DNA of 46,452 nt from a virus, in IMG/VR virus record IMGVR_UViG_3300027336_000162, positions 1 to 46,452 of that record; one strand, given 5' to 3'. The notes beneath the pieces were generated by a model. The model saw nothing but the letters and a program-made list of their open reading frames with translations. It did not search any database and was not told the origin of the DNA. Positions 1-46,452 of this stretch are shown here, one piece after another. Position 1 is the first letter of the stretch; the number at the start of each line of letters is the position of its first letter. A program made the translations under genes and the position numbers.

Positions 1-525
1 ATGAACTACGCCAACCTGCGCACCTACACCATCCTGGCCATTGTCCTTGTCGTGGCCTACACGCTGACCTTTGCCCGCAACGATGAGCAGGCCATCCTGA
101 ACATGGCCGTGGCCTGCGGCCTGCTCAACCTCGCTGGCGTCGTCTTTGGCATCCTGGCTGACCGGCAGCCCAAGCCGATGGCCGTGCCCCGAAATCCTGA
201 ACCGATCCGAGTTCTGGACTCGGCCTGGAACCCCGACAGCGTCGGCAACCCCGACTGCGCCCGGCACTGCGCCGGGGGCTGTGGTGGCATCCCTGGCATT
301 GTCGTGGGCTGCGGTGTGCTCGTGGACCGCGACTCGGGCGAGGTGCTGCACCTGGGCATGGGTGTGGGCCTGGGGGCTGACGTTGTCGGGGGCCGCGGCG
401 TTGTCGGGGACCGTGGCGTTGTCGTGGGGGCTGATGTTCGCAATGTCCTGGGGGCTGGCGTTGTCGGGGCCAGGTTCTGGGACGGTGCCAGCGCCAAAAA
501 CCTGCCCAAACTGGACGTGAATTGA
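1..525 (+). CDS. Hypothetical membrane protein with repeat-encoded tail
   Basis: The reading frame opens with ATG at the first base of the window, so an upstream start cannot be excluded. Residues about 8-25 and 33-52 are hydrophobic and look like two membrane helices, followed by a basic, proline-containing linker. From about residue 88 the protein becomes Gly/Val/Asp rich because the DNA carries degenerate copies of GTTGTCGGGG spaced mostly 18 nt apart. An antisense frame (57-572) is open over the same repeats but lacks a plausible start context. No family is recognised. The N-terminal half looks like a real protein; the tail may be repeat expansion. Confidence 0.5.
   Translation: MNYANLRTYTILAIVLVVAYTLTFARNDEQAILNMAVACGLLNLAGVVFGILADRQPKPMAVPRNPEPIRVLDSAWNPDSVGNPDCARHCAGGCGGIPGIVVGCGVLVDRDSGEVLHLGMGVGLGADVVGGRGVVGDRGVVVGADVRNVLGAGVVGARFWDGASAKNLPKLDVN
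382..469 (-). repeat. Degenerate tandem array of the CCCCGACAAC motif
   Basis: On the minus strand CCCCGACAAC occurs exactly at 382-391, 400-409 and 460-469, with decayed copies near 418 and 442. The spacing is 18, 18, about 24 and 18 nt. The same 10-mer recurs elsewhere in the element on both strands. Inside gene 1-525 the array encodes the Gly/Val-rich tail. Confidence 0.7.
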
Positions 526-547
526 TACTTTGCACCTATCTTTAACC

Positions 548-570
548 GGGGACAGATTGCCTTCGTCCCC
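548..570 (+). other. Stem-loop between the first two genes
   Basis: GGGGAC (548-553) pairs with GTCCCC (565-570) around an 11-nt loop. No T-run follows, so this is not a classical terminator. It lies 7 nt upstream of the first GATT hairpin and may isolate or stabilise the following transcript. Confidence 0.5.
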
Positions 571-576
571 ACTTCC

Positions 577-609
577 GACAGCGATTGCTGTCATGACTAG
601 GAGACCAAC
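577..609 (+). promoter_or_regulatory. GATT-loop hairpin leader, copy 1
   Basis: GACAGC (577-582), loop GATT (583-586) and GCTGTC (587-592) form a perfect 6-bp stem. The stem is preceded by TTCC and followed by A. The ribosome-binding segment CTAGGAGACCAAC follows and the ATG is at 610, 17 nt after the stem. This is the longest stem of the leader family described in the findings. Confidence 0.8.
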
Positions 610-879
610 ATGAGCCTGTACTTCGTCATGCGTCCGAGCGACGCCAACGACCCCTGCCCCGTGTTCACCCGGTACGGCCGCATGGCCGGCGACCTCAAGC
701 GTGCCCAGGCCACGGCGCGCAAGGTCAATGGCCGGGTGTACGCCACGGACGGCGCCGGCAACACCCTGGTGGCGGACTACTGGACCGCCCCGGCACCGAA
801 GCCCGAACGCCGCCCGTTCGCGGTGCACCAACGGGTGATGGCCGAGGCCGCCTTGTTCGGCCGCCTGGTGTGCAACTGA
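610..879 (+). CDS. Hypothetical small protein
   Basis: This 89-residue protein starts at an ATG with a good AGGAG site directly after the first GATT hairpin. It is basic, with a Lys/Arg-rich middle (KRAQATARKVNGRVYATD) and a proline-rich linker near residues 60-67. No membrane helix, metal site or known domain was seen. It stands alone, followed by about 600 nt without a credible gene. Confidence 0.7.
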   Translation: MSLYFVMRPSDANDPCPVFTRYGRMAGDLKRAQATARKVNGRVYATDGAGNTLVADYWTAPAPKPERRPFAVHQRVMAEAALFGRLVCN

Positions 880-880
880 G

Positions 881-945
881 CCCCGACAACGCCAGCGCCA
901 GGGCCAAAGTACACCGCCAGCGCCCCGACAACGCCAGCGCCAGGG
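881..945 (+). repeat. Pair of 23-bp direct repeats containing CCCCGACAACGCC
   Basis: Bases 881-903 and 923-945 are identical over 23 nt. Each begins with CCCCGACAACGCC and ends with CAGCGCCAGGG; the starts are 42 nt apart. They are the only non-coding pair of the dispersed motif and lie just after the stop codon of the preceding gene. Confidence 0.85.
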
Positions 946-963
946 ACAACCCACCCTGGCCCC

Positions 964-985
964 GTGTAGGAAATCCCACCTACAC
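964..985 (+). other. 7-bp hairpin with 8-nt loop
   Basis: GTGTAGG (964-970) pairs with CCTACAC (979-985). Part of the right arm belongs to the 12-mer CCACCTACACCC that recurs at 1332-1343. It could be a weak terminator, as no T-run follows, or part of a repeat-based control region. Confidence 0.45.
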
Positions 986-1186
986 CCGGGCTTGCCGTCC
1001 GTCCGACCGACGAATGGCAAGCCGCCGCCGCCCTACGCCCCCGACAGCGCCATCGCCCAAGCTCATCCCATATTGTGAAATGGCCCCCTTCGGACCCTTC
1101 CACAAGTGAGCTTCCACTCACCTCGGGTAAACCCTTACAAAAACAGCCCGTTTTCTCCCAAGCTGTTGATCTGTATGCCTACCCTT

Positions 1187-1310
1187 CCCAGTTATTTTTG
1201 CAAGGTTTTTTTGGAAAACACTTCTTTTTTTCAAAACTCATTTCACAATCTGAAAAGCGTTTTGAACTTTTCCGGGACCATCCTGGGAAAAATTTGCAAA
1301 AATAATTGGG
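1187..1310. repeat. AT-rich imperfect palindrome with nested inverted repeats
   Basis: The outer arms at 1187-1203 and 1294-1310 are inverted copies that match at 16 of 17 positions; their core is TTATTTTTGCAA. The inner arms TTCAAAAC (1230-1237) and GTTTTGAA (1259-1266) share the same axis near base 1248. CATTTCACAAT (1239-1249) crosses the axis and is an exact inverted copy of 1072-1082. The block is much richer in A and T than the surrounding sequence. An origin, a partition centromere or a divergent operator region would all fit. Confidence 0.7.
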
Positions 1311-1441
1311 CCCCCAAAACCCGGGTACTTTCCACCTACACCCAAAACTGTAGTACCCCGGGCCCAAACTGAGTACCTGTCGCCCCTGCGACTTGCCGCC
1401 CGGGACACCCTGAGCCGCGTGCTACAGTGCGCCCCGTTCCC

Positions 1442-1477
1442 GAGCCGATTGGCTCACCCCTTCGGAGTTCAACTTCC
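1442..1477 (+). promoter_or_regulatory. GATT-loop hairpin leader, copy 2
   Basis: GAGCC (1442-1446), GATT (1447-1450) and GGCTC (1451-1455) form a perfect stem preceded by CCC and followed by A. TTCGGAGTTCAAC follows and the ATG is at 1478. The extra TTCC before the ATG makes this spacing (22 nt) slightly longer than usual. It decides the start of the next gene at 1478 rather than at the upstream in-frame GTG at 1427. Confidence 0.8.
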
Positions 1478-1960
1478 ATGCCCCCTCTCGGCAACACCCT
1501 GCCGGTGCACGTCCGTGTGCCCGAGCCCGACCCCTCCAACTACTCCCTCTGGAAGCTGGTCCTGCACCGCTACACCGAGCGGATCTACGACCTGCGCGAC
1601 GAGCTCAGGGAGCTGCCCTACTGCCCCACCGTGTGCAACGTCCTGAAGTGGGTGTGGGGCCAGCAAGGGGAGTTGACCCAGGCCGAGTACACCCGGCTGT
1701 TCCACGTCATCATCGCCTTCATGGACGACGGCCTGGAGGGCCACCAGGTCTCCAGCGCGCACCTGCGCACCCTCACCGAGTGCGCCCAGCTCCAGCAGGC
1801 TTGGCCCTCGGACTTGAACTACCACGCCGCCAAGCACCGCGCCGAGTTCCGCTTGCGCTGGCTGCGCTGGCACGCCGGCCTTGAGATCGGTGGCCAGTTC
1901 CCCTGGGCCGCACGGGTTTTGGCCGACCCGCCCGCCCCAGAACCGAGTCAGGAGGCCTGA
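1478..1960 (+). CDS. PWA-motif family protein 1
   Basis: This 160-residue protein is the first member of a five-gene paralogous family. Residues 123-144 carry the family signature EFRLRWLRWHAGLEIG followed by FPWA. An upstream segment (AWPSDL, near residue 108) recurs in other members. The N-terminal two thirds look helical and contain W/L-rich segments. It begins at the ATG directly after the GATT leader, and the next family gene starts 1 nt after its stop. No function is known. A small, expanded, soluble protein family next to a control region suggests host-takeover or regulatory roles, but that is inference. Confidence 0.75.
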   Translation: MPPLGNTLPVHVRVPEPDPSNYSLWKLVLHRYTERIYDLRDELRELPYCPTVCNVLKWVWGQQGELTQAEYTRLFHVIIAFMDDGLEGHQVSSAHLRTLTECAQLQQAWPSDLNYHAAKHRAEFRLRWLRWHAGLEIGGQFPWAARVLADPPAPEPSQEA

Positions 1961-1961
1961 G

Positions 1962-2357
1962 ATGAACCTGACCCCTGAACAGCGCGCCGAGGCTCTGCCC
2001 AACCCAGACAACGCCGAGGTCTGGCGCCGCGTGCTCGACTGCTACGGCGACTTCGCGCCTGACTACCGCGGATACATCTGCGATCACCTCGCCAAGTGCA
2101 ACCGCGACGGCGTGATCTCCTGGCCCGAGCGGTGCGAACTCGAAGCCGAGGTGAACCTGTTCCTGTCGCCGCCGTTGTCGGGGAACTGGGCCGCCGTCAC
2201 CCTGACGAACGCCGCGCAGCAGGCCCTCAAGTGGCCAGCCGACCTGTGCGTCGACTGGGCCCCCGACTGCGTCGAGTTCCGCCGCCGCTGGATGCGCTGG
2301 CGCGCTGGCCTGCCACACCGGGCGCTGCCCTGGGCTGACGCCCTGGCCAAGATCTGA
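1962..2357 (+). CDS. PWA-motif family protein 2
   Basis: This 131-residue protein starts at the ATG after AGGAGG (1950-1955), 1 nt beyond the stop of the preceding paralogue. Its N-terminus NPDNAEVWRRVL matches the fourth one-domain member (3785-4198), and the signature EFRRRWMRWRAGL followed by LPWA lies at 105-125. The middle contains YICDHL and DGVISWPERCEL, matching YLC...GLIT..E in the paralogue. The order therefore appears to be W-x-x-VL, YxC-x-x-L, G-hydrophobic-I, then the FRxRF/W block. Confidence 0.75.
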   Translation: MNLTPEQRAEALPNPDNAEVWRRVLDCYGDFAPDYRGYICDHLAKCNRDGVISWPERCELEAEVNLFLSPPLSGNWAAVTLTNAAQQALKWPADLCVDWAPDCVEFRRRWMRWRAGLPHRALPWADALAKI

Positions 2358-2373
2358 AACCAACCCCCATCCC

Positions 2374-2420
2374 CGAGCGATTGCTCGACCGCCGGCACGA
2401 CCGGCATTTAGGAGACCATC
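2374..2420 (+). promoter_or_regulatory. GATT-loop hairpin leader, copy 3, with a second hairpin
   Basis: CGAGC (2374-2378), GATT (2379-2382) and GCTCG (2383-2387) form the family stem, preceded by CCC and followed by A. Uniquely, a second 5-bp hairpin, GCCGG (2391-2395) with CCGGC (2401-2405), is inserted before the ribosome-binding segment TTTAGGAGACCATC. The ATG at 2421 is therefore 33 nt from the first stem but 15 nt from the second. Confidence 0.8.
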
Positions 2421-3176
2421 ATGAGCATTCCCACGCCCTGGAACGCCGTTCGCCACCACCTGGAGGCCATGGCCCGCATCCCCGAGGAGGCCGGTCGCAC
2501 CACGCTGGCCAGCGCCCTGGCCGACATGCTGGAGACCCGCGCGCTGCACCCCCGCCAATTCAGGTTCGCCCAGGCCGAGTTGCAGGCGTACCAGCGCGGC
2601 GCCAGCACCCTGACGCTGGCCGCCATGGCGGACGGGGCGTTCCCAGCCAGCCTTGACCCCCTGAACTTCCGCCACCGCCAGGTCTTCGAGATTGAGTTCG
2701 TCTCGTGGCTGTCGGGGTTCTCGGACGGCGCGGACTTGCCCTGGGCGGCTGGGGGGCGGCGCTCCTTCACCTTCACGGAGTCCCGCTGCTCGCCTGAGCT
2801 TTGGGGCAAGCTGGCTGACGTGTACACGGGGTGGAGCCCGGACGGCTCCACGGTCGAGTACCTGTGCCATGCCGTGGAGGATCTGGAGGCTGAAGGGGTG
2901 GTCGACGAGGTTGAGGCCCGCGACCTCCGCGCCGAGATCGACTCCTACGTGAACCCGATCGAGTCGCCCGACTACTTCTCCTACCTCAGCTCGTGGGCGC
3001 TGATCTCCGGGGCGTACCCCGAGGACCTGGTGGAAGTGGGCCTCCATGCACACGCTGCGTTCCGGCTGCGCTTCGTTAACTGGAAGGCCGGGCGACCCCT
3101 CGGGCCGCTGCCCTGGGCGCAGAACGACTTGCCGGCCGTGCACCTGATCCAGCCCGAGGAGGTGACCCATGCCTGA
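2421..3176 (+). CDS. PWA-motif family protein 3, two-domain
   Basis: At 251 residues this is about twice the length of its paralogues and carries the signature twice. The first is diverged (FEIEFVSWLSGF then LPWA, residues 89-109) and the second is typical (FRLRFVNWKAG then LPWA, 214-233). The second half also repeats the YLC...DEVEARDLRAEI block of the family. This looks like an internal duplication or fusion with a decaying first copy. The next family gene overlaps its end by 8 nt. Confidence 0.8.
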   Translation: MSIPTPWNAVRHHLEAMARIPEEAGRTTLASALADMLETRALHPRQFRFAQAELQAYQRGASTLTLAAMADGAFPASLDPLNFRHRQVFEIEFVSWLSGFSDGADLPWAAGGRRSFTFTESRCSPELWGKLADVYTGWSPDGSTVEYLCHAVEDLEAEGVVDEVEARDLRAEIDSYVNPIESPDYFSYLSSWALISGAYPEDLVEVGLHAHAAFRLRFVNWKAGRPLGPLPWAQNDLPAVHLIQPEEVTHA

Positions 3177-3522
3177 CGCCGAACTGCAAAGGCTCTGGGG
3201 CCTGGTGCTGGTGGAGTTCAACAAGCAGGCGGCAGATCGGTACCCGAACTGCCCCGCCCTGTGCTATGTGATGAGCGGTATGAGGTTCTCCCGTACCCTC
3301 ACGGCGGAGGGGCACGTGGAGCTGCTGCGGGACATTGGCCCGTTCCTGCAATCCCGAGGCTTCCTGCACCGGGCCGCCATCGACACTGAGGCCTGGCCAC
3401 CTGACCTCTACGCCGCGAACTCGCTGCACAGGGCGGAGTTCCGGCGCCGGTTCGTGTGCTGGCGCGCAGGGCTTGAGATCGGCGGGCCGCTGCCATGGGC
3501 TGAGCAACAGGGGGGTGTGTGA
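3169..3522 (+). CDS. PWA-motif family protein 4
   Basis: This 117-residue protein overlaps the two-domain paralogue by 8 nt and is preceded by GAGGAGGTG within that gene. The signature EFRRRFVCWRAGLEIG followed by LPWA is at 90-111 and is closest to member 1, with which it also shares AWPxDL and an HRAEF lead-in. It ends in a Gly-rich tail. Its stop codon shares a base with the start of the following membrane protein (TGATG). Confidence 0.75.
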   Translation: MPDAELQRLWGLVLVEFNKQAADRYPNCPALCYVMSGMRFSRTLTAEGHVELLRDIGPFLQSRGFLHRAAIDTEAWPPDLYAANSLHRAEFRRRFVCWRAGLEIGGPLPWAEQQGGV

Positions 3523-3740
3523 TGGGCCCGGAATTGCCCCTGCCCCTGACCGAGTTGCAGGCCCTCAAGCTGATCACCGTTGGCTCACTGATCGGCATCT
3601 CCATCGCGGTGCGCGCCACCTGGGATGAGGGCTGGTGGGCCAGAACCTTCGGCGCCCTGCTTGGCTTCGCGGCTGGGTCCGCGTTCGCCGTGATTCTGTG
3701 GCTGTTGACCAACGGGGTCATCCTCCTGTTCACCACCTGA
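3522..3740 (+). CDS. Small two-helix membrane protein
   Basis: This 72-residue protein starts at the ATG in TGATG shared with the preceding stop. Two hydrophobic segments (about 15-29 and 42-69) are separated by a short loop containing WDEGWW. No signal peptidase site or family is recognised. Translational coupling to the PWA-motif gene suggests co-expression. Small phage inner-membrane proteins of this kind can be holin-like or exclusion proteins, but nothing specific supports either. Confidence 0.65.
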   Translation: MGPELPLPLTELQALKLITVGSLIGISIAVRATWDEGWWARTFGALLGFAAGSAFAVILWLLTNGVILLFTT

Positions 3741-3751
3741 TTTCAACCCCC

Positions 3752-3784
3752 GGCCCGATTGGGCCAAGCCTTAGGAGTCCAACC
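3752..3784 (+). promoter_or_regulatory. GATT-loop hairpin leader, copy 4
   Basis: GGCCC (3752-3756), GATT (3757-3760) and GGGCC (3761-3765) form a perfect stem preceded by CCC and followed by A. CTTAGGAGTCCAACC leads to the ATG at 3785, 19 nt after the stem. It heads the long coupled block 3785-8632. Confidence 0.8.
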
Positions 3785-4198
3785 ATGAACACCGAGAACG
3801 GGTGGCGCGTTCCTGCGCCCAACCCCGACAACGCCGCCGCCTGGGAGCGCGTCCTGCATTTCCTGCAAGAGAGCATTGCAGAGATGATGCCCGCTTACCT
3901 GTGCATCGTCCTGGAGGTCGCAGGGGACCGGGGACTCATCACCCAGGACGAGGAGATCGCCCTGCGCCAGGAGCTGGAGTGGTTCCTGAGCCTGCCGGGG
4001 AGGATGGACGAGAAGCACCCCCTGCGCTGCGGGTTCATCACCAGGGCCGCTGACCGGGTCGGCGCCTGGCCCAACGACACGAACTCGGGCGACGAGTTCC
4101 GGGTTCGGTTCGTGCGCTGGCGCGCTGGCCTGACCACGGACGGTGACTTTCCCTGGGCGCGCTGGCCGCAATGCGAGACGCTGAGGGTGAGCGCGTGA
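3785..4198 (+). CDS. PWA-motif family protein 5
   Basis: This 137-residue protein starts at the ATG after the GATT leader. The N-terminal NPDNAAAWERVL aligns with member 2, followed by AYLCIVLE, a GLITQDEEIALRQELEWFL block, AWPND, and the signature EFRVRFVRWRAGL then FPWA at 104-125. It is separated from the other four family genes by the small membrane protein and a hairpin leader. The next gene overlaps its stop. Confidence 0.75.
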   Translation: MNTENGWRVPAPNPDNAAAWERVLHFLQESIAEMMPAYLCIVLEVAGDRGLITQDEEIALRQELEWFLSLPGRMDEKHPLRCGFITRAADRVGAWPNDTNSGDEFRVRFVRWRAGLTTDGDFPWARWPQCETLRVSA

Positions 4199-4389
4199 AG
4201 GTGACCCCCTGCGAGACGTGTGAGCACCGAGCGCACCCGGTGAGCCCGGGCGACTGGTGCCGCATCCACAAAGTCAAGCTCAAGCCGGCGTGTGTGCACC
4301 ACTCCGACAAGCATGAGCGTTTCAAGGCCCAGCGCGTGGAGCTGTTCCGCGCCCGGGCCAAACCCTCCGAGAGAAAGGAACCCCAGTGA
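4195..4389 (+). CDS. Cysteine-rich small protein, possible zinc finger
   Basis: The frame is open from an ATG at 4171, but the GTG at 4195 overlaps the preceding stop (GTGA) and has GAGGG upstream, so I prefer 4195 (64 residues). The N-terminus has CETC, followed by WCRIH and CVHH, a Cys/His pattern that could bind zinc. The C-terminus is basic. No family is assigned. Confidence 0.55.
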   Translation: MKVTPCETCEHRAHPVSPGDWCRIHKVKLKPACVHHSDKHERFKAQRVELFRARAKPSERKEPQ

Positions 4390-4901
4390 ACCAGATGACA
4401 CAAGCCCTCGTGAACGCCAACGTGCCGATGCCCGCCCTGAACAGGCGCATCTGGCAGGTGCTCAAGGACAAGGGCGAAGCCACGGCCGCATCGCTTGCCC
4501 GCACCCTGGGCGTGGCCCCGGCTTCGGTCTCCTCGATGTGCAGCCGCATGCTGCGCCGAAAGATGCTTGAGCACCGCACCCAGACGGTGAAGGCCCGCGT
4601 GGGCAATGGCTGGGGTGAGCGCAGGGTCAGCCTGTACCGGGTGCCGCCAGGGATGCTGGAGTTCGAGCTGCTGCCCGAGCCGGCGGACCACGACCAGCCG
4701 CGCCGGGGTCGGGGCCGCCCCCGTGTCGTGGTCCCCGCCACGTATGGCGCCCCCATCGTGGTGGGCGAGGTGCCGCGCGCCGAGACCACGGCCAAGGTGC
4801 GCCAGCAGGAGGACGTCCTGGACCTGGTGGCGCACCTGCGACTGAGCGAGCTGCGCGCCCTCCAGGTGCGCCTCAACGAGATTTTCAAGGAGACCGCATG
4901 A
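4386..4901 (+). CDS. Winged-helix protein with an AT-hook-like motif
   Basis: This 171-residue protein starts at the GTG that overlaps the previous stop (GTGA), with AAGGAA 5 nt upstream. Residues about 20-62 match a MarR/ArsR-type winged helix (RIWQVLKDKGEATAASLART, then LGVAPASVSSMCSRML). Residues 106-113 read RRGRGRPR, a canonical AT-hook core. The C-terminal 40 residues look helical. A DNA-binding role is likely. The AT-rich palindrome at 1187-1310 is an attractive but untested target. Confidence 0.75.
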   Translation: MNQMTQALVNANVPMPALNRRIWQVLKDKGEATAASLARTLGVAPASVSSMCSRMLRRKMLEHRTQTVKARVGNGWGERRVSLYRVPPGMLEFELLPEPADHDQPRRGRGRPRVVVPATYGAPIVVGEVPRAETTAKVRQQEDVLDLVAHLRLSELRALQVRLNEIFKETA

Positions 4902-5119
4902 GCCAACCCAAACCCCACATCATCGCGAAGGTCAGCCTCATGCCGGGCACCTCGGTGCGCGAGGCCGTCACGGACGCCCTCTACCTCGCCCGAGAGCTTG
5001 AGTGCTACGTCGAGTTCGATTTCAACGGCCGCTACTGCCTGGTGAGTCCCAACGACAGCCTGGACAAGAAGGTGGAAGCCCTCAGTGTTTCGCTGGGCCT
5101 GTCCCAGCCCAAGGAGTGA
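4898..5119 (+). CDS. Hypothetical small protein
   Basis: This 73-residue protein overlaps the preceding winged-helix gene at ATGA. It has a predicted beta-alpha-beta pattern (IIAKVSLM, VREAVTDALYLAREL, CYVEFDFNGRYCLVS) that resembles many small phage proteins. No motif identifies its function. It precedes the next gene by 2 nt. Confidence 0.65.
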   Translation: MSQPKPHIIAKVSLMPGTSVREAVTDALYLARELECYVEFDFNGRYCLVSPNDSLDKKVEALSVSLGLSQPKE

Positions 5120-5121
5120 AC

Positions 5122-5556
5122 ATGCCCAAACGCAAAGTGATCGCCCGCCTGGGCGAGCAAGTTTTCACCCGCACCACGGACCGCGACTACAAGTTCGTGC
5201 TGGTGGGGCGCAAGGACCCCGAGAGCCTGTTCCAGGCCCGCAAGCGCAGCATCCTCGACTACGCCGAGCGCGACTGGGCAACGGTCTGCACGCTGGCGGA
5301 TGGCAGCCACCCCAAGCTGCACCTGTACGACGAGGCTGAGATCGCCGAGGCCAAGCTCAACCGGGACATGGGCCGCGAGGCTTGGCTTCAGTCCCGCATC
5401 GAACGCACGCTGGGGGTCATCCGCAACGACAGCTACCCCTGGGTGGCGCTGACCTGGGCCAGCCGCCGCGACCTGGTGGAGAGCCAGCACCGGCGCTACA
5501 GCGCCGAGGCGTACTGCATGGCCGAACTCAAGATCCTGCCCGTGGAGGTGATGTGA
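5122..5556 (+). CDS. Hypothetical protein
   Basis: The 144-residue frame starts at the ATG after AAGGAGTGAAC; the upstream open frame overlaps the preceding gene and is ignored. The protein is basic at its N-terminus and contains several Trp and Tyr residues (WATVCTL, YPWVALTWASR). No domain is recognised. Its stop shares a base with the next start. Confidence 0.65.
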   Translation: MPKRKVIARLGEQVFTRTTDRDYKFVLVGRKDPESLFQARKRSILDYAERDWATVCTLADGSHPKLHLYDEAEIAEAKLNRDMGREAWLQSRIERTLGVIRNDSYPWVALTWASRRDLVESQHRRYSAEAYCMAELKILPVEVM

Positions 5557-6224
5557 TGATCGACCCCGACAACGTCAAGAGCCTCTACGACGTCACCGGC
5601 AGCGTGAACGACATGAACACGGTGCTGGTGAACCGGGCCGAGCTGGCCGAGCTGGTGGAGAGCTGCGAGGCGCTGCGCCAGGGCCTGGCCCACCTGCATG
5701 CGCTCCTGGCATCGGCGACCCGGGTGCCGGCAGCCTGGCGCTACAAGCCTGGCGACCAGCTGCCGTGGCCAGCGTTCACCGAGCACGAGGGCATCGCGCT
5801 GGCCCACGGCATCGACGGGACGGTGACCCCGCTCTACGACATGAGCCGGGTCCTGGAGGAGGTGCCGGGCATGGTTCTGCGCCTGGCCCAGATCGCGAAC
5901 CAGTTCGATGACCCCGAGCAGAACGCGATCCCAGCCGACAGCCCGGAGGCCGACTACCTCATGTTGGTGGACGCCCTCCAGCACGGGTTCACCCACATCG
6001 ACGACGACGGCCACGTCTACGTGTGCACCAGCCGACAAGTCGTCGCCCTGATGCAAGCCTGCGTGGACCACGGCGCCCGGGTGCGCCAGCGCCTGGAGAC
6101 GGTGCTGAAGGACAAGAACCCCACGATCGTGCCGGGCGAAGGCCACGAGCTTGACGCGTGGGAGCATGGGTTCAACGCGGGTGTCGCCGACACCGTGGCA
6201 CTGATCAACAAGGAGTTGCTGTGA
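5556..6224 (+). CDS. Hypothetical protein
   Basis: This 222-residue protein starts at the ATG overlapping the preceding stop, with GGAGGTG upstream. Its first residues MIDPDNVKSLYD encode one copy of the dispersed CCCCGACAAC motif. It is largely helical by composition (AELAELVESCEALRQGLAHL) and moderately acidic. The C-terminus ends in GFNAGVADTVALINKELL, a pattern common in phage proteins with a GFNAG segment. Function unknown. Confidence 0.65.
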   Translation: MIDPDNVKSLYDVTGSVNDMNTVLVNRAELAELVESCEALRQGLAHLHALLASATRVPAAWRYKPGDQLPWPAFTEHEGIALAHGIDGTVTPLYDMSRVLEEVPGMVLRLAQIANQFDDPEQNAIPADSPEADYLMLVDALQHGFTHIDDDGHVYVCTSRQVVALMQACVDHGARVRQRLETVLKDKNPTIVPGEGHELDAWEHGFNAGVADTVALINKELL

Positions 6225-6424
6225 GACCCACCAGACTTGGCCTTGCCGCCCTGGCAGCCGTCGCCGCGGGGCTCGGTAGCCCCATCGCACTGAGTGCCAG
6301 CCCGAGCCTGTGGGACCCGATTCCGATCCCGGGCCTGGACCTGGTGAAGCCTTCCCAGCGGTGCCGCAGCAAGCGAGGCACCCACAAGCAGAACGCCCGC
6401 CGGGCGAAGAAAGGACGCGCATGA
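6221..6424 (+). CDS. Small exported or membrane-anchored basic protein
   Basis: This 67-residue frame starts at a GTG overlapping the preceding stop (GTGA), with AAGGAG 6 nt upstream. Residues 1-26 (RPTRLGLAALAAVAAGLGSP) look like a signal peptide or single anchor with an Ala-rich core. The last 20 residues are very basic (KRGTHKQNARRAKKGRA). It could be a small envelope protein; no family is recognised. Confidence 0.55.
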   Translation: MRPTRLGLAALAAVAAGLGSPIALSASPSLWDPIPIPGLDLVKPSQRCRSKRGTHKQNARRAKKGRA

Positions 6425-7404
6425 ACCCGAGACAGAAAACGCTGCTGGCCGCGGGCTGGGCCATCCTGGAGGACTACGCCACCGTCGCCCGCCAATCCGG
6501 CGTCAAGGCGGTGGCTGACGTGGGAGAGCTGGCCTCTCGCAGCGCCGAGGCGATCAAGGATGTGCTGTACCAGCACAGCTCCTGGGTCACCATCATCACT
6601 GAGGCCTACGAGGGCGGCGTGGGAAAGGGCCAGCAGGCCAGGAGCCTGGGCCGGGAGATCGAGAACCCGTGGGCCGAGGGCATGGCGCGGACTGCCTGGC
6701 AGAGGGGGTACGAGGTGGGCAAGGCCCAGCCCGAGAACCCCCTGGCCGAGCACTGGCTCAAGCAGTACGAGTGGGCCTTCCACGGCTGGGAGGAGTGCAA
6801 GAAGGTGTGCGATGCGCTGCGGGATGACCTGGTGCAGTGCGGTGGACACCAACCGGTGGGCTCGGTCGTGCACCCCGCACCTCCCCCGCGCTATCCCAGT
6901 GGGGCGCCCGCGCAGGTCGAGAGCAACTGCATCCAGTGCCGCAACGCCGATTCCTGGGGCATGCCCGACCAGCCCGTGTGCAAGACGTGCGTGGCCGGCA
7001 GCGCCTGGGTGCCGTTGAATCAAGATTCGGTGAACCCGAACAAGCCACACCCCGACAACGTCGCTGTCGATCGCTTCGCTCAGGCCATGAAGGCCAAGCT
7101 GGCCGAGGCGCGCGAGAAGGGGCGCAGCGGCTGGGAAACCTGCCCGCCCGAGGAGCTGAGCCGCATGCTGCGTGAGCACGTGGAGAAGGGGGATACCCGA
7201 GACGTGGCGAACTTCTGCGCCTTCCTGTGGAGCCGCCGCTTCACGATCACCCCAGGGCCTGCGCCCCAGGCCCCGAACCCCGAGCTGGTGGACCTCTGCC
7301 ACGCCATCGTGGACCTCCACAAGAGCAACGGCTGCGTGCTGACGGTGCAGATCGAGCAGATGGCCGAGCTGCTGGGCGAACCCAACAAAGGAGCCACCGA
7401 ATGA
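6421..7404 (+). CDS. Conserved phage-type protein with zinc ribbon
   Basis: This 327-residue protein starts at the ATGA overlap. A CIQC ... CKTC pair (about residues 170-190) suggests a zinc ribbon. Downstream, a block beginning KAKLAEAREKGRSGWETCPP and continuing through LREHVEKGDTRDVANF is a conserved signature I recognise from many phage and prophage hypothetical proteins. A PDN-motif linker separates the two parts. The last 60 residues look like a further helical domain. The biochemical role is unknown. Confidence 0.7.
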   Translation: MNPRQKTLLAAGWAILEDYATVARQSGVKAVADVGELASRSAEAIKDVLYQHSSWVTIITEAYEGGVGKGQQARSLGREIENPWAEGMARTAWQRGYEVGKAQPENPLAEHWLKQYEWAFHGWEECKKVCDALRDDLVQCGGHQPVGSVVHPAPPPRYPSGAPAQVESNCIQCRNADSWGMPDQPVCKTCVAGSAWVPLNQDSVNPNKPHPDNVAVDRFAQAMKAKLAEAREKGRSGWETCPPEELSRMLREHVEKGDTRDVANFCAFLWSRRFTITPGPAPQAPNPELVDLCHAIVDLHKSNGCVLTVQIEQMAELLGEPNKGATE

Positions 7405-7817
7405 AGGGCCGAACGAGATGGTTCCCCCGGCACGTGCAGCCGGTGCGCAACGGGGTGTACGAGTGCCATGTCCGCTTCACCAGCATCGGCCCGCTCATGC
7501 GCTACGAGCTGGAGTGGGACGGCACCGGGTTCAAGGTGCCCTTCCCCATGGTGGTGAAGCGCTGGCGGGGCCTGACGAAAGACGCCTACAGGGCCGAGAT
7601 CCTGCGCGGCGCCAAGTTCAGGCCCGTGTCCTGGTCCGACCTTGGCCAGAAGGGCACGCCCATTGTGGGCTGGGGCATCGAGCGCAAGGGCCCCGGCGAG
7701 CGCCACTACAAGGCCGTGGGCTATGAGGGCCAACTTCACCCCTTCAAGTCGAAGGCCGAGGCCCTGGCCAAGTGCAAAGAATTGATGCAGGGAGGTGCCC
7801 GTGCAGCTTCCACCTGA
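7401..7817 (+). CDS. Hypothetical protein
   Basis: This 138-residue protein starts at the ATG of an ATGA overlap, with AAAGGAG upstream. It is basic and rich in aromatic residues (RTRWFPRHVQPVRNGVYECH; WRGLTKDAYRAE), with probable beta strands in the first half. No family is recognised. Its 3' end overlaps the next start by 17 nt. Confidence 0.65.
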   Translation: MKGRTRWFPRHVQPVRNGVYECHVRFTSIGPLMRYELEWDGTGFKVPFPMVVKRWRGLTKDAYRAEILRGAKFRPVSWSDLGQKGTPIVGWGIERKGPGERHYKAVGYEGQLHPFKSKAEALAKCKELMQGGARAAST

Positions 7818-7995
7818 CTGGAGGTTCCGGGTGTCCCAGTGGACTGGCGCCGTGGTGTTGCAGCGCCGCCGCGAGTACCGGGCCCCTTACAGCGTCTACC
7901 TCGAACCCCAGCACCACTGGGTCGATGCGGACAGCACCGACCTCACCGACTTCTTCAAGGCGCCGACCCCGGCTGCCACAAAGGACAACCCATGA
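7801..7995 (+). CDS. Hypothetical small protein
   Basis: This 64-residue frame has GTG codons at 7795 and 7801. The AGGGAGG at 7789-7795 fits the start at 7801 with 5-nt spacing, so that is chosen. The protein is aromatic-rich (WRFRVSQWTG, YRAPYSVYLEPQHHW). No domain is recognised. Confidence 0.55.
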   Translation: MQLPPDWRFRVSQWTGAVVLQRRREYRAPYSVYLEPQHHWVDADSTDLTDFFKAPTPAATKDNP

Positions 7996-8483
7996 CCACC
8001 CAAATCACCCTTGAAGATGGCAAGTACACCCTGATCCTGGACGGGGGCAACATGCAGGCCCTGCGCCACGGCGAGCCCTGGCGAGACCTCACTGGCGACA
8101 AGCTGGTGGGGGCCCTGGCGAGTGCGCTGCTGGAGCAGCTGGAGAGCGTCGAGGAGGCGCGCAAGATGCTGGCGGAGGTGGTGGAGAGCTGGACCTCCCT
8201 GAAGGCGGCCCTCCTCTCGACCCGGGCCAAGGACCGCGCGATGATCCAGTTGGTGCTTGACACGCTGCTTGACACATCCGCCTACGTCGACGACGTGCTG
8301 GCCGACCCGGTGCAGCTGCAGGCGTTCGACGACGGCGTGGTGCAGGGGCACTCCGACAGGGCCTGGGCGGCCATCGAGATGCTCACCCTGTACCTGGCCG
8401 ATGGACAACGTGCCCCCGACAACGCCAGTATCAACGGCCCCGATTCCCTGAATCACCCGCAACCCACTGAAGGAGCCGCATGA
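7992..8483 (+). CDS. Hypothetical helical protein
   Basis: This 163-residue protein is coupled to the previous gene by an ATGA overlap. The first 20 residues look like a beta hairpin (ITLEDGKYTLILDGG), followed by long amphipathic helices (residues about 38-130). The C-terminal tail APDNASINGPDSLNHPQP is an unstructured linker that carries a CCCCGACAAC copy. No family is recognised. Confidence 0.65.
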   Translation: MTTQITLEDGKYTLILDGGNMQALRHGEPWRDLTGDKLVGALASALLEQLESVEEARKMLAEVVESWTSLKAALLSTRAKDRAMIQLVLDTLLDTSAYVDDVLADPVQLQAFDDGVVQGHSDRAWAAIEMLTLYLADGQRAPDNASINGPDSLNHPQPTEGAA

Positions 8484-8632
8484 GCGACCAAGACCAGACC
8501 CAGAACCTGACCCAAGACCAGACCGCGACCGACGCGCAGGCCGAGGCCAACAAGGAAGAAGCCGAGGCTGACTTCCTGGCCGGCAAGACCGCCTGCAACC
8601 TCACGGACGGCATCTGCGAAGCCTGCCAGTGA
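8480..8632 (+). CDS. 50-residue Gln/Glu-rich protein with C-terminal cysteines
   Basis: An ATG overlaps the previous stop (ATGA) and has AAGGAG 4 nt upstream. The 50-residue product begins MSDQDQTQNLTQDQTATDAQ and ends in TACNLTDGICEACQ with three cysteines. The coupling and good ribosome-binding site support it despite its size. It is the last gene of the block headed by the leader at 3752. Confidence 0.6.
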   Translation: MSDQDQTQNLTQDQTATDAQAEANKEEAEADFLAGKTACNLTDGICEACQ

Positions 8633-8642
8633 TGTGACCCCA

Positions 8643-8661
8643 GGGCCGGCAACCCCGGCCC
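8643..8661 (+). terminator. Possible terminator hairpin
   Basis: GGGCCGG (8643-8649) pairs perfectly with CCGGCCC (8655-8661) around CAACC. It follows the end of a long coupled block and precedes a new GATT leader, so an intercistronic terminator or processing site is plausible. There is no T-run, which lowers confidence. Confidence 0.45.
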
Positions 8662-8669
8662 GCCTTCCC

Positions 8670-8700
8670 GCCCCGATTGGGGCACCCTTAGGAGTTCGAC
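8670..8700 (+). promoter_or_regulatory. GATT-loop hairpin leader, copy 5
   Basis: GCCCC (8670-8674), GATT (8675-8678) and GGGGC (8679-8683) form the stem, preceded by CCC and followed by A. CTTAGGAGTTCGAC leads to the ATG at 8701, 17 nt after the stem. It heads the block 8701-11023. Confidence 0.8.
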
Positions 8701-9108
8701 ATGCGAATGAGCATCGACAACGAGAGCAGCCTCGCCCTCATGGAGCAGAGCCTGGGCGACCAGCCCCTGTTCTCCACCGTCATCCCTGCCCCGCCGGGCT
8801 ACCGCCGCGCCACGCTGGAGCTGACCCGCAGCCCTCGACTGCAAGTGCTGCGCGCCACGGTGAGCTGCTACGAGCCCTACCGCGATGACCCCGTGCGGAT
8901 CGAGGTGTGCCCGCTCAACCGGTTCGCCCACACCCTGCGCACCCGCTACAAGCTGGACCCGAAGGCCCTTGTGCAAGCGGCCAAGAACGCCGGCATGAAG
9001 GCCACGCTGCTGGCCGAGATGCAGGCCGATCTGTCGCCGGCCAATGAGGCCATCCAGCGCGCCGAGGACCTGGGCCTGGCCACGCCCGAGCTTGTGCTGG
9101 AGGGCTGA
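8701..9108 (+). CDS. Hypothetical protein
   Basis: This 135-residue protein follows a GATT leader. The N-terminal half looks beta-rich (ATLELTRSPRLQVLRATVSC) and the C-terminal half helical (PKALVQAAKNAGMKATLLAE). No conserved domain is recognised. The next gene starts 1 nt after its stop. Confidence 0.7.
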   Translation: MRMSIDNESSLALMEQSLGDQPLFSTVIPAPPGYRRATLELTRSPRLQVLRATVSCYEPYRDDPVRIEVCPLNRFAHTLRTRYKLDPKALVQAAKNAGMKATLLAEMQADLSPANEAIQRAEDLGLATPELVLEG

Positions 9109-9109
9109 C

Positions 9110-9349
9110 ATGACCATCGAAATCCAGCCGCTCGAAAAGGTCGAGCGGGACGAGCTGCGCAAGCAGTGCGGGGCCTTCCTGAAGGCGAACCAGATGCGCG
9201 TTGGCACCGTGACTGCGGCCAAGGCCATCCACGCCTTCTGGTACGGCGTGCTGTGCGCCCGGGGCACCCCCGACGACCCCTACGTCGTGCTGTGCCTGCT
9301 CAGCGGCAGGCACGCCGACCTCGTTGACACCAGACCGAAGGAGGCTTGA
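9110..9349 (+). CDS. Hypothetical small protein
   Basis: This 79-residue protein begins at the ATG after TGAC, with GGAGGG upstream at the end of the previous gene. It contains VERDELRKQCGAFLKANQM and a hydrophobic WYGVLCARG segment too short to be a clear membrane helix. Function unknown. Confidence 0.6.
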   Translation: MTIEIQPLEKVERDELRKQCGAFLKANQMRVGTVTAAKAIHAFWYGVLCARGTPDDPYVVLCLLSGRHADLVDTRPKEA

Positions 9350-9350
9350 C

Positions 9351-9623
9351 ATGGCGCGCTACACGATCGAGATGTCCCTGACAGCGAACGCCGCGGGCTC
9401 CGTCGAATTTCCCGAGGGCAAGACCTGGGACGACGTGGGCGACTTCTACATTCGCTACGACACCCTCTACGTGCAGTTCGAGGGGTCCCCGGAGTGGGCG
9501 GAGTTCCCCCTCCACTCCGGCGGCCATGTGGAGATCTCGTGGAAGCACCCCGACACCGCCCGCGTCTACCCCGTCGACGAGGACGAGGGGACCGACTACT
9601 CAACCACTGTTGCGGAGTTCTGA
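9351..9623 (+). CDS. Hypothetical acidic protein
   Basis: This 90-residue protein starts after AAGGAGGCTTGAC. It is acidic and probably beta-rich (YTIEMSLTANAAGSVEFPEG, FYIRYDTLYVQFEG). The C-terminus holds a run of acidic residues (VDEDEGTDYS). No family is recognised. Confidence 0.65.
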   Translation: MARYTIEMSLTANAAGSVEFPEGKTWDDVGDFYIRYDTLYVQFEGSPEWAEFPLHSGGHVEISWKHPDTARVYPVDEDEGTDYSTTVAEF

Positions 9624-9624
9624 C

Positions 9625-9939
9625 ATGGCAATCAACTACGACGAGATCATCGAGCGCGCGAACCAACGCAAGGACGCGCTCAAGCACTTCGCTGAGCTGA
9701 TGGCGAAGATGCCCGAGCAGATGGGCATGTTCTGCGCTTTCATGGCCTACCTGGACGAGCTGAAGCAGGCCGCGGACAACCTGGACCACGAGGCGCAGAA
9801 CCTACTGGGTAGCAGGGAGATCAACGTGCTGAAGGAGACGATCCGGGAGTTCAACAAGGTGCCTGAGTTCATGGGCTCGCCCTACTACGGCGAGCGCCCC
9901 CACGAGGTCCTGAACAAGCTGTACGAGGCCGTCAAATGA
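9625..9939 (+). CDS. Hypothetical helical protein
   Basis: This 104-residue protein starts 1 nt after the preceding stop. It is almost entirely helical by composition (IIERANQRKDALKHFAELMA; LDELKQAADNLDHEAQNLL) and could form a coiled coil or small helical bundle. Its end overlaps the next gene at ATGA. Confidence 0.65.
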   Translation: MAINYDEIIERANQRKDALKHFAELMAKMPEQMGMFCAFMAYLDELKQAADNLDHEAQNLLGSREINVLKETIREFNKVPEFMGSPYYGERPHEVLNKLYEAVK

Positions 9940-10169
9940 GCGCCCGAATCCAATGCCCTGAGTGCGGCAACAGGCACTTCCAGATCGTCATTCGCCAGAT
10001 GGCTGATGTCGAGTTCGATGAGGACGGCGATCACGAAATCACCGATGGGCCCTACGGCGACATTGACTGGGACGACGAGTCCTTAGTGATCTGCTCCACC
10101 AACCTCTACGGCTGCGGCTGGTCGGGCACTCTGGCCGAGGCCACCGTGCCGGAAGGAGAAACGAAATGA
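9936..10169 (+). CDS. Small acidic zinc-ribbon-like protein
   Basis: This 77-residue protein has CPECG near its N-terminus (residues 8-12) and C ... CGW near residues 53-62, the pattern of a split zinc ribbon. The intervening loop is strongly acidic (FDEDGDHEITDGPYGDIDWD). It is coupled at both ends by ATGA overlaps. Function unknown. Confidence 0.65.
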   Translation: MSARIQCPECGNRHFQIVIRQMADVEFDEDGDHEITDGPYGDIDWDDESLVICSTNLYGCGWSGTLAEATVPEGETK

Positions 10170-10408
10170 GTGAGAAGCACAACTTCTGGCTCGTCATCGG
10201 CCGCGTCTGTGGCGACGACGAGGACACGCCGCTCCTGCTCCAGGACTGCACCCACGACGAGGCCGTTGCCAGGTTCAAGGAGGACCAGCAGAGCCGGTAC
10301 CCCGACACCGACTGGGAGCTGGAGGACGCCAACGGCACTGGCGTGTTCATCAACGGGGTGTTCTGGTCGGACACGCCGATCACCCCAACCACAGGAATCT
10401 GGGCATGA
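10166..10408 (+). CDS. Hypothetical small acidic protein
   Basis: This 80-residue protein overlaps its neighbours at ATGA on both sides. The N-terminus NFWLVIGRVCGDDED and the segment TGVFINGVFWSD suggest a small alpha-beta fold. No domain is recognised. Confidence 0.6.
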   Translation: MSEKHNFWLVIGRVCGDDEDTPLLLQDCTHDEAVARFKEDQQSRYPDTDWELEDANGTGVFINGVFWSDTPITPTTGIWA

Positions 10409-10752
10409 CTGCACAAACCAACGACCAACGCACCGGCGCGGACCTGACGCCGTTTACGCAATCCGTGCTGGACCTGAGCACCGCCCACATCCCGCGCCGC
10501 ACTGCGATCGCCCTTGGGGAGGATGGCGATTGCAAACAGGCGGAGCTGTGGAACTACCTCTCCTACACCCCGTGGCACGACTACGGCTGGTTCATCTGCA
10601 CGGATGACCCCGCAGCGGTCGCGGAGGATCACCCCGAACTGGCCGCCCTGCTCCAGTTCGCCAGTGACCACGGGTTCGCGTTCCTTCGCCTCGACTGCGA
10701 CGCCGACGTCTACGACGGGTTGCCCACTTTCGAGTGGGAGCCCGATACCTGA
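10405..10752 (+). CDS. DUF5983-like protein
   Basis: This 115-residue protein contains LDLSTAHIPRRTA near the N-terminus, an aromatic YGWFIC segment, and a C-terminal LRLDCDADVYDGLPTFEW. This order resembles the DUF5983 family (STAHI ... FxxDGxxxDGLPxYxW) found on plasmids, integrative elements and phages. The family has no established biochemical role. The match is from memory of the pattern, so the assignment is moderate. Confidence 0.55.
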   Translation: MTAQTNDQRTGADLTPFTQSVLDLSTAHIPRRTAIALGEDGDCKQAELWNYLSYTPWHDYGWFICTDDPAAVAEDHPELAALLQFASDHGFAFLRLDCDADVYDGLPTFEWEPDT

Positions 10753-10756
10753 AAAC

Positions 10757-10776
10757 CCTACCAACCGGTATGGGGG
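10757..10776 (+). other. Intergenic inverted repeat with one bulge
   Basis: CCCTACC and GGTATGGG pair around AACC apart from one extra T. It sits just upstream of AGGAGG (10785-10790) and a non-ATG start, so it might modulate initiation of the next small gene. Confidence 0.35.
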
Positions 10777-10795
10777 AATATCCCAGGAGGACACC

Positions 10796-11023
10796 TTGAG
10801 TGTGACAAATTCCCGAACCACTTTTTGTGATGACCCAGAGGACGTGCGCTGGCTGCGCGAGACCCACCTGCGCGGCCTGGACGCGCCCGAGTTCCAGTCA
10901 TTCGTTATGACTGGTAACGAAGACGCGCCGGAGAAGGTTGTCCTCTACGCCCAGCCCGACCCCAACATCTTCGATGTGCCCGTTCGGGCCTTCGTCCAGG
11001 GTGAGGATGGGAGCCTCCACTGA
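10796..11023 (+). CDS. Hypothetical small protein with TTG or GTG start
   Basis: AGGAGG (10785-10790) is 5 nt from an in-frame TTG at 10796 and 11 nt from a GTG at 10802; no ATG is available nearby. The TTG gives 75 residues. The product is acidic, with WLRETHLRGLDAPEFQSFVM in the middle. It is the last gene of the block that begins at 8701. Confidence 0.5.
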   Translation: MSVTNSRTTFCDDPEDVRWLRETHLRGLDAPEFQSFVMTGNEDAPEKVVLYAQPDPNIFDVPVRAFVQGEDGSLH

Positions 11024-11116
11024 GCGTTACAAATTCGCTACACGCCCTTGCTGGACACATTGCTGACGCATTCCGTTGGCCTAAGTGGCTAGGTAGATCC
11101 GGCTAAACTTTGCCGC

Positions 11117-11168
11117 GCCCCGATATGGGGCACCCCGCCTCGATTGAGGCAAACCTCGGAGTCCAAAC
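11117..11168 (+). promoter_or_regulatory. Double GATT-type hairpin leader, copy 6
   Basis: Two stems lie in tandem: GCCCC (11117-11121) with GGGGC (11127-11131) around GATAT, and GCCTC (11137-11141) with GAGGC (11146-11150) around GATT. The second has CCC before it and A after it. CCTCGGAGTCCAAAC leads to the ATG at 11169, 18 nt after the second stem. The tandem suggests duplication of the element followed by drift in the first loop. Confidence 0.8.
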
Positions 11169-11675
11169 ATGAACACCTGCAATCACTGCGGCCGCGACCT
11201 GGCCGAGTACCCGGAGGGCTGCACCTCCGATGACTGCCCGGGCAACACTGCCATGGGCATGAAGACCATCAACGTCTCGGAGGCCGGGCTCAAAGCCCTG
11301 GACTGGCTGGTGGCGAAGTGCGAAGGACACCTTGAGCCCGAGGCGTACCTGGGCAAGCTGATCCCCCGCGTGGTGTTGTGCAACCAGACCATCTGCGACG
11401 AGTGGGTCGTGCGCTTCAACCCGACGCCCCAGGTCTACTACTCGCCCCTCTACAACCCGTCCACCAGCGGGGACATTGGGGGCCAGATCATTGACCGGGA
11501 GCTGATCAGCACCTGCTGGGAAGGCGCAACGTGGGTGGCGACTCTGTTCGATAAGCACCTCGACGGGGGGTGGTACGGGCACTGCTACGGCCCTACCCCG
11601 CTCATCGCCGCCATGCGCTGCTACGTGACGAGCAAGCTGGGCAACGTCGTCGAAGTGCCGGGGGTGCTGGCATGA
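11169..11675 (+). CDS. DUF2591-like protein with N-terminal zinc finger
   Basis: This 168-residue protein begins CNHCGRDLAEYPEGCTSDDC, a four-cysteine zinc-finger pattern. From about residue 38 it matches DUF2591, a family of phage and prophage proteins: ALDWLVAKCEG, a central SGDIGGQIIDRE segment, and the C-terminal GPTPLIAAMRCYVTSKLG block. A second copy without the zinc finger lies at 12171-12572. DUF2591 has no established function. Confidence 0.7.
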   Translation: MNTCNHCGRDLAEYPEGCTSDDCPGNTAMGMKTINVSEAGLKALDWLVAKCEGHLEPEAYLGKLIPRVVLCNQTICDEWVVRFNPTPQVYYSPLYNPSTSGDIGGQIIDRELISTCWEGATWVATLFDKHLDGGWYGHCYGPTPLIAAMRCYVTSKLGNVVEVPGVLA

Positions 11676-11971
11676 AGAACAAGCAGCAACAAGCCCAGCG
11701 CATCGCGGAGCTGGAGCGACAGCTGGCCGAGGCCCTTGCCGGCCAGGCCCACGTGTACCACTTCGCCAGTAGCGCCCTCGACAAGGCCACGACCAAGCAC
11801 CTCGGGGCCTCGGGCGTGGTCATCACGGCCACGGTGTTGGGTGGCCGAAAGCTGTTCGAGCCTGTGCTCATCCGTGACGGCCTGTCGGATGAGCTGATCG
11901 CCGCGCTGCGCGCCGACTTCAAGCGCAGCTACGACCTCGCGGTCATGTTCAAACCGAAGGAGCCAACATGA
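11672..11971 (+). CDS. Hypothetical protein with N-terminal coiled coil
   Basis: This 99-residue protein is coupled at ATGA. Residues 2-24 (KNKQQQAQRIAELERQLAEA) form a likely short coiled coil, followed by an alpha-beta region. No family is recognised. It lies between the two DUF2591-like genes. Confidence 0.6.
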   Translation: MKNKQQQAQRIAELERQLAEALAGQAHVYHFASSALDKATTKHLGASGVVITATVLGGRKLFEPVLIRDGLSDELIAALRADFKRSYDLAVMFKPKEPT

Positions 11972-12174
11972 GCGCCACCGACGCCCAGGCCCTGGCGCTT
12001 GGAATCACCAAGCCGCAGATCAACTCCATGCAGCGCAAGGTGGACCAGCTGGAGCGGGAGAACGACGCCATCGGCTTGACCCGCATTCGCCACGCTATCA
12101 ACGAGCGGCTGGTGGAGATCCGCTTGCTGCTGCGCGACGGCCACCTGAACAATATGAACGGGGGTAAGCGATGA
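11968..12174 (+). CDS. Hypothetical small helical protein
   Basis: This 68-residue protein is coupled at both ends. It is predicted to be helical throughout (INSMQRKVDQLERENDAIGL), possibly a short coiled coil. Function unknown. Confidence 0.6.
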   Translation: MSATDAQALALGITKPQINSMQRKVDQLERENDAIGLTRIRHAINERLVEIRLLLRDGHLNNMNGGKR

Positions 12175-12572
12175 AAGCGATCAAGACCGGTGAACTCAGC
12201 GGCCCGGCCCTCGATTGGGCGGTGGCGAGATGTGAAGGGGGATGGGTTTTGGGCCCGGAGTCCTTTACCCCGCACCACCACCTTGGCCGGATGAATTTCT
12301 CGACAGACTGGGCACAAGGCGGGCCGATCATCGAGCAGGAAGGAATTGGTCTGCTGTATGACGCAGGTTCCGCATGCCGCAAACCCAGTTGGTTTGCCAC
12401 TACCGATGACCAATGCACCATCGAAAGCTATGAGGGCGAGCACTTTGACCCCGCATTCCTTGTTGCCGAGTCAGCAGGAACGCGTGGCCCCACACCCCTC
12501 ATAGCCGCCATGCGCTGCTACGTGACTAGCAAGCTGGGCGAGACCGTCGAAGTGCCGGAGGAGCTGCTGTGA
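12171..12572 (+). CDS. DUF2591-like protein
   Basis: This 133-residue protein has the standard DUF2591 order: ALDWAVARCEG, STDWAQGGPIIEQEGI, and GPTPLIAAMRCYVTSKLG at the C-terminus. The last segment is nearly identical at the DNA level to the paralogue ending at 11675, so recent duplication or gene conversion is likely. It lacks the zinc-finger extension of that paralogue. Confidence 0.8.
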   Translation: MKAIKTGELSGPALDWAVARCEGGWVLGPESFTPHHHLGRMNFSTDWAQGGPIIEQEGIGLLYDAGSACRKPSWFATTDDQCTIESYEGEHFDPAFLVAESAGTRGPTPLIAAMRCYVTSKLGETVEVPEELL

Positions 12573-12784
12573 GGTTCCAGGGCCACACACTGACGGCGGT
12601 CTACCTCCCCGGCTCCACGTTCACGATCAAGAGTGGGCGGGTCGTGCCCCGCAAGCCAACTCGCAAGGACATTGACTACGTACTGGCCGAGCCCGACGAC
12701 GGGGGAACCCGGGTCAGGTTCAGCAGCTTCTCCGAGGCCAAGGCATTCATCAAGGAGCTGAAGCGCCATGAGCAACCCAGCTGA
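12569..12784 (+). CDS. Hypothetical small basic protein
   Basis: This 71-residue protein starts with GTG overlapping the preceding stop (GTGA) and has GGAGGAG upstream. It looks beta-rich with a C-terminal helix (SEAKAFIKELKRHEQ). Its 3' end overlaps the next gene by 17 nt. Confidence 0.6.
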   Translation: MRFQGHTLTAVYLPGSTFTIKSGRVVPRKPTRKDIDYVLAEPDDGGTRVRFSSFSEAKAFIKELKRHEQPS

Positions 12785-12989
12785 CGTCATCCGGCCTCCC
12801 GGGGCCACCCACGTGGCCTGGTTTTACGGGGACCCCATTTACTACAAGGCAGCTCCATACGGTCACCTGAACCAGGTGACCGAGGAGCGGCAGACCAAGG
12901 TCAACTGGACTCAGTGGGACCCACGCCTGAACCGCTGGGAGCCCGTAGGGGGCGGCTTCTCAAGCCGAACATTGAAGGAGTTGAAGTGA
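12768..12989 (+). CDS. Hypothetical small protein
   Basis: This 73-residue protein starts at an ATG with AAGGAG upstream inside the previous gene. It is aromatic-rich (GATHVAWFYGDPIYYKAAPY, WTQWDPRLNRWEP). The pattern resembles many small phage proteins, but no family is assigned. Confidence 0.6.
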   Translation: MSNPADVIRPPGATHVAWFYGDPIYYKAAPYGHLNQVTEERQTKVNWTQWDPRLNRWEPVGGGFSSRTLKELK

Positions 12990-13222
12990 CGCCTGGCCAA
13001 GCACTTGAGATCCACCGCCTCGCCAGCCTCTGGGCCACGGCCCGAGTGCTGGTGGCGCGCAAGCGCCGGGGCGAGCTGCCCCTGATCACCGAGAACGCGC
13101 TGAAGGTGCGGGCTCGAAAAGCGGAGGCGGCGCTGCTCCAGGCGCTGCACGAGCAGGTCAGTGGCCCCGACAACGCCGACGCCATGCAAGAGTGGCAGGC
13201 ACTGATGGGCCAGGTCACCTGA
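12986..13222 (+). CDS. Hypothetical helical protein
   Basis: This 78-residue protein starts with GTG overlapping the preceding stop (GTGA), after GAAGGAG. It is helical and basic in the middle (LASLWATARVLVARKRRGEL). A GPDNADAMQ linker near the C-terminus encodes a copy of the CCCCGACAAC motif. It ends the block headed by the leader at 11117. Confidence 0.6.
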   Translation: MTPGQALEIHRLASLWATARVLVARKRRGELPLITENALKVRARKAEAALLQALHEQVSGPDNADAMQEWQALMGQVT

Positions 13223-13245
13223 CCCGACGCAATCCAATTTTTCCC

Positions 13246-13277
13246 GCCCCGATTGGGGCACCACTTAGGAGTTCAAC
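13246..13277 (+). promoter_or_regulatory. GATT-loop hairpin leader, copy 7
   Basis: GCCCC (13246-13250), GATT (13251-13254) and GGGGC (13255-13259) form the stem, preceded by TTTTTCCC and followed by A. CTTAGGAGTTCAAC leads to the ATG at 13278, 18 nt after the stem. Confidence 0.8.
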
Positions 13278-13595
13278 ATGGGCTTTCACAACCAGAGTGA
13301 AGCTGACACCGTGGCCCTCATGGTGCAGCAGGCAGAGGTCACGTCTCGCCACGTCGAGCTGAATCTCAGCGAGGAGGAAATCAAGGAGTTGGCCAACCGG
13401 TGCCGGGAGAAGTTCCTGGAGGCCCTGGGCCGCCTCACCGCGTACCTCTACCACGGTGACTACACCAACGTGCTGATCTACAGTGACCGCGAGGACCTGA
13501 CGGCCTACTACACGGACCGCCGCAACGACTCGCGCCGCTTCGTGATGGGCGCGGTCTGGCGCCCCGAGCAGCGCGTCTTCACCTTCCACAGCTGA
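13278..13595 (+). CDS. Hypothetical protein
   Basis: This 105-residue protein follows a GATT leader. The N-terminal half is helical (LSEEEIKELANRCREKFLEA) and the C-terminal half looks beta-rich (NVLIYSDREDLTAYYTDR). No domain is recognised. The next gene starts 10 nt downstream. Confidence 0.7.
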   Translation: MGFHNQSEADTVALMVQQAEVTSRHVELNLSEEEIKELANRCREKFLEALGRLTAYLYHGDYTNVLIYSDREDLTAYYTDRRNDSRRFVMGAVWRPEQRVFTFHS

Positions 13596-13605
13596 GGGGC
13601 CGCGC

Positions 13606-13938
13606 ATGCTCGGCTTTCCACCCATCTCGATGGCGGAGATCCGCCGCCTGTACCGCCCCGGCGAGTTCCGTCACTGGTTCGACGAGGACACGATGCGCTT
13701 CTTTGGCACCCGGCTTCCGGGCCAAGGGGTGCGAACGCAGTGGGGCAACTTCTTCATCACCTACGAGGTCCCGCCCAGTGGGCGCGGCGCCTTCAGCTTG
13801 CGCTGCCAGAACCTGGTCACTGGAGACATTGAGACCGTGGGGAAGTTCTGCTCCCACCCCTCGATGGCCGAGGCCCGGAAGGCTTTGCAGGACCACCTGA
13901 TCGAGCTCATACACCAGGAGGAGCAGGCATGCGACTGA
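13606..13938 (+). CDS. Hypothetical conserved-looking protein
   Basis: This 110-residue protein contains DEDTMRFFGTRLPG, GNFFITYEVPPSG and an SLRCQNLVTGDIETVGKF block followed by a helix. This order resembles a small phage and plasmid family, possibly DUF7447, but I cannot verify it. Its 3' end overlaps the next gene by 10 nt. Confidence 0.6.
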   Translation: MLGFPPISMAEIRRLYRPGEFRHWFDEDTMRFFGTRLPGQGVRTQWGNFFITYEVPPSGRGAFSLRCQNLVTGDIETVGKFCSHPSMAEARKALQDHLIELIHQEEQACD

Positions 13939-14162
13939 AGAAGTGGCAACCACCCACCGGGGGCCGTAGCGAGCCCCTGTACACGCTCGGCGAGGCCGCC
14001 GACAGGCTGGGCCTCAGCGAGGGCCGTCTGCGCGCCCTGGCCTGCGGCAGGCACCGCCGGGAGGGCGCACCTCAGGCCGTGGGCCAGCGCTCAGACGGCC
14101 GCAAGCTGTACCGCCTCAGCGAGACGAAGCGGTACCTCACCAACATCGGAGAGCTCAAATGA
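13929..14162 (+). CDS. Small helix-turn-helix DNA-binding protein
   Basis: This 77-residue protein carries YTLGEAADRLGLSEGRLRAL (residues 18-37) followed by a wing-like basic segment and RKLYRLSETKRYL. This is typical of MerR/excisionase-type HTH_17 domains. It may regulate this module or act as a recombination directionality factor; a second HTH protein at 41316 lies closer to the integrase. It is coupled to both neighbours. Confidence 0.65.
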   Translation: MRLKKWQPPTGGRSEPLYTLGEAADRLGLSEGRLRALACGRHRREGAPQAVGQRSDGRKLYRLSETKRYLTNIGELK

Positions 14163-14527
14163 AATTCCACCTGGAAGATGTCCGCGGCGAGGGCGAGGAC
14201 CGCATGCAGGCCGTGGTCGCCGCCGTGGGCCACTACTTCGAGAGCCTGCGCAGTGAGCTCAGCGGGGCCGGGGCCGACCTTGCCATCGCGGTGGCGGCGT
14301 CGACGTCCTCGATCGAGTTCGAGTTCACCCACCGGTCGTCCCTCACCAAGAACGTGGTCAACGCCGCCTGCTTCGCCCTCTTTGGGGAGCATGAGGAGGA
14401 GGCAGTGGACGAGTGGCTGGAGACGTCTGACGGCTACGAATTCAAGTGCGAGGTGCTGAGGGCCTGCAGGGCTCTCGCGTGCCACGTTCACCACCACTCC
14501 ACCCGGAGGTTCGTCGATGTCGGCTGA
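14159..14527 (+). CDS. Hypothetical protein
   Basis: This 122-residue protein is coupled at ATGA. It has two helical segments flanking a beta-like centre and a His-rich stretch near the C-terminus (CHVHHHSTRR) that could bind metal. No family is recognised. Its 3' end overlaps the next gene by 11 nt. Confidence 0.6.
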   Translation: MKFHLEDVRGEGEDRMQAVVAAVGHYFESLRSELSGAGADLAIAVAASTSSIEFEFTHRSSLTKNVVNAACFALFGEHEEEAVDEWLETSDGYEFKCEVLRACRALACHVHHHSTRRFVDVG

Positions 14528-14822
14528 GATCTACAAGGCCCGCTTCGACGCCTGGTGCTGCGTCTATGACGCCTACCAGCGCCCCGGGGTCAACAAGCGC
14601 GTGCTCGGCGTCAGCCGCGGCATGAACGACTTCTACGAGGCCTGCAACATGGCCCGCATCTACAGCGAGTGGGCGCTCAGGCACGGGGTCGAGAACCCCG
14701 TCGTCTTCGTCGTGCACGGCCCCACTTCCACGACCCGCTGCAAGTACGAGGTGACCGACGCTTCGGCGGGCTACTCGATCGAGTTCCGCATCAACGCAGC
14801 CCAACCTGTCCAGGAGACCTGA
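14517..14822 (+). CDS. Hypothetical protein
   Basis: This 101-residue protein starts at an ATG after CGGAGG, within the end of the previous gene. It is rich in aromatic residues (FDAWCCVYDAYQRP) and has a probable alpha-beta fold. Its stop shares a base with the following start. Confidence 0.6.
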   Translation: MSAEIYKARFDAWCCVYDAYQRPGVNKRVLGVSRGMNDFYEACNMARIYSEWALRHGVENPVVFVVHGPTSTTRCKYEVTDASAGYSIEFRINAAQPVQET

Positions 14823-15109
14823 TGTTCGGCATCTTCAAGTTCATTGACCTTCGACGCCCCAAGTTGACCAGCGTGGTCGACGACGAACTCTACGAGGCCC
14901 AGCGGGCCCGGCTCAACGCCATGGCGGCGGTCGACCTTGCCCAGCAGAAGGTCGTCGAAGCCAAGTCCCGGGTGGTCACGGCCAAGGCGCACCTTGCCTA
15001 CTGCAATCGGCGCGTCGAGGCGCTGCAGAAGGAGCAGGAAGCGAGGGCCCTGCAGCCCGGCACCTGGGTGAGCACCTCGGGCCCGCAAGAGCCCGAGATG
15101 AGCACCTGA
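14822..15109 (+). CDS. Hypothetical coiled-coil protein
   Basis: This 95-residue protein starts in TGATG overlapping the previous stop. Residues about 20-76 are continuously helical with a heptad-like pattern (VDLAQQKVVEAKSRVVTAKA), so a coiled coil is likely. No catalytic motif is seen. It is the last gene of the block headed by the leader at 13246. Confidence 0.6.
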   Translation: MFGIFKFIDLRRPKLTSVVDDELYEAQRARLNAMAAVDLAQQKVVEAKSRVVTAKAHLAYCNRRVEALQKEQEARALQPGTWVSTSGPQEPEMST

Positions 15110-15118
15110 ATCTCAACC

Positions 15119-15131
15119 TTAGGAGTCCAAC
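15119..15131 (+). promoter_or_regulatory. TTAGGAGTCCAAC ribosome-binding segment without GATT hairpin
   Basis: The shared segment TTAGGAGTCCAAC immediately precedes a GTG start at 15132. Upstream only an imperfect GAGAT/ATCTC pairing with a 10-nt loop is present, with no GATT tetraloop. This is the one accessory-module leader that keeps the ribosome-binding segment but has lost or never had the hairpin. Confidence 0.7.
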
Positions 15132-15725
15132 GTGAAACCCAACATTGATCCCGACACCGGCATCGCCTACGGCTATGTCTCGGCCAACAGCCTCGACCCC
15201 GATCTGGTGCATGAGCTGATGTACCACCAGGGCGAGGACCTGTCGTACCAAGAGGCCCTGGCTGAGCTGCGGCGCGAGGTGGAGAACGAGGCGGACCTGA
15301 TGCGCGAGGAGATCTCCATCGAGCTCTCCGAGATCGACCACAACATGCCCGAGTTCGAGCGCATCGCCCTGGAGGAGGCCAAGCTCGACGCCATGCTCAG
15401 TCGGTGGGGCTACAGCGGTATCGACGAATTCATCGAGGGTGAGGTCGAGCGGCGCTCCGATGGCCTCTCCATCGAGGAGCCGATCATCGCTGGCGAGTGC
15501 GACGGTGTGCACTACCAGACCTCGTGGCTGGGGGGCGCGCTCAACTTCTGGATCTTCAAGGCGCCCTACTCCGGCAAGTTCCAGCCGTGCTCGCCCTGTG
15601 TGCCGGGCGCGGGCAACCTTGACTGCCCCGACAAGGCCAACGGCATCGAGACCTACATGCCGCCGGCCGACTGGTTCGAGGCCGATCACCAACTCAAGAT
15701 CGAGCAGGAGCTCTACCATGGATGA
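15132..15725 (+). CDS. Conserved phage-type protein
   Basis: This 197-residue protein uses a GTG start set by TTAGGAGTCCAAC. The first 110 residues are helical and acidic. The C-terminal part, HYQTSWLGGALNFWIFKAPY followed by CSPCVPGAGNLDCPD, is a conserved block I recognise from phage and integrative-element hypothetical proteins (SWLGGA ... SPCVPGAG). The cysteines could bind metal. It overlaps the next gene by 8 nt. Confidence 0.75.
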   Translation: MKPNIDPDTGIAYGYVSANSLDPDLVHELMYHQGEDLSYQEALAELRREVENEADLMREEISIELSEIDHNMPEFERIALEEAKLDAMLSRWGYSGIDEFIEGEVERRSDGLSIEEPIIAGECDGVHYQTSWLGGALNFWIFKAPYSGKFQPCSPCVPGAGNLDCPDKANGIETYMPPADWFEADHQLKIEQELYHG

Positions 15726-16095
15726 GACCGCATTCAAGGCCGCGTACAACGAGTCGCGCAACGGCACCAACACGTTCATTCGCAACCTCCTGTACCGCAC
15801 CTTTGTCTACAGCGAGGGCGTGCGCGACTGCGCCGATGCGGGCTGCTACTGGCTGCTCGACATTCTGGGCACCGAGCTGCCCCTGGAGTTCAAGCGGCGC
15901 CCAGACGAGTCCCTGTGCGTTGTGAAGGTGAAGGTGCAGAACGGCAAGGCCACCATCCTGGGAGAGTTCGTCGACGACGACCCCGCCCCCTACCAACGCC
16001 AGGTCGACTACACCGACATGCCCGAGGGCGAGTGGGTGTTCTATGTCGAGCACGGCGGCGAGCTCTTTTACTGCATCCTGCCCACGGAGTATTGA
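15718..16095 (+). CDS. DUF6876-like protein
   Basis: This 125-residue protein has NGTNTFIRNLLYRTFVYSEG followed by AGCYWLLDILGTE, matching the DUF6876 pattern (GTxxWYRHxLxRxxLYTDG ... YWLLD) found on integrative elements and phages. The C-terminal half is beta-rich. The family has no established function. It starts inside the end of the previous gene. Confidence 0.65.
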   Translation: MDETAFKAAYNESRNGTNTFIRNLLYRTFVYSEGVRDCADAGCYWLLDILGTELPLEFKRRPDESLCVVKVKVQNGKATILGEFVDDDPAPYQRQVDYTDMPEGEWVFYVEHGGELFYCILPTEY

Positions 16096-16096
16096 C

Positions 16097-16447
16097 ATGC
16101 GCAAGACCGCACGCATCAGCTTCTTCGTCGAGTTCGACGACGCGCAACCCCCGATCTCGTTCGAGAACGTGAGTGACTCCGAGGGCCAGCTTGTGGCCCT
16201 GAACGTCGAGCGAGCCGTGCTCATCGGCACGCCTCGGCTGGACCTGCACGACCGCCTGGTGACCAGCATCAGCTTTAGCGAGATGAACCAGGTGATCCTA
16301 AACATGACGGAGTACGGCGGCTCCTTCGCCAAGGCCCTGGCCGAGGCGTTCAGCTGCGCCGACCAGGCGAACACGCAGAGGCTCACCGAGGAGTTCTGGA
16401 ACCTGGTCTGCGCCTACCGGCCTGCCTCGTCTGGGGGCGAGTGGTGA
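16097..16447 (+). CDS. Hypothetical protein
   Basis: This 116-residue protein begins 1 nt after the previous stop. It has an N-terminal beta-rich part (RISFFVEFDDAQPPISFENV) and a helical C-terminal half. No domain is recognised. It is coupled to the next gene at GTGA. Confidence 0.6.
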   Translation: MRKTARISFFVEFDDAQPPISFENVSDSEGQLVALNVERAVLIGTPRLDLHDRLVTSISFSEMNQVILNMTEYGGSFAKALAEAFSCADQANTQRLTEEFWNLVCAYRPASSGGEW

Positions 16448-16638
16448 CCACGCCCTGCCGATTCGGGCTGCCGCAGGAAACCGTCCAGGACCTCGTCAGG
16501 CACCCGCACGCCTACGACTGCCTCAAGCACAACCTTGCCCCTGACCACGAGGCCTACGCTGATCGCCAGATCGACGCCATGACCAACTCGGAGCTGTTGG
16601 CCGCGATCAGCGACGCCATCGAGCAGATCCGTCAGTAA
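16444..16638 (+). CDS. Hypothetical small protein
   Basis: This 64-residue protein starts with GTG overlapping the previous stop. It is helical and acidic in its C-terminal half (MTNSELLAAISDAIEQIRQ). No family is recognised. A GATT leader follows 3 nt after its stop. Confidence 0.5.
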   Translation: MTTPCRFGLPQETVQDLVRHPHAYDCLKHNLAPDHEAYADRQIDAMTNSELLAAISDAIEQIRQ

Positions 16639-16641
16639 CCC

Positions 16642-16672
16642 GCCCCGATTGGGGCACCTTTAGGAGTTCAAC
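16642..16672 (+). promoter_or_regulatory. GATT-loop hairpin leader, copy 8
   Basis: GCCCC (16642-16646), GATT (16647-16650) and GGGGC (16651-16655) form the stem, preceded by CCC and followed by A. TTTAGGAGTTCAAC leads to the ATG at 16673, 17 nt after the stem. Confidence 0.8.
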
Positions 16673-17893
16673 ATGCGACTGTCCATCCGCAGCACGCCGA
16701 CCCTCACAACCGACCACGGTGAAGTCGAGCTGGAGTTCGAGCCCTACAGCGAAGACGACATCATCGTCCACCGCGTGGGCAACAAGCTGGTCGTGGGCTA
16801 CCTCGTGCACGACGAGAGCCCGAGCAACCCCATGACCGACTACGACTGCCAGGGCCACCTCTACACGGCGGAGACCCGGGGGCGCGGCGTGATCACTGAC
16901 AACGATCGTGAGCTGCGCAGCGCCCTGGGCCTGAACAGCTACGGCGAGATCGACCACGACAACATCGTCACCATCAACGGCGTCCGCGCCTCGATCTGGG
17001 ACCACGCGGCCGAGGTCGTGGAGGGCAAGCTCGACGCCGACCAGTGGGCCGAACTGCTGCTGTGGGCCCCCCGCTTCGACTCGTCGGTGAAGCTGACGCC
17101 GGAGCAGGAGCGGCGACTTGAGCAGCCCTACGTTGACGAGGCGCTCGTCACTAGCCTGCGTACCGAATACGCCGGGGCGCTGCGCGCCGACCTGCGTGAC
17201 GACCGGGGCTGCCACTCCGACCTGGTGGAGCTTGAGGTGAGGGTGCTCTACCAGGAGCACTGGCGCGAGGTCGCCGGGCCCTTCGTGGTGCCCATGCACT
17301 ACAGCGACTACAGCTACGAGACCAACATCTCGCCGGTCGACTGGGATGGCGATCCCGATGACCTGCCCAACGCGGTGTGGGTGGCCGACAAGGGCGCCCA
17401 AGAAAACATCGAGGGCTCGGCCCACCCCGACAACGTCGAGGTCAAGCAGATCGCTCCCTTCCCCGACTCGGTCTTCGAGCTGGTGGAGGACGGCAGGGTG
17501 GTGCTGTGCGGCACGTACAGCGAGTGCTGGAAGCTGCTGCGCGAGCGCCACCCAGTGACCGATGAGACCCTGCGCCAGACCGCGCGCCGCTACGCCGAGG
17601 CCGTCTGCGACGAGTACGCCAAGTGGTGCAGCGGGGACGTCTACGGCTGCGTGTTGCAGATCTTCTCCCTCAAGGGCGACGAAGACGACGAGCCGGTGTG
17701 GGTGGGCCACGACGACTGGGACTCGTGCTGGGGCTTCATCGGGCACGAGAACGCCATGGAGAACCTGGGCTCGGAGTTCGTGGACCCGGTCGTCTCCCGT
17801 CTGCAGAAGGCCCTGATCGAGGGCGAGCCGCACAGCACCGGCGACCTGACGCTGGTGCACCCGCTGGACAGCGAGGGCGGCCTCACCGACTGA
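16673..17893 (+). CDS. Conserved phage-type protein
   Basis: This 406-residue protein stands alone behind its own GATT leader. Recognisable blocks include VVPMHYSDYSYETNISPVDW, VWVADKGAQENI, and a C-terminal ARRYAEAVCDEYAKWCSGDV followed by DSCWGFIGHENA. The last block occurs in many phage hypothetical proteins (YxxWxxGDVYG ... DSCWGF). The protein is acidic with no membrane segment. Its size and separate leader suggest an important but unknown early function. Confidence 0.7.
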   Translation: MRLSIRSTPTLTTDHGEVELEFEPYSEDDIIVHRVGNKLVVGYLVHDESPSNPMTDYDCQGHLYTAETRGRGVITDNDRELRSALGLNSYGEIDHDNIVTINGVRASIWDHAAEVVEGKLDADQWAELLLWAPRFDSSVKLTPEQERRLEQPYVDEALVTSLRTEYAGALRADLRDDRGCHSDLVELEVRVLYQEHWREVAGPFVVPMHYSDYSYETNISPVDWDGDPDDLPNAVWVADKGAQENIEGSAHPDNVEVKQIAPFPDSVFELVEDGRVVLCGTYSECWKLLRERHPVTDETLRQTARRYAEAVCDEYAKWCSGDVYGCVLQIFSLKGDEDDEPVWVGHDDWDSCWGFIGHENAMENLGSEFVDPVVSRLQKALIEGEPHSTGDLTLVHPLDSEGGLTD

Positions 17894-17903
17894 ATTTCAA
17901 CCC

Positions 17904-17933
17904 GGGCCGATTGGCCCAACTTTTGGAGTCCAC
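17904..17933 (+). promoter_or_regulatory. GATT-loop hairpin leader, copy 9
   Basis: GGGCC (17904-17908), GATT (17909-17912) and GGCCC (17913-17917) form the stem, preceded by CCC and followed by A. TTTTGGAGTCCAC leads to the ATG at 17934, 16 nt after the stem. Confidence 0.8.
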
Positions 17934-18392
17934 ATGGAAATCTCGAACACTGACGACATCATCGACAGCCGCGAGGTCATCGACCGCATCTCGGAGCTGG
18001 AGAGCGAGCTTGAGGACGGCCCCTACGAGGAGTTCCGCGAGGAGCAGATCGAGGCCGGCATCCCCGAAGACGAGATCGACGCCTTCGACACCTGGCTCGA
18101 CAACACCGCGCAGACGGACCACCTCTACTCCCTGGAGTGCGAGGAGCTGCTGATGCTGCGGGCCCTGGCCGAGGAGGGCGAGAGCCTGAGCGATTGGCGC
18201 TACGGGGTGACCCTGATCCATCCCAGCCACTTCCAGACCTACGCCCAGGAGCTGGCCGAGGAGATCGGGGCCATCGACCCGGACGCCCGCTGGCCCGCCA
18301 ACTGCATCGACTGGGAGCAGGCGGCCAACGAGTTGCGGGCGGACTACACCACGATCGACTTCGACGGCGTGGACTACCTCGCCCGGGGCTGA
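17934..18392 (+). CDS. Very acidic conserved protein, possible DNA mimic
   Basis: This 152-residue protein has about 42 Asp/Glu, about 8 Arg and no Lys. Its C-terminal half, SDWRYGVTLIHPSHFQTYAQ through WPANCIDWEQAANELRADYT, is a block I recognise from integrative elements and plasmids, often near antirestriction genes. The strong negative charge would fit a DNA-mimic or antirestriction protein, but this is inference and no ArdA signature is seen. It stands alone behind a GATT leader. Confidence 0.7.
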   Translation: MEISNTDDIIDSREVIDRISELESELEDGPYEEFREEQIEAGIPEDEIDAFDTWLDNTAQTDHLYSLECEELLMLRALAEEGESLSDWRYGVTLIHPSHFQTYAQELAEEIGAIDPDARWPANCIDWEQAANELRADYTTIDFDGVDYLARG

Positions 18393-18411
18393 CCCCTCGA
18401 CACTTGACACC

Positions 18412-18436
18412 GGGTCCCTACCACACGTAAGGACCC
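18412..18436 (+). other. Hairpin upstream of leader copy 10
   Basis: GGGTCC (18412-18417) pairs with GGACCC (18431-18436) around a 13-nt loop. A perfect TTGACA lies at 18404-18409, but the bases 17 nt downstream (GTAAGG) are a poor -10. A promoter here is possible but not supported by both boxes. Confidence 0.4.
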
Positions 18437-18441
18437 TCCCC

Positions 18442-18472
18442 GCGCATTTGCGCAACCTTTTAGGAGTCCAAC
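18442..18472 (+). promoter_or_regulatory. Variant GATT-type hairpin leader, copy 10
   Basis: GCGC (18442-18445) pairs with GCGC (18450-18453) around ATTT instead of GATT. The flanking CCC and A and the segment TTTTAGGAGTCCAAC are conserved, and the ATG at 18473 is 19 nt after the stem. This is the only copy with an altered loop at the usual position. Confidence 0.7.
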
Positions 18473-19528
18473 ATGACCCAGACCATCACGCGCCTGTCCA
18501 CCGAGGACGTCGTCATCAGCATGCTGCGCGAGAACACCGGCCGCGGCATCTGCGACAGCGGAGACGCCTACGGCCGCAACTGGGAGCGCGCCCAGTCCCA
18601 CGACTTCAAGTCCGAACCCGAGGTGACCACCCACTGGTCCGCCTACAAGGACTCGAAGGGCGTGCATCGCATCAGCGCCGACGCCACGGTCAGCCTGTAC
18701 CACTGGATGACCAACGCGCTGGAGTTCGACCCCGAGCTGCAGGCCGAGCTCGACGAGTTCCTGGAGGAGCACGAGGACGAGGCCGGCTCCTGGTTGCAGC
18801 TAAGCGACGAGTTCGTGGAGCGGCTGATCGAGCTTGGCCGCGTCGACCCCAAGAACGGGGCGGAGCTCGTCAACACCTACAACGACCCCGACTACTGCTG
18901 GCTCTCGCAGGTCCTGCAGTACCACGCCCTCAACCTGGAGGACGGCGACGCCTTCTACCCCACGCACCTGATCGTGCATGTGCACGGTGGCTGCGATGTG
19001 CGGGGAGGTTACACCGCGCCCAAGTGCTTCACCCTGACCTCGCAGGGCCGGGACTACTTCCGTGACTGGATGCGCCCGACTGTCCTCACGGCCTGCGACG
19101 AGGTCTGGCACATCGAGGGCTACCAGGACTTCGAGCCGAGCGATCGCAACACCTGCGGCGTCGACGACCCGTTCAAGCTGCCGGCCTACGAGATCGAGAC
19201 CCTCAAGGACGAGATGCTGGCCGGCGGCTACGACACCGCCGGTATCGTCGGCGTGCAGATCGCCCTGGAGGCACTGTCCAACATCGAGGGCGCCGTGAAG
19301 GGTGAGCCGGGGCACTCAACCCTGCCGGTGTCCCTGCCCAAGGAGCAGACGCTTGCCTCCCTGGCCGAGCGCCGCGCCGCGCTGCGGCAGGACCTGCTCG
19401 TCGAGGCCGTCAAGGGCATCAGCCTGCTGCATCAGCACGCCCTGTTCGTGCTTGACCCCAAGCACTGCTACCTCGTCGACGGCGACCAAGAGACCGCTGA
19501 CGAGCTGCGCTTCTACACCGACTTCTGA
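18473..19528 (+). CDS. Conserved phage-type protein
   Basis: This 351-residue protein begins with STEDVVISMLRENTGRGICD followed by SGDAYGRNWERAQ, a pattern (TGRxxxDSGxAYGRxWxRNQ) seen in many phage hypothetical proteins. A central YPTHLIVHVHGGCDVRGGYT block and a C-terminal Leu-rich helical part follow. No catalytic site is obvious. It is the last gene with the hairpin-type leader before the replication module. Confidence 0.75.
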   Translation: MTQTITRLSTEDVVISMLRENTGRGICDSGDAYGRNWERAQSHDFKSEPEVTTHWSAYKDSKGVHRISADATVSLYHWMTNALEFDPELQAELDEFLEEHEDEAGSWLQLSDEFVERLIELGRVDPKNGAELVNTYNDPDYCWLSQVLQYHALNLEDGDAFYPTHLIVHVHGGCDVRGGYTAPKCFTLTSQGRDYFRDWMRPTVLTACDEVWHIEGYQDFEPSDRNTCGVDDPFKLPAYEIETLKDEMLAGGYDTAGIVGVQIALEALSNIEGAVKGEPGHSTLPVSLPKEQTLASLAERRAALRQDLLVEAVKGISLLHQHALFVLDPKHCYLVDGDQETADELRFYTDF

Positions 19529-19570
19529 CCCACCACAACCACAACGACAAGACGAGAAAGGCAACACCGA
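19529..19570 (+). promoter_or_regulatory. CA-rich leader at the start of the replication module
   Basis: These 42 nt consist mostly of C and A (CACCACAACCACAACGACAA) with GAGAAAGG near the start codon, and they cannot form a stable hairpin. This contrasts with the GATT leaders upstream. Similar A/C-rich leaders precede genes at 23710 and 35034. Confidence 0.5.
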
Positions 19571-19888
19571 ATGCGACAGACACAGATCCTGCGAGTGCAA
19601 CGAGTTGGAACCGCCTGGAGGGTCTCTGACCCCCGAGACAAGAGCGGTGGCTACGTGGAGATCGACTCGGCCGCCATTGCGGTCACGGAGCGAGGAAAGG
19701 ACTGGGTGCAGGGTTACCTGCTCGCGGTGCACGGGCTGCCGCAAGACGCGGCCCAGCACTTCGACATGCAGACCCTGCACGCCCTGGGGCTGGCCGCCCA
19801 CGTCAAGGGTTACAGCCCTCCCCCTCACCTGAACCGGGACCGCTACCAGCTCACGCAGGGCGGGCGCATCGAACGCGATGCGCGATGA
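19571..19888 (+). CDS. Hypothetical protein
   Basis: This 105-residue protein is basic, with a beta-rich N-terminus (ILRVQRVGTAWRVSDPRDKS) and a helical middle. No domain is recognised. It lies directly before the ligase gene, separated by 26 nt from the preferred ligase start. Confidence 0.6.
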   Translation: MRQTQILRVQRVGTAWRVSDPRDKSGGYVEIDSAAIAVTERGKDWVQGYLLAVHGLPQDAAQHFDMQTLHALGLAAHVKGYSPPPHLNRDRYQLTQGGRIERDAR

Positions 19889-19914
19889 ATTTTCAACCAG
19901 ACCAAGAGGACAAC

Positions 19915-21294
19915 ATGAATCCCTTCGAGACCCTTTTTGACCTGCTGGAGCAGGTCGCTGCCACCAAAGCCAAGACCGAGAAGCTGGCCCTCATCAAGCA
20001 GGTGCCCGAGGAGGCTTTGACCGCGCTCAGGGTGGCACTTGACCCCACGGTGTCCTTCTACATCGCCAAGCTCGACGTACCCGTTGGCAACCCAGGGGGT
20101 CGCACCCTGGAGGAGCAGGACTTCGAGCTTCTGTACCGGTTGACCAAGCGTGAGATCACCGGCAACGAGGCCCTGGCCGCCGTGCAGCGCGCGTTCAGCG
20201 AGCTGACCCCGAAGTGCGCGGTGCTGCTGCAGCGCATCATCCTGAAGGACCTGCGCGCAGGCATCGGTGCCAGCACGGTGAACGCGGCGTTCCCGGGCCT
20301 GGTGCCCGAGTTCGCCTACATGCGCTGCTCCTTGCCCAAGGACGCCAGGCTCGCCGAGTGGCCTTGGGAAGACGGCGTGATGAGCCAGATCAAGGCCGAT
20401 GGCATGTTCGCCCGGATCGCGGTGCATTCCGATGGCTGCGTGCTGATCACCAGCCGCCAGGGCAACGCGTTCCCCGACAACGCCATGGTCGAGCTGGTGG
20501 AGCAGGCCCGAGAAGTCTTCGGCCCGCACTGTGAGGTGCACGGTGAGTTGACGGTGTGGCGCGACGGGCAGTGCCTGCCGCGCGCCGAGGGCAACGGCAT
20601 CCTCAACAGCCTGCAGGCTGGCGGTGAACTGCCCGCAGGTTGCGTGGTGCACTACGACGCCTGGGACATGATCCCGCTGGCCTGTGCGGTGCCGGGAGGC
20701 CGCTGCGAGATCCCCTACCGAGACCGCTTCGAGACGCTGGAGATGCTCCTGGGCCGGTACTCGGAGAGCGCCGCCCAGGTTGTCCACCTGATTGAGGGGG
20801 AGGTGGTCACGAGCTACGCCCAGGCGGCCGACCACTTCCGAAAGGTCCTGGCCCGCGGCCTGGAGGGCACGGTGGTCAAGCATCCCGCGATGCCCTGGTT
20901 CGACGGCGACAGCAAGCTGCAGGTGAAGTTCAAGCTGGAGTTCGAGGTTGACCTGCGCATCAAGGGCTTCCGCGAGGGCACGGCGGGCAAGCGCACCGAA
21001 GCGACCTTCGGCGCGGTGCTGTGCGAGACCAGCTGCGGCCAGCTTGAGGTGGGCGTCTCCGGCTTCAAGCGGGACCTGGAGCAGTTCCTGCACGAGAACC
21101 GCGCCAGTGTCATCGGTCAGGTGATGACCGTGCGCGCCAACGACATTGTTCTCCCGAGCGAAAGCAGCCCGCTGTTCGCCCTCTCCCACCCTCGCGTCGT
21201 CGAGCTGCGGCGAGACAAGACCGAGGCCGACAGCCTTGACCGAGTCAAGGCTCAACTTGAGGCGGCCCGGTACGGCCGAGCCGTTGCTGCATGA
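19915..21294 (+). CDS. ATP-dependent DNA ligase
   Basis: This 459-residue protein is an ATP-dependent ligase of the phage T4-like group that seals nicks during replication and repair. The adenylated lysine motif is KADG (K160-G163), followed by EVHGELTV (about 207-214), LEGTVVKHP (316-324) and motif V KFK (338-340). An N-terminal helical domain (1-140) and a C-terminal OB-fold-like domain flank the nucleotidyltransferase core. An in-frame ATG at 19885 overlaps the previous gene, but AGAGGA sits 4 nt before 19915, so the latter is preferred. The next gene overlaps at ATGA. Confidence 0.92.
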   Translation: MNPFETLFDLLEQVAATKAKTEKLALIKQVPEEALTALRVALDPTVSFYIAKLDVPVGNPGGRTLEEQDFELLYRLTKREITGNEALAAVQRAFSELTPKCAVLLQRIILKDLRAGIGASTVNAAFPGLVPEFAYMRCSLPKDARLAEWPWEDGVMSQIKADGMFARIAVHSDGCVLITSRQGNAFPDNAMVELVEQAREVFGPHCEVHGELTVWRDGQCLPRAEGNGILNSLQAGGELPAGCVVHYDAWDMIPLACAVPGGRCEIPYRDRFETLEMLLGRYSESAAQVVHLIEGEVVTSYAQAADHFRKVLARGLEGTVVKHPAMPWFDGDSKLQVKFKLEFEVDLRIKGFREGTAGKRTEATFGAVLCETSCGQLEVGVSGFKRDLEQFLHENRASVIGQVMTVRANDIVLPSESSPLFALSHPRVVELRRDKTEADSLDRVKAQLEAARYGRAVAA

Positions 21295-21737
21295 CAGACA
21301 CCCACCACATCAACTACGCGGGCTTCGGCCCGGAGAGAGTCGACTGGCTTGCGTCCAGTCGACTCATCGCAGACCCGGCGGTCTGGAACCTGGCCTGGCT
21401 GTCCTGGGACTTCTCCCAGGGCCGCCACCCGGACCCGAACTTCACCGTGCTGCTGCACAGGACCTCGCAGATGCACCTGGAGACCTTCGAGGTCCACCCC
21501 CGCGGGGTGGTCCCCGACGACCAGCTCCTGCGGTCCTGGCTGCGCCTGCCACCGCCGGCCTTCTACGAGCGCTTCCGGTCCTGGGAAGGCCTGCCCCACG
21601 TCCCGCTGCTGCACGCCTACGGCCACACCTGGATCGAGCGCCTGGTGCGCAGCTGCAGGCTGTGGAAGGACCCGGCCACGCCGCCTGAACCGGCGCTCGA
21701 CCTGACCCTTGCCAGAGCGGTGCTCGGCAAGTTCTGA
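21291..21737 (+). CDS. Hypothetical protein
   Basis: This 148-residue protein is coupled to the ligase at ATGA. It is rich in Trp, Pro and His (LAWLSWDFSQGRHPDPNF, LPHVPLLHAYGHTWIERL). No domain is recognised. Its place between ligase and helicase suggests a replication accessory role, which is inference. Confidence 0.65.
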   Translation: MTDTHHINYAGFGPERVDWLASSRLIADPAVWNLAWLSWDFSQGRHPDPNFTVLLHRTSQMHLETFEVHPRGVVPDDQLLRSWLRLPPPAFYERFRSWEGLPHVPLLHAYGHTWIERLVRSCRLWKDPATPPEPALDLTLARAVLGKF

Positions 21738-21760
21738 TCAACCCTCTCCCGAAGACAACA

Positions 21761-23176
21761 ATGACGCCATACGAAGCGGTCAGGGAGAAGTTCGATTTCC
21801 CATTCGAGCTTCGACCCTACCAGGTCGACGAAGTGAACCAGCTGTGCCAGTGCATCCTGGCCGGCTACTACTGGGAGCCCGGCGCCGGCAAGACGGCCGG
21901 GTCCACCCACCAGATGCTGTACGAGACGCTCACGCTGGACGTGCAGAAGTGGGTGCTGCTGATGCCACCCATCCTGATCCCCCAGTGGGCGCACTGGCTG
22001 CGCAGCATCCGCGACAAGCGCACCGGGCAACCCCTGTCGGTTGCCGAGTACAGCGATGTGCAGAAGGTGCGTCGGGCCATGCCCCTTAAGGAACAGTTCA
22101 TCCTCACGAGCTACGGTCTTTTCAAGAACGACTTCGAGCACCTGTGGAACAAGACCAACCACGTGCAGGTCGGCCTGAACTGTGACGAGGCCACGGCCAT
22201 CAAGAACTACGAGACCGACAACCACCGGGCGGTGGCCACCTTCTCCGAGGACCGGCCGCTGCAGCTGCTGACGGGCACGCCGCTGAACAAGCCGGGCGAC
22301 GCCTACGGCTACCTCAAGCTGCTCGCCCCGGGGGTGTACCGCAACCACCGCCACTTCGAGCGCATGCACGTGAAGGAGGTGGATGAGTACGACCGGGTCA
22401 CGGAGTGGATGAACCTGGACCTGCTGACCCAGAACATGAAGATCAACACGTCGCGCATTCTTCGGCGCGATGTGAGGAAGGACCTGCCGCCGGTCATCTA
22501 CACTCCACTGCGCTACAACCTGCACCCAGATCACCTCGCCTTTTACCGTCGAGTGGCCCAGGACCGCCTGGTGTCGCTCGACAATGGGACAGGCGAGGTG
22601 GACGCGATCTCGTCGTCAAAACTTCGAGCCACCTTGCAGCAGCTCGTCATCAACTGGGGCCACTTCATTGAGGACCCGGACGTGAAGCCTGCAGCCCTAG
22701 AGCTCATTGAGGAGACCCTTGAGGAACTCGGGGACCGCAAGCTGGTGGTGGTGGCGAACTTTCGACGCTCGAACTCGTACCTGCACCAGGCGCTGGCTCA
22801 GCGCCACCGTGCTGTTGCGGTGTACGGGGATATTTCTCCGAAGAACAAGGCCCTCGCAGTGCAGCGGTTCATCACTGAGCCCTCCTGCCGGGTTATCGTT
22901 TTGCAGCCCGACTCGGCAGGTTACGGCCTGGACGGTTTGCAGCATGTCTGTTCGGATATGCTTTTCGTAGAGGCCCCGACAACGCCAACGCCATTCACTC
23001 AAGTGGTGGCACGCCTTGATCGCGATGGACAGACCGAGGCAGTGAACTGCCGGGTTGCCATGGCGAGGGGAACTGTTCAAGTTCGGATGTTCACTGACCT
23101 GCTCGAAAAGGATGAGCTGGTCAACAGTGTGCAGGGGAGCTATCAGGACCTAAAGGAGGCGATTTTTGGCGACTAA
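21761..23176 (+). CDS. SNF2/DEAD-type DNA helicase
   Basis: This 471-residue protein has the superfamily 2 order of motifs: LRPYQVDEVNQL (Q-like), Walker A EPGAGKT (39-45), DEAT in place of DEAH at 142-145, LTGTP (170-174), GLDGLQ, and motif VI VVARLDRDGQ (415-424). It is compact, as in phage SNF2-like proteins, without large insertions. The likely role is remodelling or translocation during replication or recombination. The ATG at 21761 has only a weak ribosome-binding site. A CCCCGACAAC copy here is read in a different frame (APTTPTP) from most others. Confidence 0.88.
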   Translation: MTPYEAVREKFDFPFELRPYQVDEVNQLCQCILAGYYWEPGAGKTAGSTHQMLYETLTLDVQKWVLLMPPILIPQWAHWLRSIRDKRTGQPLSVAEYSDVQKVRRAMPLKEQFILTSYGLFKNDFEHLWNKTNHVQVGLNCDEATAIKNYETDNHRAVATFSEDRPLQLLTGTPLNKPGDAYGYLKLLAPGVYRNHRHFERMHVKEVDEYDRVTEWMNLDLLTQNMKINTSRILRRDVRKDLPPVIYTPLRYNLHPDHLAFYRRVAQDRLVSLDNGTGEVDAISSSKLRATLQQLVINWGHFIEDPDVKPAALELIEETLEELGDRKLVVVANFRRSNSYLHQALAQRHRAVAVYGDISPKNKALAVQRFITEPSCRVIVLQPDSAGYGLDGLQHVCSDMLFVEAPTTPTPFTQVVARLDRDGQTEAVNCRVAMARGTVQVRMFTDLLEKDELVNSVQGSYQDLKEAIFGD

Positions 23177-23669
23177 CTCGGCGCGGTCATTCCTGGATGA
23201 CAAAGAGAGTCTTGAGGCAATCGTGGAGGCCATGCCCCCTCATGCCCGAGGCGAATACCAGGCCTACGGTGCACTGACCCTGGAGTCGGTGTTCCCCAAC
23301 CGAATCTTGGTGGTCTATACCCTAAAACAGGGGGAGCCCGTCGAGGTTGAAGTGGTGCGGTGCGGGGACCTCACGCTCACCAGGCTGCAGGGCCCGCGCG
23401 CTGAAATGTCGTCACGGGGAAGGCACATGGAGGTCGGGGTCGAGCCTGTAAAGTGGTTCGACCGCGACGTCTACTTCCACGTCCCGCAGAACTTTATTTT
23501 CAAGTGGAAGGGCAAACGTACCGCCGACAAGGGCGTACAATTCGTCCCTCATTACGCGGTGCTCATCAAGACGAAAAGCAGGGATCACCTGCAGCTTGAG
23601 GGGCACACGTACTGTGTGACTCTGAACAGATTCAGAGAGCGGTTCCCGGAGGTTGACGTCCGGTATTGA
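23166..23669 (+). CDS. Hypothetical protein with TTG start
   Basis: This 167-residue protein has no upstream ATG; a TTG at 23166 lies 4 nt after AAAGGAGGC, overlapping the helicase end by 11 nt. It is probably beta-rich (RILVVYTLKQGEPVEVEVVR; VYFHVPQNFIFKWKGKRT). No domain is recognised. The strong Shine-Dalgarno combined with a weak start codon suggests tuned expression relative to the helicase. Confidence 0.7.
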   Translation: MATNSARSFLDDKESLEAIVEAMPPHARGEYQAYGALTLESVFPNRILVVYTLKQGEPVEVEVVRCGDLTLTRLQGPRAEMSSRGRHMEVGVEPVKWFDRDVYFHVPQNFIFKWKGKRTADKGVQFVPHYAVLIKTKSRDHLQLEGHTYCVTLNRFRERFPEVDVRY

Positions 23670-23709
23670 GCCAGCTCCTGAGCCCTATAACAAAAACAAT
23701 AGTGGGCAC

Positions 23710-26598
23710 ATGAGTTTCTTCTGGTACCAGCTTACCGGAGGCGAAGACGCGTGGATCGAAGCGCTGTCTGAGCACCGGAAGAAGATTGTTGAGGAGCGCA
23801 AGCCGGCATTCGTGACGGTCTTGGACGCGTACTCCTCACCCGACGATACCTGGGGCCGCGACGACTACGCCAAGATGAAATACAGCGGCCCGCTGTATTT
23901 CGATTGGGACGCGGAAAACCTCAGCGACACGATCCCCGAGTTCCAGCGCTTCCTCAAGAAGCTGGAGGACATGGGGGTCAACCTCAACAGCCTGCGCCTG
24001 TACGTCACCGGCGGCCGTGGTTTCCACCTGGAAATCCCGATGCCGGTGTTCATGCCCAAGGCTGTGAAGGGCGGAGTCACCGCCCTTCCCTACATCTACC
24101 GCGAGATGGCCATGGAGCTGGTCGTGGACACGCTGGACATGCGTGTCTACACCGGTCGCCGTGGGCGCATGTGGCGCACCCCTGGGGTCGAGCGCAGCAA
24201 CGGCAAGTTCAAGGTGCCCATCCTGGTCAGCCAGGCCTGGGAGATGACCGAGGAGCTGTACGACGAGCTGTGCGCCGAACCCCTGGGCGAGCCGCTGCGA
24301 GACCTGCCGGAACTGAACCCATCGCTTGCCGCCCTGTTCTTGAAGGCCCAGACCAAGGTCGAGGAAGCCAACAAGCGCCGGGCCAAGGCGGGCACCGCGG
24401 ACGAGGCCCTGCTGGCCAAGTTCAAGGGCCAGTTCCCGCCCACGATGGAGCGCATCATGCGCGGCGAGGGCCTGCTCGATGGCGTGGGCTTCCACAAGGT
24501 GGCCATGCAGCTTGCCATCACGGCCAACGCGCTGGGCAAGACCGCTGACCAGTTGGTGGAGGCGTCCGAGGGCCTGATCAAGACTCATGCGGGTGACTCC
24601 TCGCGCTACGGCTCGCCGCGCAAGCGTCGGGAGGAACTACGCCGGATGTGGGAGTACACCCACGACAACCCGTGCTACAGCTACTCACGTGGCGGCCTGC
24701 GCGCCCTGCTTCACCCCGACACCCCCTCCAGTGACCTGGACGGCCTGAACTCCGCCTCCGTGGTGGGCGTCGGGCATGTCCCTGAGGAGGAGGACGAGGA
24801 GGCGCTGCCCGCCGAGGTCGCAGCCGAGCTCTCTGCCGCCCAGGCCTCGCTGTTCGAGGGCCTCATGATCACCGGCACCGGTGTGCACAAGCGCACCGCG
24901 GAGGGAGCCCGCACCATCAGCAACATCGGCTTTCGCAAGCCGACCCAGCTGGTGGATGCGGACGACTATCGGGTGATCGGCATTGAGGCCGACGTGCTGT
25001 GTGACGGCCAGTTCATGGGTCGGCACACGATCCCTGGCCGGGTCTTCACCTCGCGCTCGAACCTGAGCGCCTTCTGTGCCGATTACGGCGGCATCTTCTC
25101 CGGCTCTGACACCCAGGCCGGCGTGGTGCAACTCATGCTCTCGCGAAGCGCCAAGAAAGGAGGACGTGTTGTGTACGCCCTGAACAAGGAGGGCCTGGAC
25201 CTTGTCCAGAACCCGCTCATCAAAGACCGCTCCGTGCACGACGTGGTGTGGGTCTTCCCCGACGAGGTGGTGACGGAGAACACCGAGGCCCAGTACGTGT
25301 TCCAGCCCAAGGTGGCCAGCTCGGCCGTCTACTGGGCCGACGTGCACAACGCCAAGCAGATCACCAACACCGAGGACACCAAGGCCTGGGTGCACAACCT
25401 GCTGCGCGTCAACGCCCCGGTGGTGGTGGCCCAGATGCTTGGCTGGTACGTGTCCTGCTTCCACAAGCAGTTCTACCAGCAGGCCTTTGGCCAGTTCCCC
25501 CTGCTGCACCCCAACGGGCCAGCAGGCTGTGGCAAGACCATGACCTCGACCCTGTTCGCCAGGCTGTTCTACTTGAAAAGCCCGGTGGTCATCAAGTCGT
25601 GCTCCCCGCAGGTCACCACCAACTTCTCGCTCAAGGCGGCCTTCACGGGCTCGGCGTCCATCCCGCTGATCCTGGACGAGTACAAGCCGACCGAGATGGG
25701 CATGCAGCGCACCGACATGCTGCTGCAGGCCTTTCGCACGGCCTACAACCAGGGCACGGGCTCGTCGGGCGGCATGTCCAAGGGTGGCGCCACGGCCTCG
25801 TTCCGCGAGGTCACGGACTACACCTACTCGGCGCCCATCGTCTTCCTGGGTGAGTCCCAGGAGATGCAGACCGCCGTGGTGCAGCGCTCGCTCATGGTGA
25901 ACATGAACACCGAGTCCTCCAAGCGGCACGAGCCCCACTACAAGGCGGCACTGGCCGGCGCGGACAACATGAGCGCCCTTGGCCGACTGCTGTTGCGCTA
26001 CGCCTACCAGGAGACGTTGGAGACCCGCAAGGATGCGCTGAACCCGATCATGGAGATGCTGGCCGCCAGCTTCGACACCGGTGTGCACCCTCGCCAGATC
26101 TACAACCTGGCCGTGGCCATGGAGGGCCTGAACTACCTGGACTCGGCACTTGCCACCGTGTTCGGCAGCGAGTTCCGCGAGCAGATGCAGGTGCTCAAGG
26201 ACGCCCTGTTTGAGAACCGCATCGAGATCAACGCCCCCGTCATGTCGGAGGCGGCCAAGATGCTCAACGACATTTCTCTCATCACTCGCACCGAGGACCC
26301 CGAGAGCGAATTCGCAATTCGCGAAGGCTACGAGTACGTGGTCCTGGAGGGCCACGTCGAGATCCTGATGAGAGAGACCTTTGTGAAGTATTTCGCGTGG
26401 TGTAAGCGCAAGGGGTTCGTCCCCTACTACGCCAACGTGGACGCGTTCGTGGTGGCAATGGGCAAGTTCCCGGCCACCACGGACCGACTGTGCCTGAGCA
26501 GTCCGCTGAAAACCAGCGGGCAAGCCAGGGTCTTCCGCTTCAGCCTTGACAAGCTGAGCGCGGAAGGCATCGAGGGGTTCAAGTCCAAAGCGGACTGA
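23710..26598 (+). CDS. Primase-polymerase / D5-like helicase fusion
   Basis: This 962-residue protein combines an archaeo-eukaryotic-type primase domain with a superfamily 3-like helicase. The primase metal site is FDWDAEN (D65, D67) and the nucleotide-binding sxH motif is GGRGFHLEIP (H106). The helicase has Walker A GPAGCGKT (603-610) and Walker B ILDEY (D656, E657). It should prime and unwind DNA for the element. An in-frame TTG at 23653 would add 19 residues; the ATG at 23710 is preferred because the extra segment overlaps the preceding gene, though neither start has a strong ribosome-binding site. Confidence 0.9.
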   Translation: MSFFWYQLTGGEDAWIEALSEHRKKIVEERKPAFVTVLDAYSSPDDTWGRDDYAKMKYSGPLYFDWDAENLSDTIPEFQRFLKKLEDMGVNLNSLRLYVTGGRGFHLEIPMPVFMPKAVKGGVTALPYIYREMAMELVVDTLDMRVYTGRRGRMWRTPGVERSNGKFKVPILVSQAWEMTEELYDELCAEPLGEPLRDLPELNPSLAALFLKAQTKVEEANKRRAKAGTADEALLAKFKGQFPPTMERIMRGEGLLDGVGFHKVAMQLAITANALGKTADQLVEASEGLIKTHAGDSSRYGSPRKRREELRRMWEYTHDNPCYSYSRGGLRALLHPDTPSSDLDGLNSASVVGVGHVPEEEDEEALPAEVAAELSAAQASLFEGLMITGTGVHKRTAEGARTISNIGFRKPTQLVDADDYRVIGIEADVLCDGQFMGRHTIPGRVFTSRSNLSAFCADYGGIFSGSDTQAGVVQLMLSRSAKKGGRVVYALNKEGLDLVQNPLIKDRSVHDVVWVFPDEVVTENTEAQYVFQPKVASSAVYWADVHNAKQITNTEDTKAWVHNLLRVNAPVVVAQMLGWYVSCFHKQFYQQAFGQFPLLHPNGPAGCGKTMTSTLFARLFYLKSPVVIKSCSPQVTTNFSLKAAFTGSASIPLILDEYKPTEMGMQRTDMLLQAFRTAYNQGTGSSGGMSKGGATASFREVTDYTYSAPIVFLGESQEMQTAVVQRSLMVNMNTESSKRHEPHYKAALAGADNMSALGRLLLRYAYQETLETRKDALNPIMEMLAASFDTGVHPRQIYNLAVAMEGLNYLDSALATVFGSEFREQMQVLKDALFENRIEINAPVMSEAAKMLNDISLITRTEDPESEFAIREGYEYVVLEGHVEILMRETFVKYFAWCKRKGFVPYYANVDAFVVAMGKFPATTDRLCLSSPLKTSGQARVFRFSLDKLSAEGIEGFKSKAD

Positions 26599-26648
26599 GC
26601 TCCTCACATTACCTGAACCTGAACCGCAATCCTGAAGGAAAGAAAACC

Positions 26649-27485
26649 ATGGCACTCAAGAAGCAAAACTCCTCCGCCAACCTGCCCGCCGAAGACAAGT
26701 TCGAGGGCGGGGAGGCCACCACCACCACCACGAGCGCGCCGGCCGCCGAGCCCGCTGCTCAGGCCAAGCCCGACGCCGCTGCCGCTTCGGTCGAGGCAAC
26801 CACCGCTGTGGCCAAGGCCGCTGCGGGCGCCCTGCAGAACGCTGATGAAGCCGCGGCTCGCGCCAAGCGCTTCCAGAAGGACGTGGAGGCCATGAAGGGC
26901 GCCGCCGACTTCAGCTGGGGCACGCACCGCGTGTTCAAGGCCAAGGACGGCGTGATCAAGGAAATGAACGGCGAGAAGCTGCGCCTGGGCCGCTGGGCGC
27001 TGGTGCAGATGCTGGCGTGGGACAACCACACCGAAATCTCCCCCGGCGAAGACGGCAAGTCCAGCTCCGACTTCGTGGCCTACTCGAAGGACGGTGTGAC
27101 CATCGACTTCGTGGTGGGCGAGGAGCTCAAGAAGTTCGAGGGCACCTCGGTCGACGACTACGTGCGCTACCTGCGTGACGAGGAGGAGTTCGAGAAGGCC
27201 GGCAAGCGCGAGTTCGTGGACGTGCAGGTGGCGGTGCTGGACAGCGAGGACGAGCACGACTTCCACGAGATCGTGCAGGTCACGCTGAGCTCGTCGAGCA
27301 TCCCGGCCTTCAAGAAGTACCAGAACGACTTGAACGCCAAGGCCAAGTGCGTGGCCATGGGCCTGCCGGGCTACTCGGTCCCCGAGAACCCGTTCCAGTT
27401 CTACTTCATCCGCGAGGAGGCGGAGAAGGGTAAGAACAGCTGGACCAAGCTGCGCATCAGCTCCACGCTGCCGGCGAAGTTCTGA
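26649..27485 (+). CDS. Abundant-type phage protein, possible ssDNA-binding protein
   Basis: This 278-residue protein starts behind GAAGGAAAG. Residues about 1-75 are low-complexity Ala/Thr/Glu-rich, followed by an acidic, probably beta-rich globular domain. It ends in LRISSTLPAKF with a terminal Phe. Its place after the primase-helicase, its own upstream gap, and the disordered tail plus compact domain fit a single-stranded DNA-binding protein. No OB-fold motif can be proved from sequence alone, so a structural or scaffolding role remains possible. Confidence 0.6.
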   Translation: MALKKQNSSANLPAEDKFEGGEATTTTTSAPAAEPAAQAKPDAAAASVEATTAVAKAAAGALQNADEAAARAKRFQKDVEAMKGAADFSWGTHRVFKAKDGVIKEMNGEKLRLGRWALVQMLAWDNHTEISPGEDGKSSSDFVAYSKDGVTIDFVVGEELKKFEGTSVDDYVRYLRDEEEFEKAGKREFVDVQVAVLDSEDEHDFHEIVQVTLSSSSIPAFKKYQNDLNAKAKCVAMGLPGYSVPENPFQFYFIREEAEKGKNSWTKLRISSTLPAKF

Positions 27486-27502
27486 TCGAACTTTGATCTT
27501 GG

Positions 27503-27536
27503 AGGGCCCCGAAAGGGGTCCTTCTCCACAAGGAGA
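27503..27536 (+). promoter_or_regulatory. GNRA hairpin followed by a hairpin that hides the ribosome-binding site
   Basis: AGGGCCCC (27503-27510) pairs with GGGGTCCT (27515-27522), including one G-U pair, around a GAAA tetraloop. Directly after it TCTCC (27523-27527) can pair with GGAGA (27532-27536), which is the ribosome-binding site of the gene at 27541. The first hairpin could be a terminator or processing stem for the preceding abundant protein; the second could repress translation. Confidence 0.6.
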
Positions 27537-27540
27537 CCCA

Positions 27541-27720
27541 ATGACCAAATCAGACTTCGACTTCGACACCTGGTTCGACACCCTGTGCATTCACGTTCTT
27601 GACCGCGCGGGTGTGGAGTTCCGGGACGCCGACTCTGTGCGTGAGGACTACGAGCAGGGGCGGGACGTCTACGACGTGATCGACGAGATCGTGGCCGAGT
27701 ACGGCGGGGGCGGCGAATGA
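27541..27720 (+). CDS. Small acidic protein
   Basis: This 59-residue protein starts after AAGGAGACCCA. It is very acidic (SDFDFDTWFDTL; VREDYEQGRDVYDVIDEIVA) and helical. Its stop overlaps the exonuclease start (ATGA), so the two are translationally coupled. The ribosome-binding site lies within a possible hairpin. Confidence 0.65.
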   Translation: MTKSDFDFDTWFDTLCIHVLDRAGVEFRDADSVREDYEQGRDVYDVIDEIVAEYGGGGE

Positions 27721-28427
27721 GCGCACTCCCCGACAACGTCAAATTCATCGTCGCTGACACCGAGACCACCGGGACCGATGAGGCCGCCCGTGTGTGCGAG
27801 GTGGGCTGGATCGAGATCGACAAGGACTTCAACATCCTTGAGCAGGTCGAATCCATCATCGACCCCGAGTGCCTGATCCCACCAGGCGCCTCGGCGGTCC
27901 ACGGCTTGACCAATGCCGACTGCGAGAGCTACCCCACCATCGAGGAGTTCTTCAGCGAGCAGGACCCGAGCTGCTACGGCCGAAAGATCACGGACCCCGT
28001 GGTCATCATCGGTCACCGGATCAGCTTTGACACGCGCTTCCTGAGCCCGTACTTCACGGCCATCCAGCAGGAGCTCTGCACCCTGCGCTGGCTGCGCAAG
28101 CTGTACCCCGACATGGACAACCACCAGTTGTCCACCGCGATCTTTGCGCTGAACCTGCCGCGCTCCGAGGGCGCCCACCGAGTGATGGCCGACGTCATGA
28201 CGGCCTACCACCTGGTGAGGCACCTGTGCGAGCGCACCGGCATGGATCTGCGACAGCTTGCAATGGCGTCCGCTGAGCCCATGCTCATGCACAAGATGCC
28301 CTTCGGCAAGCACAAGGATCAACCCTTCCGCGACGTCCCCTCCAGCTACATGAAGTGGATGCAGCGGGAAATGGACCTGGACGAAGACCTGGCCCACACC
28401 ATCAAGACCGAACTCGCATCGAGGTAA
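27717..28427 (+). CDS. DnaQ-like 3'-5' exonuclease with DUF3820
   Basis: This 236-residue protein has the DEDDh exonuclease motifs: DTETTGTD (D14, E16), GHRISFDTRFL (D105) and GAHRVMADV (H154, D159). Residues about 190-232, MPFGKHKDQPFRDVPSSYMK, match the DUF3820 module often attached to such exonucleases (ExoX-like). It could proofread or degrade DNA ends. It is coupled to the preceding acidic protein by ATGA. Confidence 0.88.
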   Translation: MSALPDNVKFIVADTETTGTDEAARVCEVGWIEIDKDFNILEQVESIIDPECLIPPGASAVHGLTNADCESYPTIEEFFSEQDPSCYGRKITDPVVIIGHRISFDTRFLSPYFTAIQQELCTLRWLRKLYPDMDNHQLSTAIFALNLPRSEGAHRVMADVMTAYHLVRHLCERTGMDLRQLAMASAEPMLMHKMPFGKHKDQPFRDVPSSYMKWMQREMDLDEDLAHTIKTELASR

Positions 28428-28430
28428 CAA

Positions 28431-29093
28431 ATGCAAGAACAACAAACCCCTGTCGAGAAGACCAAACAAGAGCAAGCCATCGAAGTCCTGGACGAGATCG
28501 GCTACGAGGGCTTCGTGCGCAGCCTGTTCAACCGCACCGGCCAGCACAGCGTGGACTTCACCCACGCGGTGCTGGGCGTCACCACCGAGGTGTACGAGCT
28601 GGCCCAGGCCCGTGACGCGGTCAACGCCGTGGAGGAGTTCGGCGACCTGTTCTTCTACATGATCGCCATCACCGTCGTGCTCAAGGACGCCTACCCCGAG
28701 CTGTCCGAGGCCCCGAGCCGCACCGAGATGGACGCGGCCCACGCGGCGCTCACCGAGCGCTTCCCCGGCCTGGTCACGCTGCCCAAGGCGCAGGCCCTGG
28801 AGCTTGCCCTGTGCGAGCTGCAGGACATCGCCAAGCGTTGGATCGGCTACGGCAAGGCGCCCACCCTGCCGCCCCTGCAGATCCTCCTGCTGACGGGCTT
28901 TGTGCTTGCCGTCGTCCAGCGCTCCACGGCCTTTGACGCGGCCCTGGAGGATGAGGACGAGGTCATCGAAGCCAACGTGGCCAAGCTCATCGAGCGCTAC
29001 AAGGGGATCAAGTTCAATGCCGAGCACGCGGTGAACCGCGACACCGGCAAAGAGCGTGAGGTGCTCAATGCGTCTGTGGGCAGCGCCAGCTGA
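28431..29093 (+). CDS. MazG-like nucleoside triphosphate pyrophosphohydrolase
   Basis: This 220-residue, all-helical protein has the MazG metal motif: TEVYEL (E53, E56) and EEFGDLF (E69, D72). The C-terminal IERYKGIKFNAEHAVNRDTG is the conserved tail of phage MazG-like proteins. Such enzymes hydrolyse (d)NTPs and may clean the nucleotide pool or alter alarmone signalling. A second helical half (about residues 85-180) suggests an internal repeat or added domain. It overlaps the next gene. Confidence 0.8.
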   Translation: MQEQQTPVEKTKQEQAIEVLDEIGYEGFVRSLFNRTGQHSVDFTHAVLGVTTEVYELAQARDAVNAVEEFGDLFFYMIAITVVLKDAYPELSEAPSRTEMDAAHAALTERFPGLVTLPKAQALELALCELQDIAKRWIGYGKAPTLPPLQILLLTGFVLAVVQRSTAFDAALEDEDEVIEANVAKLIERYKGIKFNAEHAVNRDTGKEREVLNASVGSAS

Positions 29094-30039
29094 ACCCAGA
29101 AGGCTGTACCGGGCACTGCGCGAGCACATGGAATCCGAGAGCATCCTGGAGAGCGCGGCCGAGGCCTGCGTGCCGGGCCCGGCGGTGACCCTGCCGGGCT
29201 TCGGCCTGCTCGACAGCGTGGAGGAGGACGGCATCCTTGCGATGCTGCTCCCCTCCAAGCTGGACCTGCAGGACCTGGTGCACGGCTACGAGTCCTTCGT
29301 GGACACCTCGCGCAAGATGCACCGCAACTGGGACCCCGACAGAGTCATGCTTCAGTGCCTGCGTATTCAGCCCATGGGACGCCTGTTCCTGCGCACGCGC
29401 TCGCCCCAGCAGTGGTTCGAGCCGCTGTCGCTGCTGATCGCCACCATCGCCATCGTGGGGGAGACCCCGTTGGAGGTGGAGCCCGGCTCGGTGTGCACCG
29501 TGAACGAGATCGGGCGCTTTCACGCTGTGCGTGGCAGCGCCTGGTCCAACGTGCACGAGCGCTTCCAGCAGTTCAACACGGACTGCACCGACTGGGCCAT
29601 GAAGGGCCTGCAGATCGACGCCTTCGCCACGGACCACCCGCTGGCCAGGGCGCTTGTGCAGGTCGAGGCAAGTCAGCAGGCGCAGCGCTACCTCTCCACC
29701 CTTCTGCAGGGCATGCGCGTGAGCAACAAGCTGCGCGACCCCTCGCTGCTGCTTGGTCCCGAGGCCGACCAGCTGCTGCGCCACCCGGGCCGCCCGCGCG
29801 GCACGAAGGCTCGGCGCGAGTCCTCGCAGATCCAGGCCGCAGTGGCTGAAGCCCTGCACTACCTGGACCTGAACGAGGCAGGGGTGGCCGAGGAGCTGGT
29901 GCGCGTGCTTGCGCCGAAGGCAATGTCGCTGAGTGAGGCACGCCGTCTGATCGGTCGCCCGGTTCAGTCGGAGCGCCCTTTCTCCCCGCGCGTGGTCGAG
30001 CGCATCCGGGACAGCCTGAACGAACTCACAGGACTGTGA
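29068..30039 (+). CDS. Hypothetical protein
   Basis: The frame is open from a GTG at 29056, but the ATG at 29068 with GAGGTG upstream is preferred (323 residues). It overlaps the MazG-like gene by 26 nt. It contains hydrophobic stretches (WFEPLSLLIATIAIVG) but no clear membrane topology, and a basic HPGRPRGTKARRE segment near residue 240 that could contact nucleic acid. No family is recognised. Confidence 0.65.
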   Translation: MRLWAAPAEPRRLYRALREHMESESILESAAEACVPGPAVTLPGFGLLDSVEEDGILAMLLPSKLDLQDLVHGYESFVDTSRKMHRNWDPDRVMLQCLRIQPMGRLFLRTRSPQQWFEPLSLLIATIAIVGETPLEVEPGSVCTVNEIGRFHAVRGSAWSNVHERFQQFNTDCTDWAMKGLQIDAFATDHPLARALVQVEASQQAQRYLSTLLQGMRVSNKLRDPSLLLGPEADQLLRHPGRPRGTKARRESSQIQAAVAEALHYLDLNEAGVAEELVRVLAPKAMSLSEARRLIGRPVQSERPFSPRVVERIRDSLNELTGL

Positions 30040-30311
30040 TGCAAAGCCGAACCCGTTCCCTCATCGAGCAGCTGCTGAACATCGGCAGCGGCTTCTTCAT
30101 CTCCCTCATGGTGTGGGAGTTCATCGTCAAACCCGTCTGGGAGATCCAAACCAACTTCGCTGAAAACCTGTCCATCACCGCGCTGTTCACCGTCGTGAGC
30201 ATTGCGCGCTCCTACGCCTGGCGGCGTCTTTTCAACCGGCTCGACAACTACAAGAACAAAGCAAGCCATGAGAAAACTGATCGGAGTTGCGGGGCGAGCC
30301 CGCAGCGGTAA
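30039..30311 (+). CDS. DUF7220-like membrane protein
   Basis: This 90-residue protein starts in TGATG overlapping the previous stop. Two hydrophobic segments (about 15-31 and 41-56) are separated by VWEIQTNFAENLSITA and followed by IARSYAWRRLFNR. That order is typical of a small phage family I know as DUF7220 (W ... N ... ITxxFTVxSIxRxYxxRRxFN). Function unknown. It overlaps the kinase gene by 44 nt. Confidence 0.65.
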   Translation: MQSRTRSLIEQLLNIGSGFFISLMVWEFIVKPVWEIQTNFAENLSITALFTVVSIARSYAWRRLFNRLDNYKNKASHEKTDRSCGASPQR

Positions 30312-30807
30312 GGACACCTTCGTCCTCGGCCTCATCAAGCTCGGGTACACCCGTGGAGCCTTCGCTGATGCGCTCAAGCAGGTGACCGCACTGGTGGCCA
30401 ACGAGCCACTGCACAACTTCACCACCGACGAGCTCAAGGAGGGCTACTCCGAGGCCCTCGGGATGACGCGGCGCAAGGCGCTGCAGAACGTCGGCAAGGG
30501 CATGCGGGACATCCTGCGTGATGACATCTGGATTCAGCGCCTGCTCAGTACCTGGGCCGCGGCCGGTGAGATCCCGTTTGCCATCTCCGATGTGCGCTAC
30601 CCCAACGAGGCCCGCCTGATCCGCGAGCGAGGAGGGATCGTCGTGAACATCGAGCGCCCCGGCGTCGGCGGCCTCAGCGGAGAGGCTGCTCTGCACGAGT
30701 CGGAGCGACCCCTGCCTCCCGAGCTGGTGGACTTCACGATCGTCAACGACGGCACGGTCGAGGACCTGCACCGCTGGGCCGCCACCATTGCACAGGAGGC
30801 GGCATGA
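30268..30807 (+). CDS. Deoxynucleoside monophosphate kinase
   Basis: This 179-residue protein has an N-terminal P-loop GRARSGKDT (9-17) and the SDVRYPNEA segment typical of phage dNMP kinases (T4 gene 1 / PF21448-like). It would phosphorylate dNMPs for replication. Its start at 30268 lies inside the DUF7220-like gene. It is coupled to the next gene at ATGA and belongs with MazG and ThyX to the nucleotide set. Confidence 0.85.
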   Translation: MRKLIGVAGRARSGKDTFVLGLIKLGYTRGAFADALKQVTALVANEPLHNFTTDELKEGYSEALGMTRRKALQNVGKGMRDILRDDIWIQRLLSTWAAAGEIPFAISDVRYPNEARLIRERGGIVVNIERPGVGGLSGEAALHESERPLPPELVDFTIVNDGTVEDLHRWAATIAQEAA

Positions 30808-31049
30808 CCCAGGAAGCCGACAACCTCGACCAGGCCGCGGCCCTGACACAGCACCTCACCGACAGCTACGTGGCCCAGGCCCGCAGCTTGAGCAAGCCGG
30901 AGCAGGTGCAGAACCCCGATGGCACGTGGCCGGTGACCGAGTGCATCGACTGCGAAGCGGAGATCCCCCAGGGGCGCCTTGCCCTTGGGCGCATTCGCTG
31001 TGTGCACTGCCAGGAGGACAACGAGCGCCGGGCACGGAGGCGCGGATGA
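30804..31049 (+). CDS. DksA/TraR-type zinc-finger protein
   Basis: This 81-residue protein has the TraR C4 finger: ECIDCEAEIPQGRLAL ... RCVHCQE with cysteines at 47, 50, 66 and 69. Short TraR homologues bind the RNA polymerase secondary channel and can alter stringent control without ppGpp. The helical N-terminus is short, as in TraR. It is coupled at both ends by ATGA overlaps. Confidence 0.85.
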   Translation: MTQEADNLDQAAALTQHLTDSYVAQARSLSKPEQVQNPDGTWPVTECIDCEAEIPQGRLALGRIRCVHCQEDNERRARRRG

Positions 31050-31435
31050 CCGGGGCGCGGCAGAACTCCCGCCGGGCCCAGGTGCGCAATGCCGAGAAGG
31101 TGCTGCGCGCCCTGCTGCGCACCCCCAAAACGCGGGCTGGGCTCATCGCTGCCGTGACCGGCAAGAAGATCTCCCGCAACTTCGTGTTCGGGTGGCTCTC
31201 CCAGCAGATCTCCACAGGCACGGTGCTCATGCACAAGAGCGCCCTGCCGATCACCTACCAGCTTGCCTCAGCGGTCCTGGAGGAGAAGGCCAGCCCAAGC
31301 GAATACCCCACGTGGCTTGAGCCCCGGGTCCTGCCCGTGGCCCGAGCCCGGCACGTGTTCAGCGCTGGGCGAAACATCAACGACCCACGAGCAAAAGAAC
31401 AAGAAGACGAGGACGATGATGAAACTGATTTTTGA
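31046..31435 (+). CDS. Hypothetical protein with acidic tail
   Basis: This 129-residue protein has a basic N-terminal half with a possible winged-helix pattern (NAEKVLRALLRTPKTRAGLI, then NFVFGWLSQQIS). The last 16 residues are almost all acidic (EQEDEDDDETDF). The polymerase start lies within this acidic tail, so the two are coupled by a 20-nt overlap. A DNA-binding role is possible. Confidence 0.65.
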   Translation: MTGARQNSRRAQVRNAEKVLRALLRTPKTRAGLIAAVTGKKISRNFVFGWLSQQISTGTVLMHKSALPITYQLASAVLEEKASPSEYPTWLEPRVLPVARARHVFSAGRNINDPRAKEQEDEDDDETDF

Positions 31436-34400
31436 CGGCAACTCGTTGCTCAACGAGGCCCTGCTGCGCGGCGTGGACAAAGAGTTCGGCCGCGTGGTCA
31501 AGGACGCAGAGGGCAAGGAAGTCCAGGTGAACTCGGCAGGCTACGGGTTCGAGGGCTTCTTCGACAAATTCAAGGACGCCCTGGACCACTTCATGGCCGC
31601 GCCGCGCCAGGCCGTGGTGGTCTGGGACGGCGCCAACGCCAAGCACCGCCGCCGCACGTTTCTGCCCGGCTACAAGGGCGGGCGCGACAAGATTCCCGAG
31701 GTGAACGAGCAGCTCAACGAAGCGCGCCGCCGTGTCACCGAGGCCCTGTACCACCTGGGCGCCATGACGGTGTACCAGGACGGCCTGGAGGCTGATGACG
31801 TCATCGGCTACCTGGTCAAGCACCTGCGCTACGAGCGCAACGTGATCGTGACCTCGGACGGTGACCTGTCCGTGCTGCACGACGAGAACACTGATGTGTG
31901 GCGCAAGGGCGAGCTCAACGTCAACCCCTGCGGCCCCTTCCCCCACAAGTACATCACCCTCTACAAGGCCGTTGTCGGGGACCCCTCGGACAAGATCCCG
32001 GGCGCCAACAAGTTCGGTGACGGGGCCTTCGTGGACTTCGTCCGCATGTTCGGCCTGGAGGGCCTGGACGAGCTGCAGCGCATGGTCGTCGAGGGCGAGC
32101 TTGACCAGCTCAAGGACAGCCTGGAGGACTTCCCTCGCCTGAAGCTGATCATCGACGGCAAGGACCAGGTGACCAACTGCTGGCGCGTGGCCAGCTTGCT
32201 CTCGCACGAGGTCAACACGCTGCGCAAGCCGCTGCAGATCCGCCCGGGCATGTGCACGGTGTTCAACGAGGTGCCCGAGGACTACAGGGCCTACGACCTC
32301 AAGCGCTTCTACGCCACCAAGACCCTGGTTACCGCCGCCAACTACGCCGCGGTGCGCGCCCGCTTCGAGGCCGCCGTGAGCGAGTCTCCCTTCGTGGCGC
32401 TGGACATTGAATCGGCCGAGGGCCCCGAGTCCGAGGAGTGGATGGAGCAGGTGCGCTCGGCCATGCCTGACTACAGCCGCATCGACGTGCTGGGCCACAA
32501 GCTGGCTGGCATGTCACTGACCTTCGGCGAGAACACTCAGCACACGATCTACATGAGCGTGGATCACCGCGGCACCGAGAACATCACGGTGGACCAGTGC
32601 CGAGAGATGGTGGAGCTTGTGCCCTCCAGCCGCATGCACATCGTGATCCAGAACCGCAGCTTCGAGCTGCCGGTGCTGTACCGGACCTGGGGCCATCACT
32701 GGATGGGCAACGGCTGGCACGGCATGGTGCCCAACGCGATCGACAGCAAGATCGGCGCCTCCTACGTCGACGAGAACATCCCCAAGGGCCTGAAGGAGCG
32801 GTCCAAGCTGCATCTGGACTACACGCAGCAGACCTTCGAGGAGGTGACGACGCTGTCGGGGCCGATGCGGGATGACCCGGAGGAGCCCGATGGGCTGCTC
32901 TCCACGCTGCCGCGAGGCGGCCGACTCAAGCGCACCTACAACAAGCTCGTGAAGGACGCCGTGACCGACGTCCAGATCGACGAGAACGGCAACGACGTGC
33001 TTGTCGAGCTTGAGCCCGCGGTCTTCGAGATCTGGGAGGAGCGCCAGTACAAGATGAACGAGCTCACGGCCGAGCACGTCTTCGACTACGGTTGCGACGA
33101 CACGATCTGCACCGCCTCGCTGCACACGTTCTACAAGTTCGTGATGGAGCTGGAGCAGACCTGGCACGTGTACCTCGAAGTCGAGCAGCTCCCCGAGTAC
33201 CTGACCGCCCTTGCCTTCGTGAAGGGCATCCCGGTCTCGCTGGCCAAGCTGCGCGACATGGAGGCCAAGGACGAGGAGCGCTACGCCCAGGCCTGGAGCG
33301 TGCTGCGCGACTACCTGATGCGATCGGGCTGGGCGGGCACAGTGTGCCCAGAGTTCGAGGCACCGCTTGAGCCGGCCGACGTGAAGCTGGCCACCCAGGT
33401 GCTGGTGGACGAGGAGTTCTCCACCCGCAAGAGCAAGATGGCGGCCATGGCGATGGACATTCGCCAGAAGTACCCCGACAACGCCCTTGCCCAGGTGCTG
33501 GCCCAGGCTGTCGAGAACTCGGACGTCGATGCGATCAACAAGCTGCTGAAGTACAACTTCACGGGCGACCCGAAGATCAACTTCGACAGCCCGAAGCAGA
33601 TGCAGAACCTGTTCTATCGGGTGATCGGCATCCGCCCGCGCATCTTCAACTCGATGACGCAGAACCAGCGGGACAACAACGACGTCATGTCGGAGGCGTT
33701 CAAGAAGCTGCGCCGCGCCAAGGACCTGAAGGTCGACCTGTTCACGCTCACCGAGACGACCGAAGGCAAGAACAAGCTGGGCCGCCAGGTCAAGCTCGAA
33801 CCCCTGACCACCGAGGAGTACGACGCCCTCATCTCCAAGGCCTCCACGGACGACGAGGCCGTGGCCTGGGCCCTGGGCCGCGACGAGCTCTCCGAGGACC
33901 AGCGGGCCGTGCTCAAGGCCTTCGAGACGGTGAAGTCGGTGGGCACTCGCCGCAAGCTGTTCTACAAGACCTACAAGGCCCTGCCCCACTGGCGCGACGG
34001 GCGCGTGCACCCATCGCTGAACCAGAGCGAGGCGGTGACCCGCCGCTACTCCTCCAGCGGCCCGAACGTGCAGCAACTGCCCAAGCTGGGCGATGGCGTG
34101 GAGTTTCGAGAGATCATCCTGCCCCACTGCAAGGACGCTGTCGTGGTCTCGCTGGACTTCTCGGCCCAGGAGCTGCGCAACATCGCCGAGTGGAGTGGCG
34201 ACGAGAACCTCACCGCCTGCTATGTGGGCGACAACCTGAAGGACGTGCACGGCCTCACCGCCGCGGCCGCTTCCCAGTACCTGTGGGAGGCCGAGGTCAG
34301 CTACGAGGCCTTCATGGCCCAGCTTGGCGGCCCCGACAAGACCCTGGCCAAGACGGCCAAGGACCTGCGGACCAAGGCCAAGACGGTGAACTTCGGCACC

Positions 34401-34970
34401 AACTACGACCAGCAGGCGCCGGCCCTTGCCCAGCAGCTGCTGGTGGATGAGGAGACCGCCCAGGCGTTCATCGACGCCAAGGACTTGGCCATGCCCGGCA
34501 TCAACCGCTGGAAGGAGGCGGTGCGCAAGGAGGTCGAGGAGGTCGGCTACGCCACCACGATGCTGGGCGCTCGCCGCCACCTGCGTGGCGCGCTGCTGAG
34601 CGACAACCGGTGGGAGGCCTCGAAGGCCGGGCGCCAGGGCCCGAACTTCAAGATCCAGTCCAGCTGCGCCGAGCAGACCAAGCTGGCCATGGCCGGCATG
34701 TGGGCGGACGGAATCTTCACGGATGGCCGGTTCAACGCCGAGTTCTACGCGCCGATCCACGACGAAGTCGTGTTCAGCGTCCACCGTGACCACGCTGTCG
34801 AGTGCATCCAGGCGGTGCACCGGCGCATGGTCCAGCCCTACGGCGGGATGAAGATCCCGATCATCAGCAGCATCTCCCTGGGGCGCAACTTCGGGGAGCA
34901 GATCGAGTTGGGTGAGGAGCCAACTCGCGAGGCGATTGAGGCCGCGCTGGCCAAAGCGCTTGGTGCATAA
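31416..34970 (+). CDS. Family A DNA polymerase with 5' nuclease and 3'-5' exonuclease domains
   Basis: This 1184-residue protein has the full Pol I order. The 5' nuclease domain shows LIFDGNSLL (D6), EADDVIG (D127, D128), SDGD (148, 150) and GDPSDKIPG (D189, D192). The 3'-5' exonuclease has Exo I DIE (330-332), Exo II with Glu417 where Asp is usual, and Exo III Y558 x3 D562. The polymerase has motif A DFSAQELR (914-921), motif B R985-K989-F993-Y997, and motif C IHDE (D1116). It is about 250 residues longer than E. coli Pol I. It starts at tandem ATGs inside the preceding gene. It should replicate the element and process Okazaki fragments with the ligase. Confidence 0.93.
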   Translation: MMKLIFDGNSLLNEALLRGVDKEFGRVVKDAEGKEVQVNSAGYGFEGFFDKFKDALDHFMAAPRQAVVVWDGANAKHRRRTFLPGYKGGRDKIPEVNEQLNEARRRVTEALYHLGAMTVYQDGLEADDVIGYLVKHLRYERNVIVTSDGDLSVLHDENTDVWRKGELNVNPCGPFPHKYITLYKAVVGDPSDKIPGANKFGDGAFVDFVRMFGLEGLDELQRMVVEGELDQLKDSLEDFPRLKLIIDGKDQVTNCWRVASLLSHEVNTLRKPLQIRPGMCTVFNEVPEDYRAYDLKRFYATKTLVTAANYAAVRARFEAAVSESPFVALDIESAEGPESEEWMEQVRSAMPDYSRIDVLGHKLAGMSLTFGENTQHTIYMSVDHRGTENITVDQCREMVELVPSSRMHIVIQNRSFELPVLYRTWGHHWMGNGWHGMVPNAIDSKIGASYVDENIPKGLKERSKLHLDYTQQTFEEVTTLSGPMRDDPEEPDGLLSTLPRGGRLKRTYNKLVKDAVTDVQIDENGNDVLVELEPAVFEIWEERQYKMNELTAEHVFDYGCDDTICTASLHTFYKFVMELEQTWHVYLEVEQLPEYLTALAFVKGIPVSLAKLRDMEAKDEERYAQAWSVLRDYLMRSGWAGTVCPEFEAPLEPADVKLATQVLVDEEFSTRKSKMAAMAMDIRQKYPDNALAQVLAQAVENSDVDAINKLLKYNFTGDPKINFDSPKQMQNLFYRVIGIRPRIFNSMTQNQRDNNDVMSEAFKKLRRAKDLKVDLFTLTETTEGKNKLGRQVKLEPLTTEEYDALISKASTDDEAVAWALGRDELSEDQRAVLKAFETVKSVGTRRKLFYKTYKALPHWRDGRVHPSLNQSEAVTRRYSSSGPNVQQLPKLGDGVEFREIILPHCKDAVVVSLDFSAQELRNIAEWSGDENLTACYVGDNLKDVHGLTAAAASQYLWEAEVSYEAFMAQLGGPDKTLAKTAKDLRTKAKTVNFGTNYDQQAPALAQQLLVDEETAQAFIDAKDLAMPGINRWKEAVRKEVEEVGYATTMLGARRHLRGALLSDNRWEASKAGRQGPNFKIQSSCAEQTKLAMAGMWADGIFTDGRFNAEFYAPIHDEVVFSVHRDHAVECIQAVHRRMVQPYGGMKIPIISSISLGRNFGEQIELGEEPTREAIEAALAKALGA

Positions 34971-34976
34971 TTCGAG

Positions 34977-34999
34977 CCCCGGCCAAAGAGCCGGGGTTT
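34977..34999 (+). terminator. Terminator hairpin after the polymerase gene
   Basis: CCCCGGC (34977-34983) pairs perfectly with GCCGGGG (34990-34996) around CAAAGA, followed by TTT. The T-run is short, so termination may be partial. Confidence 0.6.
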
Positions 35000-35033
35000 G
35001 CATCCGATAACAACAACAACAAAGAGGTGCAGC
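35000..35033 (+). promoter_or_regulatory. (AAC)n unstructured leader
   Basis: After the terminator, GATAACAACAACAACAAAG precedes GAGGTGCAGC and the ATG at 35034. The AAC repeats keep the leader unstructured, which favours ribosome loading. It resembles the CA-rich leaders at 19529 and 23690. Confidence 0.45.
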
Positions 35034-35243
35034 ATGGGTGATGCCCTGCCACGCTCCACGCGTGACGTCTGCGAGTTGCAGGACCCGCAACTCAATCCCC
35101 CGCCCCGCAACGAGGATCTCATCGTTGTCACGAACGGTGGTCGCCTGACCACCGGACCGTGGCGCGACGAGTACATCGCCTGGGGCTACTTCCCGAAGCT
35201 CCCCGCCACTGTCAAGGAACGCCTGCGCCGAGGTGCGGCATGA
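35034..35243 (+). CDS. Hypothetical small protein
   Basis: This 69-residue protein starts at the ATG after GAGGTGC. It contains RNEDLIVVTNGGRLTTGPWR and GYFPKLPATVKERLRRGAA. No family is recognised. It overlaps the next gene at ATGA. Confidence 0.6.
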   Translation: MGDALPRSTRDVCELQDPQLNPPPRNEDLIVVTNGGRLTTGPWRDEYIAWGYFPKLPATVKERLRRGAA

Positions 35244-35464
35244 GCGCGCTCGTTGTCGGGGGCCGAAAGGGCCAGTGGACGCTGCTGGAGAAGACAGCGT
35301 CTGGCACCCGCGCTAAGTGGCGCTGCCGCTGCGACTGCGGTACCGAGCGCGAGGTCTATCAGCACCACCTCAGCAGCGGCGCCAGCAGGTCCTGTGGCTG
35401 CACCAAGAAGACGCACCACAACCACGCGCTTGGCCACCTCAGCGGAGGTGCCCATGCCCGCTGA
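35240..35464 (+). CDS. Small cysteine-rich protein, AP2/zinc-finger-like
   Basis: This 74-residue protein is coupled at ATGA. It has WRCRCDCGTEREVYQHHLSS followed by SRSCGC. The CxC ... CGC pattern (RCDCGxxxxVxxxxLxSGxSxSCGC) is common in phage proteins that occur alone or attached to HNH/AP2 domains. A nucleic-acid-binding role is likely. It overlaps the nuclease gene by 11 nt. Confidence 0.65.
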   Translation: MSALVVGGRKGQWTLLEKTASGTRAKWRCRCDCGTEREVYQHHLSSGASRSCGCTKKTHHNHALGHLSGGAHAR

Positions 35465-35954
35465 AAAAGCCACCGCCCCAAAGCCGTTCAAGTCCTTCAA
35501 GAAGACCAACGGCTTTGCTGGCCGCGGAGTCGAGTGCGAGAAGGCCGTGCAGAAGGCGCTTGACGCCTGGATGGCCGAGTCCCCCACGGGGCGGGAGGCC
35601 AACCGCCTTGTCGACACGAAGGCGGCGGGCCGCACCATCAAGGCAGCAGCGGCCGACTTCGACTTCTACGACGCCCGAGGCCACCACGGCCTGATCGAAG
35701 CCAAGCAGACCAAGCACGACTACCGCCTTGAGCGCGACAAGGTGCCCCAGCTGCCCCGGCTTCGCAAGCGCACAGCTTGCGGTGGGCGGTGCGTGGTGGT
35801 GGTCTACCACAGTGAAGCGAAGGTGTTCCGGGCTGTCTCAGCGACCTACCTTGCCAACTACGGCGACAAGGGCTCCTGGGACCTCCGCAACTTCCCCAGC
35901 TTCGACTCGGCCTGGAAGGCCCTGGCGCATGCACTGCCGGAGGTCTTTTTGTGA
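35454..35954 (+). CDS. PD-(D/E)xK-type nuclease, RecU/VRR-NUC-like
   Basis: This 166-residue protein starts at an ATG after GGAGGTGCCC. It has the pattern DFDFYDARGHHGLIEAKQTK, with an Asp, then ExK in LIEAK, and a following YRLERDKVPQLPRL helix, as in phage Holliday-junction resolvase-like or VRR-NUC nucleases. It may resolve branched DNA during replication. The next gene overlaps at GTGA. Confidence 0.7.
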   Translation: MPAEKATAPKPFKSFKKTNGFAGRGVECEKAVQKALDAWMAESPTGREANRLVDTKAAGRTIKAAAADFDFYDARGHHGLIEAKQTKHDYRLERDKVPQLPRLRKRTACGGRCVVVVYHSEAKVFRAVSATYLANYGDKGSWDLRNFPSFDSAWKALAHALPEVFL

Positions 35955-36196
35955 GCCAGGCCAACCAACGCTTCTGCGCCTACTGCAGATGCCACAAGCC
36001 CGACCAGGGCTTTAAGTTTGTTCTGCACGCGGCGAGCAACTCCAAGCGGGCCCAGTGCCCCTCCTGCCAGGCCCGCCGAAAGCTCCCCCGCCAGACCCTC
36101 ATGGACATGGCCAAGCAGGAGGCCGACCTGCGCAAGAAGCAGGCCTCGTCCGAGATCCGCGCAGCCCTAGAAAGGAAACGCAAAAGTGGCGACTAA
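35951..36196 (+). CDS. Small zinc-ribbon protein
   Basis: This 81-residue protein uses a GTG start overlapping the nuclease stop (GTGA). CAYCRCHK and CPSCQARRK form a two-CxxC zinc ribbon, followed by a basic, helical C-terminus. The layout fits a nucleic-acid-binding accessory protein. Confidence 0.65.
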   Translation: MSQANQRFCAYCRCHKPDQGFKFVLHAASNSKRAQCPSCQARRKLPRQTLMDMAKQEADLRKKQASSEIRAALERKRKSGD

Positions 36197-36656
36197 GCAC
36201 GGGTTATCCAGAACGCCCGAGTACCGCGTCTGGACCTCCCTAAGGCACCGCTGCCTGAATCCGTCCGCCCAGAGCTTCAGCCGCTACGGTGGGAGGGGAA
36301 TTCGGATAGCACCCGAGTGGGTAGACAGCGTGGAGGCGTTCGTGAGGGACGTTGGAAAGCGCCCCAGCCCTCGACACACGCTTGATCGTGAGGACAACGA
36401 CGGCGACTACGTACCGGGGAATGTGAGGTGGGTGCTTCCAAAGGCCCAGAACGACAACCGAAGCGTGTCCCGCAGGCTGACGGCTCACGGGCGCACTCAA
36501 AGCCTGGGGGACTGGAGCCGAGAGACCGGCATCCGATACACGACCCTGATCGCTCGGTTGGACCGCTATGGGTGGAGCCCGGAGAAGGCTGTGGGTGAGC
36601 CTGCGGTGTACGGGCGCCCTGAACGAAAGAGAAACATGAAAGGCCAATATGTCTAA
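36186..36656 (+). CDS. HNH-like phage endonuclease family protein
   Basis: This 156-residue protein uses a GTG start with AAAGGAAA upstream. HGLSRTPEYRVWTSLRHRCL, SRYGGRGIRIAPEWVDS and TLDREDNDGDYVPGNVRWVL form a very common phage pattern annotated as HNH or AP2-type endonuclease. The C-terminal 50 residues add an HTH-like segment (QSLGDWSRETGIRYTTLIAR), as in free-standing homing endonucleases. It may be a selfish insertion among the replication genes, or a working nuclease. Confidence 0.75.
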   Translation: MATKHGLSRTPEYRVWTSLRHRCLNPSAQSFSRYGGRGIRIAPEWVDSVEAFVRDVGKRPSPRHTLDREDNDGDYVPGNVRWVLPKAQNDNRSVSRRLTAHGRTQSLGDWSRETGIRYTTLIARLDRYGWSPEKAVGEPAVYGRPERKRNMKGQYV

Positions 36657-37740
36657 AACACTGGTTATCTCAGACCTGCACCTCGGGGTGCAGCGCTCGG
36701 GAGGCACGACCATGAGGTCTGCCGACGAGCTCCGCGAGTTCGCCCGCCAGAAGCACGTGTCGCTGCTGGCCCTGGCCCCGGCCAACGGGTGCAAGCGTGT
36801 GGTGGTCAACGGTGACCTGACCGACGTCTACGACATCTCTCTCACCGAGGCCCTGGACCTCTACTCGGACACCAACGAGTTCCTGTCGGCCAACCCCGAC
36901 ATTGAGCTCATCTGGGCCCTGGGCAACCACGACCTGTCCAAGGACAGCTCGCGCCTAGGCACGGTGGCCTTCGTCGGTGCGCTGCTGCGCATGCGCCACT
37001 CGACCTTCCGGCTCATCAGCGAGCCCACGCAGGTCGATGACCTCTACATCATCCCCCACCTGATCAACCAGGACGTCTTCGACTACGCCCTGACCCAGGT
37101 TCCCGATGGCGTGAAGTGGCTGCTGCTGCACTGCAACTACGACAACACCTTCGCCTGCGCGGCCGACCACAGCTTGAACATCAGCCGCGACCAGGCCAAG
37201 GAGTTCAAGGGCCGGGGCATCAAGCTGGTGCTGGGCCACGAGCACCAGGGGCGCGAGACGCTGGGCAGCAGCGTGATCATTGTCGGGAACCAGTTCCCCA
37301 CCTCGATCGCGGACTGCCTGCCCCATGGCGAGGCGCAGCGCGACGGAAAGAAGCGCGCCATGGTGATCGACGGCGACGCGCACAGCTTCATCACGACCTG
37401 GACCCCCGACGACGCGGATGGCTGGTTCGCCCGTGTCGATTGGCGCGAGCTGAAGGAAGTCGAGGAAGAAGGGCGCGGCTTCATCCGCGTGGAAGGCGAC
37501 GCCGCCCGCGACGAGGCCACCGACGTGATCAAGGCCATCGCCACGTTCCGTCAGCGCAGCAAGTCCTTCGTGGTCACCAACGCCGTGCGCGTGGAGCAAG
37601 CCGAAGGACTTGAGGACATTGGGGACAGCATCGAAGACGTGCGCTCCCTCAACGTGATCGACCTGCTGCTGGAGCAGCTGGATGAAAAAGAGGCCGCCGT
37701 GGTGCGCGCCCTGTTGGCCGAGAAGGCCCTGGAGAACTGA
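36649..37740 (+). CDS. SbcD-like metallophosphoesterase nuclease subunit
   Basis: This 363-residue protein has the calcineurin-like motifs SDLHLG (D9, H11), NGDLTD (D56), GNHD (92-95) and GHEH (H197, H199). It should partner with the SbcC-like ATPase at 38556 as an Mre11/SbcD (T4 gp47-like) nuclease that processes DNA ends. It overlaps the HNH-like gene by 8 nt. ThyX lies between it and SbcC, which is slightly unusual. Confidence 0.88.
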   Translation: MSKTLVISDLHLGVQRSGGTTMRSADELREFARQKHVSLLALAPANGCKRVVVNGDLTDVYDISLTEALDLYSDTNEFLSANPDIELIWALGNHDLSKDSSRLGTVAFVGALLRMRHSTFRLISEPTQVDDLYIIPHLINQDVFDYALTQVPDGVKWLLLHCNYDNTFACAADHSLNISRDQAKEFKGRGIKLVLGHEHQGRETLGSSVIIVGNQFPTSIADCLPHGEAQRDGKKRAMVIDGDAHSFITTWTPDDADGWFARVDWRELKEVEEEGRGFIRVEGDAARDEATDVIKAIATFRQRSKSFVVTNAVRVEQAEGLEDIGDSIEDVRSLNVIDLLLEQLDEKEAAVVRALLAEKALEN

Positions 37741-37741
37741 C

Positions 37742-38554
37742 ATGACCATCTACGCAAAGATCATCGCCGACAGCAAGGGCCCGGGCGGCCGCATCACCTC
37801 TCTGGAGCTGCAGTACCAGCGCTTCATCCACAGCGAGGTCATGACCCACCGGGTCTTCAGCCGCAACGCCATGAGCAGCCGGGCGATCCCGGTCGAGAAG
37901 ATGATCGCCCAGGTTCGCGAGAACCCCGCGGCGCCCATCCACTGGGGCGCCAACCAGCCCGGCATGCAGGCGAGTGTCCAGCTGGTTGGCGACGACCTCC
38001 AGCTGGTGAAGCACCAGTGGAAGCTGGCCGCCGAGCGCGCGGCCGACTCCGCCAACATCATGCGCGAGCTCGGTGCCCACAAGCAGGTGGTCAACCGCAT
38101 CCTGGAGCCCTTCCAGTGGATGCGGACCATCGTCACCGCCACTGAGTGGGACAACTTCTTCGAGCTGCGCGACCACCCGGACGCCCAGCCGGAGTTCCGC
38201 GTGCTTGCCCAGGCCATCCGCCAGGCCATGGGAGAGTCCAAGCCCCAGTTCAAGCGCACCGGGGAGTGGCACCTGCCCTACGTTCGCGAGGACGAGCAGG
38301 AGCTGCTGAACCCCGAGATCCTGCCCAAGATCAGCGCCGCGCGCTGCGCCAGGGTGAGCTACCTCACCCACGACGGCGAGAACCCCGACGTGAGGAAGGA
38401 CCTGGACCTGTTCAACCGCCTTGTCGGGGCCCGCCCGCTGCACGCCTCCCCCATCGAGCACCAGGCCCGCGCCATGTCGTGTAAGGCGGCCTCGCGCAAC
38501 TTCTGGGGCTGGCAGCAATTCCGAGAGACCTACGAGTCCAACCTGAGGGGCTGA
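37742..38554 (+). CDS. thyX: FAD-dependent thymidylate synthase (ThyX)
   Basis: This 270-residue protein converts dUMP to dTMP using FAD and methylene-tetrahydrofolate. The ThyX motif RHRxxSxNExSxR appears as THRVFSRNAMSSR (35-47), with Thr for the first Arg and Ala for Glu, a variant I associate with phage enzymes. The C-terminal region has ARCARVSYLTHD and SPIEHQA, both typical of the family. It begins 1 nt after SbcD. Confidence 0.88.
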   Translation: MTIYAKIIADSKGPGGRITSLELQYQRFIHSEVMTHRVFSRNAMSSRAIPVEKMIAQVRENPAAPIHWGANQPGMQASVQLVGDDLQLVKHQWKLAAERAADSANIMRELGAHKQVVNRILEPFQWMRTIVTATEWDNFFELRDHPDAQPEFRVLAQAIRQAMGESKPQFKRTGEWHLPYVREDEQELLNPEILPKISAARCARVSYLTHDGENPDVRKDLDLFNRLVGARPLHASPIEHQARAMSCKAASRNFWGWQQFRETYESNLRG

Positions 38555-38555
38555 C

Positions 38556-40682
38556 ATGCTCAAGACCATCACCCTGAAAAACTTCCGCCGCCACCGCGAA
38601 CTGAGCGTGGCATTCGGCGCCGGCATGACCGTCATCCGCGCGCTCAACGAGCAGGGCAAGTCCACCCTGCTGGAGGCCGTGAGCTACGCCCTGTTCGGCG
38701 TCAAGGCCCTGCGTGACTCCCTGGACGACGTGGTCACCTGGGGCGAGGCCACCAACACGCTGCGCGTGGAGCTGGAGGTCGAGATCGAGGGCGTGACCTA
38801 CATCGTCAAGCGGGGCAAGTCGGGCGCCGAGGTCACCTACGACGGCGGCTCGGTCACCGGCCAGAACGAGGTCACGGGCTTCGCCGCGCGCCTGCTCAAG
38901 GTGGACGCCGCGGCAGCCGCCCGCCTGACCATGTCCAACCAGAACGAGATCCGCGGTGCGCTGGAGGCCGGCACCAAGGCCACCACCGAGCTGATCGAAC
39001 GCCTGGCCGAGTTCAGCCAGATCGACGACCTCATCGAGCTGATCCAGGAGAAGCTGCCCCTGGGCAGCACGGCTGCGGCAGAGGCCAACCTTGCCCAGCT
39101 GGAGCGCGACCTTGAGGACGCCCAGGCCAAGGCCCAGCAACCCGACACCGCCAGCCTGGAGGCCGCCATCGACGGCATGCGCCTGAAGGTCGAGAAGGCC
39201 CGGGCCAAGGTGGGCGTGGCCGAGGAGGCCTACACCCAGGCCCAGGCGGCGTTCGACAAGGGTCAGGAGGCCCACAGCGCCCGCGCCCGACTGGTGGACC
39301 GCCTGGAGTCCGCCCAGCGCGCCCGGGACCGCTTCAACGAGGAGCTGCAGGCTGCCGAGGTCGCGGCCAACAAGGTCACGGTGTTCCCCTTCAAGATCGA
39401 GGACGTCAAGGCCGAGGTCGAGCAGCTCAAGGACGCCCCACGCCTGCTGGCCCACTTCAAGCGTGTCGAGCACATGCTCGCACCGGTGAGCGGGCCCTTG
39501 ACCGACATGAGCCTGGAGGCCCTGCAGGAGGCCATCACTGGCTTCACGGAACAGGCCGACCGGGCTCGGCGCGCGGCGGCCACCGCCCGCGAGACGGTGG
39601 CGCGCGCCACCGCGCAGCTCTCCCACGGCACCTGCAGCTTCTGCGGCCAGGACTTCAGTGACCTGCCCGAGGTGGCGCGCAAGAACGCCGAGCTGCAGGC
39701 CGAGATCGACGCCGCCAAGGAGGCCATCACCAGCAACGGCGCCACCGAGGCCGCGGCCAAGCTCAGCCTCACCTCGCACCAGGCCATCCTGACAGCGTCG
39801 GCCGTGCTGAAGCAGCCTCTGCCCGAGTTCATCGAGCGCGACGGCCACCACCTGCCGCCCAGCTTCAAGTGGGTGGGCCCAGACGTGGCCGCGCTGCAGG
39901 ACTCCAAGCGCCGCCTGGACGAGCTCAACGCCCAGCTCAACGAGGTGGAGGCTGCCCGCAAGCGGGAGGACCTGGCCCTGGCCCGCTTGAGGGACCTGCA
40001 GGCCCGTCGTGACGAGGTCTATGGCGCTGTCGGGGCTGCCACGCACGCCCTGGATGAGGTCGCCGAGGTGGACACCGAGTCGCTGCGGGAGGCCCGCCAG
40101 GCCGCCCGGGCCGCGGCCCTGGCCGCGCAGAACGAGCTGAGCGATGCCCAGGCCGAGCTGCGCGACGCCGAGCGCCGCGTCGAGGCCATGGTCTCCCAGT
40201 GGCGCTCTGCCCTGGAGCGCGTCGAGCAGGTCCAGAACTACATCACCCAGCGCAAGCGGGAGATCGAGTCGATGGCCTTCAACAACGCCCTGCTGAAGAA
40301 GGTGCGCAGCGCGCGCCCGGTGATCGCCGACAAGCTCTGGAACATCGTGCTCACCGCGGTGTCGGGCTACTTCAGCGAGATCCGTGGCGAGAAGTCCCGT
40401 GTGGCCAAGGATGGCGACGGCTTCAAGGTGGATGGCCACCCGGTCACCTCGCTGTCGGGCTCGACCAAGGACGCCCTGGGCCTTGCCATCCGCGTGGCCC
40501 TGGTCCGCACCTTCCTGCCCAGCTCGCCCTTCCTGATCCTGGACGAGCCGGCCGCCGCCATGGACGACCAGCGCACCGAGAACCTGCTGGGGTTCATCTC
40601 GACCTGCGGGTTCCAGCAGGTGCTTTTAGTAACCCATGAGAACGTCAGCGAGACGCTGGCGGACCACATCATCACCCTGTGA
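38556..40682 (+). CDS. SbcC/Rad50-like ATPase
   Basis: This 708-residue protein is the likely partner of the SbcD-like nuclease. Walker A reads ALNEQGKST (29-37), with Ala where Gly is usual. Long coiled coils flank a CSFC zinc hook (360-363). The ABC signature is LSGST (633-637) and Walker B is LILDEP (D663, E664). It is shorter than bacterial SbcC, as expected for a T4 gp46-like protein. It would process DNA ends during recombination-dependent replication. Confidence 0.9.
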   Translation: MLKTITLKNFRRHRELSVAFGAGMTVIRALNEQGKSTLLEAVSYALFGVKALRDSLDDVVTWGEATNTLRVELEVEIEGVTYIVKRGKSGAEVTYDGGSVTGQNEVTGFAARLLKVDAAAAARLTMSNQNEIRGALEAGTKATTELIERLAEFSQIDDLIELIQEKLPLGSTAAAEANLAQLERDLEDAQAKAQQPDTASLEAAIDGMRLKVEKARAKVGVAEEAYTQAQAAFDKGQEAHSARARLVDRLESAQRARDRFNEELQAAEVAANKVTVFPFKIEDVKAEVEQLKDAPRLLAHFKRVEHMLAPVSGPLTDMSLEALQEAITGFTEQADRARRAAATARETVARATAQLSHGTCSFCGQDFSDLPEVARKNAELQAEIDAAKEAITSNGATEAAAKLSLTSHQAILTASAVLKQPLPEFIERDGHHLPPSFKWVGPDVAALQDSKRRLDELNAQLNEVEAARKREDLALARLRDLQARRDEVYGAVGAATHALDEVAEVDTESLREARQAARAAALAAQNELSDAQAELRDAERRVEAMVSQWRSALERVEQVQNYITQRKREIESMAFNNALLKKVRSARPVIADKLWNIVLTAVSGYFSEIRGEKSRVAKDGDGFKVDGHPVTSLSGSTKDALGLAIRVALVRTFLPSSPFLILDEPAAAMDDQRTENLLGFISTCGFQQVLLVTHENVSETLADHIITL

Positions 40683-40688
40683 GGAACC

Positions 40689-40916
40689 ATGACCAAAGAA
40701 CGAAACGAAGAACTTGAGGCCGCCCAGGCCGGGGCAAGTGCAATCGTTGCCATCGCCCTGGTGGTGGCGGCGGCATTGGTGGCCCTTGTCGCCATGTCCC
40801 TGGCCTACAGGGCCTGGCAGAACGACCTGGACCGCAAGGCCTTCCTGGAGTGCGTCCGCACCGTGGAGGCCAGCCCCACCAAGTACGCCACCGTTTTCAG
40901 CTGCACCATTCGCTGA
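40689..40916 (+). CDS. Small single-helix membrane protein
   Basis: This 75-residue protein starts after GAGGAACC. Residues about 17-41 are hydrophobic (IVAIALVVAAALVALVAM). The C-terminal part contains two cysteines. Function unknown. Confidence 0.6.
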   Translation: MTKERNEELEAAQAGASAIVAIALVVAAALVALVAMSLAYRAWQNDLDRKAFLECVRTVEASPTKYATVFSCTIR

Positions 40917-40920
40917 ACCG

Positions 40921-40936
40921 CCCGGGCCCTCGGGCC
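40921..40936 (+). other. Short GC hairpin upstream of the Acb2-like gene
   Basis: GGGCC and GGCCC can pair around CTCG within the segment between the membrane protein and the Acb2-like gene. It resembles the GATT leaders in stem length, but the loop differs and TTAGGAGTYCAAC is absent. Confidence 0.4.
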
Positions 40937-40962
40937 CATAACCAGAAGAAGGGAAAACCCCC

Positions 40963-41289
40963 ATGCGAATCTACACCGACCACACCGGCCTCATCTACGC
41001 CAACGCCATCTCCCGCACGGGTGACGGCAGGGACGTGAACGGACGGATGTACCAGCTGTGCGCGGGCCCAACGCTCGTCAGCCTGAACTTCCAGAGCCAG
41101 CCCACTGAGCTCGGCGCGAACGGCGTGACCAACGAGGCGCTGCTCGCGGTCCTCGTCCACCGACTTGGCCTGCAGCAGGGGGAGTGGCCCTGTGACGAGA
41201 CCCTCCAGGCACTCGAAGGCGTCACCTCTGCTCTGCACGCGCTCAAGGTGCGGGAGGAGCGCCTGCGCGCCACCAGAAACCCCGGCTGA
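40963..41289 (+). CDS. Acb2/Tad1-like protein, putative cyclic-nucleotide sponge
   Basis: This 108-residue protein starts after AAGGGAAAACCCCC. Residues about 52-103, NGVTNEALLAVLVHRLGLQQ followed by PCDETLQALEGVTSALHALK, match the helical-hairpin Acb2/Tad1 family (NGxTNExLLxxxxDRLxxFQxGxFxCxEN). Known members bind and sequester cyclic nucleotides or cyclic ADP-ribose signals, blocking CBASS or Thoeris. This copy lacks the usual C-terminal GVEGT and has an extra N-terminal 50 residues. Anti-defence activity is inferred from the family. Confidence 0.7.
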   Translation: MRIYTDHTGLIYANAISRTGDGRDVNGRMYQLCAGPTLVSLNFQSQPTELGANGVTNEALLAVLVHRLGLQQGEWPCDETLQALEGVTSALHALKVREERLRATRNPG

Positions 41290-41315
41290 CCTCAGCCACA
41301 TTGGAGAAGAACAAG

Positions 41316-41636
41316 ATGGGAACAACCCACGTGAACCAGCTCCCCGAAATCATGACCGCCTCCGAGGTGGCCTTCTTCCTCGGGTGCACGGTGTCCACCC
41401 TGGAGCAGCTGCACCGCGAGAAGCGCTTGTGCGGCGTGCGCCTGGGCTCGGGCGGCCTGCGCTACACCCGGGAGGCCCTGATCGCCCAGCTCAACACCCT
41501 GTGCCTGAACGCCATCTCGAAGGGCGATTGCACCCCGCCGCCAGGCGCTACGGCCGTGGCCCACGCCACCACCAGCAAGCCGGTGCGCCGCACCCCTCCC
41601 CGACTCGTGCCGATGGGCGAAGGAGCGCCGGCATGA
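41316..41636 (+). CDS. Helix-turn-helix protein, possible excisionase
   Basis: This 106-residue protein starts at the ATG with GGAGAA upstream; a TTG at 41301 is also in frame. MTASEVAFFLGCTVSTLEQL and RLGSGGLRYTREAL form an HTH_17/excisionase-type domain. The C-terminal tail is Pro/Thr-rich and basic. Its position near the integrase makes a recombination directionality factor plausible. Confidence 0.65.
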   Translation: MGTTHVNQLPEIMTASEVAFFLGCTVSTLEQLHREKRLCGVRLGSGGLRYTREALIAQLNTLCLNAISKGDCTPPPGATAVAHATTSKPVRRTPPRLVPMGEGAPA

Positions 41637-41863
41637 ACGCCCAGCAAGCCTTTGAGAAGGCCCTCTACGACCTCATCGACGAGTCACCCTCGACGGCCCT
41701 GAGGTGTGTGACGGGGGCCTTCGTGGCCCTGACCGTCCAGCTGGCCGAGCAGGCAGGTGCCGACACCTCACTGGAGATCCTGATCGACGGAGGGCCCGCC
41801 AGGGACGTCACCATCCACCCGCCCAAGGTCGGTGAGATGGCTGCTCAGCGGGGGGTGCACTGA
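41633..41863 (+). CDS. Hypothetical small protein
   Basis: This 76-residue protein overlaps the HTH gene at ATGA. It is helical at the N-terminus and has LEILIDGGPARDVTIHPPK near the C-terminus. No family is recognised. Its stop shares a base with the next start. Confidence 0.6.
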   Translation: MNAQQAFEKALYDLIDESPSTALRCVTGAFVALTVQLAEQAGADTSLEILIDGGPARDVTIHPPKVGEMAAQRGVH

Positions 41864-42075
41864 TGAAATACATCATCTTCATCAGCTCCCTCACCCTGTT
41901 CAACATCGTGGCCGGGATGGTGGCAGATTACGCCAACAGAGGCCTGCTCGGGGCCTTCGGGTCGCTGGTCAGCGACCTGGGCCTGCTTGGCGTCGGGGTC
42001 GTGTTTGGGCTGGGGTTGGCAGTCATCAAGGCGGACCGGCGTCGCTCCGAGAAGGGGGGCGACGATGTCGGTTGA
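41863..42075 (+). CDS. Small two-helix membrane protein
   Basis: This 70-residue protein starts in TGATG. Two hydrophobic segments, IIFISSLTLFNIVAGMVA and LGLLGVGVVFGLGLAVI, are joined by a short loop, and the C-terminus is basic then acidic. No family is recognised. It overlaps the next gene by 11 nt. Confidence 0.65.
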   Translation: MKYIIFISSLTLFNIVAGMVADYANRGLLGAFGSLVSDLGLLGVGVVFGLGLAVIKADRRRSEKGGDDVG

Positions 42076-42487
42076 GTTCAACGCGCTGGAAGCGCTGAAG
42101 AAGGCGCAGGGCGCCCTGATGCTCATTGAGGATCTCCGTGAGGCCCAGCGCACCGAGATTGCCCGAAAGGAGCTCAAGCGCCGCACCTCCGGCCTGTACG
42201 GCTGGGCCTACCAGCTGCTGTTCGGGCCGCAGAGCCTTGAGCGCGTGCACCGGGACCTCTGCAGAACCCCCGGCTTCAGTGACTACAAGGCGCAGGCCCT
42301 GGCCTACCGCGCCCAGGAGATCGTCATCGAAGGCATTGAGGCGGCCGCTGAGGCGGCACACCTGCGGGGCCAGCCGGTGAGGCTCTCCACCAACGAGGTG
42401 CTCACGCTCTCACACTGGGTACGCGTGTTCAATGCGGGCGACAAGGTCCTCGCCCCGTATGCTGGCGTAGCGCAGCGCAAGGGATAG
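42065..42487 (+). CDS. Hypothetical helical protein overlapping the integrase
   Basis: This 140-residue protein starts at the ATG after AAGGGGGGCG. It is helical (LEALKKAQGALMLIEDLREA) with a basic middle. Its last 78 nt (42410-42487) lie antisense to the 3' end of the integrase gene. No family is recognised. It is the last rightward gene of the element. Confidence 0.65.
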   Translation: MSVEFNALEALKKAQGALMLIEDLREAQRTEIARKELKRRTSGLYGWAYQLLFGPQSLERVHRDLCRTPGFSDYKAQALAYRAQEIVIEGIEAAAEAAHLRGQPVRLSTNEVLTLSHWVRVFNAGDKVLAPYAGVAQRKG

Positions 42488-43558
42488 CGAGCTCCAGCCC
42501 ATCACCTTGCACACCTCGACGTCGGACAGGGCCCAGCGGCCCTGTCCGTCTCTCAGTTCAAACCAGCGGCATGCTGCCTCATGCCTCAGATCGTGGGTGG
42601 TGAAATCTTCCACCTTCGCATAGGCGAAAAGGGTGCCAAAGCGCCCTTTCAAAGCCGAGGTAGCCCTAGCTCTACCCTCCGGCGACCCGTCCCAGAACGG
42701 GAACATCAACCCCACCCTCCCCTCACACCAGCTTTTCAGCTTCACCCTCAACGCAGGCTTCAGCGGCACCACCCGCGGCTTCGCTCGTCCCCGGTGGCCC
42801 TTCGAGCCCGCCACCCGCAGAATCCCCTTCGCCTCATCGAACGCCGACACCTGCAGCCGGAACGCCTCCGACAGGCGCAGCCCGGTGTCGAGCATCAGGT
42901 CAAACATCATGGCCATGGCCGGGTCCACCCAGAGCGCGCGCTCCCGGTCCTCGCGCTTCACTCCAGCCAGGGCCTGCCTGATCCTGGCCTCCTCCTCGGG
43001 CAGCAGCCGGCGGTCGCGCTGCACGTCCACCTTCGGCTCGACCAGCTCGCTCTCGGCCACCGAGTAGGTGCTGTAGCCAAGCGGAAGCAGCCGGAACGGG
43101 TTCACCTGGTCCCGTCCCGTGGTCTTTCGGTGGTGCCAGTCCAGCGCCCGGGCAAGCGAGCCCACCCGCTTGCGGATCGTGCCCGGCGCCAGGTTCTCCT
43201 TGACCTTGCACTCCTTCACGAATGCCTCCACCCAGGCGTAGGTGCTCTGGTGCACCCGCACGCCCTTGAGCTTGCGCGCCAGCAGCTTCACCAGCTCCAC
43301 TTCTGACGGCGCGACCGAGGCCTCCGCCAGGTAACCGCCAAGCAGCTCTGGCCACGGCGTGTGGTCCTTGCGCCCCTCGGTTGGCTTCTGCTCGGCGAGC
43401 TCGACCGGCACCACGCCGCGCTGGAGCATGGCCTCAAGCTGGGTGCCGTAGGTCTCGGCCTCCCCTCTCGTGTCGAAGGTGAAGAAGAAGGGGCGTGGGA
43501 GCAGCTTGTGCACCACGCGGAGCTGAAAACGCTCGCCTCGTTGCTGAATGCTGGCCAT
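42410..43558 (-). CDS. int: Tyrosine-type site-specific integrase
   Basis: This 382-residue protein has a phage integrase layout: an N-terminal DNA-binding part, a core-binding domain (about 65-160), and a catalytic domain with R228 (DTGLRLSE), HDLRH (H322, R325), Trp355 at the His-III position (MGWSS) and Y364. It should integrate the element at the adjacent tRNA-Cys. Its leader is TTTTAGGAGTCCAAC, the same as the accessory-module genes. It converges with and overlaps the gene at 42065. Confidence 0.92.
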   Translation of the reverse strand: MASIQQRGERFQLRVVHKLLPRPFFFTFDTRGEAETYGTQLEAMLQRGVVPVELAEQKPTEGRKDHTPWPELLGGYLAEASVAPSEVELVKLLARKLKGVRVHQSTYAWVEAFVKECKVKENLAPGTIRKRVGSLARALDWHHRKTTGRDQVNPFRLLPLGYSTYSVAESELVEPKVDVQRDRRLLPEEEARIRQALAGVKREDRERALWVDPAMAMMFDLMLDTGLRLSEAFRLQVSAFDEAKGILRVAGSKGHRGRAKPRVVPLKPALRVKLKSWCEGRVGLMFPFWDGSPEGRARATSALKGRFGTLFAYAKVEDFTTHDLRHEAACRWFELRDGQGRWALSDVEVCKVMGWSSLSLALRYASIRGEDLVARIEHAYPV

Positions 43559-43580
43559 GTTGGACTCCTAAAAGGGGTCC
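43559..43580 (-). promoter_or_regulatory. Integrase leader with ribosome-binding site in a hairpin loop
   Basis: On the minus strand the segment before the start reads TTGGAC, then CCCTTTTAGGA, then GTCCAA. TTGGAC and GTCCAA form a perfect 6-bp stem that places most of the ribosome-binding site in the loop. TTTTAGGAGTCCAAC is identical to the leader of 18473. There is no GATT hairpin. Confidence 0.65.
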
Positions 43581-43595
43581 AATCCTACTCGATTA

Positions 43596-43615
43596 CACGG
43601 ACTGCGCGGTCCGTG
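43596..43615. promoter_or_regulatory. Palindrome upstream of integrase, candidate operator
   Basis: CACGGAC (43596-43602) and GTCCGTG (43609-43615) form perfect 7-bp arms around TGCGCG. Its position about 40-60 nt upstream of the integrase start fits a repressor or excisionase operator. Confidence 0.55.
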
Positions 43616-43621
43616 GAGACG

Positions 43622-43648
43622 GTAGCATGCTACTCAAAACGGGTAGCA
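43622..43648. promoter_or_regulatory. Three GTAGCA half-sites upstream of integrase
   Basis: GTAGCATGCTAC (43622-43633) is a perfect 12-bp palindrome, and a third GTAGCA lies at 43643-43648. The repeated hexamer suggests binding sites for a regulator, integrase arm sites or excisionase. Confidence 0.6.
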
Positions 43649-43692
43649 AACCACCCAGATTGGGTACAAAACGGCCGACCCAGAAACAGGAA

Positions 43693-43710
43693 GGGCCTCA
43701 AGTGAGGCCC
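43693..43710 (-). terminator. Hairpin downstream of tRNA-Cys
   Basis: GGGCCTC (43693-43699) and GAGGCCC (43704-43710) form a 7-bp stem around AAGT. Read on the minus strand it follows tRNA-Cys and is followed by TTCCTGTTT, a weak T-run. It may end the tRNA transcript or isolate it from the integrase. Confidence 0.5.
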
Positions 43711-43738
43711 GTAAGTCGTTGATTCTGTTGGAGTTTTT

Positions 43739-43775
43739 TGGAGGCGCGATCCGGAGTCGAACCGGACTAACCGGA
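43739..43775 (-). other. Probable attachment site in the 3' part of tRNA-Cys
   Basis: The element lies on the 3' side of tRNA-Cys with the integrase adjacent, the standard arrangement for integration at a tRNA 3' end. The exact crossover cannot be set, because the matching repeat at the far end is not in the window. Confidence 0.4.
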
Positions 43776-43812
43776 TTTGCAATCCGGGGCATAACCGCTT
43801 TGCTATCGCGCC
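43739..43812 (-). tRNA. tRNA-Cys(GCA)
   Basis: On the minus strand the sequence begins GGCGCGATAGCAAAGCGG and ends GATCGCGCCTCCA. The anticodon GCA lies in TTGCAAA, the acceptor stem GGCGCG/CGCGCC is perfect, the discriminator is U, and the CCA is encoded (43739-43741). It is the gene nearest the integrase and the likely attachment site. Confidence 0.93.
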
Positions 43813-43824
43813 GCTGACCTGCGT

Positions 43825-43853
43825 AAAAAAGGGAAGCTTAGCTTCCCTTTTTT
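43825..43853 (-). terminator. 13-bp perfect hairpin between the two tRNA genes
   Basis: AAAAAAGGGAAGC (43825-43837) and GCTTCCCTTTTTT (43841-43853) pair over 13 bp around a 3-nt loop. With A- and T-runs on both sides it is a bidirectional intrinsic terminator by sequence. It lies between tRNA-Gly and tRNA-Cys, so tRNA-Cys may depend on read-through or its own promoter, or the hairpin may serve processing. Confidence 0.7.
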
Positions 43854-43861
43854 GACTTGAT

Positions 43862-43937
43862 TGGAGCGGGAAACGAGGCTCGAACTCGCGACCTCAACCT
43901 TGGCAAGGTTGCGCTCTACCAACTGAGCTATTCCCGC
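43862..43937 (-). tRNA. tRNA-Gly(GCC)
   Basis: On the minus strand the sequence begins GCGGGAATAGCTCAGTTGG and ends TCGTTTCCCGCTCCA. The anticodon GCC lies in CTTGCCAAG, the acceptor stem GCGGGAA/TTCCCGC is perfect, and the CCA is encoded. It is a 76-nt, standard bacterial glycine tRNA. Confidence 0.95.
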
Positions 43938-43985
43938 GTTTTCTAACCGCACTGCAGTGTTCGTCAGAAGCTGAAATTATAGCGT

Positions 43986-44020
43986 AAAAATCGCGCCTCC
44001 CGCAAGGGCGCGCGATTTTT
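43986..44020 (-). terminator. Intrinsic terminator of lon
   Basis: AAAAATCGCGC (43986-43996) and GCGCGATTTTT (44010-44020) form an 11-bp stem. On the minus strand the right arm begins at the last base of the lon stop codon and the left arm supplies the T-run, so it is a classical terminator directly after lon. Confidence 0.8.
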
Positions 44021-46452
44021 TAGTGCTTCACCGCATCGACATCGGCCGGAACGGCTCGGGTCGCGGCTGCGGCCACCTGGGCAGCCACTTCCTCTTCCGT
44101 CAAGGCCACGGGCTGCCGCTCCAGCGCAATGGCGAGCACCTTGTCGATCCATTTCACCGGCACGATCTCCAAGCCCTGCTTGACGTTGTCGGGAATCTCC
44201 GCCAGGTCTTTCACGTTCTCTTCGGGGATGACCACCGTCTTGATGCCGCCACGCAGAGCGGCCAGCAGCTTCTCCTTCAGACCACCAATGGCCGTCACCT
44301 CGCCGCGCAAGGTGATTTCGCCCGTCATGGCCACATCGGCGCGCACTGGAATGCCGGTGAGGGCCGACACCAGCGCCGTGGTCATGGCGATGCCCGCACT
44401 CGGGCCATCCTTTGGCGTGGCGCCGTCAGGCACGTGGATGTGAATGTCACGCTTCTCGAACATCTCATCCTTGATGCCCAGCACTCGCGAGCGGCTGCGC
44501 ACAACCGTGCGAGCGGCCTCGACCGACTCTTTCATCACGTCGCCCAGCGAGCCCGTACGCGTGGTGGCACCCTTGCCCGGCATGGTGGCGACCTCAATGG
44601 TCAGCAAGTCGCCGCCCACCTCGGTCCAGGCCAGGCCCACGACCTGGCCCACCTGGTTCTGCTGCTCGGCGCGGCCGTAGCTGTACTTGCGCACGCCCAG
44701 GAAATCGCTGAGGTTCTCAGCCGTCACCACCACGGTGGGCTCGTACTTTTTGAGCAGCAACCCCTTGACCACCTTGCGGCAGATCTTGGACAGCTCGCGC
44801 TCCAGCGAGCGCACGCCGGCTTCACGGGTGTAGTAGCGCACGATGTCGCGCACGGCGTCTTCGCGCACGTCGAGTTCGCCGTCCTTGATGCCGTTGTTCT
44901 TGATCTGCTTGGGCAGCAGGTAACGCACGGCTATGTTGGTTTTCTCGTCTTCGGTGTAACCCGAGAGGCGAATCACCTCCATGCGGTCCAACAGGGCCGG
45001 CGGGATGTTCATGGAGTTGGAGGTCGCCACGAACATCACGTCGGACAGGTCGAAATCAACCTCCACGTAGTGGTCACCGAAGGTGTGGTTCTGCTCGGGA
45101 TCCAGCACCTCCAGCAAGGCGCTGGAAGGGTCACCGCGGAAGTCGGTGCCGAGCTTGTCGATCTCGTCGAGCAGGAACAGCGGGTTGCGCGTGCCCACTT
45201 TGGACAGGCTTTGCAGCACCTTGCCCGGCATGGCGCCGATGTAGGTGCGGCGGTGCCCGCGAATCTCCGCTTCGTCGCGCATGCCGCCCAGGGCCATGCG
45301 CACGTACTTACGACCGGTGGCCTTGGCGATGGACTGCCCCAGGGAGGTCTTGCCCACGCCCGGTGGGCCCACCAGGCAGAGGATGGGGGCCTTCACCTTG
45401 TCTACCCGCTGTTGCACCGCGAGGTATTCCAGGATGCGGTCCTTGACCTTCTCCAGACCATAGTGGTCTTCGTTCAACACGCCTTCAGCAAAAGAAAGAT
45501 CGTGCTTGATCTTGGTCTTCTTGCTCCAGGGCAGCGCCACGAGCGCGTCAATGTAGTTGCGCACCACGGTGGCCTCGGCCGACATGGGCGACATGAGCTT
45601 GAGCTTCTTGAGCTCGGCATCGGCCTTCTTGCGCGCATCGGCGGGCATCTTGGCCGCCTTGATCTTCTTCTCGATCTCTTCGATGTCGGCGCCCTCTTCG
45701 CCCTCGCCCAGTTCCTTCTGGATGGCCTTGACCTGCTCGTTGAGGTAGAAGTCGCGCTGGTTCTTTTCCATCTGGCGCTTCACGCGCCCGCGAATCTTCT
45801 TGTCGACATTGAGAATGTCCACCTCGCGCTCGAGCTGCTCGAAAAGGTTTTCCAGGCGCTTGGCGACGCTGTCCAGGTCGAGCACCACCTGCTTGGATTC
45901 CAGCTTGAGCGGCAGGTGGGCGGCGATGGTGTCGGCCAGGCGCCCCGCGTCGTCGATGCTGGAAATCGAGGTGAGGATCTCGGACGGGATCTTTTTGTTG
46001 AGCTTGACGTACTGGTCGAACTGCTGCATCACCGCGCGACGCAGGGCTTCGAGCTCAATGGCCTGGGCTGCCTCGCGTTCTTGCGCAGGATCAATCGGCG
46101 CCACGTGCGCGATGAAGTGGCTCTCGCCCTCGCGGATGCTCAGCACCTTGGCGCGCTGCCCACCCTCCACCAGCACCTTCACGGTGCCATCGGGCAGTTT
46201 CAGCATCTGCAGGATGGTGGCCACGCAGCCCATCTCGAACATGTCGTCGGTGGAGGGCTCGTCTTTGGCGGCGGCCTTCTGGGCCACGAGCATGATCCGG
46301 CGCTCGGCCTCCATGGCCGATTCCAGGGCCTTGATGCTCTTGGGACGCCCCACGAACAGGGGAATCACCATGTGCGGGAACACGACCACGTCACGCAGGG
46401 GCAACAGCGGCAGGTCCACCGGGGTGCTGGGCAGGGGAGTTTGTCCGGACAT
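44020..46452 (-). CDS. lon: ATP-dependent protease Lon
   Basis: This 810-residue protein is a complete bacterial LonA: N-terminal substrate-binding domain (LPLLPLRDVVVFPHMVIPLF), AAA+ module with Walker A GPPGVGKT (362-369), and a protease domain with the Ser685-Lys728 dyad (GPSAGIAM; KEKLLAALRGG). It degrades misfolded and regulatory proteins. It is host chromosomal DNA, with an intrinsic terminator directly after the stop. The start codon is the last three bases of the window, so its promoter is not visible. Confidence 0.97.
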   Translation of the reverse strand: MSGQTPLPSTPVDLPLLPLRDVVVFPHMVIPLFVGRPKSIKALESAMEAERRIMLVAQKAAAKDEPSTDDMFEMGCVATILQMLKLPDGTVKVLVEGGQRAKVLSIREGESHFIAHVAPIDPAQEREAAQAIELEALRRAVMQQFDQYVKLNKKIPSEILTSISSIDDAGRLADTIAAHLPLKLESKQVVLDLDSVAKRLENLFEQLEREVDILNVDKKIRGRVKRQMEKNQRDFYLNEQVKAIQKELGEGEEGADIEEIEKKIKAAKMPADARKKADAELKKLKLMSPMSAEATVVRNYIDALVALPWSKKTKIKHDLSFAEGVLNEDHYGLEKVKDRILEYLAVQQRVDKVKAPILCLVGPPGVGKTSLGQSIAKATGRKYVRMALGGMRDEAEIRGHRRTYIGAMPGKVLQSLSKVGTRNPLFLLDEIDKLGTDFRGDPSSALLEVLDPEQNHTFGDHYVEVDFDLSDVMFVATSNSMNIPPALLDRMEVIRLSGYTEDEKTNIAVRYLLPKQIKNNGIKDGELDVREDAVRDIVRYYTREAGVRSLERELSKICRKVVKGLLLKKYEPTVVVTAENLSDFLGVRKYSYGRAEQQNQVGQVVGLAWTEVGGDLLTIEVATMPGKGATTRTGSLGDVMKESVEAARTVVRSRSRVLGIKDEMFEKRDIHIHVPDGATPKDGPSAGIAMTTALVSALTGIPVRADVAMTGEITLRGEVTAIGGLKEKLLAALRGGIKTVVIPEENVKDLAEIPDNVKQGLEIVPVKWIDKVLAIALERQPVALTEEEVAAQVAAAATRAVPADVDAVKH

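Follow-up and report, generated by a model that had tools for sequence, protein, structure and literature searches.

A tandem family of small paralogous proteins in a temperate phage and its remote relatives in other phages

Closest described proteins and regulatory repeats

The best comparisons for the gene array described here are small phage proteins that are themselves encoded by neighbouring paralogous genes. ORF5 and ORF6 of Pseudomonas phage LKA1 are adjacent, 37% identical and both assigned to phrog_35632, which also includes PN09_016 of Otagovirus and its relatives; the same adjacent pair is found in two metagenome contigs. A much larger set is present in phage BcepSauron, in which genes 390–396 and 398–403 form a cluster of 13 tandem small paralogues (the small gene 397 is excluded), and 12 of the 13 proteins match phrog_8421. 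No published account of this cluster was found in the jumbo-phage survey (PMC7824862). One BcepSauron member also hit phrog_1324, annotated as 'transcriptional activator', with an E-value of 0.002, which is too weak to be used. Probable extra members of the BcepSauron family are located beyond the main cluster (genes 344, 345, 346 and 443; L045 6979–8014 and 47865–48287), some of them with unrelated annotations, e.g., aminotransferase and DNA helicase. Phage LUZ7 encodes the adjacent ORF05 and ORF06, early-region ORFans.

The array is also accompanied by a repeated leader element, which among described elements most resembles the start-associated sequences (SAS/ESAS) of Cluster K mycobacteriophages. 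These are short repeats with AGGAG found just 5′ of the starts of many unrelated non-structural genes, in a single orientation; about half of the copies have an upstream inverted repeat, and evidence for an RNA hairpin was scant according to that study (PMC3203893).

Six paralogous domains in five genes

The window, i.e., the whole stretch of DNA analysed here, is a virus record of 46,452 bases. Five plus-strand genes in its left part encode the paralogues A (1478..1960, 160 aa), B (1962..2357, 131 aa, beginning 1 base past the stop codon of A), C (2421..3176, 251 aa), D (3169..3522, 117 aa, overlapping the end of C) and E (3785..4198, 137 aa). All five ORFs have a GGAG/AGGAG-type ribosome site consistent with these starts. 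Codon-position counts give GC3 values of 0.83–0.93, and G+C contents of about 0.68, 0.48 and 0.89 at the first, second and third codon positions, respectively, match the expectation for real genes of this genome. Between D and E, translation reveals a 73-aa hydrophobic protein (3519..3740, plus strand), which is outside the paralogue family and, judging from its sequence, is probably a membrane protein.

The initial annotation had proposed that the five genes share a C-terminal block, FRxR[FW]xxWxAG…PWA, which gene C would carry twice, the first copy being degenerate. Alignment of the six domains bears this out. Gene C contributes two HMM domains, C1 (about 2421–2756, degenerate) and C2 (about 2757–3173), and A, B, D and E contribute one each. 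In Smith–Waterman comparisons, all 15 domain pairs scored above the best of 300 shuffles (Z 4.6–27), with identities between domains falling to about 25–35%. Used as the sole query, protein E retrieves six domains in the window, one match per domain and two within C, the other five at E-values from 3.5e-14 to 0.003. As a DNA pattern, FRxR[FW]xxWxAG-x(6-7)-PWA matches the window five times, versus 0.00 times expected from shuffles. Across the six domains, P, W, A, P, F, W, G and the P-W-A tail are invariant; in C1 the block reads FEIEFVSWLSGF...LPWA and an alanine replaces the cysteine of helix 2. In a FastTree phylogeny of 32 domains, which is only a guide because the alignment is short, all six window domains fall into one clade with a support of 0.92.

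The family is thus real rather than a product of chance, and the shuffle test rules out composition bias as the source of the block, one of the outcomes that would have undermined the initial annotation. It is highly improbable that the array reflects composition bias, chance or decaying, functionless duplicates. The degeneracy of C1 is what decay would predict, but all pairs exceed the shuffles, and every frame is open with a strong GC3 bias despite identities of only about 25–35%.

Structure prediction points in the same direction. The AlphaFold model of E (pLDDT 75.7, pTM 0.73) comprises five helices (residues 14–32, 39–48, 54–68, 85–91 and 102–113). The first half of the C model is poor, yet the same helix order appears twice in it. 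The predicted folds are therefore consistent with each other, with low confidence for the first half of C, and unrelated folds, the other outcome that would have spoken against the family, were not obtained.

Remote relatives and a probable phage superfamily

Pfam, NCBIfam, PHROGs and PDB sequences returned neither a known domain nor a catalytic family for the five proteins, and none of the five matched a PHROG model at E < 0.2 when used singly. At the sequence level, collections of viruses, phages and genomes yielded no close relatives; the four loci picked up with DNA patterns proved to be chance matches, and the PDB matches in Foldseek were noise. By contrast, profile comparison and Foldseek against phage proteins uncovered remote relatives of a family for which no function had been recognised earlier. 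The best profile match of the window family was the LKA1 family (score 49.9, probability 95), followed by BcepSauron (35.2, probability 75), and BcepSauron and LKA1 matched each other with a score of 32.2. In the controls, 25 unrelated phage families reached at most 19.0, trimmed column shuffles at most 17.0 and reversed profiles stayed below 9; one untrimmed column shuffle scored 130.9, which did not recur in 120 trimmed shuffles. Foldseek ranked BcepSauron 398 first for both query models and also returned further BcepSauron proteins, PN09 and both LKA1 proteins. The target TM scores against the best relatives were 0.58–0.72, but all E-values exceeded 0.1 and the comparison is one among models.

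The three groups share helix 1, a second helix with the motif [YF][ILMV]C.[AV][LIV] and an [IL][TS]..E turn leading into helix 3. The cysteine of helix 2 is present in five of the six window domains (C1 being the exception), in all 13 BcepSauron proteins and in all LKA1-type sequences. Members of phrog_35632 are about 84–106 aa long, begin with the same helix 1, carry [FYL]MC.[AS][LV] in helix 2 and I[TS]..E before helix 3, and the LKA1 paralogues are adjacent, as in the window. They differ in lacking the FRxR[FW]xxWxAG...PWA block, their C-terminal part having diverged, and single-sequence search from the window did not match them. The BcepSauron proteins combine the invariant helix-2 cysteine and the tandem arrangement with a C-terminal helix R..[FW]..W, at a position equivalent to that of the window type; unlike the latter, they end in ...WMLENW and lack both the second arginine and the PWA tail. 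Together, these comparisons make it well supported, at the level of sequence, that the window family, phrog_35632 and phrog_8421 constitute one superfamily, and that each domain is predicted to be a small compact five-helix protein remotely akin to the two PHROG families. The window family would be a new divergent branch of this unnamed phage superfamily. The LUZ7 pair (ORF05/ORF06, L064 1420–2023) resembles it in consisting of adjacent proteins of about 100 aa with an.MC.R helix and an aromatic C-terminal helix, and a 102-aa LUZ7 protein is among the Foldseek matches; however, the similarity is statistically weak (E = 0.001 and 0.05 in LUZ7), and we regard the pair as a further weak superfamily member only in the sense of a lead.

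In the domain tree, the expansions in the window and in BcepSauron appear to have occurred separately, and the LKA1-type pair predates the split of its carriers. Relatives of the family likewise occur as adjacent paralogues, 13 in BcepSauron and pairs in LKA1 and the two metagenome contigs. Repeated independent expansion and sporadic distribution fit, without proving, a role in host takeover or counter-defence. We tentatively favour A–E as putative non-enzymatic binding proteins for one of these purposes. Conserved aromatic residues and the cysteine would hold the helical bundle together, whereas the diverged exposed faces might bind different host targets, one surface per copy, so that duplication and divergence would widen the target range. 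Of the suggestion in the initial annotation, the working family stands; host takeover or anti-defence is still a best inference. It is possible, though rather doubtful, that the whole superfamily is a single undescribed scaffold that different phages multiplied independently, each copy having been redirected to a different target, in host defence or in takeover.

The genomic neighbourhood of some relatives could point instead to stress rather than takeover. In Otagovirus and Pyxpy02, the related gene lies among TelA-, TerC- and TerD-type (tellurite-resistance-type) genes, as would be expected if A–E were stress- or metabolism-related small proteins. In the annotations examined, we recognised no gene of this type around the window array, around LKA1 ORF5/6 or around the BcepSauron cluster, and we consider this explanation quite improbable.

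Phage setting, leader hairpin and dispersed word

The replication block of the window encodes a DNA ligase, a helicase, a primase, a DNA polymerase and an SbcCD-type protein. Downstream of it, a minus-strand integrase gene, tRNA-Cys, tRNA-Gly and a host-type lon gene (42410–46452) mark the right-hand junction of an integrated phage; the window is thus a temperate phage in the integrated state, flanked on the right by host DNA. We compared it with six related records, whose primases are 56–69% identical to that of the window. The replication block is common to all of them, and an integrase is found in five of the six, the sixth being a fragment of which 20 kb were examined. The small genes to the left of the replication block mostly vary between the window and these records, and it is in this variable left arm that the A–E array sits. 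A gene at 610–879 recurs in four of the six, including two that represent almost the same phage. A winged-helix-like gene (4386–4901) lies beside the array, and a second local paralogue pair (11169–11675 and 12171–12572), represented by single homologues in the relatives, shares a nearly identical 81-base 3′ stretch (86%).

No member of the paralogue family was detected in the six records, as expected for accessory genes; neither switching off all filters nor using a broader model changed this. At the scale of these records, copy number therefore varies between related elements, as the initial annotation had proposed to check. The same distribution bears on an alternative in which A–E act on components of the phage itself instead of the host, in assembly or replication or as modular adaptor subunits. 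The different copies kept by a single genome could be parts of one complex, and C is a natural two-domain fusion, but relatives that share the replication core have none of the copies, which makes such a role distinctly unlikely.

Genes A and E, and more loosely C, are preceded by a leader consisting of a 5-bp stem, a GATT loop, a spacer of about 8–10 bases and GGAGT[TC]CAA..ATG, with the consensus TTAGGAGTCCAACATG in this phage. The leaders of A (1436..1480, plus strand, supported by stem covariation) and E (3746..3787, plus strand) score 47.2 and 53.3 bits, respectively, against covariance model R1, of which both are training sequences. The leader of C (2374..2423, plus strand), recognised in the sequence, has the hairpin CGAGC-GATT-GCTCG and a longer spacer to the ribosome site; it matches the model weakly (2368–2423, 15.4 bits, E = 0.03). 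With leaders before A, C and E, the array appears to consist of three units, A–B, C–D and E, under a common leader. Intact coding genes, a single clade (0.92) and shared leader elements together support the working, locally expanded family that had been envisaged.

The leader precedes the ribosome sites of many unrelated left-arm genes. A strict scan of the window found eight copies on the plus strand and none on the minus strand, versus 0.04 in shuffles; relative G001 yielded three. At E ≤ 1e-5, the covariance model gave 39 matches across the window and its relatives (L019, L022, L027, L028, L034 and L035), 11 of the 39 being its own training sequences; the other window leaders are at 572–612, 8664–8703, 11131–11171, 13240–13280, 15089–15134, 16636–16675, 17898–17936 and 18436–18475. 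A shortened match is also seen at the start of the integrase gene (43556–43579, minus strand, 24.7 bits, E = 1e-5). Across the 39 matches, every stem position that carries letters is paired, a percentage biased by the initial scan, which required pairing, and by the model alignment, which favours it; the informative measure is the number of compensatory changes, and all five pairs have changed on both sides. Stem covariation is 0.606 versus 0.116 in shuffles. The element matches no Rfam family. Like SAS/ESAS, it is a ribosome-site repeat at start codons in one orientation, but it has a short 5-bp stem with covarying pairs, lacks the 13-bp SAS consensus GGGATAGGAGCCC and occurs in other hosts. 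It may be a previously undescribed regulatory element of the phage, acting as RNA or as DNA. The position of the array and the repeated leader suggest regulated non-structural genes, and from position alone we infer early expression; a sigma-70 promoter consensus was looked for and not found.

The second recurrent element is the 11-bp word CCCCGACAACG, the commonest 11-mer of the window (18 copies versus 0.06 expected) and enriched in five of the six related records, with 10–30 copies each. Five copies at 381–933 flank the gene at 610–879 (381–469 and 881–933), and 13 more sites reach as far as position 35261. They may serve as sites for a repressor, for partition or for replication. In the frame examined, each of the 12 copies on the plus strand of the window translates as P-D-N-[AV]. 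One lies inside E (3823..3833, plus strand), where it encodes the PDN of NPDNA, and the NPDNA of B is a copy with one mismatch. Thus, the NPDNA element noted earlier is indeed present in a subset of the proteins but is partly a DNA-level feature.

These elements bear on the main rival to host-target binding, namely nucleic-acid binding by the arginine-rich C-terminal helix. A–E could be small DNA- or RNA-binding regulators in which FRxR[FW]xxW[RHK] contacts nucleic acid, possibly at copies of CCCCGACAACG or at the leader hairpins. The conserved basic-aromatic character of the helix, the recurrence of two candidate regulatory elements in the same genome and the neighbouring winged-helix-like gene would all agree with this. 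Against it, both elements also occur in relatives without the family, no DNA-binding family was matched, and the BcepSauron proteins keep the aromatic residues without the second arginine, a pattern that somewhat better fits a structural role of the helix. We therefore consider such regulators unlikely and retain, as our tentative preference, binding to host targets.

If the proposed relationship is right, separate families of unknown function would merge into a single superfamily in which expansion into arrays recurs, and laboratory phages with relatives (LKA1, Otagovirus) would allow its function to be tested. The covarying leader hairpin and the dispersed word CCCCGACAACG may be more unusual than the proteins themselves, and they point to a previously undescribed layer of regulation common to this phage clade.
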